Assembly (NCBI GenBank): GCA_003116975.1
Contig: BGKB01000018.1
Location: forward strand, 496,001 to 560,000
Length of the DNA: 64,000 nt
Source of the DNA: Aurantiochytrium sp. KH105
Taxonomy: Eukaryota > Sar > Bigyra > Thraustochytrida > Thraustochytriidae
Direction: 5' to 3'
Shown here: piece after piece, positions 1 to 64,000 of the stretch
Position numbering within the stretch: the stretch's first letter is position 1
Layout of the letters: every line of letters starts with the position of its first letter
Position numbers and translations under genes: made by a program
Notes under the pieces: model-generated
Database searches by the model: none
Seen by the model: only the letters and a program-made list of their open reading frames with translations
Told to the model about the DNA's origin: nothing

Positions 1-56
1 ACATGCCATTGAGGCCCGCCAAGCGCCACGACAGGCCATGCAGAATCACATAAACA

Positions 57-999
57 TCATGCGTCAGCGTGAGTTACATATCTATCGCCTTCCGCAGAGT
101 GAAAACGCGCATGGCAGTACTTAAATATGGAAGCCTGACATCCCGTGCACTTTTGCGTCTTGTGAGGCTCTCTAGCATGCTCGCTCGGGTCTTGGCCATG
201 CTCGCACTTGACGCAGCGCACGATGCATTTGCGGCCTTTGGCCAGCAAGGTTTGCATGTGCGCTCCTTCTGTGCGGTTCGCCATGATGCCTGGGAGGCGC
301 TTGCTCCTGTCGTCCGATGACCTCGTATTTGGGACCTCCTCGCATGGTTCCCCGGCTTCCGCAGTTCCATCCTCCTGGCAGACGTCGCCTCCTTCTCCAA
401 ACAACGCACTCAGACTCTGAGCAGGATCACTCAAGTTGATGCGCAGAGCCACCAGGAAGTCCTCGAATGAGATTTGCTTCTTTAGCGACGCCCAGGACTC
501 CCAAGAGTTACATTGGCTCAATTTGTCTTGAAGGTTCGTCAGCTGGTACGCACGGAAGCAGTTGTAGAAGATGTACTCAAGCCAGGCCAAGATGATGATC
601 GCATTCAGGCTCAGGCGGGCGGTCCGCCGCGCGCGACCTGCGAGCGTTTTCCGTACGGTGTCCACTACCCCCCATGGCATGGTTCCAGAACGAGCCCGCG
701 ATGGGGAGGATCCGTTCGGCCGGTGGAGGGGTTCCATTTGCGATGACGTCGTCGTTATGCCAACGCCAGAGCTGCAGATACTGCTCCACGGTATGGTGAT
801 CTCGTGCAAAACCGAGGGGCTTGCTGTAGTCCTCGACGATGTGCGGAGCGGGCTCGCCAGTGCCGATGTAGATGAATCTCAGGTCCTCGTGACAAGCGCA
901 GAGAAGTAGCGCCTCCAGGCCCGGCGCTCCAATGCCGAGAATCTGACGACCACAATCTGCATGATGTAGAAAGGGTCCGCATATACCAAAAGGGGGCAC
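57..999 (-). pseudogene. piggyBac-like DNA transposase relic, C-terminal half
   Basis: Two minus-strand frames overlap here and look like one decayed transposase. The 57-809 frame has a stretch starting WGVVDTVRK and running to a Tyr/Asn-rich helix (YIFYNCFRAYQ), which resembles the piggyBac MGGVD...NAY region. It then has FEDFLVALRINL and a Cys/His-rich tail with CVKC, CTGC and a final H spaced like the piggyBac C-terminal zinc-binding domain. The 577-999 frame carries the sequence leading up to AMGG. The join lies at a run of six C at 668-673, so a one-base indel there would account for the break; a sequencing error is also possible. The catalytic Asp residues cannot be placed, and the expected spacing of a full piggyBac catalytic domain is not met, so this is partial or internally deleted. 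The family assignment rests on the tail and the MGGVD-like segment only. A different cut-and-paste family is the main alternative. Confidence 0.42.
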
Positions 1000-1559
1000 G
1001 GCACGTAGGGACTCGAAGATTCAAGAACCGTGCCCCATCAGCTTGATTGTGGGATACTCGTCATTCTGGTACTCGTAATCATTCATGTCTTGCTCATCAC
1101 CAGAGCCCTCGTCAATCTCATGTTCGCGCGTTCCAACTCCTCCTCTGCGTCTGGTTTGTCGTTGACCTTCAGCGCTGCGAGGAGCTCGGCCTCATCATCG
1201 ACCATCGCGCCATTTGCAACTTCGCGCTTCGGGCCACTGCGTGCTACGGGTTACTGCACGAAGGACAAGGGCGCAGGAGCAGCCACGGCACGTCCGCAGG
1301 GCGCAGCTCGCGCCGACGCGCGACGAGGGCTCGCTTACTCGCTGCAGCGTCGCAGCTTGAACTAGGCTTGCGAGTCTAACGACCGTGGTTAGCTGCGAGC
1401 AGCCTGCGCGAGCAGCTGTAGCGCCACGACCACCGGAGGAATGTCCGTGCAACTTTGCAAGGAGGAGTGGGGGCAATGTGGAGACCACGTCGCCAAATCG
1501 CAAGAATAAAGGAGACCCCGAAGGTATTTAAAGTAGGTTTTGTTTGGTCAACCGGAAAT

Positions 1560-1582
1560 TTCGGGTAGTGGGACTACCCGAA
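1560..1582. repeat. Inverted repeat, 10-bp arms (TTCGGGTAGT)
   Basis: The arms TTCGGGTAGT and ACTACCCGAA are perfect reverse complements separated by GGG. The same core, GGGTAGT, recurs in a second palindrome 33 bases downstream. A hairpin, a dimeric protein-binding site or the remnant of transposon termini would all fit. Confidence 0.75.
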
Positions 1583-1615
1583 CCTGCCGCCCATCGGGGA
1601 AAATGATTTGCCGAG

Positions 1616-1644
1616 AATTTCGGGTAGTGCCACTACCCGAAATT
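1616..1644. repeat. Near-perfect palindrome, 14-bp arms (AATTTCGGGTAGTG)
   Basis: The arms AATTTCGGGTAGTG and CACTACCCGAAATT are perfect reverse complements around one central C. It shares TTCGGGTAGT with the inverted repeat at 1560-1582, so the two form a pair, possibly a duplicated site or the ends of a very small miniature element of about 85 bases. Confidence 0.8.
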
Positions 1645-2560
1645 TAGCCAGGGTTATGAACGACTTCATCGAATTATAATTGTATTCCGTACCAAAGTGT
1701 CAAGAAAACTATCACGGTATGAAGTTTGTTGCTGATGTACGAGCAATTGGGACACCCAGGAAGGCGAAGACAAAGGTATTCAGCATTGCCGACTTGTGAA
1801 TACGTTGTAGAAATGTGGCCCTGGTGGCTTGCACAAGTACTGCTACGGAGTCATCGAGTGAGCTTGCATCAAAGCTCGTGGGCGCATCGCGGTTGCTCTC
1901 AAGTACACTTTTACTTGCATACACGAGAAGTGCGGTGGCAGCGTAAGTGAGAGAGATGCATGAGATCCGAACCTTTCTTCACAAACCCAGAGCAGAGCTC
2001 AGAAGATAAATACTCCTTCCAGTGCCAATGCCCTGCGGGGCGGAAGACCCCGCGATCTGAAGGGCGTTTTGTCCGAGCTGCAAGGAACCAGGGAGTTAAC
2101 AGTTATGCTCGAAATGGAGCGGTACAAATCAGGGCGCGCGCCTGCTAGATCGTGCAAAAATGAACTTGAGAAATTGGCGCTGCGTCGATTGTGAACATGA
2201 ATTCGGTCGAAAGATGGCAGGAGAATTGTATTGCAATGGTGCTCTCGTTGCACGACATAAGAGAGGGCATGCTCTTGCCACGGTTGTCTGTCATCGCTCC
2301 GAGCCAGTCTTCACGTATCCCGAGCCTTGCGTAGACCATGCGGCTGACCGACCATGGACTCCGCCTCTCGCCGGCGAATTCGATTTCGTTCGATCAGAAC
2401 GCGAAGGTAAGCACGGACGATTGATTGGTCGCAGCGACGGCCCGGTCGACCGTTTCGCCGCTTCCGCCAGGCCGGTATGACCGTCTACAGGGCATGCCAG
2501 TGGCCACTTTAAGGTGTGTGAAAGCGCGCGTCTTTTGCACTCGCAGTCGCTAGCAATGAA

Positions 2561-3647
2561 GTGTCTCTTTCCAGCCCCAACGTTGCTGCAGCACGGAAGG
2601 AAGGACCAGTCGTTCGCCAGCCGCAGCTGCAGCTGCAGCTAAGCGTCCTGACCGAGTGTCGCGCAGGATGGCCCGAGCTCTTCCGCGTCGGTTTTGATGC
2701 TGCTGCTGTTTCTGCTGCTGCAGCAGCAGCATTACTCTCAGATTGCCCCTCCGCCGTGCTGCGTCCGCCAGCGCCGCCGCTCCTTCTCTTGGCTGGCGGC
2801 GACAGCGGTTCTCCTCGCGCCGTGCCGAACTGTGCTGGACTGTCTTTCTCCAAGCCGTGCTCGCGTTGGTCCCCTGCTCCCCGCAGCACCTCCCACTGCG
2901 GTGCACCTTCACGACCCCATCTTATCGCCTCCCAATGTAAACCCCTCCCGCAGCTGCAGCCGCCGGCCAACCCCCTCTCTCTTTGGCCTCTGCAACCAAC
3001 CAACTCCAACATGCAACTCCCACCTCACCGCAAAGAGGAAAGAAAGGGAGGGACCGCGCGGTCCCCATTCTTTTCTTGCTGGCCTGGTGGCTGGCTGCCA
3101 GCCCGCCTGCCTGTCTGCCTCCGCCTTCACGTTCCTGCCGGCCCCGCCTCCTCCCGCCTCCGCCTCGGTCTGCCTCGCGCGCGCGCGCCCGCCCCTGCTC
3201 TGCGCGCGCGGGGCGGCGGCGTCCACCCGGCCTGATGGGCGCCCCGTCCGTCGCGCCCATCCATCACGCACAGATCAAAGAGATCGCGCCGTCTCTCCTC
3301 TCGCTCTCCTCTCCTCTCCTCTCCTCTCCTCTCCTCTCCTCGCGCGCTCTCCTCGTCCTCGCGCCGCTCCTCGCGCTCGCCTCGCGCGGCCGCGGCGCAG
3401 ACCGCCAACGCCGCGCCGAGACGCGCACGCCGCGGCCGGGGCGCGCGACGCAGCGGCAGCAGCGGCAGCAGCGGCAGCAGCACGGCGCAGCGCAGCAGCC
3501 GCTCGGGACGGCACGCGCGGTGTGTACGTACGTGTACGCGCCGCGCGCGTCCTGCCTGCCTGGCCTGCCTGGGGACGCGAGGGAGGACGCGGCAGACCTG
3601 CAACGGCGAGGACGACGGCGACGAGGGCGGGCGCGAGCGAGGGCAGC
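2561..3647. other. Low-complexity leader upstream of the FG-GAP receptor gene
   Basis: This stretch is GC- and pyrimidine-rich, with CTGCAG/CAGCAG-type runs, a CTCTC-type pentamer array and CGGCAG repeats near 3450-3485. The downstream reading frame stays open through it, but the implied protein is Pro/Arg/Ser-rich and low in complexity. A signal peptide starts at the ATG at 3648, so I treat this as promoter and 5' untranslated sequence. Confidence 0.55.
3297..3342. repeat. CTCTC pentanucleotide tandem array
   Basis: About eight to nine copies of a TCTCC-type pentamer lie some 300 bases before the proposed start at 3648. A pentamer array in the same relative position (CGCCA) precedes the gene at 11430. 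Confidence 0.85.
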
Positions 3648-6600
3648 ATGGCGGCGACGGGCGCCTCGCGCGGGGCGAGGGCCGCGAGGGCCGCGCTGGC
3701 GACGCTCCTCGTCTGGGCCGCGGCGGCGGCGACGAGGGCCGAGGCAGCGGCAGAGGCCGGCACGTGCGCAAGGCTCAACCGCTTCGACGGCGGCGAGGAC
3801 GACGCGCAGTGCGGAGCGTGCTTCCCGGAGCACGTGAGCGGGTCCGACGCCGGGCCATGCCGCCTCAGAGACTTTGGCCTCGTCCCGCGGATGGCGGAAG
3901 GGCCTGCGGTCGCGGATGATGACATTTTCAGCACTCGCTCCATCGCTCGCTTCGTCGACCTCAACAACGACGGCCTTCTCGACATGGTCGCTGCCACTTA
4001 TTCCTCCTCAAAGTTTTCCTATTATGAAAACGTCGGCACAGCCTCCATGCCCTCATTTGAGAAGACGACCAGTAACTCGCCCGTGCAAGACTTCCCGAAT
4101 AACATCAGGTTCGACGCTCAGGTTGCCTTCGGAGACTTCACCGCCGATGGCTTCCCTGACGCCATCGTCTTCAGTGCATCTACAGTCTCAGATCTTTCCT
4201 CAAGCGCAGACGATCAGAACAAGGTCTCTCTCTTTGTCTGGAGCGAAACCGAAGATAAGCTCGTCGAGGCGCCGAGTGCGGACATTCACCCTCTTCAGGA
4301 TCTCGACGGGTACAATATTCGCGCCATGCACTTGGTGGATCTCAACGGAGATGGAAAGCTCGACGTTCTCGCGGCTACCGGCGAAAACGAAGTCCTTCTT
4401 CTCGAGAATGCTGGCTCCAGCGAGTCCCCCACGTGGACCAAATCGACGCTTCAATTCGACGTCTCCGCGTTCAGCTCCAAAATCCAAGACATTGGCACAA
4501 GACCTCGGCAGCTTCCCACCGGAGACCGTGTTCAAGACATCCTCGTCACAGATTATTCCAACAACCTGTACGTACTCATGAACGAGGGCACTGCGGACGC
4601 CCCAGCCTTTGCGAAAGCAAGGACTGCGGATGGAGAAGTCTTTTCGCTCGTCGACGACTGGCCTGAAGACCCGGATGCGAACCTCAATCTTCTCGTGACA
4701 TTGATTGCATCTGTCAACCTCTTTGGTAAAGACACGGAGGATTTCGTGGTGGTGCAGGCCCAGACAACACCTCTGATCCGAGTTCTTACGCAAATCTCGA
4801 GAGAGGTATCGTGGACACTTGTGGACGGCGACGCTGACCCCTTTGCCAACCTCTCTGGTCTTGTCTACGTGGCACCTACTTTCTTCGACATGGATGGCGA
4901 TGGCGATCTTGACCTTATTGCCGGTCAGGCAACTCGTGCCTCCACCGGAGACATCTTTACGTTCAAGTACTTCCGCAACGACTGGCCGTCCGGGTTTGTG
5001 GAGCAAAGCAATGAGGCTGGAAACCCAATTGCCAACTTGACACTCGGTGAAGACATCTTCTACGAAGAAGGCGCACAAGCAAGCTTTTTCGTCAGCGAGA
5101 CGTCCAACGAAACATACATGGTGCTTTCCGACACAACCGAAAAATCCTCGCTTCTGTATAAGCGACAGGGCGAGACGTTTGTGAAGCTCGAGCAAATGGC
5201 GTTCCCTAAGTTCGGGATCAGCCTTGCGCGGAGTATCCAGTTCGTCAAGTTCAACACATCCGGACCACTGCAGGCCTATACCATCGGGACAGGAAATAGG
5301 CAGCACAATAACCTTCAGGTCAAAGCATACGAGTTCGTTAGCGAGGACGCCGATCCTATGTTCCGTGAGCTGGACGCGCCGGCTTTCGAGTTCACAGATG
5401 AGATCATGGACCAACTCGAGCCGCTTGTACGTGATGGCGGATCTTGGAACGTCAATGTTGGTCTTTACCCGACGCTGTCATTGGGTGACATGGACAACGA
5501 TGGCGACGTCGACGTGTTTTTCTCCGTCAACCCCAACTCGATCTTCATGTGGGAGAATCGAGGTACTCCTGAATCTCCCGACTTCAGCAATAGCTCATTC
5601 CTCACGGAGATTAGCCTTCCCAAAGAAGACGGGACGGATTGGTCAAGTGACGAACCCATGGTCGCTGTGGCCGACGTGGATGGTGATGGCGATCTAGACC
5701 TTGTCACTGTCGACCAAGGAGGATCCTATCTCTACTATGTCAGCACGCAGAGCGACTGCGCTTCTCAGACACCCGCCTCGCTGAACCGTGGCGAATGCGC
5801 CCAAGGCAGAGTCACCACGGAGGACGTCTTCACGGACGTCACAAACCAAAAGGAACTGGAGGATGCATCGTATTCCCCGGGTCTCTGGCTTTGCACTTCT
5901 AATTTTATCGGCAACTCCTGCGAACGCTGCGCTGTAGGCATGTACGGACCGGACTGCAGCCAGAGGTGCCCAAGTGGAACCACCACCAACGATACACTTG
6001 GCTGGGGCGTGTATCCGAACCTCGCAACCATCGAGGACTGCCAATGTTCAGGCGCATTGGTGCGCCAGGGGGGCGAGTGCACCTGCCCGCCAGGTTATGA
6101 GTTTAGCAATGCGAGTGGTACGGATGCCTGCGTCAAGTGCGGGCGTGGAACGTACAAGAGCGAATATGGCATGGGGTCGTGCGAAGCATGTCCTTATGGT
6201 GACTACTCTGACACCATGGAAATGCAGAATGGGAGCCGCAAGACGATCACGGGCGCCGACAGCGTCTCGCTTTGCTCGTGCTGGGCTACCTTCGATCTGG
6301 ATAACGAGACCAACACGTGCATGTGCCCGCCGGGCCAGTCACTTGATATTGATGCTCGACTTTGCCTTCCATGCGCTGTGGGATCATACAAGAGCTCTTT
6401 GGACCTTTCAGAGTCATGCGAGCCCTGCGCCGAAGGTCTTGAGACGTTTCAAGTGGGAAGCGCCGAGTGTGAAGATCCGTTGTGCGATCTCGGCCAAGAG
6501 CGAATCAACGGTGCATGCCAGGAATGCAAGATCGGAACCTATCGCGGCGAGACCGAGCGCTACTGCACCTCGTGCCCCTCGGAGAGATCTGACACGGATG

Positions 6601-8621
6601 CCGAAGGCAGCACTTCGATCGATGATTGTCTCGCACCTGTTGGTTCTTTTGTTCTCGACGAAAACACCACCGAATCATGCGCAGCGACCGACAAGCTCAG
6701 CGCTGGCGCTAACTGCACCGCAAAGGGTCTGACGGTTAAGACCTTGGTGATCAATGAGCACTTTTGGCGCATTGCTGAGACAAGCATCGACATCCGCGAG
6801 TGTCCCTCCAAGGTGTACTGCACGCCCAAGAGCGAGACGGAGGATCGCAGGAGGCTGCAGGACCTCGCTCCGGGTGACCAGTACTGCTCCGAGCATCACA
6901 CGGGCACGCTTTGCGCGAGCTGCGTGGAGGGCTATGCCAAGAACGAAGCTCTTCAGTGTACTGCGTGCAACGCTGCGCGCGTAAGCGCTGACAAAGCACG
7001 CTTGGCGTTGTGGATTCTTCTGGCCATTCTCATCACACTTGCGCCGGCCATTTATGTGTTCTTTGCCTCGGCCTCCGCCTCTGCTGCAGAGAAGAAGAAG
7101 AAGAAGAAAGCGAGCAGCTATTTGACAACGTGCTTTCTGCGGGCGTCCAGGGCCTTCAGTCGAGCTTTTAGCTCGTGCCCCGGGTCAGACTTTCTCAAAC
7201 GCTGGTGGCACGCGATGGACTACAAAAAGTTCATCTTTCTCAAGTTTGCGCAAATCGTGGTCGAAGTGAGCGCGATTGTGGGCATCATGGGCGGCGGTGG
7301 ATCCACGGCAGACTTCCTGCTGAACATGAATCTCGGCCAGCTGCTCAAGGTTTTTCCTTTGGGCTGTGTCACCACGGTCAATCTTTACACCACCATGCTC
7401 GTTTCGACGATTTGGCCGTTTTTAATGGCCTTCTTCATCACGTTGGTGGTCGTTGTTCGACGCGCAAGTGGTGGAGACGTCGATGCAGCGCAAAAGGTCG
7501 CAATTGGAGCTTTTACCGAGATTTTGGCATTTATTTACCCGGGCGTATCTTCCATGATTCTCTCTGTTTTTGTCCCAGATAGCGTGTACCGCACGGTCGA
7601 TGACGCCAATCCCTTTCGGCCACTCTTTCGCGACCCGTCCATCGACTACGACAGCGCTGGAAGCCAAGGCTGGCGCATTTACGCTGGCATTATGGTGGTC
7701 ATGTACCCGATTGGTGTGCTCTTGCTCTTCATTGTGGGCTTCATTCTTCGACACGGCTTTGACAGCAAACGGTCCATGCACGGCTTTTCCAAGCTTTTGG
7801 TGCAAGGTGTGACGCACCTCGAACGCCCGTACGAGGATCACTATGGATGGTACGCATGCTTGGAGCTCATTCGGCGTTTGATTTTGACTTCGGGTTTTCT
7901 GCTCGTGCAGGGAATCAGTTTCGATGACGCGGCAACTTTCTTTATCGCCTGCAACATCTTCTTCATCGTTACGCTCACTTTCACCTTGCCCTACAAGCTC
8001 AAGGACGACAACATCCTCGCAGGCCTTTCTCATCTTCTTCTCTGTGTTTTTGCGCTCTGCGTGCAACGCGAGGGGAAGATCCTTGTTGTTCGGCAAAGCA
8101 CGCAGCCATTCGTGGCCTACGTCATCGGATTTGAGGTCTTTTTCTTTATCGGGACATCGCTACACGAGGCCATCTATGGGCCCAAGGGGCAACGCGGAAC
8201 GCTACCGGTTAAAGACGATGATTCCCAATCTGAACCCACAAAGACGGAGCAAGCTATGGGAGGCGCAGCAAGTGGCCCCTCCTCTTCCCCAGGAGACCCC
8301 TTCTCGTCTCGGGAGATTCCGTCACGCGCGCCGCCAAACAGTCCAAGAGAGTCATCTCGCTTCGCCAAGCAGGTCGTGATCAATGATAAGTATGACGACG
8401 AGCATGATCTCGAGGCTGCCGAAGGCAATAAGGGCAACCAAATGTTACCAGAGACCTTGTCCATCATCAAGGCATCCGAGCTGAACGAGGACCAGAGCGA
8501 GGTACCTCAAGGGAATCGGCCTTTGAGCTTTGCTGCCTCCACGCACTCTATGAATTGCCTTTCGGACGACCAAGACAGCGATTCTGCACCTGGGGGTTCT
8601 GCCTCCATCACACATGTTTAA
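3648..8621 (+). CDS. FG-GAP/VCBS, ephrin-receptor-like Cys-rich, polytopic membrane protein
   Basis: A predicted 1657-residue surface receptor or channel-like protein. I chose the ATG at 3648 because it opens a clear signal peptide (residues about 1-35, core ALATLLVW then Ala-rich). At least six FG-GAP/VCBS-type calcium-loop motifs follow, for example DLNNDGLLD (about 104), DLNGDGKLD (about 231), DMDGDGDLD (about 414), DMDNDGDVD (about 614) and DVDGDGDLD (about 676), consistent with an extracellular beta-propeller. Residues about 700-1110 are Cys-rich, with EGF-like and GCC2/GCC3 ephrin-receptor-like units (CGRGTYKS, CAVGSYKS, CKIGTYRG). About nine hydrophobic segments lie between 1116 and 1510, the first followed by a Lys run. 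A Ser/Glu/Asp-rich tail of about 140 residues is probably cytoplasmic. The membrane part vaguely resembles TRP-like proteins of protists, but I cannot identify a pore or selectivity filter. No intron is evident. Confidence 0.85.
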   Translation: MAATGASRGARAARAALATLLVWAAAAATRAEAAAEAGTCARLNRFDGGEDDAQCGACFPEHVSGSDAGPCRLRDFGLVPRMAEGPAVADDDIFSTRSIARFVDLNNDGLLDMVAATYSSSKFSYYENVGTASMPSFEKTTSNSPVQDFPNNIRFDAQVAFGDFTADGFPDAIVFSASTVSDLSSSADDQNKVSLFVWSETEDKLVEAPSADIHPLQDLDGYNIRAMHLVDLNGDGKLDVLAATGENEVLLLENAGSSESPTWTKSTLQFDVSAFSSKIQDIGTRPRQLPTGDRVQDILVTDYSNNLYVLMNEGTADAPAFAKARTADGEVFSLVDDWPEDPDANLNLLVTLIASVNLFGKDTEDFVVVQAQTTPLIRVLTQISREVSWTLVDGDADPFANLSGLVYVAPTFFDMDGDGDLDLIAGQATRASTGDIFTFKYFRNDWPSGFVEQSNEAGNPIANLTLGEDIFYEEGAQASFFVSETSNETYMVLSDTTEKSSLLYKRQGETFVKLEQMAFPKFGISLARSIQFVKFNTSGPLQAYTIGTGNRQHNNLQVKAYEFVSEDADPMFRELDAPAFEFTDEIMDQLEPLVRDGGSWNVNVGLYPTLSLGDMDNDGDVDVFFSVNPNSIFMWENRGTPESPDFSNSSFLTEISLPKEDGTDWSSDEPMVAVADVDGDGDLDLVTVDQGGSYLYYVSTQSDCASQTPASLNRGECAQGRVTTEDVFTDVTNQKELEDASYSPGLWLCTSNFIGNSCERCAVGMYGPDCSQRCPSGTTTNDTLGWGVYPNLATIEDCQCSGALVRQGGECTCPPGYEFSNASGTDACVKCGRGTYKSEYGMGSCEACPYGDYSDTMEMQNGSRKTITGADSVSLCSCWATFDLDNETNTCMCPPGQSLDIDARLCLPCAVGSYKSSLDLSESCEPCAEGLETFQVGSAECEDPLCDLGQERINGACQECKIGTYRGETERYCTSCPSERSDTDAEGSTSIDDCLAPVGSFVLDENTTESCAATDKLSAGANCTAKGLTVKTLVINEHFWRIAETSIDIRECPSKVYCTPKSETEDRRRLQDLAPGDQYCSEHHTGTLCASCVEGYAKNEALQCTACNAARVSADKARLALWILLAILITLAPAIYVFFASASASAAEKKKKKKASSYLTTCFLRASRAFSRAFSSCPGSDFLKRWWHAMDYKKFIFLKFAQIVVEVSAIVGIMGGGGSTADFLLNMNLGQLLKVFPLGCVTTVNLYTTMLVSTIWPFLMAFFITLVVVVRRASGGDVDAAQKVAIGAFTEILAFIYPGVSSMILSVFVPDSVYRTVDDANPFRPLFRDPSIDYDSAGSQGWRIYAGIMVVMYPIGVLLLFIVGFILRHGFDSKRSMHGFSKLLVQGVTHLERPYEDHYGWYACLELIRRLILTSGFLLVQGISFDDAATFFIACNIFFIVTLTFTLPYKLKDDNILAGLSHLLLCVFALCVQREGKILVVRQSTQPFVAYVIGFEVFFFIGTSLHEAIYGPKGQRGTLPVKDDDSQSEPTKTEQAMGGAASGPSSSPGDPFSSREIPSRAPPNSPRESSRFAKQVVINDKYDDEHDLEAAEGNKGNQMLPETLSIIKASELNEDQSEVPQGNRPLSFAASTHSMNCLSDDQDSDSAPGGSASITHV

Positions 8622-9276
8622 AGCTCATGAAGCAATTTCTTTCCTCTATATTCTTCATTTGTTTGCGTGTCACGTGCCGGCGATACTCGATGGTGTTTCT
8701 TTGACAACCTACAGATAATGGAAGTTGTTAAACGTGCGCTTTGAAAGTGCAAACGCGGCGCGGAGCAATTCCCTTTTCGCCAGAATGTAGCAGAGGTAAA
8801 GTGCCCGACGCATTTCATCCTCAAAGTAAATTTTCGCCCTTCAAAGACTCTCCACATCTCATGGCAAGTCCTCGATGAGTGCACAGTGCCAGGTCGTTCT
8901 CGCGCGTACCGTCGTCTCCACCCATCATTAGCAAGAGAAACCGCTCGCGTGCATCAGCCCTCCGAAGCTGAGACCTGCGCGCACACACCTTTTTATGGTC
9001 TGATCAGGCGTCCTCACGCGCACCCAGGTGTGCAAAGTTGTGCCGAATTCCGGCCGTTCGATGAAGATGGTCGGCGCATCCAGAGCGCCACGGACGGCCT
9101 GAATGGAGCTGGCTATGACCGACGACTGCGCTGGTGCTCGTGCTAGTTTAGCTGGCCACAAAGCGATGGCAAACCCATTCTCATCCGCGACTTGCAGACA
9201 TCCACAGAGGTAGGCCGTCCGCTGCCGCTTGGGACACTGGCCGCGCGTGCCGATGCAGACGCCCTGTCAGCCCGCC
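8622..9276. other. Intergenic: 3' end of receptor gene and promoter of PH-ankyrin gene
   Basis: This spacer lies between two genes on the same strand and is less GC-rich than either. Short open frames on both strands show no domain-like sequence. No motif, repeat or RNA gene stands out. Confidence 0.5.
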
Positions 9277-10623
9277 ATGGCGCTGCCCGAGCGCCCGAGG
9301 GAAGAGGGGCTGCTCTTTGCGCAGTCACGTCTCGGGCGGAACTACTTGAAGGAGTGCCAGGTCACGCTCACCAGCGATCTCCAGCTCCTCGTGGAGGTGC
9401 GGCAGGGCGAGAAATCGGATGACGAGCACCAAAGCCCTGAAGCGCTCGAGTTCAATCGGGGCCTCGACTTGGCGCTTTTCGACGAACAAGTGGGCCTCGC
9501 GCGTAAAAAGCTACCGGGCCTTGGAGCTGCTGCTCAAAGCGGAGGGGACCTCTTCATTCTCAAACTTTCTCTGTTCAAAGGCCTGCAGGCTGTGCGACTT
9601 GCCACAGAGTCCGCACGCGAAGCCAAGCTTTGGCAGCGCAGTCTGCATAGCGCCATCCGAGACGCTCGGGCTTGCGCGAAAGCTTGGACATGTTTGCAGC
9701 AGCATGGCCTCGGTCCCGAGCTTCTTGACTGCTTGGAGACAATGACGCGGATCGAGCTCGTCTCCGTGTGCCAAATCTCGCGCAATGGGGACTTTTTCTT
9801 GCATCAGGTTTGTCGACGACTCGCGATGCGTCAGTGTAAAACAACCACCCTTCAACGAGGAGGTGACGCGAACGTTGCGCGGGACATTCTCGCCATTCTT
9901 CTGGAGTACGGTGGCGATATTGCGCGCGCCGCGGACAACCACGGTCTGCTGCCTGTCCATGTATTATTGTCGGCCTGCGAATCGCCGTCGTCGAGCGACG
10001 AGGTCGTCCAGGACGCGCTGCGTCTCCTGCTCGAGTTGTACGCCGACAGCGTCGAAGTCCGCGCAGACGTGGCACACGTCGGAGCTGCATGCATGCCCGT
10101 GCACCTCGCCTGCGCGTCGCTCGTCCCGGAGCTCGTGCAAGTCGTGGTTGGCGTCGACACGCCGGCGCGTCGCCTCGAGTCCTTCCTCGGCGAGACGCCT
10201 CATCTGCTGCGCCAGACCGCCCAGGGCCAGACGCCGCTGCACATCGCCGCGGAGGCGCTCTCGCGCCACGAGGCCGACGCCGCCGCGCTGCGCCGCGCGC
10301 GGCACCTGTGCGCGCTCCTCGTGAGCCTGGAGCCCTCGGCGCTCTGCGTGCCCGACGGCGACGGCGAGACGCCTCTGCACAAGGTCTCCCGCGCCGCCGA
10401 CCTCGCCACGCTGCGCACCATGCTGGACTCCGCGCGCGGCGCCGTGGCCCGCGCCGCCGCCCTGCGCGACCGCGCCGGCCGCACCTGCGAGGACCTGCTG
10501 CTGGCCAGCCAGCGCCGCTTCGCCTGCGCGGGCAGCCGCGACCGCCTCGTCCCCGTCGAGCGCTGCGTCGCGCTCCTCCGCCTCGGGCCCTCCGCCGCCA
10601 GGCTCTTCCCGCCCGCCGTTTGA
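9277..10623 (+). CDS. PH domain-ankyrin repeat protein
   Basis: A 448-residue intracellular adaptor-type protein. The ATG at 9277 sits in a good context (GCCATGG) and directly precedes the first domain; an in-frame ATG at 9253 would add eight residues. Residues about 8-120 look like a pleckstrin-homology domain: EGLLFAQSRLGRNYLKECQ as first strands, a long variable loop, then KLWQRSLHSAI as the C-terminal helix with its conserved Trp. After a helical linker, at least four ankyrin-type units follow between about 210 and 400, with cores such as GLLPVHVLL, CMPVHLACA, GQTPLHIAAEA and GETPLHKVS. PH domains usually bind phosphoinositides or partners and ankyrins bind proteins, so membrane-proximal scaffolding is likely. 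The second half of the gene, from about 10,000 onward, is visibly more GC-rich than the first. Confidence 0.8.
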   Translation: MALPERPREEGLLFAQSRLGRNYLKECQVTLTSDLQLLVEVRQGEKSDDEHQSPEALEFNRGLDLALFDEQVGLARKKLPGLGAAAQSGGDLFILKLSLFKGLQAVRLATESAREAKLWQRSLHSAIRDARACAKAWTCLQQHGLGPELLDCLETMTRIELVSVCQISRNGDFFLHQVCRRLAMRQCKTTTLQRGGDANVARDILAILLEYGGDIARAADNHGLLPVHVLLSACESPSSSDEVVQDALRLLLELYADSVEVRADVAHVGAACMPVHLACASLVPELVQVVVGVDTPARRLESFLGETPHLLRQTAQGQTPLHIAAEALSRHEADAAALRRARHLCALLVSLEPSALCVPDGDGETPLHKVSRAADLATLRTMLDSARGAVARAAALRDRAGRTCEDLLLASQRRFACAGSRDRLVPVERCVALLRLGPSAARLFPPAV

Positions 10624-11429
10624 GACGCCGCCCCCGCCGCCTCCCCCCGCCCCCGCAGCCGCCGCCGCAGCCAGCGTTGCCTCACGCACTGCGGCGCCTG
10701 CTGCAGGGCTTTGCCCCTCTCTCACGCGCCCGCCGCAGCCGCAGCCGCGCCCTGCCGCGCCCCTCTTTGAGGTGGCTCTGTCCTCGACCTCTCCCCGCAC
10801 CCCAAGAAGCCCCCACGCGTTGCCCCCTCGCGTCTCGTATCTGGCGGAGGCGCTCCTCCGTCCCACAGTCCTCGAATGCAATCCCCTAACCTCAGTGGTC
10901 TACCCTCCGAGTCGCAGTGGGCGGCATGCTGGCTGCTTGGCTCTGCAACCAGTAGCTTTCGTGCGTAGCTTCGCCAGAAGCTGGCTTGAGGCGGCGTGCA
11001 GGCCGCGCGCCGCCCCACTGGCCACCGTGCTCGGCCCTCTCACTCCGTATGCTTCACAGTAGCTGTGGTCCAGAAGGGTGGCTACTAGCTCTGCGCAGAG
11101 GGGTTGGGGGAGGGGGCGGCGCTCCGCTGGGGGCCCTGTGTCGGGAAGGCGGCGGGGACGCAGAGCGCCCAGACCGGGGAGGCAAGCAGAGCGGAGGAAG
11201 GCAGGCTGGGCAGGCCGCGAGGCAGACCGCGCTCGCTGGCACAGACGCCCCGCACCGCGACACCAGGCCAAGCGACGCCACGCCACGCCACGCCACGCCA
11301 CGCCACGCCACGCCACGCCACGCCACGCCACGCCACGCCACGCCACGCCACGCCGCGCCGCGCGCGCCAGCGGGAGGCCGCGCCGCGGTCGAAGGAGGAG
11401 AGCGGGGAGGAGCAAAGAGAGCGCGAGAG
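10624..11429. other. GC-rich spacer and 5' leader of the acidic protein gene
   Basis: The first part is extremely GC-rich and simply continues the composition of the preceding gene without any recognisable coding sequence. The second part holds a CGCCA pentamer array immediately before the next start codon. Open frames in all directions are Arg/Ala/Pro-rich shadows. Confidence 0.5.
11277..11356. repeat. CGCCA pentanucleotide tandem array
   Basis: About 15 nearly perfect copies of CACGC/CGCCA occupy roughly 75 bases and end about 75 bases before the start codon at 11430. Purity suggests recent expansion by slippage. It would lie in the promoter or 5' untranslated region. Confidence 0.95.
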
Positions 11430-12098
11430 ATGGCGGCGCCCGAGGCGCGGGACGGCGAGGCGACGATTGATGCCCCAACGCCCGTGAGACCTGCTGCAGC
11501 TGCAGGCCTTAAGCGCGCTCGCGAGGCGCCTCCTCGCGAGGCGCCTCGCGCGCATGGGAAACGTAGACGCGCGGACGATCATGCCGATAGCCTGAGCGAA
11601 GAAGGGCACTTGGGCGGCGTGGAGTCCGACGGCGGAAAGGAAAAGAAGGAGGAGCTTCGGCCCTCGTTCCTCAATCACAGCGTCGACGCCCACCTTCAAG
11701 ACACCAAGGCAACCACCACCGACGAGGAGAAGAATTACCATGTCGAGGACGAGGAAGAGGAACCAAAGGATGATGATGACCATGAAGATGACCAAAAAGA
11801 CGACGACACCCCCGAGTTTGTGGGAAATTTTGAAGCCGCCGATATGTCCATACCTGAATTCGCCACGCACTGTGTCGATGCTTCATCGCACGACATGAGC
11901 GTTTTCGACTGCATGAGCGACAAGTACGATTTCTTGATTCAATCAGAAATGCGCAAGGCGACGGAAAATACTTTGATGCGCGCCATTGAAGCGCTCGTCG
12001 CGTCCGAGCAACAAAAGTTTCAACGATGTGAACCTCTCGACTCACTGTTTGCCACAGATGTCCAGACAGGTCAATTGAAACAAAACCAAGAATCTTAG
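11430..12098 (+). CDS. Acidic, NLS-bearing protein of unknown function (ends at an in-frame TAG)
   Basis: I do not recognise this 222-residue protein. The ATG at 11430 starts an Ala/Pro/Arg-rich N-terminus with basic clusters (LKRAREAP, GKRRRADDH) that look like nuclear localisation signals. Next comes a Lys/Glu/Asp region about residues 65-130 with a strongly acidic run (EDEEEEPKDDDD), then a more structured segment of about 80 residues (PEFVGNF, FDCMSDKYDFLIQSEM, ALVASEQQKFQRCE). The combination suggests a chromatin- or histone-associated or other nuclear protein, but this is only a composition argument. The frame stops at TAG 12096-12098 yet continues open for 33 sense codons of the same Ala/Ser character and ends in TAA at 12198-12200. 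The original or full-length product may therefore be 256 residues. Confidence 0.6.
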   Translation: MAAPEARDGEATIDAPTPVRPAAAAGLKRAREAPPREAPRAHGKRRRADDHADSLSEEGHLGGVESDGGKEKKEELRPSFLNHSVDAHLQDTKATTTDEEKNYHVEDEEEEPKDDDDHEDDQKDDDTPEFVGNFEAADMSIPEFATHCVDASSHDMSVFDCMSDKYDFLIQSEMRKATENTLMRAIEALVASEQQKFQRCEPLDSLFATDVQTGQLKQNQES

Positions 12099-12200
12099 AT
12101 TGACAAGAGCAGTGCGTCAGCCGCCTCCGATGCAACATCGGTCGCGGCCAGCGCCGGCGCAGCGACAACTGACGACATGACTGGAGCTTTTGCACCATAA
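12099..12200 (+). other. In-frame 33-codon extension beyond TAG
   Basis: In the same frame as the preceding gene, 33 sense codons encode an Ser/Ala/Thr/Asp-rich tail (IDKSSASAASDATSVAA onward) and then reach TAA. The composition resembles coding sequence in this genome more than the AT-rich sequence that follows 12200. Possible explanations are a recent nonsense change, an allelic or sequencing difference, or stop-codon read-through. The base context after TAG (ATT) is not a classical read-through context. Confidence 0.45.
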
Positions 12201-12696
12201 ACACAGGAGAGCCTACCCTATTTTTTATTGGAAGCTCCTGAGTGCTCTCATGAGAGCGAGCTTGACTCTAAATTTCTTTTGACCTAACCTGTACAAACAC
12301 TACATCTTTTTAATTTGATCTCGTATGAAGGATGATGTGTTGTCAAACGCATTTCTCGAGCGCATTTCGGGTATACCCGTGTGCGGAAACGTAGAATGTG
12401 ACTGCCATGGCAAACAACCCATGAACCAACCAACCAATCAAACAACAAACGCATCACACATCATCATAATTACAAAAGTAATTGGTCATCCAGCCAGCCG
12501 CCCCGCTTCTGTTTCTGTTTCTGTTTCTGTTTCTGTTTCTGTTTCTGTTTCTGTTTCTGTTTTTTTTGTTTTTTTTCGCGTTTTCGGCGTTTATACTACA
12601 ATGATTGCCAGTGCACGCAGCGCAATAATCGATCTAACCGCCGCGGCCGCAGCGTGAACGAGGGAGAGAAGAAGGCCGGGCCCCTCGGGAGAGTCA
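12201..12696. other. Intergenic with TTTCTG array and a CGGGTATACCCG palindrome
   Basis: This spacer is AT-richer than its surroundings. It holds a perfect 12-base palindrome, CGGGTATACCCG at 12368-12379, a tetranucleotide-like AACCAACC tract near 12424-12440, and a TTTCTG hexamer array at about 12507-12560 followed by T-runs. It should contain the terminator of the acidic gene and the promoter of GCP4. No gene is seen. Confidence 0.55.
12507..12561. repeat. TTTCTG hexanucleotide tandem array
   Basis: About nine uninterrupted TTTCTG units are followed by runs of T. It lies roughly 140 bases upstream of the GCP4 start codon and gives a pyrimidine-rich tract on the plus strand. Confidence 0.95.
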
Positions 12697-15660
12697 ATGC
12701 TTCACGAGGTCTTGTTGGGCGTGCTGGGCCACGAGGGCGCCCTGCTGGAGACAACCGGGGCGCCAAAACACTTTGGCGAAAGCCACGCCGTCCATGGTAA
12801 AGACGACGAAAATGCGGACAACAGCAACAACCGAAGCCCGTCGCGCGTGAGGCGTTTGCTCGTCCCTGAAGTCCTTTCCGACGCAGAAGCCCGCTGCGTA
12901 GAGGAGCTCGCCCGCGCTGGAACCCTCAACCGCGAGCTACGAGACTTTCTAGTCCACGCCGAACACGACTCGTCTCTCACGGTTCGGGCTCTCTGCACTG
13001 CCGTCCGCGACACCTTGCAGTGGCACCTCGAAAAAGTCTGCGAAATCGAGCGCAAAGCGCGCGACGAGCCCGGTATGCCACTCTCGCGCGTACGCTATCT
13101 CATGGGCGACACTGAGTCAGTCCTCGAGCGCGTGTGCGCCATTTGCGAGCAGGTGCGCGGTCGTCGCCTACGCGGGGGCCAGGTCCTCGACCTTGTCTAC
13201 GTCACAATGCGCCAGAGCGGCATTCGCGCGGTGCAAGACCGCCTTGCTAACATACTACAAACCTGTTTGCAGGTCCTGGTCAACCTTGCGGAAACATGGA
13301 TGGTGCATGGCATTCTCCTCGATCGTGAGCACGAGTTCTTCGTCCAAGAGCGCGCGCACAAGGTTCACGTCCCCGCAAGAGTGGACGCGGACGGCGAAGA
13401 CGATGACGACCAAGGATACGATGGGGACGATAGCAACTGGGCAAACCTTCGGGCGCACCATCCCCTCATTCTTGAATACGAATGGAAATCGCAATTTCGC
13501 ATCCGCGATGCAATGTTGCCCACGAGCTTTTTCTCACGCGATCTGGCTGATCTTGTCCTCTTTGTCGGTAAAGCCACGCGCGTGCTACGTCGTTCTCAGC
13601 TAGAAGACACTCCCGACAAAGACAGACACGATGCACACGGTCACGCCGCGCTCACCGCTTTTCTCGCCGCGATGAAAACCACGCGCCAGGCTTCCGAACT
13701 TGACATGGTTTTCGTGGGGCGTGCCATCCGAACGTATTACAAGGCTGTCGCACAAGATTTGCAAAACCTCGTCGTCAAACGGTCTGGCCTTGTGCGCCAC
13801 CTCACCTTTGCTCGCGACTTTTTCCTTTTGGGCCAGGGCGCCTTCTTTTCTTTTTTCATCGAGCTAAGTCGAGGTCTCTTTGCCTCCGACCCGCGTGCAG
13901 CTCTTGCGCAGGCAGAACTTGCCATCAATGCGGGGCCTTGGCGAGACGCCGCGGAACAGGCTGGGATCGACTCGTGGCCAGAGCCGCAAACACGTCTTTT
14001 TCACAAGCTTCGCCTTCTTTTGCAGAGTCTGCGCGTCGACTTTCGCTCCGGATTCGGTCAACCCAATGCCCACGATGCCAGTTCGGTTGTCGCTGGAGGT
14101 CTCGACACAGCCAGCGTCGTCTCAACGCGAACAAAACGAACCGTTTTCTCCGGGAGCGCCTCGAGCGCCGCCACCTCGCGATCCGCTACCTCCGTCGGAG
14201 CAGCCGCCGACGCCAAGAGCCCACTGTCCTCGCTTGTTCTTGTTGGCGACGCGAGGGCCCGCGGGTCCGCCATTATCATCGGTCGCGCTGATGCCACGAC
14301 GCGCGACGCCGTTCGTGGACTCGATGGCCGTGCTAACCTCGGCGTTGTCGAGGAGGGTGGCTTGTGGCACGGAAGCAAGCTACCCGTGGAACGTGGGTTC
14401 CAGGCATCCATCAAGGTTTGCCACAGAGCGCGCCCTGGAGCCCCCAACGATTTTCAAGTAAGCCTTTGCTTTCAGCACGACCCCATGGTGGGGCCCACGC
14501 CGCTCGGTGCACCAGAGAACAGCATTTCATTTGTGGCGCGCATCGCATCGGACTTTTCGGCGGCGCGGCTGTTAGTCATTGGTCAGCGGGGCGAAACCCT
14601 CTTTGCAAGCGAATCCTCCAACATGCTCGGCCCAAGTGCCGCATCAACGATCACCGAGCGCACACACCGTCTCAGTGTGGCATATAAACTCCAAGGTCAG
14701 GACAAAATCAGATACGTGGCCCAGATGGAGCTCCGAGACGATGAAGACGATCATCTTTGCGCCCAACTTCAAGTCCCATTATCCATGGGCAAGGAAATGC
14801 GTCTCGAAAAGGGCAGCGGACGTGCATGGACTGGCGTCCTTCTCAGCGGCCCAGGGGGTGGGGATGTTCTGACCTGGTTCGTTCATGCAAACGCGGTAGG
14901 AGACACGTCGCGCGCAGAGTTTGACCCATGGCGCACGCTCTTAAATTTGCACATGCATGTAGACTGGCCTCTTCATCTCGTTCTCACGCAAAATGCGCTC
15001 GATCAGTATGGCATGATGTTCCGTTTTCTCTTGTCGCTTCGCCGCGTCGAGATTGCACTCAAGGAGGCCTGGGCGTTACTGAATCAGACCCGCTTTAAGC
15101 GTGTGCGTGGCAATCCTGCGCAAATGGCGCGCCTCATGACGCTCTGGCGCCTTCGATCAAGCATGGCGTACTGGGTCAATAATTTGCAGTACCACTTGCA
15201 AGTCGACGTCGTCGATGCCGCGCACAAAACCCTGCTCGACGAAATTCGCAACGCCTCAGACTTCAAGCTTGTCGAACAAGCCCACGACAAGTTTGTCGAA
15301 ACATTCATTACCGGCGCGTTCCTGCACAACAAGACCGTTCGAGAAACCATCGACCACGTGTTGCGTCGCTGCTTGCGTTTTTGCAGTCTCGTGGAACGTT
15401 TTGCACGGCTCGACGCAGCGTCCGCCGACGGGGCGTCGGCAGACGCGCAAAAGTACGAGGATCTCGACAAGGCATTCAATGACCTGGCCAAGGCGTATGC
15501 TCGCGACGCCAAGTTCCTGTATCAAATGCTCCTGAGCCTGAACTCCAACATGCTTTTACGCATCGACTTCAACGGCTTCTTTGACAGACTCGCACAGGGG
15601 GATATCAAGTACACTACAGCAAAGCATTCTTACGCTCATCAATCAAACTCGGCATCATGA
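12697..15660 (+). CDS. GCP4: Gamma-tubulin complex component 4 (GCP4) with internal insert
   Basis: A 987-residue member of the Spc97/Spc98 family, part of the gamma-tubulin ring complex that nucleates microtubules at the centrosome or basal body. The start MLHEVLLGVLGHEG matches the typical GCP4 opening (MIHELLLAL). The N-terminal GRIP1 region continues with LSRVRYLMGD, a TWMVHGILLD segment and AMLPTSFFSRDLADLVLFVG, as in human GCP4. The GRIP2 region begins about residue 745 with VDWPLHLVLTQNALDQYGMM and LLSLRRVE, then AYWVNNLQYHLQVDV. Human GCP4 is 667 residues; most of the extra length is one insert at about 456-740. That insert is beta-rich, with phrases such as GFQASIKV, NSISFVARI and HRLSVAYKL, and could be a concanavalin/LamG-like sandwich; that is inference. 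The last codons overlap the end of the convergent Msp1 gene. Confidence 0.92.
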   Translation: MLHEVLLGVLGHEGALLETTGAPKHFGESHAVHGKDDENADNSNNRSPSRVRRLLVPEVLSDAEARCVEELARAGTLNRELRDFLVHAEHDSSLTVRALCTAVRDTLQWHLEKVCEIERKARDEPGMPLSRVRYLMGDTESVLERVCAICEQVRGRRLRGGQVLDLVYVTMRQSGIRAVQDRLANILQTCLQVLVNLAETWMVHGILLDREHEFFVQERAHKVHVPARVDADGEDDDDQGYDGDDSNWANLRAHHPLILEYEWKSQFRIRDAMLPTSFFSRDLADLVLFVGKATRVLRRSQLEDTPDKDRHDAHGHAALTAFLAAMKTTRQASELDMVFVGRAIRTYYKAVAQDLQNLVVKRSGLVRHLTFARDFFLLGQGAFFSFFIELSRGLFASDPRAALAQAELAINAGPWRDAAEQAGIDSWPEPQTRLFHKLRLLLQSLRVDFRSGFGQPNAHDASSVVAGGLDTASVVSTRTKRTVFSGSASSAATSRSATSVGAAADAKSPLSSLVLVGDARARGSAIIIGRADATTRDAVRGLDGRANLGVVEEGGLWHGSKLPVERGFQASIKVCHRARPGAPNDFQVSLCFQHDPMVGPTPLGAPENSISFVARIASDFSAARLLVIGQRGETLFASESSNMLGPSAASTITERTHRLSVAYKLQGQDKIRYVAQMELRDDEDDHLCAQLQVPLSMGKEMRLEKGSGRAWTGVLLSGPGGGDVLTWFVHANAVGDTSRAEFDPWRTLLNLHMHVDWPLHLVLTQNALDQYGMMFRFLLSLRRVEIALKEAWALLNQTRFKRVRGNPAQMARLMTLWRLRSSMAYWVNNLQYHLQVDVVDAAHKTLLDEIRNASDFKLVEQAHDKFVETFITGAFLHNKTVRETIDHVLRRCLRFCSLVERFARLDAASADGASADAQKYEDLDKAFNDLAKAYARDAKFLYQMLLSLNSNMLLRIDFNGFFDRLAQGDIKYTTAKHSYAHQSNSAS

Positions 15661-17177
15661 AATTCCTCTTCTCCTCCTCCCGCATCCACGTGGCTGCCAT
15701 TTCCGTTCAGGTTTGATGTACCCGCGTCTGTCGTGGCGGGCCGGGCCATGTTCGGTGACGACGACGACGACGACGATGATGATGATGATGATGATGGGAC
15801 CCCAGGGCGAGATACGTGGCCTCCGTGCCCGTTGGCGTGGCCATTGGCGTGAGCATTCGTATGCGCAGACTGCACTGCGTACTCCATAAAGGCACGCAGC
15901 ATGAGCTGGAATTGGTCCGCAGAGACGCCCGCTGCTGCTCCACCTCCTCCGCCAAAAGGACCCCCTCCTTGCTGTTTCGCCGCCGCTTCATCATGATACT
16001 CGTATGCGGCCTGGCCGGTGGCCCTCACGTCCTTCATTGCGTTTAAAAAGTCCCTAATGGTGAGCTTCCGCAGTCGCTTTGTTTCTGGCTGCAAATTCCC
16101 GTTCGCTCGGCACTCGCGCGCAAACTCTCGAAAAGGGAGCATGGCCGCAGCTTGGCAGAGCTCCTTGATATCGCTGCCGCTGTACCCATTGAGCAGCTGA
16201 GCGAGCTTGACCATGTCGCCACCTCGCAGAGACGAATCGAGGTCCTCGTCTTGAAGATAAATCTTCAAAATCTGTAAACGCTGCTCCATCGATGGAAGAT
16301 CAAGCTTGAAGGTGCGCGGCATGCGCCGCAGGATGGCTGGGTCAATGTCCCAAGGTCGATTTGTTGCTCCGACCACAATAACGCCGTAACCGCCCCCGTG
16401 CGGCGCGTTCTGCGTCAACATACCGTCCCAGAGCGCCAAAAATTCAGACTTCATGTTCGCCTGCGCCGAAGGGTCGTCGCTGCTACGCTCCCGCATAAAA
16501 GAATCAATCTCATCAATAAACACCACGCAAGGTGCCAGCTTCCACGCCAGAGAAAACGTCGCGCGAATCAGCTTTTGCGACTCGCCAAACCACTTGTTCA
16601 TCGTCGTCGACATCTGAAGGTTGATGAATGCCGCGCCCGATTCGCGCGCGATGGCCTTAGCCATCATTGTCTTGCCCGTACCGGGAGGGCCGAACAACAG
16701 AATTCCCTTGGGCGGCGACAGCAGCTTGCTGCGTCCGACAAAGAGATCGGGACGTTGCAGCGGCAGCGCGACAATGTCAAAGATTTCCGTCTTGACCTCA
16801 TCGAGGCCTCCGATCATCTCAAAGGTCACGTCGATATCCTCCGGATAAATTAGATCGTTCGCAATGATTGCTTCGTAGTCGTCCATGGCGAATCCCTCGC
16901 GCCCATTTTCGGCCAACTTTTGCATCAGTTTTCGCTTATGCTCGTCGCCCTGCTGTTTGGCCTGCCGCTGCGGGTCCATCTCGCGCATCAGGTACCGCAC
17001 CCCGAAGAAGAGCAGCGAGTAGCTCAGCGTGATGGAAGCCATTTCGATGGCCAGGTTCTGCAGCACCGCTGCCGTCGACGCCGACGAAGAATCGCCAGAC
17101 CCGCTGCTCCCGCCGCCGCCGCTGCTAGCCCCGCCGCCGCCGCCGGCATCGCCGACGCCGCTCGTGTTCGCGTTCAT
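15639..17177 (-). CDS. MSP1: Msp1/ATAD1 outer-membrane AAA ATPase
   Basis: A 512-residue tail-anchored-protein extractase of the mitochondrial and peroxisomal outer membranes, N-terminally anchored with its ATPase ring in the cytosol. A Gly/Ser-rich N-terminus precedes one membrane helix at about 46-64 (ITLSYSLLFFGVRYLM), then MDPQRQAK as in ATAD1. AAA motifs are complete: Walker A GPPGTGKT (163-170), a pore-loop region with NKWFGESQK, Walker B VVFIDEID (218-225), sensor GATNRP (270-275) and the paired arginines RRMP (284-287). The C-terminus is unusual for the family, with an extension of roughly 110 low-complexity residues rich in Gly, Ala, His/Asn and a Ser run encoded by a TCG/TCA microsatellite. 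It converges on GCP4 with 22 shared bases and diverges from the LRR-MORN gene across a 552-base promoter region. Confidence 0.93.
   Translation of the reverse strand: MNANTSGVGDAGGGGGASSGGGGSSGSGDSSSASTAAVLQNLAIEMASITLSYSLLFFGVRYLMREMDPQRQAKQQGDEHKRKLMQKLAENGREGFAMDDYEAIIANDLIYPEDIDVTFEMIGGLDEVKTEIFDIVALPLQRPDLFVGRSKLLSPPKGILLFGPPGTGKTMMAKAIARESGAAFINLQMSTTMNKWFGESQKLIRATFSLAWKLAPCVVFIDEIDSFMRERSSDDPSAQANMKSEFLALWDGMLTQNAPHGGGYGVIVVGATNRPWDIDPAILRRMPRTFKLDLPSMEQRLQILKIYLQDEDLDSSLRGGDMVKLAQLLNGYSGSDIKELCQAAAMLPFREFARECRANGNLQPETKRLRKLTIRDFLNAMKDVRATGQAAYEYHDEAAAKQQGGGPFGGGGGAAAGVSADQFQLMLRAFMEYAVQSAHTNAHANGHANGHGGHVSRPGVPSSSSSSSSSSSSSPNMARPATTDAGTSNLNGNGSHVDAGGGEEEFHDAEFD
15757..15795. repeat. 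GAC/GAT trinucleotide array inside MSP1
   Basis: On the minus strand this array encodes a run of about 13 serines in the low-complexity tail of Msp1. Length variation here would not affect the AAA domain. Confidence 0.85.
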
Positions 17178-17729
17178 GACGGCCCCCGCCGCCGCGCTCG
17201 GAGAGGCGAGAAGCTCTCGCGACAGACGCAGGCAGGCGCAGACGCCGCCGCTAGCCCCGCCGCCCGCCGCAGCCTGCGCTCGCGAGCTCCGCGCACCCGG
17301 CCGCCTCGGGGCCGGGACCTCCGCTCCGCCGTCGCCGCCGCTGCGCTCGCACCCTCGCCGCTCCTGCGCGCGGACATGGAACTGGTGGACGCCTCCTCGG
17401 CGGCGCCCGGAGGATAGGCGCCCCGAAGGGTCCTCACGGCGTAGTTTTGTGACTAGTTTCGACTAGTTGAGAGCGTTCTTCGCGCGTTCTGTTCCTGCTG
17501 CGCGTCCCACTCCCGCTTCGCTGGGACGCGCCTGCGCGGGCTAGACGCCTCCTACGCGCTACCCTAGCAGTAGGCTGCGCAAAGTGGCGGTGGCCTTGTT
17601 GTTGTTGCTGCGCCTGAGGAAAAAGTTCCTGCTCCTCGTAACGGAACCAAGGGCGCGCAGCAGGCCCAAGCACGCCAGCTGCAGAGGGCAGAGCAAAAGC
17701 GGGACTCGCGGCAGACGCCCTCGGGGCCC
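17178..17729. promoter_or_regulatory. Divergent promoter region of MSP1 and the LRR-MORN scaffold
   Basis: The two start codons point away from each other across 552 bases, so both promoters and 5' leaders must be in this interval. It is very GC-rich near MSP1 and less so toward the scaffold gene. A short direct duplication, GACTAGTTTCGACTAGTTGA around 17451-17470, is present. I cannot identify a specific factor site. Confidence 0.55.
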
Positions 17730-20700
17730 ATGGACAGGCCCGCGTCGCCGGGCAAGGGCTCCCTTGCCGCCGCAGGCAAGGCGAGACGAAAACGGCCGCG
17801 CGAGGTTATCGCAAACGTCGACGACGCAAGGACCGGGGCCAGAAATGACGGGTACAAACACTACAGCGACTATGCAAATACAGCAGAGGGAAACCCCGCG
17901 AGGCGTCGGGCCAAGGGTACAAGGCTGCTGCAGCACGAAGGCAATGGGCCTCAGCTTGTCTCGGCAGCCATGCACTCGCCCACCATGCGATCATCGCCAC
18001 GACGGCTCCCAACACTGCCAAAGCAGACGGGTACACGTGCGCTGGCGAATTTGGGCCCCAACCAGGATCATCATCTGCTTCAATACACGTCAAAGGCTCC
18101 ACGCCGACCTGCGGAAACGCTAGCACAATACCAGACGCTTCTCGGGAAGTTACAACAACTTGCAAAGGCAAAGCATGCAGGCGAACAAAGCGACATGCGC
18201 ACAGACAGCGAAAACAACAGCGACGATACTACCGGTGTCTTGGAAAACGAACGGGATCAATGGTCGCGCCTTGCCTCTCGTGAAGATCGACGTGCATCAT
18301 ATTTGTCTGCGCTCGACGACCTTGCATATGGACATCTTGCCTTCGACCCAATGAGCACGAAACCCGCACAGCATTTAGACCTTCGGCATTGGAGAGAAGC
18401 TGTTTCGGATCACGGTCTCGATCGTCTGACATCATGTACACGAGCTTGCCGTGATCTCGACCTTCGCGGCCTTGAGAGTCTGACTGATGGTGGCCTCATT
18501 CGAGCTGTGGGAAATTGTCCGAATCTCGAACGATTGAGGATCGCCGGATGCAAACATCTTTCTGATGCAGGCATCGAATCTGCACTGTCGATATGTGGAA
18601 ACACTTTGGTCGAGTTGGACTTGGCCAAGTATGCCACGGCACCCCTAGGCCGAAATCAAGAGGTCGTTGTCGGAGATGACGAGCTTGATCAACTCTGGTG
18701 CAAATGTTGCAAAGGACCGATGCTACAGTGCGCCGATGAGAGCCGAGCTGAACTTCTCCGAGCCGACATGAGACGTTCCCCTCTTAACATTTCTGCGAGA
18801 ACTCTCGCTGCTGTGGCCCAGCACTGCCCATCGCTCGAGATACTGGTTCTGCGCGAGCAGCGCGAAATTGTCTCCAATCTATCGATCGCGCTTTTGGCAA
18901 AATCCTGTGTTGAGTTGCGCTGTCTTGACCTCGGAGACTGTCTACGTATCGGTCAAGAGGCCTTACGACCCCTCGGCGAGGCATGTGGTCGGAATTTACA
19001 AGACATTCGCATGGAGGGCTGCAACCACGTCAACGATGAGGGTCTCCATTGCCTTGCTGCCAAGGCGTTCAGCTTGCGCTATGTTGACCTCTCTGGATTG
19101 CAAAAGATATCAGACGACGGCCTACGCATGTTCATGGACTACAAGACCATGTGGGGTCATCGAGAGCATCCCGGATTCCAGAATGTGCGCACGGTCATAC
19201 TGCGTGGGTGCCAAGATATTACAGACATTTCGCTTGGATGGATTGCATCTGGATGCCCGCGGCTGGAGACACTGGACATGCAGGGCTGCAGAAACTTGGG
19301 GGACTTTGGAATGCGCAGCATCGGAGGTCTCAACCATCTCAAAGTACTCAACATGTCTCGATGCAAGGGCATTTCCGACGCTGGTGTTTTGCAGCTTGTT
19401 TCGAATGCCAAGGTCGAATTTGGCCTTCGCGCACTTCCGGAGCTGCACACCGTTGTCTTTTCTAGCTGCCCTCGAATCTCTTCAAAAAGCCTGAGTGCCT
19501 TGGTCGAAACTCTCGCCACCTCGCTGACGCGTCTCGAGGTTGCGGATACAGGTCCGGTGTCTGACGAATTTGTCAGACTTGTTGCGCTTCATTGTGGCCC
19601 GAGGCTTGGTGTCCTACGTCTCGCAGGTCACAACGAGATCACCGCTGCAGGCCTCGGTGCTCTCGGTAAACGATGCAAGTATCTCTACGATCTTGACGTG
19701 AGCCGCTGCGCGCTCGTTGGAAATGATAGTCTTTTGGCACTACAACCCCTTCGGCACGTCCGGGCACTTCACCTTTCTCGATGCCCTTCCTTAAAGGGTG
19801 TCCTGGCTGTTCCCAACTGGAAATTGCAGGTGCTCGCGCTCTGTGAATGCGCAGATCTCAACGACGCTTCTCTCGTGACCCTGCTAGGTCTTTGTCAGGA
19901 GCTACGTACCCTCGAGGTGGGCGGTTGCGCCGGCCTCACGTCGCACGCGTTCGAGGTCGTCGCGGCCCGACGTCGGAGCGATATGCCACCTGGACTTGAC
20001 ATGGTCAATGTACATGGGTGCTCGCTTGTTTCGGACGCCACAATGAGGCGTCTAGCTTCTGCATGCTCTGACTTTGGCCTCGCTTGCTCGTTCGTAAAGA
20101 ATGCTTCGTGGCGAGGCATTCAGCCTGACCTCGAGCGCGTTCGCGCTCTTCATGCGGAACGCCAAGTCAAACGAAAAGCCGAAATGGAGCAAGCCGCTCT
20201 CGTCGTCCAGTGTCTCGTGCGACGTCGGCGCGCCTACAAAGTGCTGCAGGATTTACGCCACGAAGACTTCCAGCGACGCGTTGCAGCCGCTATCGAGATG
20301 CAGAGGTGTGCACGGGGCTATCTTGCGCGCGTGTTTGCTGCAGAGCTACGTCAGGTCCTCACCTTTCTGGCGCTCCGCATACAGTTCATGTATCGGCAGT
20401 ATCATGCCGCAAAAGTGACACGAAGGGCGCTGGCTATATGGACCCAACGGCTGCTCTCCCGGTGCTTTTTTGCCTGGCGCGAAAATGCGGAGAGCCTTAT
20501 CCTCGAGCGTCGTACCGCGGCAGCTATGCAGCTCGCTGCAGAGGCCCTCGCGCATTTTTCGGGGGCTCTTGTCAAACGATCATGGACCCAGTGGCAAGCG
20601 TATGTTGCCCACCGGCGATGGAAGAATGAACGCTACCCCAAAGCTCAAGCTTTTTTCGCGAGTAGGGCCTCTCGACGTTGCTTCGACGATTGGAAAGAAA

Positions 20701-23700
20701 ATGCACGTCCGGGCATATTGCGGCGCAAAAACCTTGTCAAAGTTTTCTTGCTGTGTGTGCCCCTGGAGGTGCGTAACGCCCAAGTCGCACGAAGCAACGT
20801 CTTCACAGCAAAGCGCTATTTTCGACGAAGCACGCGGAGCACAGCCTTTCGAGGGCTCAAGGCCGTGGCGAAACAGGCGAAACGGAATATCGAACTTGCT
20901 GACGAATTGCGTTACAAGCACTTTTTAGCGCAGCCGCATGGTCCTGCAGCCGAAATTTTGCATTGGTGGCGAAAATTCACAGTGTACAAGTTAGAAATCG
21001 CAGCCAAGGCTCGCGTCTTGGTGGCGCGGCTCGCGCAGCGTCGCCAAGCGCTCGCCTTGCGTCAACTCGCCTACTTGGCGGGTCGTCGTGCCTTGTATCA
21101 AGAACAAAGGGAGCTGGCTCGTGAACTTTTTGGAAACGTAGTATCCCAAAAGGCTTTCCGACGGTGGGTGGAGGCCGTGCAAGAGGCACGAGAAATGCGC
21201 GCCAAAGCGCAAAAAGCGCTCGCTTTTATGAAAGATGCTACTCTCGCGCGCACTCTGCGCGCGTGGAGGGCGGCGATCACCTTGCGCAAATCCCAAGAGG
21301 AGCGAATTGGACAAGCCCTCGCCCGAATTTCCCAGCGCACCCTCGTCGTGGCCTTGCAATCTTGGAAATCTGCTGTGGCAGCGCGCAAGGATTTTCGCCG
21401 ACGTGCGATTCAGCGCATGGCCATGCGGACCGCCTCGCGATGCCTCTCGCAATGGAAAGTGTTTGCTGTGGAAGAGCGCGTGCGCCGTTGCGCCCAGCTC
21501 GCGAGCTGGAAACTCTTGAACCGCACTGTGGTAAGGATCCAGGCGCGGTGGCGCGGCGTGTTGGGCCGCGAACAGGTCGAAGATACCCGTCTCATGGCGC
21601 AGCTCATGGCAACGCGCATTCAACAATTTTCCCGTATGGTACTCGCGAAAAAACGCGCCTTTCGCGCCGAGCGAATGAGGATTCTTCACGACTACGTGGC
21701 CGCAGAGCGCGAACAGGACCTCATGGCAATCGAAGATTATGTTGCGCAGGAAATGCAACGCGAATTCAAGGCGGCAAGACTGGTGCAACGCCACTTTCGC
21801 GCTCGCTATGCGCGCGACATGGCATACTACGCGAAACGGGAGCTAGCGCGAGCCAGAGAGATTCGCCGCCGCGAGCGCCAGCACGAGCTAATGCTCGAGC
21901 ACGAAGCCAAGGTGGCTGCTCGGCAGAAAGAGCAAGAGCGTCGCGAGGCTATTGCAAGCAAAATTCAGGCGGCGGCTCGCGGCATGCTGGCGCGCAAGCG
22001 TTACATGGTGCTTTGGGCTCGGAGTTTCCTTGGAAGAAAAGCGACCATGATCCAGTGCGCCTTTCGCCAACGCGCAGCAATGCATCGCTACGCCGCAACC
22101 AAACGATGGAGCCGCTTGCTACGTGAAACAGCTCGCCAGCAGCGCACAAATGCTCGCGCGTTGCGAGCCATGATGCTCCGCAATCGCTCTCAGCAAAAAA
22201 TGGCTCAGGGTCCTCTCGACGCGCTGGGCATCCATCCAGACACCTTTACGCTCGACTTGGCCAAGCTGCGCAAGGAGGTTCTCGTTGACTTTCGAGATTG
22301 GACAAGGTTTGCAAGGAGCGAATTTGAGGCGTATCGCCACGCACGATTCAACGCAAACAAGCGGCAGGAAATAATTCGAGCCTTTTACGAGCGTGTCAGG
22401 GACGAACAGTGGATCCGCAAGGGTGACGCTATCCGCATTATCAGCAGACAAAGCCCTTACCGCGGCGAGACTGGTTTCGTGCTCAATGTCTACGAGGTCG
22501 CCACCGTGCCAGGTGGCGCCCAGGCCGCCGTCAAGCTCGATCGAAATGGAGCAATTCTCTTTGTGCCATTGATGACAGTCCCGACAGCTTCTGAAGACAG
22601 CGTGAGCAGCATGATACGTGTCAAGAGACTCGACAAGGACTGGGCCAAGTCGAAAGTAACCCCAGAACTCGTTGCTTCAAATCAAGAAGCCATTCTCGCG
22701 TATGCACAAGGCCTCGCAGCAGAACGTCGAAGAGAACGCGCAGCGCTCGTCATTCAGCGGCATTTTCGGGGCCGGAAATGGAGAGCGTATTTCAAGGAAG
22801 CCTATGTGAAACAACAGCGTGTCGATGCGGCGCGCCAGCAAAAGCTACTTCGCATTCTTCGGCGCTTGGGGCTTGAAAATGCGCGTACGGGACGCCTTCT
22901 TGTCGCGCTGGGTCTTGTGTGGCCGCGCTACGTGCCCGAGATGCCCGACAAGCCCTTTGCGGTCGAGATCTGGGCCCGTAAGCGACAGATGAATTATGAG
23001 GCGTGGAAGTATCGCCGCTTCCAAGTCCTTCTTGCGCAGGATGAGCGAGAACGACGGGTCCGCATGCTACGCAGAAGGTTCAGAAGTGATGGCGTTGGAC
23101 CTGGCGAGAGCGACGAGCTACCGGCGCCCATGCCTGCGACGCCGTCACGCACTGCGACACCAAGCAATGCACGCACCCCGCAAGGTACGCCGAGCAACGC
23201 CACGCGCGCTAACACCCCAAGCGCTGTGGCAACGACAGGGGACAGAGATCCTCTCACCGAGGAGGCAACGTCACAGGCGACAGCTCTTCAGCTCGCTGGT
23301 TTCTCCAACAACCACATCCCTTTGCGTGGGCAAATGCTCATGGACTTTATGGTAAATACTGGCACAAACATCTCGGAAGAGCAGGAGGCCGCCATGCCTT
23401 GGCGCGTGCGAAATCCGTTCAAGGCGGCATTCTGGCGAGGCGTGCATACCCTCACGGATCGCGCGCTCGCGCCAACCGCCGAGCGCATCCTGGCGCTTTC
23501 CATCAAGAAGAAGGATGCCGGCGAAATCCCCGTTTCTGTACTCTTGCGCTTGCTCGCCAAGGCTGTGGGCGGCCCGCAGTGGCGCCGAAGCCCGATCGAG
23601 CGGCTCACATGGGTGGGCGTCTACCGATTCGACCAACTTGTCAAGAGCTGCCATGTCACAATGGATGGCACGGCCGTCTTCCACGGCACGTGGAGCCCCT

Positions 23701-26700
23701 GGGGGGTCCCACACGGTGTCGGGTTCTTAGAGCTTCCCGAAGGCGACGGTCTCGCCCGTATCAAATCCAAGTATGCCATTTACTTGCTAAGTACAAGCAA
23801 AGATGAAGAGGAAGGAGATGCCTTTCGAAAGCTCATGGAAGATCGGAAGCTGAAGCGCAAGCAAACATGGATGGAGAAAACCAAACGAAGAGCTCTCGAT
23901 GTCTCCCGGGTGCTCAACGATACTTCGAAGGAAGAAGTCAATGAGCTCGAAGATGATGATGAGCTCGAGGGCTTTTACACTGATACGGACGACGAAGCCG
24001 ACGCAGACCCAGCCTATGTCGGTCGAAAGGGTATTCTGGCAACCCTGCGGTCAAGCTCCGAAATCAGTGCGCAGATCCCCCAAACGCCGGTCATGAAAAG
24101 ACGTCAAAATACAGACTCGTCGCTCGAAGGGTTCTCGGATGAGAGCGGCCCCAACGATTTATTGTACACGTCAATCAAGACGACCGTGGAAAACGGCATC
24201 ATAACTGGTAAGGTGACAATCAACTTCAAGACTGGTGAGATGTACGAAGGCGCGTACTTTGGCGAGAGCCCGAGCGCGTGGCTCATGGCAAATCGACCTA
24301 TCGTAGAACGAATTCAGCTCGACGCGGACGATGACGTCGAGAGCTGGCTGCCGTCGGAGGAAGAATTCGACGACTTGCCCTCTGTCAATCGATGGACGAC
24401 GCCAACTGGCATTGTTTACGAAGGAGAAAGCGTAACTCATCACTTTCGTCCATCGCATCCACAAGGCTTAATGCGCATTACATGGCCCGACGACGAAGTC
24501 TATTTCGGAGAAATGGTCGAAGGCAAAAAGTGCGGTCTGGGGAGGTCGATGATGCACGACGGCGACGAGTACAAGGGCCAATGGAAAGACGATACACCGC
24601 ACGGTGTTGGCGTGTACTACTGGGAAGAGTCTCGCACTGCATTCGCAGGTCAGTTCGTCAAAGGTGTGCGCCAGGGGCGCGGGAGGCAGACCTTTGCAAA
24701 TGGTTCCCGCTACGATGGCGAATTTGTCGAGGATCAACCGACGGGCGAAGGCACATTGACTCGACCCAATGGCGACTTGTACGTTGGTAGCTTCGTCGAA
24801 GGCGAATTTCACGGCCACGGACTCATGAAGTACGCGGACGGGACCGAGTACGAGGGTTCCTGGCGACGCGGCATGCGGCATTCCGGCTTGCGAGAAACCA
24901 GCCGTTTTGTGAACAGCGAAGGGGATATCTATCACGTGCCCTTTGTGAACGACGAAATGGATGGCCAAGGCTCGTTTCTGCAGGCCAAACTGAATCCATG
25001 GCGACTCGAGCGTCACGGGGTGTGGCGTCGCGGTCAGCTTTCCCACTGGGTTGGCGTAAGCATCAACAAGGCAAGCACGGACGAGTTCTGTTCGCGTTTT
25101 GTCACGTACGCAGACTATAGCTCAGAGTACGCGTCAATTGTGGCGCAAAGCTTGCCAGAGTTGCCGTCCGGAGTCGATCCCGATGATCGGCGCGTAGAGC
25201 AGCACGTGAATGGAATTTTGCGCCGGGCCGGACCACTTGCCAGCGCAAGCATCGTGGATCGCTCCGAGCGCGCTCTTGCCGAGTTTCAGCCCTTGTACGA
25301 CTCTATCGTAGGGGCGCGCGATACGGCGCAAGCAAATCTCACGCAAGCAGAGGAAATGCACAAAGCCGCCAAGGCTGCCGTTGACGTGCAAGATGCGCTC
25401 TTTGAAGCACGCAGCGAGGAGCTCGCCGCACTTACAGCCGAGATCAAGGATTTCTGGAAGAGAGGTACTAAAGCTCACGCGTGCAAGCGCGCTTACAAGC
25501 GCGCCGTGAGAAAACTCAAGCAGTTTAGCACGCTCGATTGGTTCGCGTGCAAAATGGCCAACTTTACGCCGCCGCTGTGGACGAGCCTCTGGCACGCCAT
25601 TGCAAAAATCTATCTGACCGAGTTAGATAAACGGTCCGTTCAGCCCAGCGATGTGGAGCGTCTCTGCAATAGCTCCTCGATAAATCGTGACTTTGGCGAG
25701 CACAGCGCGCTTCTTCGCGACTACGACATCAAGCTTCTCGATGAGATTGAGCAGTACAATGTCTATGAGCGAAGCAAGGCAAAGAACATGCTTCGCGACG
25801 TCGTGAGTACCGTGCACCACCGAGATCTGAATCCCCGCAACAGCGAGCTGGCACAAATTTGTGGACTTGCTTCCCCACTCGTTGCCTTTCTTCATGCCTC
25901 ATACAACTACACGATGGCAGCCAAGGGCATTGCTCACGTCATGGACGCGGCGCTGATCAAGCTTGACGAGACGGATCGCGTGCGCGCTCTTCTTCGCGAT
26001 TGCAAGGAAAATTTGCACACGTGCGAAATTCAGGTGCACGACTGCGACCGAGCGCACCAGCTTGCAGACCTTGAGGTGCGTAACTCCGAGGTGAGGCTGC
26101 ATGAGATCCAGCTCAATTTGAAGCGCGCTCGTGAATGCCAAGAACTTGCTGCAGAGGGAGCGCAGGCCGATCGACTTGTGCACAAGTTTACCCGCCTCGA
26201 GGAGCGCGATGAAGATCCGATTTTCCCTTGGATCAGTCGCGAGGAAGAAGTAATCTTCAACGCGTGCCTTGGTGCGGTGGAATACATGCTCGATCTTGTG
26301 TGCAATATCGAGCCTGAAGTCTGGGACTGCGTGTGGACGCTGAAAGAGATCACAGTGGGCCACTTCCAGTATCAAGACGCCTATGGGGTTCTCGAGGACG
26401 ATCCCGAGTTTGTCCCTGAAGAGGTGCGTGATGCTGTTGGCGACCTTGTGAATTGCGTTGCGGGTTTCCGCGACGGTGCTGAGCTTGAAGTTCATGACGC
26501 TTTGAATGACATTCTCTACACGCTGCAAGGTGGCGCGGAACCTGAAGTCTGCGAAGCCCTAGATACTGCTGTTAATTTGGGCATCGAGAAATTTCTGTTT
26601 GAGGATCGGGCCGAAAAGCGTCAAGCCAAATTCAAGGACCAGCGTGTAGTTGTCACCATCGATGATCCTTACGGCGGTCCAGGTATTCGGAAGTTTGGAC

Positions 26701-27172
26701 TTTGCTTGGAAACGTACGACTACCAGATGCCGATTCCTGCGCCGCCCATGCCGGGGACGGGCGTCATTTACTGCGAGGTCGGCGACACCCAGGTGTACGG
26801 TTTTGAGGATACGTGCCAGTTTCTTAGCGAGATTCGCATTGGTGATGTCTTGTGCCTTCCCGATGCCGACAGCGCGTCCGGCATTGCAGAGCGAGCGGTC
26901 GTGGGTATCTGGTATGACTATCATTTGGAAATCGAGTACCCCTTCCCAGATGCGCTCGTGGCAGGGGGCTGGACAAAGCAGTGGGCTTTCCGGCAACCAG
27001 ATGCTGTGCTCGAGTACATTCCCAAGGAGATGGTCTCTGTCCAGCTTGACGAGGGCGCCATGCTAGAAGTCGAGCTTGATCACGTCGAGCGCGCCGATGA
27101 TGGTCAGGGCGACCAGGACTCGGACGAGGATGACTCCGAGGAAGAGGACTCCGAGGAGAACACGTCCAGTCT

Positions 27173-27205
<33 letters not shown>

Positions 27206-27563
27206 CGGTAATACTGGCGCGGCAGGAGTCAAAGGACAGGTGAATGGCAATGTGGAAGGGACAGAAAGGCGGAGACGTCGTTCTTCGTCGGCATCCCGAA
27301 ATCGACGTGGTAGCCGCGCCAGTCGTGCGAGTCGTTCCTCGAGCATTTCTGGCAAATCTTTGGAAATCTGGCAGCGATTTGAGGACGAGAGCGGCAACGC
27401 ATATTGGTCGCAAATCAATAGCGACGATGTTGCCGCGAGCTCCACATGGGAGCAACCTCTTCCAGGGCCCCGCGTGTGGTTTCAGTACGAGGATGAAGCG
27501 ACAGGTTTCTTTTATTTTCACAATCCTGCGACGAATGAAACCACATGGATAGAGCCCTTTTAG
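17730..27563 (+). CDS. Giant LRR / IQ-Sfi1-like / MORN / dynein-stalk-like / WW scaffold
   Basis: A 3277-residue multidomain protein in one exon; the ATG at 17730 is followed by a basic NLS-like patch (RRKRPRE). Cys-containing AMN1-type leucine-rich repeats span about 230-800 (for example CPNLERLRIAGCKHLSDAGI). About 815-1490 is helical, with IQ-type motifs (AALVVQCLVRRRR, IQAAARGMLARKRY) and Sfi1-like repeats ending in a Trp (RSWTQWQAYV, RRCFDDWKENA, KAFRRWVEAV). Those usually bind calmodulin and centrin. A KOW/SH3-like piece is at about 1565-1615. MORN repeats lie at about 2150-2390 (YKGQWKDDTPHGVGVYYW). A dynein-stalk-like region follows at about 2510-2830, an acidic run near 3150, and two WW domains at the very C-terminus (IWQRFEDESGNAYW, VWFQYEDEATGFFYF). 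I infer a centriole, basal-body or flagellar-axis scaffold. No single family matches the whole. Confidence 0.88.
20160..22190 (+). other. IQ and Sfi1-like centrin/calmodulin-binding repeat region
   Basis: This part of the scaffold encodes a long Arg/Ala/Gln-rich helix. Roughly eight W-terminated units fit the Sfi1 pattern of Ala/Leu, hydrophobic, then W, at about 30-50 residue spacing: RCFFAWREN, RSWTQWQAY, RCFDDWKEN, KAFRRWVEA, RTLRAWRAA, VALQSWKSA, RCLSQWKVF. IQ-like motifs flank them. Sfi1 repeats bind centrin and build centriole-associated fibres; that role here is inferred from the repeats. Confidence 0.6.
24170..24890 (+). other. MORN repeat block in the scaffold
   Basis: About seven MORN-type repeats, with cores such as YEGAYFGE, YKGQWKDDTPHG, YDGEFVEDQPTGEG, YVGSFVEGEFHGHG and YEGSWRRGMRHSG, occur at the usual spacing of about 23 residues. 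A separate MORN-like unit (FHGTWSPWGVPHGVGF) lies earlier near 23675-23730. MORN blocks commonly mediate membrane or cytoskeletal scaffolding. Confidence 0.85.
25256..26220 (+). other. Dynein-stalk/microtubule-binding-domain-like segment
   Basis: Order and key residues follow the dynein heavy-chain stalk. A first coiled coil (AQANLTQAEEMHKAAKAAVD) leads to a segment ending in MANFTPPLW, comparable to the dynein K-x-PP hinge. Then come FGEHSALLRDYD, an RDLNPRNSELAQICGLASPL stretch comparable to F-x-P-E-x-V...S.A...L, and ASYNYTMAAKGI, comparable to the Y..V.K that closes the dynein globular head. A return helix follows. No AAA motor domains are present anywhere in the gene. The match is by eye to the family pattern, not by search. 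Confidence 0.55.
27173..27206. repeat. GAC array encoding poly-Asp
   Basis: A GAC trinucleotide run encodes about eleven consecutive aspartates inside an acidic, Ser/Glu-rich linker just before the WW domains of the scaffold. Confidence 0.9.
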
Positions 27564-28749
27564 AAAATTGGGTATAGTAGGCCTCTACCAAAAGAAAAAA
27601 ATCATGCCTTGGGTGAAAAGTAGAGCAACACAAAGAAAAAAAAGGCTTGAGTTTTTCTTGTTGTTTTGGGGTGGTGGGGTGTATTGTATTGTATTCATAG
27701 CAGGCGATCGATGGGTCTGACCGCATTTCTGTTTGATTCGGCTTTTTCGCCCGAACAAGACATTCATATTTCTGTTGATTGGCTCGCCAGCAAGCTTGAC
27801 GTCGGCTCTGCCTGATGTCGTCCGCCGCGCTCATGGACCCCCCGCCCCCTCCCCCCCAAGAAGGACCCTTTTGGGGGGAAACTGTCGCATAAAATTGGCA
27901 GCTTCTGGTTACTCCTGCTGCTGCAACTTTTGCTTCTCCTGTGTGAGAGCGAGAGAAACAGAAGTCGCATCATCGCCGATTGAGTTTTCATTCGTCAGAG
28001 AAGACAAACTCGCGCCAGACTGGCCGCAGCCCGTGTATGTATTTCTATCCCGCCCCAACGTCGTCCTCGCCTCGCCTCTAGTCCAGTCCCACGGAGAATC
28101 TCGCGGCGCCGGAGAGAGGCCCGACGGGGGGCAGCGTGGAAGAAATTTAATTTTCCCGCCCCTGCCTGGCGAGGCGGCGGCCGCGGCGTCGGGGAAACTT
28201 GGGCGGGCCCGGCGCGGCCTGGAGGCGGGCGTAGCAGGCGGCGCGGGGGGGCAGCGCAGACCCGCTACGCGGCGCTCGCGCGCGGCTGCACCCAGGCGGC
28301 ACAACGCCAGCGGCAGGCGCGGCGAGACCCGCGACGCGCGACCCGACCCTCTTGGCGCGGCCCGCGACGACGCGCCCGCGGAGGCGGCGCCGGTCGCCGC
28401 CCCGCGGCGGTAGCTACGGACACGCGCGCTCTCGTGCAGACAGGGCCTGCCCTGCGCGGCCCGGAGCGAGCGGATTGAGCGCGGGCTGAGCGAGCGCGCT
28501 CGACCCGGCGCGTGATTCTTGCGCCAGTCTTGGCGACCGAGACGCCGCGCGACGACGGCGAGAGGAGGCCGGGCGCAAGGTCGTACGACGAGGAAAAGCT
28601 TCTCCGTTGCTTGCTTGCCCTCGCCTTTTGTTTCTTTACCACGCGCCCCAACCCCGGGCGCGGCTTCGTTCACCAGGTCGAATTTCGTTACGTGCTCGCT
28701 ATAGAGAGGGAGAGGGCGAGCGAGAGGGACGGCGATATTGCGGAGAACG
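27564..28749. other. Long spacer upstream of the coiled-coil gene
   Basis: The first 300 bases are A/T- and G/T-rich with homopolymer runs, including a TGTATTGTATTGTATT tract near 27679-27695, as expected of a 3' end. From about 28050 to 28450 it turns extremely GC-rich, then purine-rich (GAGAGGGAGAGGGCGAGCGAGAG) just before the next start. Arg/Ala/Pro-rich frames here lack domain-like sequence. No RNA gene was recognised. Confidence 0.5.
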
Positions 28750-30405
28750 ATGGCTGACCGCGAGGTGGCTTCGTCGAACCCGCCAGGGCTGGGCGATGCC
28801 CAAGACACAAGTCACCCAGGACACGAGGTAGGCCAGGGCGTAAGCGGAAATGATGTCAACCCTCCGCCACCTCCCCCCCTTCCACACGCAGAGGTGACAG
28901 CTGCATATCATGGCGACGTTGCGCCCAATACGGGCCCACAAGGCCTCGAAGGAGGCGGAGACACCAATTTTGGAAATGATCCGCTCGCCTCTGTTGGTAA
29001 ACTCGTTGCAGGGAACGCAGAGAAGATGCTCGAAGACAAAGAGGCTGACGACGAGGCCGATGCGCTGGCGGTGCCTCCTCTCTTGCGGAATACGCGGCCA
29101 GGAACCACGCGATCAAACGGCGAACGTCTCATGGTGAACGGCGAACCGTTTTCGAAGCGACGGTGCCTGTGCGAGCGCGTGGATTTGATCAGCATCAATG
29201 GAGAAACGCCGTGGTGCCGACTTGCAGAGGAACTCATGGGTGAGGAGAGGCACGAGTGCTTTGACTGGATGGTGACGCTACCTTCTAGGGGATCGCCGGG
29301 CGAGATACGGCACGGTATCAACATTCGTAATCGGTGGTTGGAGCACTTGGGACTCACCGAGGCGATAATCGAGGGGGTCAAGGACCAGCGCATCCGGTGG
29401 ACCCATTTCCCCGAGAAATGCTGGATAGCAGCTGTCAATGCACGGCGAGAATTGCTACTAAGCTCAGAAAAACGTGTTGCCATGCTAAAGGCGCAGGCCG
29501 CTGCGGCGGAAGCAAAGGTAGAGTCGTTTGCTGGCGCAGACGCCTCAAACCCACAAAGAGTCGCAGCCATCGCCGAAGCGAAACGGCTTTTCGCGGAGGC
29601 TGATCGCATCCAGGAGGAAGTGGAAAAACCAAAGCGCACGCTACGACGTCTCACGTGGTACGTCGATCGCGACGAGGATGATTCGCCGGAAGACTTCATC
29701 ATGTACCGGCGTCGTCGGGACCGCGGGGAGCTGGTACCCAAGGCGTTGGCCATGCCAAACGTGAAGTGGTCCAAGCTCAAAGCGGCCCTGCAAAAGTGTG
29801 TGCCTCCGGCCTCGGAGGTGCTCGATAATTTGCTGACCCGAACGCGGGGCGCTATCGAGCACTCTGGTGCCGAGGCGAATGAAGCTGACGTTGATGCCAA
29901 GGACAGCTTGCCCCCTGCCTCGGTCGTGAAGCGGCTGTTTGGCGTATCGGCAGATGACCTCGAGGCCTTGGCACAATTTCCAGGGGCAGAGGAGAGAGCT
30001 CTCTTGTCAGAAAAGGATCGGATCGATCTTTTGGAGAAGGAAAACGAGGTTTTGCGCCGCGCGCTGACCACCTCGCGCGTGACCTTTGAGGCAATTCTCG
30101 AAACACAAACTGCTCGCGCACGAACGGCAGAGTCTCGGCTGCGCATCGAGTCTGGGCGTACGGATGGGGGTGTTTCGACCGCGACATCGCGGCCGGATCT
30201 CGGTGGAGCAGAACAGCTTGCAGATCCACATACTGCGAGCGCTAGGAGCGACGACGCTGACTTGGGCAAGTCTGACGCTAATGCCGATGTCCATGTCCCC
30301 GAAGGCGAGAATAATGGCAGCGAGCAAGTTCTTTCGGGGCCATCGAGCGAGGAGAACTTTGGTCCCACCGCCAAGCGGCCTCGGCATGCAACTGGCCAGC
30401 CCTGA
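28750..30405 (+). CDS. Unrecognised coiled-coil protein
   Basis: I do not recognise this 551-residue protein. The first true ATG of the frame is at 28750 (ACGATGG). The N-terminal 115 residues are disordered-type, with a PPPPPP run. Residues about 135-230 form a Cys/Trp-containing block that looks like a folded domain (RRCLCERVDLISINGETPWC, ECFDWMVTLPSRG, NRWLEHLGLTEAII, FPEKCWIAAV). A coiled coil follows at about 230-300, then WYVDRDEDDSPEDFIMYR and a helical pair around 320-420 with KLFGVSADDLEAL-type character. A second coiled coil near 420-470 (LLEKENEVLRRALTTS) leads into an acidic Ser-rich tail ending in a PTAKRPRH patch that could be a nuclear signal. Intracellular, possibly nuclear; function unknown. 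It converges on the ammonium transporter gene 335 bases away. Confidence 0.7.
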   Translation: MADREVASSNPPGLGDAQDTSHPGHEVGQGVSGNDVNPPPPPPLPHAEVTAAYHGDVAPNTGPQGLEGGGDTNFGNDPLASVGKLVAGNAEKMLEDKEADDEADALAVPPLLRNTRPGTTRSNGERLMVNGEPFSKRRCLCERVDLISINGETPWCRLAEELMGEERHECFDWMVTLPSRGSPGEIRHGINIRNRWLEHLGLTEAIIEGVKDQRIRWTHFPEKCWIAAVNARRELLLSSEKRVAMLKAQAAAAEAKVESFAGADASNPQRVAAIAEAKRLFAEADRIQEEVEKPKRTLRRLTWYVDRDEDDSPEDFIMYRRRRDRGELVPKALAMPNVKWSKLKAALQKCVPPASEVLDNLLTRTRGAIEHSGAEANEADVDAKDSLPPASVVKRLFGVSADDLEALAQFPGAEERALLSEKDRIDLLEKENEVLRRALTTSRVTFEAILETQTARARTAESRLRIESGRTDGGVSTATSRPDLGGAEQLADPHTASARSDDADLGKSDANADVHVPEGENNGSEQVLSGPSSEENFGPTAKRPRHATGQP

Positions 30406-30740
30406 TGCGTGAAAGACTGAAATGTGACGTTACGCCGCGCAACGTTAGTGATTCCGACGCATGGTGGAAAATGATGATTTTTGCAGATGCAGATGAAGAT
30501 GAAGCTAATAACAGTGACAATGACAACGAGAATGACGAGTAGCGGTGCAACAAACACAATGAAGCGCGAACGGAGAGTTTTCATAAAAAAGATAAAACAC
30601 GTTTATTTTTGTTTGTCAGCGAAATAGAAGGAAATGAGAGATGTCAAGATGTTGGTGGTGGTGAATGTGGACGAAATGTTGTTGAAACACTCGACACCTT
30701 TCTGTTTACGGTCTTCCATCCAAAAAAAGAAAAGAAAACC
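30406..30740. terminator. Convergent 3' region between coiled-coil and AMT genes
   Basis: Both flanking genes end into this 335-base AT-richer interval. On the minus strand an AATAAA (plus coordinates 30602-30607) lies about 135 bases downstream of the AMT stop codon and is a plausible polyadenylation signal. No other feature is seen. Confidence 0.45.
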
Positions 30741-32219
30741 TTAGGCCTGCGCGACAGTCTGCTCCGGAGTATTCTTGTCTTTCTGTGCATCGGCAGTCTC
30801 AACGTCGTTGTGAGGGGACGAATGGACGCTGTGAACAGAGCCATTGAAAGAGCTCTGGTGCGACTTGGACATGTCAGGGAAAAAGTCCGGGTACGCGTGA
30901 CCACCGTGGGAGCTGTTGTCGATACCGATTTCCTCGGCCCGAGCGCTAATGCGAAGCCAGTTAAATCGGCGCAGCAAGTAAAAGTAAGGGAAGATGAGCA
31001 CGGAGACCCAGGGAAGGATGACAGCGATCTCAACAAGCTGGCAACCAAGAAGCTTGCCGTTGCCGCCATAAAAGACGCCGGAAAAGTCCTTGTAAGAGAC
31101 AGACTCGTCGAAGCCGGCGAGCTCCTGCACGAACTCAGTCTTGGCAAAGAAGCCCACCACAATAAGACCGTACATTCCGGTGATGGCATGGACAGCGACG
31201 GCGTCAAGGGGGTCGTCGAGCTTCATGATGAGAAGGACAAACTTGGATCCAAGCTGGTAGACGATGCCGCCAAAGAGACCAATGATGAGAGAGCCCCACG
31301 GGGTCACGACGGGGCAGCCGCCGGTGATGGAGACAAGACCCGCCAGGACGCCGTTGAGAGCACCGTTAATATCCCACTCGCGTCCAGGATTGATGTACGT
31401 GGAGAAGAGCAGCGAAGAGAGACCTCCGGTGGCGCTGGAGAGAATGGTGTTGACGGCGGCACGGGCAGCGAGGTTGCTGTTGCCGACAAGGGCGAGGACG
31501 CTGCCCGGGTTGAAACCGAGCCAGCCCATCCAGAGGATGAAGGTGCCGAGCGTGGCGAGCGGCGTGCTGTGTCCGGGCATGGAGAGCGGTTTACCGTCGG
31601 AGTCGAAGCGTCCAAGGCGGGGTCCGATGAGGTACGAGCCGACAGCGCCGGCTACACCACCGACCATGTGCACAGGTCCGCATCCAGCAAAGTCGAGAGC
31701 ACCGACGCCAGCGACGGCGTTGTCGCCGTTAAGGGTGAGAAAGCCGCCGCCCCAGACCCAGTGGACTACGACCGGGTAAATGATGGCCGAGAGGTAGAAG
31801 GAGTAGGTGAGGTACGACTCGAAGGTGGCGCGCTCCGCGACGGCGCCGCTAACAATGGTGGCGGCGGTGGCAGCAAAGGCGAATTGGAAGAGCCAGTCGA
31901 TGTAGCTCACGCTCTCGCCAAGCTCCATGCCGACGAACTGCGTGGTGCCAATAAAGGATCCCTTGTCCTCGCCATAGGCGAGAGCCCATCCCATGAGCCA
32001 CCATGCGAAGGCGCAGGCGCAGCAATCCATGACGACGCAAATGAGGATGTTGGTGGTCGACTTGGTGCGCACAGCGCCGGCGGAGAGCATGGCGAAACCC
32101 GCGTGCATGAAGAAGACGCACGAGGTGGCCCAGAGCGTGAAAAACACGTTCAGGTCTCCTGCGAGGTCATTGCAGAGCGTCTGCGACTCTCCGCTGTACT
32201 GGTCGCAGATGCTCGACAT
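30741..32219 (-). CDS. AMT1: AMT1-type ammonium transporter
   Basis: A 492-residue plasma-membrane ammonium transporter of the Amt/MEP/Rh family, with the usual 11 membrane helices. The core is intact: DFAGCGPVHMVGG with the conserved Asp (176) and first pore His (184), the second pore His in AVHAITGMYG (344), and Phe residues near the pore entrance (FQFAFAATAA). The AMT1-type cytosolic C-terminus is present as GIDNSSHGGHAY, with Ser436 at the position equivalent to the phospho-regulated Thr460 of Arabidopsis AMT1;1, followed by a Ser/His-rich tail. In plants phosphorylation there closes the trimer; the same control is plausible here. The strand opposite is also open for most of its length, a by-product of codon bias. 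No neighbour is functionally related to nitrogen uptake. Confidence 0.97.
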   Translation of the reverse strand: MSSICDQYSGESQTLCNDLAGDLNVFFTLWATSCVFFMHAGFAMLSAGAVRTKSTTNILICVVMDCCACAFAWWLMGWALAYGEDKGSFIGTTQFVGMELGESVSYIDWLFQFAFAATAATIVSGAVAERATFESYLTYSFYLSAIIYPVVVHWVWGGGFLTLNGDNAVAGVGALDFAGCGPVHMVGGVAGAVGSYLIGPRLGRFDSDGKPLSMPGHSTPLATLGTFILWMGWLGFNPGSVLALVGNSNLAARAAVNTILSSATGGLSSLLFSTYINPGREWDINGALNGVLAGLVSITGGCPVVTPWGSLIIGLFGGIVYQLGSKFVLLIMKLDDPLDAVAVHAITGMYGLIVVGFFAKTEFVQELAGFDESVSYKDFSGVFYGGNGKLLGCQLVEIAVILPWVSVLIFPYFYLLRRFNWLRISARAEEIGIDNSSHGGHAYPDFFPDMSKSHQSSFNGSVHSVHSSPHNDVETADAQKDKNTPEQTVAQA

Positions 32220-32981
32220 GGTCCTATGACAACAACGAACAACCGAGGCCGCCTTCTCTCGTGTTTCTCGTGTCCAAGCTTGATCAGCGGGTGTCCGCTC
32301 GCTGCTCGTGCGTTCCTGCGGCGCCCTTCAAGGCAGCCTGGCCGGTTTTTTTGGGGGGAGGGGAAGTGATTCAGGTTTGCGGCCTTATCTCGGCTGGCAG
32401 GCGTGGTGGGTGGCTGGCTGTGTTTTCCCCACTTCGGCCTGCTCTGCTCTGTTCTACTGTGCTGTGCTTTGCTCTGCACTGCACTGTACTGCCCCGCACG
32501 CCTGCCAGTGCTGACCCGCCCCAGGACTTACTTGTGTTAGTTCTCGCGTCGCGGTCGCAGTCAGTCGTCGCCGGGGCCAGGTCCAAAGCGTCCCCTCTGC
32601 GCTTGCATGGATGGCATGGCGGTCGACGCAGAGGCACGAGTCGGCCGGCGCTGCAGCTGCTCGCTGTCGCAGTCGCGGCTTGGCGTGGCTCGGCGTGGCT
32701 GGGCCTGAGCCTGGCCAGCAGCGAATTCACCGACCAATTAAGCTCGCAGACGCGAGCAAGACCATCCATCCGATCGCCTGCCGCGCCGCTGCTGCATCTT
32801 CGGCTGCCGCAGTTGTTCCCACGGGGCGGGACGCACGCGATGTGACGGCCGGATGTCGCGTGCCGCATCGATCGCCAGAGAAGGGAGGTAGAGTCTCGCG
32901 ACCAAGGAAGGCCCTGTGCCAGTGCTGTCGCCACCCGCCATCCATCCCTGCATGCATGCATGGATCACATCCGTCCACTGG

Positions 32982-33018
32982 CATCCATCCATCCATCCAT
33001 CCATCCCATCCATCCATC
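32982..33018. repeat. CATC tetranucleotide array
   Basis: About eight CATC units, one interrupted, follow a short GCATGCATGCAT alternating tract near 32950. It lies in the spacer upstream of AMT1. Confidence 0.9.
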
Positions 33019-33258
33019 GATTGATCTGCCCGACATCCGCATGGCGTCCATCCATCGCGCGGCCGAAAACAGTGCAAGCTCGGCGCGTTCAGGCGAATGA
33101 AAGGCGCCGCCGCTGTTACTGCTGCTGCTTCTGGCCGCCAGTGAGACGGCGGCACAAGTAGATGCCGCAGCCGCCCGCCACTGCCACCGCCAGCAAAATG
33201 CAGGAGCTGCAGCTGCTCTTGCACGGTGGAATCCACTTCCTGGAAGAGCCCGTCCCGC

Positions 33259-33286
33259 TGGAAGCAAGCAAGCAAGCAAGCAAGCG
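33259..33286. repeat. AAGC tetranucleotide array
   Basis: Six or seven AAGC units in the spacer, adjacent to GGAAGGAAGC-type purine sequence. Confidence 0.85.
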
Positions 33287-34795
33287 AGGAAGGAAGCATG
33301 CAAGGACGGCGCCCCGGAGGAGGAAGAGCTCGAGCAAGGAAAGGAAAGCAATGGCAGCGGAAAGGAGCTGCAAAGGAGTGACGACGGAAAGGAGTGGAGG
33401 CGAGGCGCCCGCTGCCGAGAGCGAGCTGGCTGCCGTAGCAGCTGCTGCAGCTACTGCTGCTTCTGCTGCTGCTGCTGCTGCTGATCAAAATCAGGATCAA
33501 GATCAAGGAGACTTCTCGGGGGAATAGCAGGCGCAGCGCAGCAGCCATGGCAGCTGGAGAGAGAGATTCGATGCAGGCCAGGGGGAAAAGGTTTTTTGTC
33601 ACCGGCCACGGCGTGCGGCTCGAGGAATTTTACAGACATCGATTTCTTCTCCTCCTTCTCCCCTAGGCTAACTTACAAAAGCATCGAGCGTCTCTGTGCT
33701 GCAGCGCTCGTCTCGATCATCGCAGTCCCGCGCGGCAGGCCTCGCTGCGCCTCGCTCGCGTTTGTGTGTCCGCGCTGACGCGGTCCGGGCCGAGCCGAGC
33801 CCAGTTCAGCCGCGCGGGCGGTCGCGGCGCGTGCGACTCGACTGCGAGCAGCCGCCGCAGCGACTGCGAGCGACGCGACTGCGAGGCGAGGCGCGGCGAC
33901 GGAGATCCTCGCGCGCGAGCCTGCACTTGCCATGTTGCTGTGCTCGCTCGTTGCATTGTTCATGCCGCGCCATGCGCTGGCTCGCCACGCGAGACTGCGC
34001 TTTCCTTGCCTCCGCGAGGCGACACTTGCGGCGCAGGGCGCGGCCGCGGGGAGGTAGCGAGCGCGCGGCTCCGCGCCGCTCGGCCAGCGAGCTAGCGAGC
34101 GAGCCGCGGCGCCTCGGCTCGCGGCCGCGGCATGCAGCGCGGCATGGCTCGCCTCGCGCGGACCATGCGCACGCTCGCAGCCGCTCCCGGGGCCGCTGCC
34201 GCCGCCGCTCGCTCGCACGCACGAAACGCACGCAACGAGCGAGCGAGCGAGCGTTGCGCGGCGCGTCCGCTCGCGCGTTCACGCGGAGCTCGCTCGCGTC
34301 GGCGGGGAGGGACTCGCCGAGGCCTCCGCAGCCGATCCATCTCGCGCTGCCGGCCCGGAAAAGCCTCGCCCGCACGCACGCACAGCCAGGCAGCCCTCGG
34401 GCGCCGCCCCGGCGCCGCCCTGCCTCGCCGCGCGCTTGCTCGCCGCGCCTTGCTCGCGCAGCTCGCCGCGCCGCGCCCGCCCGCCCGCGAGCGAGCGTCG
34501 CGAGCTGCGACTCCGCGCGGGCGGCGAGGCGCGGCCCCACAACGCGAACCCGCAGCTGTGTTTTCGTCCTCGCAGAAACGCGAGCTCGAGGCCGACGGCG
34601 ACCGCGACCGCGACCGCGACCGCGCTGCGACGAGAGCTCGCTCTGCATTGCATTGCATTGCGGCTGCTCGCGCTGCTCGCGTCGCCGCGGGACGGCGCGT
34701 CATGGACGGAGGCACGGGCGCGCGGGCGGGGAGCGACGAGGTGCACGTGGATGGTGGCGCGAGACATCCGCCATCGCGCGGCCCCGCGGCTTGGA

Positions 34796-34850
34796 TGAAC
34801 GAACGAAGGAATGAATGAATGAAGGCTTGGATGAATGAATGAATGAATGA
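34796..34850. repeat. GAAT/GAAC tetranucleotide arrays
   Basis: Two GAAT arrays separated by GGCTTGGAT, with a few GAAC variants at the left end, giving a purine-rich tract about 410 bases before the RRM start codon. Confidence 0.88.
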
Positions 34851-35090
34851 AGGCGGCCGCGGCACCTCGCCGCGACCGCCCGCCGCGACCACCCGCCGGC
34901 CTCGCCGGCCCTCCCTCGCGGGGCGCGCTGGGGAAGCGAGCTGCGGCCGCTGGCGGCTCGGCCCCGTGGGAGGCCGCGCGGCCGAGGATGGGGCTCCTCG
35001 TACGTGGGGACCCCCTCGCGCGCCGTATGCACCTCCTCGCGCGCCGTGTGCTGCGAGGCCGCCTTGTACGCGCACACGGCGGCGAGCGGG

Positions 35091-35216
35091 AGAGAGAGAG
35101 AGAGAGAGAGAGAGAGGGCGGCAGACGCGCACGCACGCACGCACGCACGGCACGCACGCGCACGCGCAGAGAGCGCAGCGCAAGGTGAGCGAGCGAGCGA
35201 GCGAGCGAGCGAGCGG
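35091..35216. repeat. Consecutive AG, GCAC and GAGC arrays in the RRM gene leader
   Basis: An AG dinucleotide tract (about 35091-35115), a GCAC tract (about 35128-35163) and a GAGC tract (about 35186-35214) follow one another and end about 45 bases before the RRM start codon. They would lie in the promoter or 5' untranslated region. Confidence 0.88.
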
Positions 35217-35258
35217 GCGGGGCAGCAGCGGCCGCCGTCGCCCGAGAAGTCGCGCACG

Positions 35259-35570
35259 ATGGAGGCGGCGCCGACGACGGTGGTCGCGCGAAGCGTGAGG
35301 GTACGCGACCTGCCAGAGACGGCGTCCGAGGCGCTGCTCCGCGCGCTCTTCGTCCCCTTTGGCGAGGTCTCCGGCGTCCGGCTGGGCGTGGCCCGAGCCC
35401 CGGGAGGACGACCCGTCTGCTCAGGAGACGCGCTTGTGACCATGTCTGAGGCAGAGGACGCCGTCGCGGCCAGCGAGAACCTACATAACTCAGAGGTCTT
35501 CGGCAAGGTGATCCGAGTCAAAGCTGCCGGCCCTCAAGATTTTACAGACCTCGGCGTGGCATCGTCATGA
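35259..35570 (+). CDS. RRM-only protein resembling the RRM of cyclophilin E
   Basis: A 103-residue single RNA-recognition-motif protein. The ATG at 35259 directly precedes the domain; the frame is open upstream but only through simple repeats. RNP2 is SVRVRDL and the RNP1 strand reads GDALVTM, missing the aromatic residues common in RNP1. The third helix and last strand, EAEDAVAASENLHNSEVFGK then VIRVKAA, closely parallel cyclophilin E (AEDAAAAIDNMNESELFGR, TIRVNLA). Cyclophilin E carries a prolyl-isomerase domain after its RRM and works in the spliceosome and in MLL regulation; no isomerase sequence follows here, and the next 580 bases contain none. It may be a stand-alone RRM paralog or the ancestral-type split. 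RNA binding is likely but may be weak given the RNP1. Confidence 0.82.
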   Translation: MEAAPTTVVARSVRVRDLPETASEALLRALFVPFGEVSGVRLGVARAPGGRPVCSGDALVTMSEAEDAVAASENLHNSEVFGKVIRVKAAGPQDFTDLGVASS

Positions 35571-36149
35571 CCTTGTTCGCGCTCGCAACCTCGAAAATAA
35601 ATGAGGTGAACAGACAAAATCGGCGAATGGACCTGTTCGAAATGTGTGATTCATCATTCATGCGTTTACTGTTAGTTCTCCGCCTGATTGGCCTGCAATG
35701 AGTCGAGTGAATCCACGAGAGAATTCTCTTGCTGTTGCACCCCGCAACTTTCTTCCTTGTTCACAAGGTGGGGAAAGAGCGATTGAGAAGAATTGCCCAT
35801 GCCATCGTGATCGTGATCGCGCTTCTGCTGGCTACGCAAAGACACCCAGTATTTGCTGCAATGAGGCGTCATTTTACACTGAGAAATAAAAATATGTCTT
35901 GTTTGTGTAGCTTGTTGTTCGCCGTCTCACCGAAAAATTCCTCTAACTTGGCCACCTTCATTACACGAAAAGAAGATAAAAGAAAAGAAGAAACAAGTTT
36001 TCCAGACATTACACCCCAACCCACCAGAAGAACCCAACTTGGTCAAGCACTCTCAAGGCTGCATACTTACTTATTCATTGTAAAAATCTTTTATGATCTT
36101 ATTTGTGCTGTTCTGCCATAAACCGCCTCAACAGAACTTGCGTTTACAG
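35571..36149. terminator. Convergent 3' region with AATAAA
   Basis: The RRM gene and the giant FN3 gene both end into this AT-rich spacer. An AATAAA at 35596-35601, 26 bases after the RRM stop, is a plausible polyadenylation signal. A second AATAAA-type run is near 35885. Short open frames here look random. Confidence 0.5.
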
Positions 36150-37340
36150 TTAGTTCGTCATCGGACGCAGACTGACACCGCTAACATCGAGCGATTCAAA
36201 GTGGCCCGGTCCCACAGCGTTCTCCGCGTTGACGCGCACGTAGTAGTATCGGTTCGAAGACAAACCCGAGATCTCGTACGAAAACGAGTCTGTATCGTCA
36301 GCCGAAACCAAGTACTGGTCCTTGTGCGGCGCGTTGCTGCTCGAGACAAAGTCCGCCTGCACATCCCACTCCACAATGTATCGAATCACCGGCGAGCCGC
36401 CGTCAGCCTCGCCAAAGCCAGTGTGATCGCGACCCATTCCGGTCGGGCACAGCTCGTCCGTTGCCGTCGAACTCGGGCCGCCTCCGCTGCACGGCGTGCC
36501 GTGATCCGGTACACGGGGCGCGTTGAAAGTGACAGTAATCGTTCCCGGCGTGGCGCCGGCCACCGCTTGCACATTGTATGGCTTGCCAGGTAGCTGTGGC
36601 GTGGCTGCGCGGCGCGTTGGAGTCGTCAACAGCGACGGGCCGTACCCAATCGTGTTGCGCGCCTGGACCTTTACGTAATAGTTCGTGCTGTTGGTCAAAT
36701 CGCTAATTGTGTACGAACGATGCAGCGAGGCAGAAACGTCTGCAGAGCCCTTGTGAGGGAGCTCAAACAGGGACGCAAACGAGGAGTCGCGATCCCACAT
36801 GACCTTGTAATACGTAATGTCGTCTCCACCCGTGTTCTCCGGCGTGTCAAAGGTCACCGTCAGCTTTGAGTCCGAGGTCACGAGAAGCTTCACATTCGTA
36901 GGTGCCGTCGGCACTTGCATTGGCTTCTCAGATACGGGCGAGGAACTCTCAAAGGCGCCGTATCCCTGCGAGTTGTACGCAGCGACTCGCACATAGTACA
37001 GCTGACCCATCGTCAGCTGCGTCAGTGACACCGAGAACGGCGCGCCTCCTTCCAGGTAGAGATGCTCCTTTTGCTGTTTGTTGACCGTGTCAAAGGTCGA
37101 TTCCGTGTCGTACTCAATGAGGTACTTGGTGATCGTGTCACCGCCATCGTCATCGGGAGAAAACACCACACGTAGCGATGTTCCACTCAGCACGCTCAAT
37201 CTCACATCCGTCGGCGGAGCGGGCACCTTCATCGGTTTCGTTCCTGCTGGCGCCGCAGCTCCGACACTGTATCCCACCGAGTTGTACGCAAATACTCGCG
37301 CAAAGTACGTCCTGCCTTGCGTCAAGCCCTCGATTGTGTG
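36150..37340 (-). repeat. Three uninterrupted C-terminal FN3 domains
   Basis: The last three domains of the giant protein have compact FN3 spacing of about 95-110 residues with no inserted module: APPTDVRLSVLSG, APTNVKLLVTSD and KPYNVQAVAGATP starts, each closing with YYVRV/YYVKV. The very last has a short Cys/Gly-rich insertion (TPCSGGGPSS to ELCPTGMG) before its middle strands. They are the best template for telling which parts of the other FN3 domains are inserts. Confidence 0.8.
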
Positions 37341-40300
37341 CGTTCCAGTGCATGCCGAATACGTTGCCCCGGACGTCATCGTATTGATCGAGACAGCCGC
37401 TCCGCCGTTCCCCCCGTTCGTCGTAATGGCTGCCGTGGGAGACGTCAGCGTGATGCCGTTGACCGTATCGAGGAACGTGATGGTCCAAATGTAACCTGCG
37501 TTGCTGGCCTTGGTTGTCCGCGTGACAGAAACGCCGCCGGTAAGTCCAAGCGATGATGCCATCGCTTCAATGTGTGACTGCATCGAACCTTGGTCGTAGC
37601 GACTGGTCACACCATTGATGTTACAAATTGAAAGCGATGTGTCAACACAGTACACGCGGCCTAGGCTTCCATCCTCCTCATCAGCCATGGCTTCCGCCTC
37701 AAAGCTCACGGCAGCAGGGGATGAGACCGACGATGTCATGCCTCCATAGCCAAGTTCAAGCTCGAAAAAGCCCGATTGGATCTCCTCCCCGTTCGTGTTT
37801 GGTACCGTCTCCACAGTGATCACCTCCAGCACTGGAAAGTTGGGGCAGCGAAGCTGCATCGTACCCGCGAAGCCGGCACTGGCCGGAGAATTAAATCCTG
37901 CTTCCGTGTCAAACTGCACCGCATACTTGACCACCTCGTCGCCACCGTCGCTCGTTGGCGGATTGAAGGAAATCTCCAGGGCGGACGAATCGCCGTCCTT
38001 GACCGCGAGAGCGACGTCCGTTGGCGCGCTCGGGACCTGGAGTGGTGGTGTCTGGCTCACTGTAGATGACATTGTACCATAGCCACGCTCGTTTGCGGCG
38101 ACGACTCGAATCTTGTATTCTACGCCAGTGACCAAACCTTCGATGTCGTATTCATGCACTGCCGCATCGGAGGAAATGACAGCATAGGCAAATGAGGATG
38201 GCGTCTCGCCGATGACGCACGTTGGGCAAGCAATGGTAGAGTCGAAATTCGACGGAGGCGACGCGTTAATGTTTTCCACAGCATTGTCGCCATCCGAAAC
38301 CGTGGCAGACGCGCTGTAAAGGTCATCATCATCGGTGCCAAGCGAACTCGCATCCACCTGCAGCTCGGAAATGTCCCAGCTCGACTGCGATCCAAGCGTG
38401 TCAAAAGTGACGTGCCACGTGTACGCCCCAGCTGTACCCACGCTTGATCGCGAACACGTGACGCGACCCACGGAAACCAAAGATTCCAGAGCATCTTCTA
38501 GATCCGCAGCACTGGCGTCATGCGCAATGAGAGGCGACCACGCCGCTCCGTCGAGGGAAAGTCGAAAGTAGCCCTGAATCGCAGTAGCTCCAGCGCTGGC
38601 GCTCGTTTCGATCTTTTGGACCTCCTTGTTGCCAGCACTTCGCGATCCAATTGTATTCTCGGTGATAGCGTAGCTCAAGGCTCCGCTGTTGGCGTTAAGA
38701 TTCTGTGCGTCAATGAGAAGCGGTGGCTGATTTCCTGGGTTCATTGACTCATCAGCAAAAGTAATGTCCCAGCGGTAGCCCTTGTCCGTGATCGCACTTC
38801 GAGACACCTCGATGTGACCAATCGAGCTCCACGAGTTCACATTCATGAGCGCAAGACGCATATCTGCGGCGCTCACGTCATGCTGAATTGCTGTTGTAGC
38901 TGCTCCGTTGAAGAGCAAGGAAAATGTTCCATCTGTCTCCCCAGCAATCGAGTTCACGATAGTCAACGTTTGCACCTCATAAATCGGCTCCATTGTGTAC
39001 CATTCGATACGGTAGCTTGTAACCGGGCTACCGCCCTCGTCGGCCGGAGCCTCCCATTCGACATGAATGCTCGTGATGGGCGTGTCCTGTTCCTCAACAA
39101 CCGTAGCCTCAAGGCCCGTTGGCGCGGCAGGTGCTTGTTTTGGTGCCACGGGGACAGCTGTTGTGTAGTACTCGCCGTAGCCGGATTCGCCGACACCATT
39201 GTAAGCAGCGACTCGCACATAGTACGAGGTGCCCTCTTCGAGGGGATCGCACACGAGTCCCGTCAACGCATGAATGATGGTCGTCGCACCGATGTCAAAG
39301 ACCCAGCGTTTCGGGACGAGTGTCAACACACGCAAGTTGTCGTTGCCCGCAATGGTTTGCTCCGTCGAGCAGAGGGGAAGGTTGCCCTCAAGCGACTGAA
39401 ACGTGCTACTTGTGTCCCACTCGATGCGGAGCTTTGTGAGCTCGACACCACCATCGCGGTCCGGTGATGTAGTAATGACGCGGATGACACTGCCTGAAAC
39501 CAGCGAAACGTCCACGTCAAAGGGCGCGAGAGGGGGCTGGTCGGCCGTGAGAATCGACTCGGGAGTCGAGGTCTGCCAGTTCGTGTTGTACCCGTAATTG
39601 GGCGCATTGAGTTCCGGGTCCACAATCTGCCGAGGCACGCTGTTCAACGCAGCCACCCGAACAAAGTACTCCGTCGCCACACTCAAGTCCGTCACAAACG
39701 CGTGATATGGCGGAGAGCCCTGAATGGCGCTTTGTCCAACTGTCACAATCTCAGCCGTGCTAAAGTCTGACGAGGTGTCGTATTGCACCTCGTATCCCAC
39801 AATCTCATCGCCGCCGTCGCTGACGCCCGGTTCAAACTCCACCAAGAGAGCCGTGCTCGACACGGTGCTCAAGTAAACATTCTGAGGTGCCGAGGGCAGT
39901 TCCATCGGGACCACTGTCATGGTAGAGCTATAACTCGAGAGGCCCATGGAGTTGCGAGCCTGCAGTCGCACGAAGTAAGTTGTGCCTGCCTGCAGGTTTG
40001 GCATAAAGAAGCACTTGTCGCAGCCAAAGTATTTGCCCTCGTCCGTATCGAACGTGAATGCTTGGCCGCCACGAATACGTACCTCAGCAGAGTTCGGTGC
40101 GAGCGCATGACGCGCAGCGGTAATTGGACCCGGGCTCGCCCCACTCGCCGCGAGCTCAATTGTCACCGTGTACACATATCCTGCAGTCTGCCGATACGCC
40201 TGGATTCCGCTCTCACTGAGACCTGCGTACAGTGCCGCCAACGTGTAGTCGCCCTCCGTGCTCAGAGGTACCGTTGACGCGTCCAAGGTCCCCGTGCGGG

Positions 40301-43300
40301 CGACAGAGAAGATCTCATCCTTGATACGAATCACCTCGCCCCGAGACACACCCATGTCCGACGAGGTTGTGATCGTCGCGGCGCCTTGCACGGTTGTCAC
40401 CAATCCTGGCAAAGCCTCCATAGCTGTGGATCGGCTCACCGAGACCGTCTCGAGACCCGGAAGCGCTTCCAAAGCGTCGCGCACCTCGTCCGCCGTTGCG
40501 TCAAAGGCGAGCTCCTCGGTTTCGTCACCCCCATAAATGAGAGAAAAGCTTCCGCTGAGCTCTTCGCCCTGCTGAGTTGTCGCAATCTCCACCGTCGCGC
40601 CGGCAATGGATGACGAGTCAATCGTAAGCTCCGGCACGTTTCCTTGAACGGCTCCACCAGAAAATGTAACCTCATACGTCATACCGTGACCGATCGCGCC
40701 AGAGTGTTGAACAACGTTCACTGTGACTCCGCCAGCACGAATGTTGGTCAACTGCTCGAGCTCCGTCGCTAAAGCGCTGGTATCAGATACGTCAATCGAT
40801 CCGGTCGTATCTGTAACGCCCTGGAAGAAGCACAGTTCACAGTCGCTACTCGTATCCCAGCTCAAGACCAGCCAGCCAGTCACAGGTTCCGGTGTGACGG
40901 AGACGAGCGATCCACTTCCACAGGCGCCAGAGCATGCAAAGTCTTCGCTGCAAGCGGTCACGCCCACAGAGTCCACCTGCAGCTGAAAGATGTCCGAAGT
41001 TTCGGCAAATGTCACCTCGTAGTCGTGCCCGGTTGCAGTCGGAGTTCGCGTGACCGACACCGATGGCGTCGTAAAGCTGGAATCGTAGGCCAAAACCGCG
41101 TCTTGGATCGCAGTCGCCATCGTCGTAGTATCAGCATCCCAGGCAATACACGCTGTAGTTCTACCATTGTATGAAAGAACGTACTCACCCGCAGTGATTT
41201 GGGTATCAGCAGCAACGCTGATTGTCTGCACAACAGAGGGCTTGTAGATGCGAACTTCTTGCACTTCGTCTCGAGGTGACGCTGACACGAGCACTTCTTG
41301 TGTTCCGTAGAGCATCTGGGAGTCCTCGAGCATGAACCACTGGCCATTACCTGAGTCAAAAGTTACGACCGTGTCAACCTCGACACGGTAGCCCGAGACG
41401 GACTCCCCACCATCGTCCGTTGAGGCATCAAAGGTGATCGAGGCCTGGGAGCCAGTCGCTTCCGAGCCCTTTTGTACCTCCTCCACCAAGACGGTTTTAC
41501 CGACCCCTGTGAGGAGCGTCGAAGACCCTGTTAGAGCGTCGAGGTCGCCGCCGTTGCTTGGACTTGTAAAGGTCACGAGCCACGATCGACCACGCTGCGA
41601 ATCTGTGGTCGTCCCTGAAACATCGACCGACTTGACCGTGCTCAAGGCCTCCAAGGCAGTCTGAATGTCCGCAGCGCTCGCATCATACGCAATAGCAGAC
41701 GTTGTCGCATGCTGGTAGCTCAAGGTGAACTCGCCAGACAGCCAGTTACCCTTTTGTAACTCGTCAATGGTGACCACTGCGCCAGATCCTGTCAGAGAGC
41801 TGACAGATGTCATAGCACCGAGATCTCCAATGTCAGAGGTAAAAGTGACCGACCATACATATGCATTTGTCGCCGCATCCACCGTGCTTCGTGTGACATC
41901 AACACTATGGGTGTTGCCACCATTCAGAGCCTCAATTGCCAGCTTCACATCATTTTCAGACGCATCGTATTGCAAATTTGAGGTTGTGGCGGAACCAAAA
42001 GTGAGCGTGTAGAAACCGCCGATCTCGTTGCCGTTCGAGATCGTCTGCACAGTACAGGCATCACCATCGAAGCCCCCGCCAGTGGCGCATGACATCTCCA
42101 CGAGATTGCCACCATTGCCTTCGAAAGCAACAGTCCAAAGAAAGCCGCCAAATTCGTCAGCAATTGAACGTTGCGTATGGACGCCAAAGACATTGGGCAA
42201 CTTTTCGAGCTCGGCTTGGAGCTCTGCAGCAGTCATATCAAATGACAAGTCCTCGCCAGCTGCATCTAACACGCTCACAGCACTTGCATACGTGTTTGCC
42301 AGTGGCACCCACGCCTTGCACGCCGAGCCACTGCCCGGTCCATTGGCAACCGTGATGTCGTAACTCGGGGATGCAGGGTCAACAAAGACGACTGTGAAGG
42401 AGTAACCTGCATCTGCCGCAACCCAGGTTCGAACCACCTCCACGTCAGTGATACCGGCGAGGCTCTCCAGTGCTGTCTCGACCTCAGCTTCAGTAGCATC
42501 GTGGTTCAAACAAGTTGCCGTTGTAGCGGAATCGTACTCGAGACGGAAACCGCCCACTGTTGCAGCCCCACCATCGCCGGAGCTCTGATAGAGACGCACA
42601 ACCTGCTTTTCCTGTGCTGTGGTGAATGTGTGACTTTCGCCATTCACTTCTCCCGTGAATGAGAGTACAATTGTTCCAGTCGAGATGCTGCTCGAGCTAG
42701 TCGTCTGGATCGTTTGCACCTCACGCAAATCGGTGCAGCCCGTTGTGATGGTCTGAATTTCATCAATATGCGAAGCTGCAAGAGTTACCCGCTGAATCTC
42801 GTCTTGGTGAAGAGCAATGTCTACCGCCAAAGGAACAGGAGGCGCCGGGACCCCACGAGGGTATTCCACAGGGTTCTCTGTCGAAAAGGCCCCAAGGCCA
42901 AGACTATTTCGAAGAGCCACACGGAAGGCGTATGGGAGACCCGTATCGAGTCCAGTGACAGTGTATGCGTCGGGAAGAACGCCCTTGATGGCTTCGAAGC
43001 TGAGGACGTCAGCATCAGAGCCATAAAGGTTGCTCACGTCGCTCGTCAAATCATCAAGATCGCCGAGGTTGGTGCCAAAGTTAACTGTCCAGCGGTGCCC
43101 AGAAACCTTGTATACCGTGAGTCCAGATCGAGACCAGCCGGAATACGTTGCAGGAACGTTTGCATCGCCACTCAGGACCTCCCCGTCCACCCGCGTTACC
43201 GCGCCGAGGTACACACGATTCTCCGTGCCTTCCGTAAGTGTCTCGTAGTTGAGAACAAGGCTGTCGCCAACGAGTGAACCCTGATCCGCGATTAGCTGAG

Positions 43301-46300
43301 GCACATCGCCCATCACTGCATCGCCCACGAAAGTGATATCCCAGGTTGAACCTTCCTCAGTCACGTCGCTTGTAGATGCGTCCGTGCGCGATACTTCTAC
43401 TTGATAGGCGCCAATGTTTGGAAGTGCATAGAGCTGCTCCACTAGTGAGCTCGGCCCATGGTCCAGGGTTGGATCGATCGCGCCACTCGTGTAGCTACCC
43501 TTGACTGTGCACATGCTGCAAGACGTTGTATCAAAGGTGACAGTCATACCCGATCCGAGATTGCCAGGGCTTGTTCGGACATCAACCATATTTGTCAAGG
43601 TGCAGCTTCCCTCGATGATCTGAAGAGGGTAAAAACCACTCGCGCTGTTAAAGACAACCGTGTACGTTACAGTTGACGATGTTGTGGATCGCGTCACGCT
43701 TGACACTGTCTCCCCGGTCCTAGCCTGAATTGCCGTCTGCATATCATTTTCGCTGGTATCTGTACTGAGACAGGTTCCGTACGCAGCGCCGTTGTAGGTG
43801 AAGTCGAAGGTCTCTGGTGCAGAGATATCTGCAAGCTGCAATGTAAAAGACTGCGTTCGAAGCGAGTCTGTGAGCGTGATGCGCTGAACTTCTTTACGGA
43901 GCGGGCCCGCCAAGGTGGTATCACCCTCTACAATGGTAGATTCTTGAAGAAGACTGTCTGGCGTCAAGGCTGTGCACCCTGTCTCTGTGAGCTGAAGCTG
44001 CTCTCGGTCTCCTGCGTATGTGGTCCCTTCAAAGTAAATGGAGTACACATAGCCTGCGTTAGGCTCTGACGCACTTGCAAGGCGTCGGGTCACGCGGACA
44101 TCACCACTCGATGTGGAGTGAAGGCTTTCAATTGCATCCTGTACCTCACTTTCAGAGGCCTGGAAAGAGAGGCAAGAAGTGCCACCCGGGTTGCTAGCAT
44201 CGTAGATCTTGAATTGGCCACCCGTCAGCGAGCCAGTGCCGGAAGCCGTTGTAACAGAAAGCTCCTGGATCTCGACGCCTTCGTTGAGGATGGAAAACGT
44301 CGGAGGAACAGCGTAAATGTATGCGTCTGCGTTTGTCTCGCCTGCAAAAACCCGATCAAGCGTCAGCGTATTTGCGGCAGTACCCGCTTGGACTTCTGTT
44401 GGTGTGACGGTGCCAGAGTTATCGAGCGCTGCACAGCCGGGATCTCCGAGAGCGGCTGTCAGATCATCAACGTCGCCATCGAAATTGTCGCCGACAAAGA
44501 AGATGGAGTACAAGTAACCATCGCCAGTGATGTACTCGCGAGTGACAATAACGTCATCAATGCCGTCCAGGAATTCGACTGCGGCCTCAACATCTGCCGC
44601 AGTAGCATCAAAGCTCAAGCACGTGGTCGTCTCGTCCAGATATTGAAGCGTGTATCCGCCAGCTGTCGGCGCATTGCCGATGGCCACAGATTGGATCTCG
44701 ACGCCTGTGCTGAGCACTTGATACACACCATTATCGATGCGGACGTAGTCGAGCTCGGCAATGTACGGGCGCAAGTTCGCGCTCGTGGTCACGGTAGCGG
44801 ATCCTACGGTCATCGAACCCGTGCCCTGCGTGATGAGTTCGTCTCCTGTGACGCCAATGTCGTCGATGCCGTTAAGGCCGAGACCATCAGCACCACCAAT
44901 CCGCACAACGTCCCCACGAGAGACATGTGACCACAGGTCAGCCGTCGCGTCCATGTATGCAATGCCCTTCTCCACAGTGACGGTTCCTGGCAATGGTTCC
45001 ATCATCGCGAGCGAACGATGAGTGCTGACTGCACCGATGCTGTCAATGAGTTCGAGTTGCGTCTTGATGTCCGTCGCGCTAATGTCATAGGAAAGCGCGT
45101 CAGTCTCTTGTCCATCGTAGGAGATTCGAAAGTATCCCGAAAGCGGGGTGCTTCCGGCTTGTGTCTGGTCAGCCGCCACGGCGGCGCCGGTCCCGCTAAG
45201 ACCCGAGCTTGTCCACGCCAGTGTGGAAACATCGCCCGATCCAGGTGGCCACGTCTCTCCCTCAAAAACGCCAGGGTTTCGAAGGAAGTAAATGCGCCAG
45301 AGGTAACCGCCCACTTCGCCATCTGAGGTGGCAACGGCGCCCCAACCGCCCGCCCTGGGAGACGGGTACACTTCCCGTGTGACCCGCACGTCCATGAGAG
45401 GATCGATCTCACGAAGCTTTCGCTCTACCTCGACAGGATCAGCATCGAAGTTTATCGTGCGGAGAATGTCCGAAGTGTCAGGGAGCTCGAGCGTGAAATC
45501 GCCCGAAAGACTTGTCGATCCGGCCTGGTCTTCGTCGACAGAAAAGACCATTGTGTTCGACCCGGTGTCTGTTTCGATCATAAACGTTGTATCAAGGGTG
45601 ATATCAGGTCTGTCACCGGCACCTGGAGGTGTCTCTCCGGGATTTTCGGTGAAGCGAACGGACCAGTATCGCGCTCCGTACTTGCTGACTCGCGCCGAAG
45701 TGACGTCTACACTGGTGACTTCAGGAAGTGCCTCGAGAGCGGCCTTGACCTCGGTCGCGCTTGCGTCCCACGAAAGTGGTAGCGAATCGATGCTGCCAAG
45801 CTGCATCACGAAGGTGCCGCGCATAATGTTGCCCTTGAGAACTTCATTGACGGCAACGGCAGCGTTGGTCCCGATCAAAGACCCATCATTTGGAACGAGG
45901 TCCGGAATATCTCCCGCGCTCAAACACACAGCGTCTCCGGGGGTGCATACATCCTGGAGAAAGGTGATTGACCAGCGATAAGCACCAGCTTGTCCGGGAC
46001 CGACGTGGTGCAAGTCGACATCATCCCGAGTTACAACGACATCTCCGATATTTGCCATCGCCTCAAGTATTTCTTCGATGCTCTCTCCGGCTCGCGACGT
46101 GAGTGCTGCATTGGCGGCTGAAGAAGGTGCATTGTGCGCAATCGCACCGGACGTATGCGAGGCCTTAACGTACATAAAGTCCGAGTTCGTAGAATCGAGT
46201 GTGACCGTGAAGCTTCCAGAGAGCGGCAAACTGCCCGCTGAAAACTCGGCAGGAACGCAAGAAACCGATTGGGCCACCGTCTTGGCCTGAAGCCCTCCAG

Positions 46301-49300
46301 CATTACAACCAAGGAGCGGGATGTCACCGACATTCTGGCCCCAAGCCGTCGAGAAACCAGAGTCCCAGTTGTCATTTCCATGGTCCGTGCCATCATGCTG
46401 AGCACCATTTACAAAGGTGATTGACCAGACATAGCTTTGCGTCTGAGCCATTGCCGCGTCTTGTGTGCGCGACACTTCGACCTCGTCAATGTATGTATGG
46501 CGCTCCAGAGCAGTTTTCAAGTCACTGGCGGAAATTGCGTGCGACAACGGGGCTGTGTCCTCGCCTTGGTACTCGATGATAAATGAACCATCAAGCTCAT
46601 TTCCACTCACTTGGGTGCTAACGTCAATTGAAGCACCTGTTCCAGTCAATTCATCGCACGAGCCAACGGGTGACCACGAGAGCTGCTCATTGCACACATT
46701 TCCGGTCGTGTCACAGACAAATGAAGCACATGACGTGAAGTCAAGGCCAAAGTCGTATGAGGGAAATTCAGGATCAACAAAGTTCACAGTATATGTGTAC
46801 CCGTAAGAGGACGTCGAGCTTGTCGCATCACCAGAACGCGAGACCCAAAGAGACGGAATGTCGCCACCAAAAGTACTTTGCAGCGCAGACTGAAAGTCCG
46901 ATTGTGAGAGAGTCCAGCTCAAGCAGCTGGTAGAACCGCCATTGTACGTGACTCTGAATGTCCCGCTCTGCACCGGGCCATCCGCGGCTAGAGAGAGCAT
47001 CTGCACGCTCTGGCACGTATCTGGCACGGTGAGCTCGGCGACGTCACCTCCAACATCGCTTCCCTCGAAAGTAATCGTGTAAGACGATCCGCCAGCTGGG
47101 CCGGTTGCGCTTCGAGTCACAGAGACTTGACTTGCGCCAACATTACTGAGCCCATTCAATGCAGTCTCGACGTCCCCCTCGGCGGCGTTTGCCGAAATAA
47201 AACCGGTCTCTTCTGTTGACCCTCCGTGCGTAAGCGAGAGCTTAAAGTAGCCACCGACTTCGTTGCCTGCCCTCTCTTCTGTATGTTGTGCGCTGACGGA
47301 AGCGATTCCATTTGTATGCGTCAAGCTTGAGTCGTCATCAATTTCCAGCTGCTGCACGTCGGATGCTAGCGTCTGGTACTCGATTGTCCATACGTAACCA
47401 CCAGTCCAGCTGTCGTCATCATCCGGAGTAGGCCGGTATTGAGTCCGTGTGACTCCAAGCGTACCCATGCCAGAATACTGGGTTTCGAGCTTTGACTTGA
47501 GGTTCTCTGGCGTCTCGTCCCAGTCAACAGTGACAGAGCTAGTGCCACTATCCCAAGTCACATCAAAGGTTCCACCAATAAAGTTGCCAAAGGTAGTCTT
47601 TGTAACACTGTAGCCAATGTTGGTTCCAGTGGAAGTACCATACGTGGGGTCGTCAACAGCCAGAGATGGACCAACGCCAACACAAGAGAATGTCGGCATA
47701 TCGCCCGAGTTGCCGATAAAGGTGATATCGTACTGAACACCTCCGACGCCGTCGTTCAGAAGCGTTTTCGTGACTGCGATCGGAGCGACCATACTGTCCA
47801 TAAGCTCCAGCTTCTCCTTTATCGATGTTCCATCACCTGCAGTCTCATCTGGAGCATTAATTTGGATATTACTCGAGTCTTCCGCGGAACCAACCAACAC
47901 AACCGACGCCGAGGTATCATCGTATTGGATAGTGTAAGTACCCTGTTGGTCGATCTCATTGCCTTCAACCTCCGTGGTGGGGTTCAATGGAATGGCAACG
48001 GCATCACCAGTCAGCGCATTACTTGTAACGGTGAGCATAGCCGCAGGCAGATTGCCAGACATGCTTGAATCACTGAAGACCATGCGCCATGTGATACCCT
48101 CGCCTTCCTCGCCGACGTGCGGAGTCTCCGTAACCGTCACAACGATATTTGACAGTGCATTCAACTTCGCCTCCAGGTCGCCGGACACAGTTACGTCGAT
48201 AGGATCAGTCGTTTCGCTGGTCTTTACAGTGCACAATGTGCAATCAGTCGTATCTGCAGTGAGCTTAAAGGTACCGCCAAGATTCGTCGATTCAACCGTC
48301 ACAGGGACTGCAGGGCTACATGCGGAGCCACCGCAAGTGAAGGTAGAACCACATGAAGTCGAGGAGAGAGAAAGGTCTTCAGGGCTGGATGGCGAGGTGA
48401 AAGTCACGGCGTAGTCGGCCACAGAAGTAGTGTGCGTGTTTCGAGCCACATTTACAGCGAGATTATCGGTGCCGCCCGAGTCGAGCAGTTGCTGAATCGC
48501 ATACTGGACAGAGAGCTTGTCAGCACTCTCCGCATCGGCATCCCAGGGAATGCAACGAGTTTCACGGGGCGTTCCATATGTACCGTACTCAAGCTTAAAG
48601 CCAGAGTAGTGACCATCCACCGAGCTGACCGCAATCGTTGGGCCATCGCCCGTGAGACTGTCGGTCCCCACGGTCAAAACTGGCACGTTGCCACGCACAT
48701 TTGCTCCCGAGAACGTTACCGTAAAGATGTATCCTTCGCCATCGGCTTGATCGGTCCGTGTTACTGAGACCTGGCCGCTTCCGATATTTGCCAGAGCAGA
48801 AAGTTTGTCTTCAAGATCTGTCGGGCTTGTCGGGTCGATGACGCCTGTAGTGGCGACAACGTGCTCATTGCAAAGCTCGCAGTCTGCCTCGTTCGAGGTG
48901 TCGAACTGCAGAGTAAAATCTCCACCAAGATTCGTCGAATCAATCGTGAGACTCTCGGAATTGCATTCTGCACCACCGCATTCGATCGTGTCACATCCAC
49001 CGTTGTTGACAATCACGAGAGCATCAGGGGCAGTCGGATCTGAAAACACAACCTCAAGCAGGTAGTCAAGGTCTGTAATTTGCTCGGTAAGAGTTGTTGC
49101 CACGTCCACAATATCGGTCAGCGCCTCAAGCTTGGTCTCCAAAGAGGCGGCCGGCTCATCGAAGCGGATGCACCGAGTCTCTTCACCACCATAGCTAAGT
49201 TTGAATGCACCATGATTGCCCCCAGTTGTTGTCGAATATGAAATTGAACCGAGGAAAGTGAGTGTGTTGCTCGGCACTGTAAGTTGTGGCACATTTCCAT

Positions 49301-52300
49301 AGATTGCGTCGAACGTAATGTCCAGAACGATGGTACCGTCAAGGCTGCCGGTTTTTGACACTGCAGTACCTCCGTGCACGCTCACGCCACCGGAAGCGCT
49401 GTTGATAGCAGCCGCAATGGCCGTACCATCATCATTTACGATATCAATCGTGACGTCAACATCCGCAGCATTGTCGTCGAGAAGATGGTCCGAGGCAGAG
49501 TTGGCGGGAATTCGCAGAACAAAAGTTCCCGACATGGAAGAGGCTGATGAGTCTGAGTTGATGGTAATCTGCTGCACCTCGGCTGTCCTGCCGAGAGTTG
49601 AAGCAGCCGTGACGCTGACCGTTTGTGTTAGCCGAGGCTCCGAGACGGCGATTTCTTGAACCTCATAGCTCGAATCGATCGCCGCGTTGCCAGAGACGGT
49701 GATCTGCTGCTCTCGACGCGGCTCAGTGAGCACAAGTTCCTGCTCTTCGTTCTCATCGTCACCAGTGATAATGAGACGCTGCACAACATCCACATGATCA
49801 CCTGTAGTGTAGATGGTCTGGAGCTCGTTGATGTCATCGGCAACAATGGCCACAACCTGCTCTTCGTTCACGTCGGGCGTTGATGTAGTGATGGTTTGAA
49901 TTTCCGCAACAACGCTATCTGCATCTGTAGTAATCGTTTGGACTTCATCGACGCCAGTCACACTGCTTGTCACTGTCTGCCTTTCGTTGGTGACTTGAAC
50001 CGTTGCACGAACTTCCTGAACTTCGTTGACAACTGTCGCCCGGGTTGCGACCACTTGTGTTTCGTGCAGAATAGGAACCGTGGCGCTGCCTAGGCTCTCC
50101 GTGCTGATGGAGAGTGTCTCGGTTGCCCCAGCAAATGCAGTGCAACCAGATTGATCCTCAGAGATGACGAGACTATAGGGAGGATCCACTGGATTGTGGA
50201 AACGCACTTGCCAGGTGTATCCATTGGAGGAGGACGTCTGATCCACACGCGTGACGCTGACATCTGTAATCGAGGCAAGTTCTGTTTCGAGAGCGGTCTC
50301 GAACTCACTTGCTGTTGCGCTCCAGGAGATGCAATTTGTCATCGTGTCAGGCCCAAACTCAAGACGGAAGGCACCGTCAGTGAGGGTTCCATCAGCAGCC
50401 ACGGTGACACTTTGAAGAGAGTCAAAGGAGGTGCTAGGATCCCATTCCACTTCGAGGGACTCGAGTGACTCTCCGCCGTCACTGAATGGCAACGTCCAAG
50501 TAAGCTCAACCGAGCTCTCCGAGATCACCGTGGCAGAAACGTCGGTAGGCTTGGGTGGAACCTGATCCGCAGGAATGGCTGTCGATGGGGTAGTTACGAG
50601 CGGAGGGCCATAGCCGAGCGCGTTCATTGCGGTGACTCTCGCAGAGTAGGTTTGTCCTTCGACCAAGGGAGTGTCAACGGCCCCGGTAAGGATATTACGG
50701 TCACCAACGACATATGAAAAAGTGTTGCCGTCCACCATTGCATACTGCGCCGCTGGAGGCTGGCCAAAGTCAGTATCCCACTCCACAAGGTAGGCTGTGA
50801 TGGGGCTGCCACCGTCGCCGCCATAGACTGCGAGATCAGGATTTGGCGCAGTCCACTCGACAAGGAGCTGGCCCCCACTCACGACAGTCAATGTGGCAGT
50901 CTCTGGGACGCTGGGCAGCCTGAGCTTGGGAGTGGCGGATTGAGGGGCGCTGCTTGTGTACGCACTAGCTCCGCGCCGATTAACCGCACTCACACGTACG
51001 TAGTACGCGTGATTCGTGGTGAGGTCAATGTTGTAAAAGTACGGGCCAACGGTGTCGTCAGCCACCGTGTACGAGACAAAGTAGTTGCTCGTTTGGATGT
51101 TCCCAAAGTTTACATCGTAGTCCCACTCGATGCGGTACGACTCGATCGGAAGACCACCATCGTCCCCAGGAGGGCTCCAGACTATCTTGATTTGCGAGTC
51201 ACTCATGGTCACGACCGACACACCAAGAGGGGCATCCGGGACCCCGGAAGGTTCCTCCGAGGCCGAGCGCGCGCTAGCAGGTCCTCGTCCGATTGCGTTG
51301 ACTGCAGTCACCTGGGCCACATACGACTCGCCCTTTGTGAGACCTGTGATCTCATAGCTGTCGGAGCCTGCCATCGAAACAGGGTAGTTGTAGCTTCCGT
51401 ACGAGGTTGGCAAAATGCCGAGCACTGTGCTAGAAACCATTGCACGAGCACTGGGACCGGTCAGTTGACTGTAGTCAACGCTGAGAAGCGGTACAGGGCC
51501 GCTCGTGCCTACAAATGTCACGTGCCAATCGAAGCCATATCCATTGACAGATCGTGTGACGTCGACCACGGAGACGGTTGTGAGGCGCTCAAGCGCGGTC
51601 TTCACCGTGAGTGCTGAAGCATCGTGCGCCAAAGGTGGCGTCCGGTCTTCCACACTCCCCCCATTCTCCATGAAGCCGAGTGTGAATGTGCCACTGAGCG
51701 GCTGCAGGCCCTCGCGTTCGGTGATCGTGTACAACACAACATTTGGACCAACCCAACCAGATGCCGCCACCGGTTCAAGGGCAGGCTGGTCACCAATATG
51801 GCCTGCGGCAAATGTGATGGTCCAGTCGTAGCCGTAGCCCCACGTGAACACCTTGATCGGGTTCGTTGGCACCGGAGTGACGAAAGAGTCCTGAGTAGCA
51901 GAGTCACCGGCCTCCGCGAGCGGAAGCACCGTGTTACTAAGAGCAACACATGAACCACCTTGACAAACGGAGAACTCTTGGTCGGCGACCCAGATGCGGT
52001 CTCCGGCGGAAAGGGAGGAGAAGCAATCTGCGACTGTGCACGTGAGAATCGTGAGAGCACCAGAATCGATTGTCACCGTGCCCGGCAGCGCCACCTTTGA
52101 AGGTGTCCGAACCACCTCGACCGTTCCAATGGTTCCCATACGCTCTAGCGTTGCCTTGACTTGGCTCGCGCTTGCGTCCCAAGCAATGAGCTCAGAGACC
52201 TCACCGCGAAAGGATACCCTAAAGTTGCCTTGAATCGTGCCGTCCGCAAAGCTTGTAATACGCTGAACCTCTGTGATTCCAGCCAATGCAGATGTTGTGA

Positions 52301-55300
52301 TGGTCTGCTCTGCAGGCACGCCGTCTGCGGTGAACCACTCCAAAAGCATCGATGTCACGGGAAGTCCGGTAGAGCCCTGCTCTGGTACGTCAAAACCAAG
52401 CGTGAGGCCTGTTGCGGAAGCCACCGTCAGCGTCGGTGCTGCTGGCGTAGCTGGGCGCGCGACGGGTGTGACGCTTGCCACGGGGGACACGGCGCCAAAT
52501 CCAATCGCGTTGAAAGCAGAGGTACGCACGTAATACGTGGACCCAGTGGTGAGACCATCGATCCAGAGCTCGAGGGGATTGGTACCTTGAATCATCTCAG
52601 AAACACGCACTTCGCGAACGAGTCCGCTCAAGCCTGAAGCATCAGCCTGCAAAAGACCAATATTTCCAGCACCTTGAACAATCTCGTCGGCCAAATGCGT
52701 GAATTCGACGGTCCAGACAACGCCTTCGGTTGGGTCTGTACCAATCAGGGTCCGCTCAATATTGACCGTGTGAATCGAAATGAGTGCTTCGAGCTCAGCT
52801 TTCACAGTGCTCGCATCGGCATCGTAAAGAATCGCACCAGTCGTGTGGCCTTCAAAAGTAAGTGTGAAGCTACCCGAAAGAGGCGAAAGCGCATATGTGC
52901 GCACCGACTGCTTTTCAAGCGTATACTCACCAGGGTAGAGATCGGCTGAGCCAGAGACGAGCTCTTCCACGGTAACTCTGGCATCGTATCCGGTCAGCTT
53001 GGTATAGTCGGCCTCGAGAGTTCCGAGATTGCCACGAACTCCAGTAAAGGTAATACGCCATTCGTAACCATTTCCGAGAGCCACGCGCGCCACCTGAATC
53101 GGGTTCGAGCCTTCAGAGTAAGCACCGGTGATGATTTGAATCTCCTCAGCAAGAGCTGCAGCACTAATGTCGTAGTCGAGATCGCTCGTCTCGCGGCCAC
53201 CCCAAGTCAATGTGAAGGTACCGGCGATATCGTCTGCTTGGGCAGACGTGTAAACGCGCTGAACCTCGTCCACCACGGAAACTCGCGTGCTCTGCCTGTA
53301 CGGAGACGAAAAGGACGCAAGTGTGTCCCACTCAATTTCGATTGACGTCACCTCCGCACCACCGTCATGCAGCGGAGCCTCGTATTCGACCATCGCCGAT
53401 GTCGACGTGATGAAACGGCCCGCAACGAGGCTGCTTGGAGCAAGCGGCGTGGTACCAACCGCCGCAGTCTTTGCGGTCGTGATCGCACTCAGACCGAAGC
53501 CACTCGTCATACTCTTTGCCGTGACGCGCACCTCGTAGGTCGTGTCCTCGGCCAAAGCAAGGTAGCTTGGCCCATAGCGAGGGAGCACATAGCTGTCCCG
53601 CGGAGCATCAATCAGGACCTCTGGCGTGCCCCCAGAGGGATCCGTGCAGGACTGACCTGAGCCAATCCCATCCAAGACGAGAAGCGGAATCGTCGCTGTA
53701 GAGTACTCGTCACCCCAGAATGAAATCGTGTAGACATATCCAAACAGTGAGTCTGCAGTCCCATCTCCTGAGCGTGTGACAGTAACCTGATCAAGACCCA
53801 TGAGCAGCTCCAACTCAGTCTCTATAGCACTCGTGGAAGCGCCCCAGCTAATGCAGTTGCTTGGTGCGCCCGCGTAACTAAGCTTGAATCCAGGCGTTCC
53901 AGGATCGGCATCGGCTCGCGTGCGGATTGTTTGCACCTCGCTCCGTGCGCCAAGAACAAGTGTTCGAGGTGCATGTCCAACAGCGGACAGGACCCTGAGT
54001 GAAACTCCAGTGCCGGTCCAATCGGTCTCCGGAACGGCACGGAAGGACTCGAGAATGTGAAGATCATTCTCGACAACGACAACCTTGAACAGAATTGTCC
54101 ATTCGTAGCCATGAGCGCTGACCTGAACTTCCGAAGTCCCGGAAACGTCGGACTGGGTCCATGCTGCAGCAAGTGGCAGTGCGGATGCCGTGCATGCCGT
54201 GCTGCTATGCCGTTGAACATACACCGAGTCAATCCAAAAGTAGTCACCCGCCGCAATTTCATCACAAAGATCCCGAGTCGTAATCACAGTTTGGTCGCCG
54301 TTGGCGACGGACACTTGAGCGTTCACACTTCGGCGCGATACCGCGCGAGAGACACGAACGCGCCCAATACTGTTCAAGAGCTCCAGCTCGTCCTCCATGT
54401 CAGCGGGCAAGACGTTGTAAGCGAGTGCTGAGGTTGATTCTGACCCAATTTCGAGCTTAAAGCTGCCAGCAATGTTGTCCTGGTCGGCAGACGACACGAT
54501 TACGGCGCGGCGATACACTTGAGCGGTCGAATCAAGACCTTCTAGGTGTTCAGAATGCGCAACGAGGATATCTTGAGCACCTGCAGAAGCCGGGAAGGTG
54601 ATGTGCCATTGGACAAAGGTGTCTTGACCGGAAGTCTCATCCACCTTGACGACCTTGACCGGCTCGAGACCTGTCACAGCAAGAACTGCGTCCGAAACCT
54701 CGGAGGCGTCAGCAGAAGCTGAGACCGTTGCCAAGTTCCCATCCCGAACAAGGACAATGGATCCCGCCACGGGATCAACATTGGCCTCGAGGACGAGAAC
54801 TTGGACGTCGCTCGAGCCTTCAACACAACTTCCGACGTACGAGCCGTCGGTCCACTGTTCGCAAGCCTGCGCAACTACTTCTGTTGAGATATAGTCGGTA
54901 GGCAAGACACCATCAGTCGGCGTCGAAATAGACACCGTGATCGTGCCTCCATAGGAGGTCAGGCCCGCAGCGTTCACAGTGACCTCGTCGATGTCGCCGA
55001 GGTCGTTCGCAAATGAAATTGTCCAAGAGTATCCATACGTGACGGTCGAGCGGGTAACGACAACGCCGCGCAGCGTCGTGAGCTCGGCAAAAGCAGCCTC
55101 CATCTCTGCTTCAGAGGCATCGTGCGCAAGAACGCGCGTGGTCTCGCTTCCGAGCGTCATCGTAAAGGTTCCATAGACATTGTCTACGTCGCTTGAGATC
55201 GTCACAGTCTGCGTCTCCGACGTCACGCTCGCTTGCGGAAAGGCCTCGACAATGTAGCGGTCGACAAAGGTTTCCCCAAGGACGCCAGCTGGAGCATCCC

Positions 55301-58300
55301 AAGACACCAAGAGCTGAGACGCCGAGTACGGCTGTGCAGAGAGGGCCTCGGGCGAAGCGAGTTGCGGCTCAGCAAGCAGACTCAGCGGCACGACACCCGG
55401 AGCACCCGAAAGAGGAGCCACCGAACAATCCACCGCGGTGGGGGCCGTGGTGGGGCAAAGCATCGAAGTGGAACGGAAAGGGACTTGCGCCACTGTCGTG
55501 TAGGGCCCAAGACCAGCCTCGTTCTGCACCGCCACGCGGACATGAACAGAAGAGCCCACGTCATACTCTTGGCCCGCGCCAATCGCGGCGCGACCCGTAA
55601 GGACCACACCTGCTGACACTTCCTCGGAAGAGACGCTTCCACCCGTGACCCCGGAGTCGTCAATCTCCAGGTCAGGGAGGTCACCCATATTGCTCAAAAA
55701 GGTGATGAGCCACTCGCGAGATCCCGTCACGCTCGTCTGAGCGGTCACATCGACGCGCCCAACTGAGGACAGCCGTTCCAGCTTAAACTTCATATCCTTG
55801 GCAGACTCATCGAATGAACTTGTGAACGGGCTCCCAGAAGTCTGAAAGTCAACCGTAAAGGTACCCGCGGTTGCCGTGGAAGTAATCTTTTGGACCTCGC
55901 CGACTGTAGAGACATCCACGAGAGTGGAGGCCAGCACGGTAAAGTCCGGACTGACGCCGTTCTGCGAGGTGGTGATTGTCAGCGCCGCGCCAGCTCCTGC
56001 AGTAAGCGAGGAATGCACAGCAAGGCACCCCGATGCTTGAGCGCCGGCGTCCGCGCAAGAAGCCTTGCCAAGAAGCGATGTCATCGTGACGCTCCAAACA
56101 AAGCCGCCTTGGGCATCCGGTCCACGGCGACTCACGTCGACAGACCCGACTCCAGGAAGAGCCTCTAAAGCCGATTTCATATCGCTCGCTGAGCTCGACG
56201 CTGCAAGCGAAGAAGTTCGCTTACGCTTGTACGCTGTTACACTTGTGTCGGTGGCATCAGGATAGGCATCGACAAAGGCAAAGCCACTGCTAGTAAGCGT
56301 GGAGGCGTCAATCTCACTTTCGTGAGCACCAACGCGAACAAACTCGCCCTCGGCAACCTCGCTCGTCAAATCATCGTCCGAAGACACGCTAAACGCGCCA
56401 GACGAGACTTGCACGTTCCCGAGAGCAGTGTCCATCACATAGGCTGTTGCGCCCGAAGCGCCGGCGTTGTGGATATCGACAAGCGTGATCGTGGTTGACG
56501 AAAAGGTGGCACCAGTTTCTGCAACGCGGTGAATCTCGTCACCAATTTTGATCAAGTCTCCGCGATTGATGGAAGACGTCCAATCGTTAGAGGTCGTCGC
56601 TTCCCGAGACTTGGCCGCGATGCTGACTGTGCCGGGCAACGCAGTGACGAAGTCTCCCAAAAAGTCAAACGAAAGCTCAAAGGTGCCTGCGAGAGTTCCA
56701 GATGTCGCCGTGGATTGAATCTCGAAAACATGAGGCACAAAGCCAGCGGCTCCTTCGATCTCGGTTCCGAGGGTCACCGAGACCGAGTCCGTGAGAGGGG
56801 CCTGGCAAGATCCAGATCCAACATCCAAAGCCTCCATCTCAGCAACGTTTCCATTGCAGAGATGAGATCCTACAAAGGTTATGAGGAAGCAAGTGTCGCA
56901 GACGTCCGTGTCCTGCTGCACGGTTACACCATCAATCGTCGCAAGGCTGTTAAGGGCCAATTCAATGACCGACGCAGAAGCATCAACACGAATGCAGTCA
57001 GTGTACGCGCCTTCAAAGCCAAGTTTAAACGACGCGGCAGGCTCGGTATCGGCGCCCGAGATATTGATTGCCTGCACTTCGTCAATGCGTGTTGCATACT
57101 CGATTTGAACACCTTCGACGCGCGCTCCGTTTGATCCAAACATGTTCACACCTGGAGGCAACGAGTATTCAACGAGAAGCGCGCCGTCCCCGTCCATGAA
57201 ATTGCGTCGCAGCGTGACGGCGCCAGGACGGTCCGGAATATCAAAGGTTCTGAGTGGGGAATTCGTCGCCACCTGAACCCTTCCATCACCTTCACTGTTG
57301 ACGCCGTACACGCGAAAGAAGTACTCTTTGCCGGGAATAAGATCGTATACAGGGACAGTGACGGGATAGCTGGTGCCAGCGCTAACCACTTCGTTCACTG
57401 TGCGAAGCTCATCGCTGTTGAAGGAGTCAATGACATCAATCTCGATAACGAAGTGCGAGATCTGTGCACCGCCACTGCTCAGAGGAAAGCCGAAGGTGAC
57501 CTCTGCCGAACTCTCTGTCGCGACCGCGACCGCAACATTAGTTGGCGGCAGCGGAATTCCAGTCGCTGGCGTAAGAGCTGCAGGGAGAGAAGCCGCAAAC
57601 TCGCCGGTGCCACGCTTTGCATTGTAGGCAGCAATTCGCACGTAGTAAAGTTGCCGCGAAAGTCCGGTCACATGGTAGCTGTAGGCCTTGCGACCCTCTA
57701 CGCCAGCACGGACGTCTTCCACAGCCAGTGTTCCAGTCGGAATACCTGCATCATCAACTGCAAGGCGTGCGCCAACTTTGCCCGGGTAAAGAATGTCCGC
57801 AAAGGTAATCTCCCAAGAGTATCCCGAGGTCGCTACCAGCAGGTTGCGCGTGACGTGGACGGTGTTCACTGTAATCAGTGACTCGAGCGCAGTCTTGACC
57901 TCATCGGAAGTGGCGTCAACAGGAATGGGATCCGCGCGTTGACCATCAAAGATGAGCTGAAAAGTCCCCGCGGCCGCATTTTCACAAGTGATGCGACGGA
58001 CCTCCAGAACCTGAGCCGACGAAGTACTCAGAACCACAGCCGAACCGAGCAAAGGCGAGTCGAAGAGCGGGCTCACGTCCCATTCGAGCTCATACTGCGT
58101 GACAGCTGCGCCACCATTCTCGAGCGGGTCCGTCCATTCCACGAGCAGTTCAGTATTCGAGATGGTGCTCACTGTAGGATGGCTTACTTCACGCGGCGCC
58201 AAGAGAATGGGCGAGACGGAGACAGGAACCGTTGCTTCGGGTGTTGAAAAGCCAAGCTGATTACCAGCGGCAACCTGACCGTAGTAAGGCACGCCGCTCA

Positions 58301-61300
58301 GAAGGCCGTCAAATTGCGCGCGGCCAAGCGCCTTGATCGTCACCGTTGCGTCGCTCGATGGAGCGGAAAGTGTGTCCTCAAAGATTGCAACAAGTTTTCG
58401 CGGAGAACTCGTACGAACACTTGTGAATGTGACTTCCCATTCGTACCCGTTGTCCACAGACTTGCGCGTGACGTCAACGGTGCCAACCAGTCCCAGATCC
58501 TCAATCGCAGACTTGACATCACCAGCACTTGCATCCGCATTAATGGCGGCTGTGCGCGCAAGACGATAGCAAGGCACGTACGCGTATGTATCACCCTCGT
58601 GCGAGGCTGCCATGCTTGCATCTTCGCTGTCCGCAAGAGGCGCGGTGTAGGTGCCCCAAGCATTGGTGAGATGAATCCGATACGTCGGGCCATTGACGAT
58701 ATCGCCAACACGAACAAAGTCGCCTTCAATAAGCGTTGGCGGAGCAAGGTTTCCATTCGCAATGCCCACGCCGAAAAGCCCAGACAAATCTGTTTCGCCA
58801 GGTGCCACAGAGCACCCTCCCAAAGCCGTGTCGAGCTGGAAAACAGGAGTTCCCACGGACACCGTCTCGCCTTCAAAGGTTGCCGATATGCTCGCATCCG
58901 CAACACTTGCAAGAGGAAGATTGTTTGCATCTAGCGTGTCCGACAGGTGCACGCGGTAGGTGTATCCCAAGATGCGAATGTAGTCTCCCCGAGCAACGCA
59001 GTCAGTCAAATCAGTCGCGCCAGAGACCTTGACGAGCGACGAGGCACCGTTCGCTACGATCACAAGCAAATCACCACACAACCTTTGCGTGTAAGCACCA
59101 AAGTCATCAAAGCCTCCATAAGCGAGGTAGAAGGTACCACTGATCCCCGCAGCATATGCGCTGGTGCGAATGCGCTGCACAGTATAGTCAATTGGCAACG
59201 TCTGCGAAACCTTGTCTGAAGAGCTGAAGCCGGCACTGCGGTCAATTTCGACGCGGAACGAGTTCACGGTCTCACCGCCATGCTCTTCCGGCTCCTCAAA
59301 GGACACCAGCACGGAGTCATCGTCAACAATTCGCATTTCGACTGAGGTCGAGGCGATCGGTACGCTCTTTGGAGAAAGAGACGTCGGCGATGATGCCACC
59401 AGTGGTCCACGGCCTCGGTCTGTCTGCGCAGCAACTTGTACAAAGTACACCTCGCCAACACTGAGACCTTCCATCGTGTAGGTGGATGTCGGGGCCGTGA
59501 CGAGTGCGGAGCGGTAGTTGAGTGGATCCACTCCCGTGACATGAGTGCTGTCGATCGTCAACGATGCTCCGGTCGACAATAGCTCGGTGTTGTACGCGAG
59601 CGAAGGTTGTGCGCCTCGTTGCGACAAGAAGGAAATCGTCCACGTGTAGTCGCTGCCGCTCGAAGACCTTTGCACACTAATGTCACCGACAGACGAAAGT
59701 GACTCCAGAGCCTCTTCCATTCGTGCTGCTGACGCATCGTATGCGATATCCGTCGTCGTTGGCTTGCCAAGAACAGTGTAGATTCCTGAGTCCCCAGAAA
59801 AGCTTGCAGCCAACGGGATTCGTGAAGCCCCGAAGACCGATGTGGGATCTGTATCAATGGTGAATTCAACGCCATCGACGAGGATCGTGTCGCCGCGAGC
59901 AAGAGCAACAGTGGGATCGAAGCCATTCAAAGGCTCCAGAAAGCTGTCGCCCTGCGTGACGGTCACCGTGCCAAGATCAACGTCGAAGCTGCTGCCAAAG
60001 GATAGGGTGAAGGACCCAGAGGTAGCCCCTGTTACGGCCACGGTCTGTTCATTCTGCACACCAAAGTGAGGCGTCGAAGCAGAGCGCTGGTACCACTCGA
60101 TAAAGTACCTATCCACAGTCAATCCAGAGGGGAGAACTGGAGCCGACCAGCTCGCCTGAAGAGAATTTCCTGTGCCAGTGTTCGTCAACGAGACGGACTG
60201 AACCGGCCCAGGAAGTCCCCGAGGCGTTTCGCTCGCAGGTTGCGTCGTGGCCGCGGCACCGAATCCCTTCTCAGCATTGTACGCTGACACACGAACATAG
60301 TAGGCCGTGCCCGTCGTCAGGCCGCTAATCACGTACTTGACAGTTTCCGCCGCAGCAACGACGGCGCTGCCATAGTCAGAACTGCTGAAAGCATTGGTGC
60401 TGTCCCACTCAACCTTGAACTGGCTCACAGCCCGTCCACCGTCAAACTGTGGCAGAGCAAAATGAACTTCGAGTTCAGTGCTGGAGCGAAGCTTGAGAAT
60501 GGGGCTTTCGCACGCAGTAGATGAATCGAACGGGTTGCACGGCGCATCCGGCGTCTGGAATGGCGGCGCAAGTACGCTCGGTGTTGTTGCAATCGTCTCG
60601 CCATAGCCAATTCGGTTCTTTGCGGCGACGCGCGTGTAGTACGAGCGTCCAGGCGTCAGACCTGTAATTCTGTAGGAATTGACACCAGCTGCGACAAACG
60701 GGCAGTTGCCATCAGACGTGCTGGCACATCTGCTAAAGTCGAAGGAGGTGACGGATTCCGTAGTACAGTCTGTGCCAGCGCTTGCGCCGCACTGAATCGG
60801 ATCACAGCGTGCGCTGATGGCCGGATATACTGCGTTGAGCGAAGGAGCATCACCGCTCGGGTCTGAAATCGAAATTGTGTATGTGCGGTCTGTTGCGCTC
60901 GTGGAAAGTGATGTGCTGACAGTTGTGAATTCTGCGTGCGCTTGCACGAAAGCATCCATCTCGGCTGCCGTCGCATCGTATGGAATGCATGCCGTGGACA
61001 CACCGCTCGGGGTTTGCAAGACATATGAACCCCGGTTTCCGTCCGTGCCAGGAGCCACCGTTACAGAGGCGCTCGGTCCACTCAATCCCGAATCATCGGA
61101 GATTGTCAAGAGAGGAACGTTGCCAAGGTCAGGAAAGCTGATCGTGTAGATCCGTTCGTGGGAGCCCCCTGACCCGTCGGCAGCACTCACTGTGATATCC
61201 GTATTCGAGAACAGCGTACGGAGTTGCGACTCAAGATCGCTTCCATCAGCACTGACACTAATGGGAGTCTGAGCACCTGAAATCGTGCACAGTCCACAAT

Positions 61301-64000
61301 CTGAGGAAGCATCGACCGTAACAGCGTAGTTGCCCGAGATTGTATTCCCAGAGTCCACGTACGTAGTGATGGTTTGCACCTCAGTTGTGGTATGCATCGT
61401 TGACAGAGAGGACACCACGACCTTTTGCTCTTGGAATGGAACCGTTGCAGCGTCAGTAGGTGACACCTCCGCAGAGGGCAGCGTCGCAGTTACCGTCGAA
61501 TCCACCAGTTCCGAGCCGTCTGCAGCCAATGTTGGCACAGGGCCAACCATGTTGTCAAAGGTCACTTCCCAAACGGTCTGCGAAGTCGAAGTCGATGTTT
61601 GCGTAACGGTGACGGAGTCGATGTTCGGCAGGTTTTCAAGCTCCGCCTTGAGAAGGGTGCCAGTTGCGCCGCTGGGGATGCGCGCCGTTTGATAATTACC
61701 TTGTACGCGGCAATGATCGCATGTAAGTGTGTTCATGGTCAAACGAAAAGTGCCCGAAAGGTCGCCGTCGCCATCCTGAATGCCCACTGTCACCGTTTGC
61801 ATCTCCAGAGCAAAATCATTCCAGGGCGTAGTGGACCACTCGACAACATAGCCGTCAAGATCATCGCCACCGTCGCTTGGCGGGCTAGACCACGATACGT
61901 GAAGGCTTGTACCCAACAACGCAGGATCCACAGAAACTTCTGAGGCAGAGAGCAAGCGCACACCAACATGAGTCGGCGCATCCGGCGCCCTCATGGGCAC
62001 TGCACTGTGCACAACTGACGCTGTTCCATATCCCAGAGAGTTGCGAGGAGTCACGCGAAAGTAGTACGTGGTTCCAGCTTGGAGGCCCGTCACCGTCAGC
62101 GAAAGCTCATCACCAGGCGTGGCCTCGTCTCGGTATGGTGAGCCATCCATACCGTCGCCATCCGAGCTCGAGCTGCCGAAAGAAAGCGGCTTTCCATCAA
62201 CAGATGCAAAGCTCGGGCTGATGTCCCATTCCACGCGATATCTTGTGTTGGGAACGTTGTTTGCAACACTTCCAGACTCCCACGTAATGGTAAGCGAGGA
62301 GTCGGAGAATGAGTTCTGCCCATTAAAAGCTTCATTGGAAAGAGCCACGTTCGCGACAACTTCGGGAAGAGCCCGAGTGAGAATCTGCGAGGCCTCGCAA
62401 GCTTCGAGTCCGATCTCGCAAAATGCCGTCGCCTCCTCTGCAGTGGCGCTATCGCCCTGATCGTTCACCGCGAAAACCCTCACAAAATGCTCGGTACTAT
62501 CGGTAAGGCCGGTAATGGTCGTGCTAAAGAGCGACAGTCCGTCGTCGCCAGTGGAAATTGCCACATTTTCGGTTGCCGCAAGCACACTGAAGTCAGAGGA
62601 CTCGCTAATTTCGACACGGTACGAGCTCACTCGGGCTCCGTTCGTTGTTGCCGGCGGAACCCACTCAATGTAGAGAGCGGTTGCATCATCTGCCACGGAG
62701 CGGGCTCGAACCGACTGTGGTGGCTCAGAAGGCGCTCGCGGGACAAGGAGCGCCGGGCTCGCGAGTGTCTCAAGACCAACTCCTACGCTATTGATCGCGT
62801 GGACCCGAAGATGGTATGACGTTCCAGGCGTGAAAGCCCCGCCATTCAAAGTCGTGCCGACGACCACTTGCGGGTCCGTAAGGCCGGTTCCACTGAAAGC
62901 AACGCAGCTCGACGAGTCAGTAGAATGCACTAGCTCTGGAATGTCCGCATCTGAGCTGGAAAAGGTAATCCGATACAAAAAGCCGTTGCCAGGGCTTGTA
63001 ATCGTCTCTCGTGAGACGGTCACACCGCTTGAGATAATGTCCAAAGCTGATTTCATATCTGCACTCGTGACGTCGTGATCGATGCAGGCAGATGTCTGAG
63101 CGCCAAGACCGAGCTTGAATCCGCCGGCCGTAATGCTTCCCTCGCCGGCAAAGACCATCACAGTCTGGACTTCGGCACCGAGGGTATCCATGATGCATGC
63201 ACCCGAGCTACAATCGTTGTACCCGTTGTCACCGGTGATGGTGGACGCATCATACGTTCCAAGCGGTGACGTACCAGCAATAGAATCAAAGCTGGAAGTG
63301 ACATCCCACTCAAACCTGTATGCAGTAATCGAAGCCCCTCCATCGGTGGTGGGGTACATGAGCTCGTTGTGAACAGGTGCGTCGTATTCGACATGAATAT
63401 GACCCGGAACATCTGCTGCGCTTACTGCGATTGAAAAACTCGCGGGCCGAGGAGGCAGCTGCGCAGCGGGCTGTGCTGTTGCCGGAGCGCTCCGAATCCA
63501 AGTCCCCAAACCGTTTGCATTATAAGCTGCGACACGCACATAATAGGTTGCGCCTGCGGTCAGGGATGATATTTTCAACTGGGAAGTCCCTGCAGCAGTA
63601 AAACTGAGTCGACAGTTTTCGGTACCTGTGCAGGCATTCACATCCACGAGACAACACGTTGAGGTGGAGAGAACAGAAGACGTCGAGGTCACAAAGTCAT
63701 ACTCGTTGGCCCACTCCACAAGAAAATGGGTCGGCTGCGAACCTCCCGTGTGAGACGGCATCTTCCATGAAATGCCGAGGGAATCGTCGCTCACCACGGT
63801 GAGGGTGGGCAGTAGCGGCTCAGTTGGCGCGCGTTGGCCTGTTTGCACCGTTTCCTGCGAGGTACGGCCTTCAACTACCGTGGCATCAGCAATAGTTCCG
63901 CTCTGGTCAATCCCCGAAACAGTAGATGTGCACTGAGCCAAATTTCCAAGGCTAGCAGGGAAACTCACGGTCCAGCGAAGACCATAGGTGATTCCAGAGT
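36150..64000 (-). CDS. Giant fibronectin-III protein with about 50 interleaved beta-modules (5' partial)
   Basis: An uninterrupted frame of at least 9,280 residues that remains open to the window edge; its first methionine is not visible, so the N-terminus and any signal peptide are outside. By eye there are about 25 FN3-type domains, each with the pattern APT-V-L (strand A), GG...I..Y.VEWDTS..F (middle), then YTITGLT-G-YYVRV-A-N-GYG (last strands). Between the two halves of many FN3 domains sit one or more copies of a second module of about 90 residues: EVQ-I, GTF-L-F-G, T-A-I-YDASA-DV--ALE-L, V-VTR, GY-W-ITF, GDLP-L. The last three FN3 domains (C-terminal) are uninterrupted. No membrane segment or GPI signal is seen at the C-terminus, which ends in SLRPMTN just after the last FN3. 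A secreted or surface adhesion-type role is inferred only from FN3 content. Confidence 0.93.
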   Translation of the reverse strand, partial: SGITYGLRWTVSFPASLGNLAQCTSTVSGIDQSGTIADATVVEGRTSQETVQTGQRAPTEPLLPTLTVVSDDSLGISWKMPSHTGGSQPTHFLVEWANEYDFVTSTSSVLSTSTCCLVDVNACTGTENCRLSFTAAGTSQLKISSLTAGATYYVRVAAYNANGLGTWIRSAPATAQPAAQLPPRPASFSIAVSAADVPGHIHVEYDAPVHNELMYPTTDGGASITAYRFEWDVTSSFDSIAGTSPLGTYDASTITGDNGYNDCSSGACIMDTLGAEVQTVMVFAGEGSITAGGFKLGLGAQTSACIDHDVTSADMKSALDIISSGVTVSRETITSPGNGFLYRITFSSSDADIPELVHSTDSSSCVAFSGTGLTDPQVVVGTTLNGGAFTPGTSYHLRVHAINSVGVGLETLASPALLVPRAPSEPPQSVRARSVADDATALYIEWVPPATTNGARVSSYRVEISESSDFSVLAATENVAISTGDDGLSLFSTTITGLTDSTEHFVRVFAVNDQGDSATAEEATAFCEIGLEACEASQILTRALPEVVANVALSNEAFNGQNSFSDSSLTITWESGSVANNVPNTRYRVEWDISPSFASVDGKPLSFGSSSSDGDGMDGSPYRDEATPGDELSLTVTGLQAGTTYYFRVTPRNSLGYGTASVVHSAVPMRAPDAPTHVGVRLLSASEVSVDPALLGTSLHVSWSSPPSDGGDDLDGYVVEWSTTPWNDFALEMQTVTVGIQDGDGDLSGTFRLTMNTLTCDHCRVQGNYQTARIPSGATGTLLKAELENLPNIDSVTVTQTSTSTSQTVWEVTFDNMVGPVPTLAADGSELVDSTVTATLPSAEVSPTDAATVPFQEQKVVVSSLSTMHTTTEVQTITTYVDSGNTISGNYAVTVDASSDCGLCTISGAQTPISVSADGSDLESQLRTLFSNTDITVSAADGSGGSHERIYTISFPDLGNVPLLTISDDSGLSGPSASVTVAPGTDGNRGSYVLQTPSGVSTACIPYDATAAEMDAFVQAHAEFTTVSTSLSTSATDRTYTISISDPSGDAPSLNAVYPAISARCDPIQCGASAGTDCTTESVTSFDFSRCASTSDGNCPFVAAGVNSYRITGLTPGRSYYTRVAAKNRIGYGETIATTPSVLAPPFQTPDAPCNPFDSSTACESPILKLRSSTELEVHFALPQFDGGRAVSQFKVEWDSTNAFSSSDYGSAVVAAAETVKYVISGLTTGTAYYVRVSAYNAEKGFGAAATTQPASETPRGLPGPVQSVSLTNTGTGNSLQASWSAPVLPSGLTVDRYFIEWYQRSASTPHFGVQNEQTVAVTGATSGSFTLSFGSSFDVDLGTVTVTQGDSFLEPLNGFDPTVALARGDTILVDGVEFTIDTDPTSVFGASRIPLAASFSGDSGIYTVLGKPTTTDIAYDASAARMEEALESLSSVGDISVQRSSSGSDYTWTISFLSQRGAQPSLAYNTELLSTGASLTIDSTHVTGVDPLNYRSALVTAPTSTYTMEGLSVGEVYFVQVAAQTDRGRGPLVASSPTSLSPKSVPIASTSVEMRIVDDDSVLVSFEEPEEHGGETVNSFRVEIDRSAGFSSSDKVSQTLPIDYTVQRIRTSAYAAGISGTFYLAYGGFDDFGAYTQRLCGDLLVIVANGASSLVKVSGATDLTDCVARGDYIRILGYTYRVHLSDTLDANNLPLASVADASISATFEGETVSVGTPVFQLDTALGGCSVAPGETDLSGLFGVGIANGNLAPPTLIEGDFVRVGDIVNGPTYRIHLTNAWGTYTAPLADSEDASMAASHEGDTYAYVPCYRLARTAAINADASAGDVKSAIEDLGLVGTVDVTRKSVDNGYEWEVTFTSVRTSSPRKLVAIFEDTLSAPSSDATVTIKALGRAQFDGLLSGVPYYGQVAAGNQLGFSTPEATVPVSVSPILLAPREVSHPTVSTISNTELLVEWTDPLENGGAAVTQYELEWDVSPLFDSPLLGSAVVLSTSSAQVLEVRRITCENAAAGTFQLIFDGQRADPIPVDATSDEVKTALESLITVNTVHVTRNLLVATSGYSWEITFADILYPGKVGARLAVDDAGIPTGTLAVEDVRAGVEGRKAYSYHVTGLSRQLYYVRIAAYNAKRGTGEFAASLPAALTPATGIPLPPTNVAVAVATESSAEVTFGFPLSSGGAQISHFVIEIDVIDSFNSDELRTVNEVVSAGTSYPVTVPVYDLIPGKEYFFRVYGVNSEGDGRVQVATNSPLRTFDIPDRPGAVTLRRNFMDGDGALLVEYSLPPGVNMFGSNGARVEGVQIEYATRIDEVQAINISGADTEPAASFKLGFEGAYTDCIRVDASASVIELALNSLATIDGVTVQQDTDVCDTCFLITFVGSHLCNGNVAEMEALDVGSGSCQAPLTDSVSVTLGTEIEGAAGFVPHVFEIQSTATSGTLAGTFELSFDFLGDFVTALPGTVSIAAKSREATTSNDWTSSINRGDLIKIGDEIHRVAETGATFSSTTITLVDIHNAGASGATAYVMDTALGNVQVSSGAFSVSSDDDLTSEVAEGEFVRVGAHESEIDASTLTSSGFAFVDAYPDATDTSVTAYKRKRTSSLAASSSASDMKSALEALPGVGSVDVSRRGPDAQGGFVWSVTMTSLLGKASCADAGAQASGCLAVHSSLTAGAGAALTITTSQNGVSPDFTVLASTLVDVSTVGEVQKITSTATAGTFTVDFQTSGSPFTSSFDESAKDMKFKLERLSSVGRVDVTAQTSVTGSREWLITFLSNMGDLPDLEIDDSGVTGGSVSSEEVSAGVVLTGRAAIGAGQEYDVGSSVHVRVAVQNEAGLGPYTTVAQVPFRSTSMLCPTTAPTAVDCSVAPLSGAPGVVPLSLLAEPQLASPEALSAQPYSASQLLVSWDAPAGVLGETFVDRYIVEAFPQASVTSETQTVTISSDVDNVYGTFTMTLGSETTRVLAHDASEAEMEAAFAELTTLRGVVVTRSTVTYGYSWTISFANDLGDIDEVTVNAAGLTSYGGTITVSISTPTDGVLPTDYISTEVVAQACEQWTDGSYVGSCVEGSSDVQVLVLEANVDPVAGSIVLVRDGNLATVSASADASEVSDAVLAVTGLEPVKVVKVDETSGQDTFVQWHITFPASAGAQDILVAHSEHLEGLDSTAQVYRRAVIVSSADQDNIAGSFKLEIGSESTSALAYNVLPADMEDELELLNSIGRVRVSRAVSRRSVNAQVSVANGDQTVITTRDLCDEIAAGDYFWIDSVYVQRHSSTACTASALPLAAAWTQSDVSGTSEVQVSAHGYEWTILFKVVVVENDLHILESFRAVPETDWTGTGVSLRVLSAVGHAPRTLVLGARSEVQTIRTRADADPGTPGFKLSYAGAPSNCISWGASTSAIETELELLMGLDQVTVTRSGDGTADSLFGYVYTISFWGDEYSTATIPLLVLDGIGSGQSCTDPSGGTPEVLIDAPRDSYVLPRYGPSYLALAEDTTYEVRVTAKSMTSGFGLSAITTAKTAAVGTTPLAPSSLVAGRFITSTSAMVEYEAPLHDGGAEVTSIEIEWDTLASFSSPYRQSTRVSVVDEVQRVYTSAQADDIAGTFTLTWGGRETSDLDYDISAAALAEEIQIITGAYSEGSNPIQVARVALGNGYEWRITFTGVRGNLGTLEADYTKLTGYDARVTVEELVSGSADLYPGEYTLEKQSVRTYALSPLSGSFTLTFEGHTTGAILYDADASTVKAELEALISIHTVNIERTLIGTDPTEGVVWTVEFTHLADEIVQGAGNIGLLQADASGLSGLVREVRVSEMIQGTNPLELWIDGLTTGSTYYVRTSAFNAIGFGAVSPVASVTPVARPATPAAPTLTVASATGLTLGFDVPEQGSTGLPVTSMLLEWFTADGVPAEQTITTSALAGITEVQRITSFADGTIQGNFRVSFRGEVSELIAWDASASQVKATLERMGTIGTVEVVRTPSKVALPGTVTIDSGALTILTCTVADCFSSLSAGDRIWVADQEFSVCQGGSCVALSNTVLPLAEAGDSATQDSFVTPVPTNPIKVFTWGYGYDWTITFAAGHIGDQPALEPVAASGWVGPNVVLYTITEREGLQPLSGTFTLGFMENGGSVEDRTPPLAHDASALTVKTALERLTTVSVVDVTRSVNGYGFDWHVTFVGTSGPVPLLSVDYSQLTGPSARAMVSSTVLGILPTSYGSYNYPVSMAGSDSYEITGLTKGESYVAQVTAVNAIGRGPASARSASEEPSGVPDAPLGVSVVTMSDSQIKIVWSPPGDDGGLPIESYRIEWDYDVNFGNIQTSNYFVSYTVADDTVGPYFYNIDLTTNHAYYVRVSAVNRRGASAYTSSAPQSATPKLRLPSVPETATLTVVSGGQLLVEWTAPNPDLAVYGGDGGSPITAYLVEWDTDFGQPPAAQYAMVDGNTFSYVVGDRNILTGAVDTPLVEGQTYSARVTAMNALGYGPPLVTTPSTAIPADQVPPKPTDVSATVISESSVELTWTLPFSDGGESLESLEVEWDPSTSFDSLQSVTVAADGTLTDGAFRLEFGPDTMTNCISWSATASEFETALETELASITDVSVTRVDQTSSSNGYTWQVRFHNPVDPPYSLVISEDQSGCTAFAGATETLSISTESLGSATVPILHETQVVATRATVVNEVQEVRATVQVTNERQTVTSSVTGVDEVQTITTDADSVVAEIQTITTSTPDVNEEQVVAIVADDINELQTIYTTGDHVDVVQRLIITGDDENEEQELVLTEPRREQQITVSGNAAIDSSYEVQEIAVSEPRLTQTVSVTAASTLGRTAEVQQITINSDSSASSMSGTFVLRIPANSASDHLLDDNAADVDVTIDIVNDDGTAIAAAINSASGGVSVHGGTAVSKTGSLDGTIVLDITFDAIYGNVPQLTVPSNTLTFLGSISYSTTTGGNHGAFKLSYGGEETRCIRFDEPAASLETKLEALTDIVDVATTLTEQITDLDYLLEVVFSDPTAPDALVIVNNGGCDTIECGGAECNSESLTIDSTNLGGDFTLQFDTSNEADCELCNEHVVATTGVIDPTSPTDLEDKLSALANIGSGQVSVTRTDQADGEGYIFTVTFSGANVRGNVPVLTVGTDSLTGDGPTIAVSSVDGHYSGFKLEYGTYGTPRETRCIPWDADAESADKLSVQYAIQQLLDSGGTDNLAVNVARNTHTTSVADYAVTFTSPSSPEDLSLSSTSCGSTFTCGGSACSPAVPVTVESTNLGGTFKLTADTTDCTLCTVKTSETTDPIDVTVSGDLEAKLNALSNIVVTVTETPHVGEEGEGITWRMVFSDSSMSGNLPAAMLTVTSNALTGDAVAIPLNPTTEVEGNEIDQQGTYTIQYDDTSASVVLVGSAEDSSNIQINAPDETAGDGTSIKEKLELMDSMVAPIAVTKTLLNDGVGGVQYDITFIGNSGDMPTFSCVGVGPSLAVDDPTYGTSTGTNIGYSVTKTTFGNFIGGTFDVTWDSGTSSVTVDWDETPENLKSKLETQYSGMGTLGVTRTQYRPTPDDDDSWTGGYVWTIEYQTLASDVQQLEIDDDSSLTHTNGIASVSAQHTEERAGNEVGGYFKLSLTHGGSTEETGFISANAAEGDVETALNGLSNVGASQVSVTRSATGPAGGSSYTITFEGSDVGGDVAELTVPDTCQSVQMLSLAADGPVQSGTFRVTYNGGSTSCLSWTLSQSDFQSALQSTFGGDIPSLWVSRSGDATSSTSSYGYTYTVNFVDPEFPSYDFGLDFTSCASFVCDTTGNVCNEQLSWSPVGSCDELTGTGASIDVSTQVSGNELDGSFIIEYQGEDTAPLSHAISASDLKTALERHTYIDEVEVSRTQDAAMAQTQSYVWSITFVNGAQHDGTDHGNDNWDSGFSTAWGQNVGDIPLLGCNAGGLQAKTVAQSVSCVPAEFSAGSLPLSGSFTVTLDSTNSDFMYVKASHTSGAIAHNAPSSAANAALTSRAGESIEEILEAMANIGDVVVTRDDVDLHHVGPGQAGAYRWSITFLQDVCTPGDAVCLSAGDIPDLVPNDGSLIGTNAAVAVNEVLKGNIMRGTFVMQLGSIDSLPLSWDASATEVKAALEALPEVTSVDVTSARVSKYGARYWSVRFTENPGETPPGAGDRPDITLDTTFMIETDTGSNTMVFSVDEDQAGSTSLSGDFTLELPDTSDILRTINFDADPVEVERKLREIDPLMDVRVTREVYPSPRAGGWGAVATSDGEVGGYLWRIYFLRNPGVFEGETWPPGSGDVSTLAWTSSGLSGTGAAVAADQTQAGSTPLSGYFRISYDGQETDALSYDISATDIKTQLELIDSIGAVSTHRSLAMMEPLPGTVTVEKGIAYMDATADLWSHVSRGDVVRIGGADGLGLNGIDDIGVTGDELITQGTGSMTVGSATVTTSANLRPYIAELDYVRIDNGVYQVLSTGVEIQSVAIGNAPTAGGYTLQYLDETTTCLSFDATAADVEAAVEFLDGIDDVIVTREYITGDGYLYSIFFVGDNFDGDVDDLTAALGDPGCAALDNSGTVTPTEVQAGTAANTLTLDRVFAGETNADAYIYAVPPTFSILNEGVEIQELSVTTASGTGSLTGGQFKIYDASNPGGTSCLSFQASESEVQDAIESLHSTSSGDVRVTRRLASASEPNAGYVYSIYFEGTTYAGDREQLQLTETGCTALTPDSLLQESTIVEGDTTLAGPLRKEVQRITLTDSLRTQSFTLQLADISAPETFDFTYNGAAYGTCLSTDTSENDMQTAIQARTGETVSSVTRSTTSSTVTYTVVFNSASGFYPLQIIEGSCTLTNMVDVRTSPGNLGSGMTVTFDTTSCSMCTVKGSYTSGAIDPTLDHGPSSLVEQLYALPNIGAYQVEVSRTDASTSDVTEEGSTWDITFVGDAVMGDVPQLIADQGSLVGDSLVLNYETLTEGTENRVYLGAVTRVDGEVLSGDANVPATYSGWSRSGLTVYKVSGHRWTVNFGTNLGDLDDLTSDVSNLYGSDADVLSFEAIKGVLPDAYTVTGLDTGLPYAFRVALRNSLGLGAFSTENPVEYPRGVPAPPVPLAVDIALHQDEIQRVTLAASHIDEIQTITTGCTDLREVQTIQTTSSSSISTGTIVLSFTGEVNGESHTFTTAQEKQVVRLYQSSGDGGAATVGGFRLEYDSATTATCLNHDATEAEVETALESLAGITDVEVVRTWVAADAGYSFTVVFVDPASPSYDITVANGPGSGSACKAWVPLANTYASAVSVLDAAGEDLSFDMTAAELQAELEKLPNVFGVHTQRSIADEFGGFLWTVAFEGNGGNLVEMSCATGGGFDGDACTVQTISNGNEIGGFYTLTFGSATTSNLQYDASENDVKLAIEALNGGNTHSVDVTRSTVDAATNAYVWSVTFTSDIGDLGAMTSVSSLTGSGAVVTIDELQKGNWLSGEFTLSYQHATTSAIAYDASAADIQTALEALSTVKSVDVSGTTTDSQRGRSWLVTFTSPSNGGDLDALTGSSTLLTGVGKTVLVEEVQKGSEATGSQASITFDASTDDGGESVSGYRVEVDTVVTFDSGNGQWFMLEDSQMLYGTQEVLVSASPRDEVQEVRIYKPSVVQTISVAADTQITAGEYVLSYNGRTTACIAWDADTTTMATAIQDAVLAYDSSFTTPSVSVTRTPTATGHDYEVTFAETSDIFQLQVDSVGVTACSEDFACSGACGSGSLVSVTPEPVTGWLVLSWDTSSDCELCFFQGVTDTTGSIDVSDTSALATELEQLTNIRAGGVTVNVVQHSGAIGHGMTYEVTFSGGAVQGNVPELTIDSSSIAGATVEIATTQQGEELSGSFSLIYGGDETEELAFDATADEVRDALEALPGLETVSVSRSTAMEALPGLVTTVQGAATITTSSDMGVSRGEVIRIKDEIFSVARTGTLDASTVPLSTEGDYTLAALYAGLSESGIQAYRQTAGYVYTVTIELAASGASPGPITAARHALAPNSAEVRIRGGQAFTFDTDEGKYFGCDKCFFMPNLQAGTTYFVRLQARNSMGLSSYSSTMTVVPMELPSAPQNVYLSTVSSTALLVEFEPGVSDGGDEIVGYEVQYDTSSDFSTAEIVTVGQSAIQGSPPYHAFVTDLSVATEYFVRVAALNSVPRQIVDPELNAPNYGYNTNWQTSTPESILTADQPPLAPFDVDVSLVSGSVIRVITTSPDRDGGVELTKLRIEWDTSSTFQSLEGNLPLCSTEQTIAGNDNLRVLTLVPKRWVFDIGATTIIHALTGLVCDPLEEGTSYYVRVAAYNGVGESGYGEYYTTAVPVAPKQAPAAPTGLEATVVEEQDTPITSIHVEWEAPADEGGSPVTSYRIEWYTMEPIYEVQTLTIVNSIAGETDGTFSLLFNGAATTAIQHDVSAADMRLALMNVNSWSSIGHIEVSRSAITDKGYRWDITFADESMNPGNQPPLLIDAQNLNANSGALSYAITENTIGSRSAGNKEVQKIETSASAGATAIQGYFRLSLDGAAWSPLIAHDASAADLEDALESLVSVGRVTCSRSSVGTAGAYTWHVTFDTLGSQSSWDISELQVDASSLGTDDDDLYSASATVSDGDNAVENINASPPSNFDSTIACPTCVIGETPSSFAYAVISSDAAVHEYDIEGLVTGVEYKIRVVAANERGYGTMSSTVSQTPPLQVPSAPTDVALAVKDGDSSALEISFNPPTSDGGDEVVKYAVQFDTEAGFNSPASAGFAGTMQLRCPNFPVLEVITVETVPNTNGEEIQSGFFELELGYGGMTSSVSSPAAVSFEAEAMADEEDGSLGRVYCVDTSLSICNINGVTSRYDQGSMQSHIEAMASSLGLTGGVSVTRTTKASNAGYIWTITFLDTVNGITLTSPTAAITTNGGNGGAAVSINTMTSGATYSACTGTHTIEGLTQGRTYFARVFAYNSVGYSVGAAAPAGTKPMKVPAPPTDVRLSVLSGTSLRVVFSPDDDGGDTITKYLIEYDTESTFDTVNKQQKEHLYLEGGAPFSVSLTQLTMGQLYYVRVAAYNSQGYGAFESSSPVSEKPMQVPTAPTNVKLLVTSDSKLTVTFDTPENTGGDDITYYKVMWDRDSSFASLFELPHKGSADVSASLHRSYTISDLTNSTNYYVKVQARNTIGYGPSLLTTPTRRAATPQLPGKPYNVQAVAGATPGTITVTFNAPRVPDHGTPCSGGGPSSTATDELCPTGMGRDHTGFGEADGGSPVIRYIVEWDVQADFVSSSNAPHKDQYLVSADDTDSFSYEISGLSSNRYYYVRVNAENAVGPGHFESLDVSGVSLRPMTN
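40190..40400 (-). repeat. GD/PLA-type insertion subdomain, copy near the C-terminus
   Basis: Inside a beta-module, between its V-VSR strand and its YVYTVTI strand, lies an extra stretch reading SRGEVIRIKDEIFSVARTG then TLDASTVPLS. Comparable stretches occur inside at least eight other modules (near 44690-44990, 51880-52085, 54180-54345, 56210-56640, 58565-58760, 58900-59060 and 59790-59960). The common pattern is GD-I-I---EY-V then TLDA---PLA. Confidence 0.65.
40825..41170 (-). repeat. Cys-paired A-B supermodule, C-terminal copy
   Basis: An A-type module with TTACIAWDAD is followed by a linker with ACSEDFACSGACGSG and then a B-type module starting TSSDCELCFFQG. The same A, Cys-linker, CxxC-B order recurs near 48230-48560 and 48870-49190, and in a looser form near 43500-43800. 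Confidence 0.65.
41195..41305 (-). repeat. Short EVQ-strand array
   Basis: Three consecutive strands, TQEVLVSASPR, DEVQEVRIYKPS and VVQTISVAADT, are spaced 13 and 11 residues from Gln to Gln and lead directly into a full module. This is a miniature of the long array at 49562-50075. Confidence 0.6.
42690..42808 (-). repeat. Three-unit 13-residue EIQ/EVQ array
   Basis: DEIQRVTLAASHI, DEIQTITTGCTDL and REVQTIQTTSSSS follow each other with exactly 13 residues between successive Gln positions, then run into module sequence (STGTIVLSFTG). It lies at the start of the FN3 domain that follows the 7.4-kb insert. Confidence 0.75.
43500..43530 (-). repeat. CxxC B-type module start (SCSMC)
   Basis: TTSCSMCTVKGS opens a B-type module whose later strands read NIGAYQVEVSRTD and GDVPQL. 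It is one of six CxxC starts in the protein; the others are at about 40830, 48240, 48880, 61295 and 61710. Confidence 0.7.
49562..50075 (-). repeat. Thirteen-unit array of a 13-residue EVQ strand motif
   Basis: Thirteen tandem units share the pattern N/D-E-x-Q-T/V-I/V-x-T/S, for example NEVQEVRATVQVT, NERQTVTSSVTGV, DEVQTITTDADSVV, AEIQTITTSTPDV, NEEQVVAIVADDI and NELQTIYTTGDHV. Spacing is 13 residues, once 14, in the first eight, then alternates 11 and 17 in the last four. The motif is the first strand of the beta-module, here without the rest of the module. DNA copies are not identical, so the array is not a recent slippage product. Confidence 0.85.
56210..56640 (-). repeat. Two adjacent GD/PLA-type insertions in one module
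   Basis: One module contains two successive insertion subdomains, INRGDLIKIGDEIHRVAETG and then EVAEGEFVRVGAHES with DASTLTSSGFAF, before resuming with SDMKSALEALPGVGSVDVSR. A similar double insertion is present at 58565-59060. The doubling shows that the insertion behaves as a unit. Confidence 0.65.
58565..59060 (-). repeat. Two adjacent GD/PLA-type insertions in another module
   Basis: The stretches TDCVARGDYIRILGYTYRV with DTLDANNLPLASV, and LIEGDFVRVGDIVNGPTYRI with GTYTAPLADSEDAS, follow one another inside a single beta-module that begins VQRIRTSAYAAG and ends GYEWEVTF. They are the clearest examples of the insertion consensus. Confidence 0.7.

What the first reader, a model, noticed from the sequence alone, without database searches (positions are those of the whole stretch)
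49562..50075. Thirteen-residue-period array made from the first strand of the module
Seen: thirteen units with Q at a fixed 13-residue spacing (later 11+17, the sum of which is about two periods). The same 13-residue rule holds in short arrays at 42690-42808 and 41195-41305. A strict period with diverged sequence suggests structural selection, perhaps a beta-solenoid or stacked-strand rod, rather than slippage.
Basis: partly seen in the sequence, partly recalled or inferred. Interest (0 to 1): 0.75.

Follow-up and report, generated by a model that had tools for sequence, protein, structure and literature searches.

The report
First strands of nested protein modules
A giant protein of a probable protist carries thirteen short strand-like units in a row that look like the detached first strands of thirteen modules nested inside one another like brackets, a depth of nesting we did not find reported for any protein.

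Summary
In detail: thirteen ExQx[IVL] units, mostly 13 residues apart, in one 16,266-aa intronless protein. It is not slippage: units share 44% of bases, synonymous codons are randomised, and a second genomic copy (7.5% synonymous divergence) shows no length change. A free-standing solenoid is not supported. Each unit is the first strand ("head") of a ~98-residue module known from phage tails. After the array come modules lacking this strand. By hand assignment spare heads equal headless modules in all 11 arrays (28 = 28; here 12 = 12). An automatic parse trained on phage and bacterial heads gives 12 = 12 here, exact counts in 5 of 8 arrays, within one in all 8; a stricter threshold breaks this. 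Modules thus seem inserted one inside the other in the loop after the first strand, all inside a split FN3 domain. Unusual 11-residue heads fall on one unusual body type if pairing is last-in-first-out. A phage tail protein with a solved relative shows three-deep self-nesting of the same module. Nesting here would be 13 deep; a 2026 survey highlights six. AlphaFold folds a two-head, two-body fragment well (pLDDT 84), but strand partners could not be read.

The parts
36150..63998 (-). C-terminal 9,282 codons plus stop of one open frame; the whole protein is 16,266 aa from the likely Met (open frame G000:C18:532153-581223)
49581..50063 (-). The array: 12 spare heads (detached first strands), spacing mostly 13 residues
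49254..49580 (-). 13th head with its own body (module at protein residues 11791-11899)
48987..49244 (-). Headless body 1 (X type); LIFO head LTQTVSV
48624..48950 (-). Headless body 2 (DCxLC type); LIFO head EVQEIAVSEPR (11 aa)
48348..48635 (-). Headless body 3 (X type); LIFO head REQQITV (17 aa)
47994..48308 (-). Headless body 4 (DCxLC type); LIFO head EEQELVLTEPR (11 aa)
47682..47960 (-). Headless body 5
47292..47606 (-). Headless body 6
47019..47273 (-). Headless body 7, interrupted before its last strand; tail seems to resume near 46605-46652
46725..47006 (-). Complete own-headed module (SVQMLSL) apparently inserted into headless body 7
46260..46622 (-). Headless body 8
45849..46241 (-). 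Headless body 9
45591..45833 (-). Headless body 10
45174..45527 (-). Headless body 11
44973..45164 (-). Headless body 12, N-terminal part (profile 7-71); split by an insert
43005..43109 (-). Headless body 12, C-terminal part (profile 61-95)
   Evidence: joined pieces score 83.0 bits, alone 55.7 and 26.3
50415..50567 (-). N-terminal half of the host FN3 domain (Pfam fn3 profile 2-40, 25.8 bits)
42813..43019 (-). C-terminal half of the same FN3 domain (profile 50-80, 17.5 bits, below the cut-off of 25), about 2,480 residues later
43860..43892 (-). Spare head EVQRITLTDSL (11 aa) before a module with own head RTQSFTL; its headless body is 43260-43589 (SCxMC type)
42684..42800 (-). Three-head array; 2 spare; headless bodies 41766-42053 and 41484-41768
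41196..41306 (-). Three-head array; 2 spare; headless bodies 40584-40901 and 40386-40586
52272..52313 (-). Spare head EQTITTS; headless body 51432-51728
61383..61433 (-). Spare head EQKVVVS; headless body 60813-61064

Best explanation
The 13-residue array is the left side of a deep bracket. A ~98-residue beta-beta-alpha-beta module was repeatedly inserted into the loop after the first strand of another copy of itself. The chain then reads head1, head2 ... head13, body13, body12 ... body1. Each head is a strand of about 7 residues plus a loop of about 6, which gives the 13-residue period. Each spare head completes the sheet of a body that comes one hundred to more than a thousand residues later, last-in-first-out. 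The whole nest sits in a loop of one FN3 domain. The likely job is to turn a string of modules into a rod with a continuous spine of strands in a giant secreted surface protein. Shown: units, counts, split FN3, type matching, constraint. Inferred: the actual strand pairing, the rod and the cellular role.
For: (1) Spare heads = headless bodies in 11 of 11 arrays by hand assignment, 28 = 28 (assigned; tallied); permuting the counts among arrays reproduces this in 17 of 200,000 trials (taking the assignment as given). (2) Automatic parse, head matrix trained only on 34 phage/bacterial heads, threshold 5: 12 = 12 for the finding, exact in 5 of 8 arrays, within one in 8 of 8, r 0.985. (3) Order: under LIFO the four 11-residue spare heads map onto the four headless DCxLC/SCxMC bodies, and none of the other 24 pairs has either (the spacing of one head, 3416, was not measured); under FIFO the two such bodies of the main array get ordinary heads. 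Head-body similarity correlation LIFO r 0.36 (76 of 20,000 permutations as high), FIFO 0.04. (4) The host FN3 is split: profile 2-40 and 50-80, about 2,480 residues apart. (5) A phage tail protein, Aeneas gp27 (100% identical to Bxb1 gp23 of PDB 9d93 over the 130 residues compared), has three N-parts and then further C-parts of the module where its homologue Rockstar gp26 has one module. (6) AlphaFold on two heads + two bodies: mean pLDDT 83.7, pTM 0.72, both heads ordered strands, although all but three of the 53 family rows were given without heads. (7) Purifying selection, no length change between the two copies.
Against: Strand partners in the AlphaFold model could not be read (no coordinates; the aligner that reports ranges was absent). 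The hand assignment was made after seeing the pattern and rests on judgement for several heads and bodies (e.g. residues 791, 3416, 10151, 12649, 13698, 14300); the distance from the previous body does not separate the two kinds cleanly (headless about 25-55 residues, own-headed about 24-66). The automatic parse is exact in only 5 of 8 arrays, falls to 3 of 8 (r 0.74) at threshold 6, where the main array counts 3 against 12, and of 45 bodies headless in runs without any array. A global bracket-balance score is not better than shuffles: 13 unmatched against a mean of 9.9. One meaningless rotation of the FIFO order scored r 0.40, above LIFO. Of the four 11-residue matches one is forced because that array has a single spare head. 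The FN3 C-half is below Pfam's cut-off, and the middle piece of the next FN3 (window 41316-41483) matched no family. No second species could be examined.
Confidence: 0.75

Rival explanations
1. The array folds on its own as a beta-solenoid, beta-meander or stacked-strand rod, independent of the later modules.
For: Strand-like units; 39% V+I+T against 24% in the whole protein, 4.6% G+P; old and constrained.
Against: No confident fold for the whole array (shallow alignment); leaves the equal number of headless modules and the matching of head type to body type unexplained.
Confidence: 0.09
2. Heads complete headless bodies of another molecule (strand exchange between chains, as in donor-strand polymers) rather than of the same chain.
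For: Same counts and types would be expected; intermolecular strand donation is known for pili (recalled).
Against: Nesting explains how the arrangement arose without any exchange; single-chain prediction orders both heads; phage gp27 nests within one chain by sequence.
Confidence: 0.08
3. Relics: heads are left-overs of deleted modules and headless bodies lost their heads separately; equal counts are coincidence.
For: The protein is full of partial modules and inserts; the automatic parse of 45 bodies headless outside arrays.
Against: pN/pS 0.09 in the array; 12 = 12 in the automatic parse at threshold 5; LIFO type matching.
Confidence: 0.07
4. Recent tandem slippage.
For: Tandem arrangement.
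Against:: no DNA repeat called, codon choice randomised, identical unit number in the second copy.
Confidence: 0.01

Closest known systems
Mycobacteriophage Bxb1 tail tip cage gp23 (PDB 9d93) and relatives such as Aeneas gp27
   Same: Same module (profile E 1.6e-56); three N-terminal parts (270, 331, 391), the third running on into its C-part, then two further C-parts (507, 561): the module nested in itself, read from sequence
   Different: Insertion is in a later loop (between the VTR strand and the YVWTITF strand), so N-parts are ~60 residues apart, not 13; three deep, not thirteen. I did not see the coordinates
Nested domain insertions, e.g. cyanobacterial RNA polymerase beta' (survey PMC13114784; abstract and passages seen)
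   Same: Recursive A1-B1-C-B2-A2 architecture
   Different: The survey highlights six levels as its complex case; here 13 levels of one module in one FN3 loop, visible as a 13-residue strand array
Stramenopile tubular mastigoneme proteins OCM5 and 'Tubular mastigoneme protein' (PDB 9ufe)
   Same: One region matches most of the module profile, E 1.2e-4 and 0.0035
   Different: 366-368 aa chains with one such region and no array in the printed alignments; no paper on this structure among those listed (20 of 41, 2 of 2, 1 of 1). That 9ufe is from a stramenopile is recalled
Giant planctomycete and other bacterial open frames with several modules (L067-L070)
   Same: 3 to 12 copies of the module in one long open frame
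   Different: In L067 12 of 12 modules begin at profile position 1, i.e. carry their own head. The pattern scan listed a few chains of Q in L068 and L070 that by eye are not heads
Titin and other FN3 giants
   Same: Very long chains with many FN3 domains
   Different: Here two FN3 domains that I tested are split by inserted module runs

Membership tests
Nested domain insertion | Host domain recovered as two parts that match complementary halves of one profile | tested here: met
   FN3: profile 2-40 (25.8 bits) and 50-80 (17.5 bits, below cut-off); a second FN3 14-38 and 49-82; a third, supposedly cut in three, had no match for its middle piece. Module at 13263/13948: 83.0 bits joined
Nested domain insertion | Equal numbers of N-parts and C-parts | tested here: met
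   12 = 12 automatically for the finding at threshold 5 (3 against 12 at threshold 6); 5 of 8 arrays exact automatically; 28 = 28 by hand
Nested domain insertion | Separated parts pack together in space | not testable with these tools
   Model ordered but no coordinates; range-reporting aligner absent
Phage tail module (PHROG 10909 / Bxb1 gp23 kind) | Sequence similarity over the module | tested here: met
   PHROG 10909 E 8.7e-9 with the typed consensus, 4e-4 with one real window module; PDB 9d93
Beta-solenoid | Array folds into a regular solenoid on its own | tested here: inconclusive
   pLDDT 31-47 over most of the array, low-confidence helix and two isolated strands; shallow alignment
Slippage minisatellite | Near-identical DNA units | tested here: not met
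Slippage minisatellite | Copy number varies between alleles | tested here: not met
   Two copies, no indel in 16,266 codons; only two copies examined
Tubular mastigoneme component | Shares a domain with mastigoneme proteins | tested here: met
   Weak profile match to OCM5 over profile 3-86 of 97
Tubular mastigoneme component | Located in flagellar hairs | not tested
   No expression or proteome data

The most novel reading that the evidence does not exclude
A protein in which one module is centre-embedded thirteen deep, so that twelve first strands are stacked as a 13-residue-period spine and are returned one by one to twelve bodies in reverse order: a strict last-in-first-out strand ledger, the deepest domain nesting that I know of, built from a phage tail module in a eukaryotic giant.
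Probability: 0.64. Interest if true: 0.88.

Novelty: new variant of a known kind. Interest (0 to 1): 0.77.

Why it matters
It turns an odd repeat into a testable rule: count the heads, and you know how many headless modules follow and which pairs with which. If true, a polypeptide must hold twelve unpaired strands while bodies are made in reverse order, which bears on how far co-translational folding can be postponed and how recursive domain insertion can be. It also ties a domain of phage tails, giant bacterial proteins and (weakly) flagellar-hair proteins into one family for which the Pfam and NCBIfam searches made here found no model.

Tried and rejected
Slippage: rejected. Solenoid: not supported. 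Known Pfam/NCBIfam domain for the module: none over its cut-off in the pieces searched (Pfam; NCBIfam); weak hits to POTRA, HMA and the like were taken as chance or fold-level likeness. Array homologues in viral contigs: none confirmed; the one hit of a two-unit DNA pattern lies in sequence full of stops. Phage and plasmid collections with the consensus module: no match at E 0.01, although a gp23 fragment finds 521 phage records, so those blanks are a limit of sensitivity. FIFO pairing: rejected, with the caveat that one FIFO rotation scored higher than LIFO. A global bracket score was uninformative. Alignment A3 for structure prediction was dropped because the aligner itself joined heads to the wrong body. 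The organism could not be named: the rRNA searches failed or found nothing.

Full report
Where it is. The window is positions 496001-560000 of contig C18 of a 76-Mb assembly. Many loci of this gene family occur twice, on two contigs. The finding lies in one minus-strand open frame without a break, C18:532153-581223. From the likely Met at codon 92 it encodes 16,266 aa, 1.70 MDa. The most hydrophobic 19-residue stretches start at residues 4-10, as in a signal peptide; one other stretch, at 4620, reaches 1.72 and cannot be excluded as a membrane segment. A second copy on C89 has the same 16,266 aa with no gap, 15,874 identical. A PfaA-like polyunsaturated-fatty-acid synthase is present (930 bits, below the family's cut-off of 1010; 11 of 14 control genomes also give some match) and no match to the light-harvesting family PF00504 was found. 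This would fit a thraustochytrid-like stramenopile; that is inference.

The observation. Thirteen units ExQx[IVL] are spaced 13,13,13,14,13,13,13,13,11,17,11,17. Q is present in 13 of 13 units and position 5 is I, V or L in 13 of 13. The lag-13 signal is reached by 0 of 2000 shuffles and by none of 1575 other windows.

Age and selection. Tandem Repeats Finder calls nothing there. Units share 44% of bases on average over their first ten codons; identical residues use the same codon in 99 of 244 comparisons, as expected from codon usage alone. Between the two copies the array has 18 synonymous and 5 non-synonymous changes in 179 codons (pN/pS 0.09; whole gene 0.15, median sliding window 0.13). 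It is an old, constrained part of the protein, about as constrained as its surroundings.

The module. A profile grown from one copy gives 86 hits in the protein, 81 covering more than 60% of the profile. The array unit is the first strand of this module. Pfam finds FN3 domains but no family for the module. PHROGs names related families 'major tail protein' and 'tail sheath'. Relatives were found in 13 viral contigs and 4 bacterial genome contigs and in solved structures of phage Bxb1. OCM5 and another protein of PDB 9ufe (tubular mastigoneme) match with E 1.2e-4 and 0.0035.

The count. Many bodies seem to lack the first strand: no ExQ-like strand stands between the previous body and the body's G-x-F landmark. 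Distance alone does not separate the two kinds: it is about 25-55 residues for bodies I call headless and about 24-66 for neighbours with their own head. Headless bodies follow arrays. I assigned heads and bodies by hand. Spare heads against headless bodies: 3-3 (array at protein residue 75), 3-3 (765), 1-1 (1826), 1-1 (2423), 1-1 (3416), 1-1 (7840), 1-1 (10880), 12-12 (11630, the finding), 1-1 (13687), 2-2 (14051), 2-2 (14549); total 28-28. One search took these numbers as typed. Because this was done after seeing the pattern, I repeated it with a rule: a head matrix trained on 34 phage and bacterial heads only, and a body profile that excludes the head. At threshold 5 it finds 8 arrays: 3-3, 2-3, 1-1, 1-1, 1-1, 12-12, 2-1, 1-2. 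At threshold 6 a weak head breaks the main chain (3 against 12) and agreement falls to 3 of 8. In runs without an array it still of 45 bodies headless, against 24 of 37 in runs with one; I read some of these as variant heads (for example SEEIYIN, TELTLRL), which is judgement. A global balance score over all events was not better than shuffling.

The doubtful body. The module at 12649 has a head-like strand but little room before it (24 residues). Its predecessor at 12560 lacks its last strand, and a matching strand follows 12649: joined, it raises the score from 61.3 to 66.7 bits, matched by 2 of 150 random joins. So 12649 reads as a complete module inserted in 12560. The automatic parse at threshold 5 also gave it its own head.

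The order. Two bodies in the main nest carry a DCxLC motif, and two of its spare heads are 11 residues long. In reverse order they coincide exactly; in the same order they do not. Over all 28 pairs the four 11-residue heads meet the four bodies of that type (one head's spacing was not measured, and one of the four matches is forced). A permutation test on sequence similarity supports reverse order (76 of 20,000 with whole units, 230 of 20,000 with the first ten residues), with one rotated order scoring higher.

Nesting elsewhere. The FN3 domain that holds the nest is split, its halves matching profile 2-40 and, weakly, 50-80. A second FN3 is split likewise; for a third, the middle piece had no match. 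Last body 13263 is itself split, closing at 13948. In phages, Aeneas gp27 has three N-parts and two further C-parts at the place where Rockstar gp26 has one module. In two paralogues of the same genome, read in part, one-head arrays precede one headless body twice (L053); L052 shows two or three recognisable spare heads before 3 headless bodies and a diverged strand array before about 7. These paralogue counts were made by eye, after the fact.

Structure. The whole array with one atypical module gave mean pLDDT 49, and 31-47 over most of the array, with a helix and two isolated strands. Two heads with two bodies, with heads left out of all but three of the 53 family rows so as not to prompt the answer, gave pLDDT 83.7 and pTM 0.72, with strands at 2-10 and 13-20. 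One family row overlaps the query itself. Its best solved neighbours are Bxb1 gp23 chains (E 3.2e-5, but TM-score only 0.34 by query length). Which strand pairs with which could not be read out.

Reading. I take the array as the opening brackets of a 13-deep nest. The period is a strand of about 7 residues plus a loop of about 6. In extended form 13 residues span roughly 4 nm, about the length of one module (inference), so heads could form a spine along which bodies are laid back in reverse order. A 2026 survey of domain insertions highlights six-level nesting (PMC13114784, abstract and passages). I found no report of this array in the search listings, an open-access library only.

Noticed in passing
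G000:C18:532153-581223 and C89:183918-232769: A 16,266-aa gene in one open frame; the same genome holds further long open frames with this module (12,336, 8,019, 3,642-3,713 and 3,311 codons), found in pairs of similar length on two contigs.
   Followed up: partly
window 51801-52055 and 44715-45005 (-): A small SH3-like insert (LPGTVTI...GDRIWV...) recurs in the loop before the YVWTITF strand and seems itself split by a module in one case (by eye; the fold name is a guess).
   Followed up: partly
L072 1011-3068 and L073 1206-2579: Phage tail proteins of the same kind, next to the tape measure gene, with three nested modules (Aeneas gp27) or one (Rockstar gp26): a before/after pair for self-nesting.
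   Followed up: yes
PDB 9ufe (OCM5, tubular mastigoneme protein): Structural proteins of flagellar hairs match the phage tail module profile (E 1.2e-4, 0.0035; OCM6 0.27, not significant).
   Followed up: partly
window 2694-8621 +: 1,975-aa open frame with FG-GAP repeats and ephrin-receptor-like repeats; a short TcdB_toxin_midN match lies in the FG-GAP region and is probably just that.
   Followed up: no
window 17730-27563 +: 3,277-aa open frame with MORN repeats, leucine-rich repeats, IQ motif and WW domain.
   Followed up: no
window 12697-15660 +: Gamma-tubulin complex component.
   Followed up: no
G000:C72, C155, C290, C61: PfaA-like polyunsaturated-fatty-acid synthase genes, suggesting a labyrinthulomycete-like organism (inference).
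   Followed up: no
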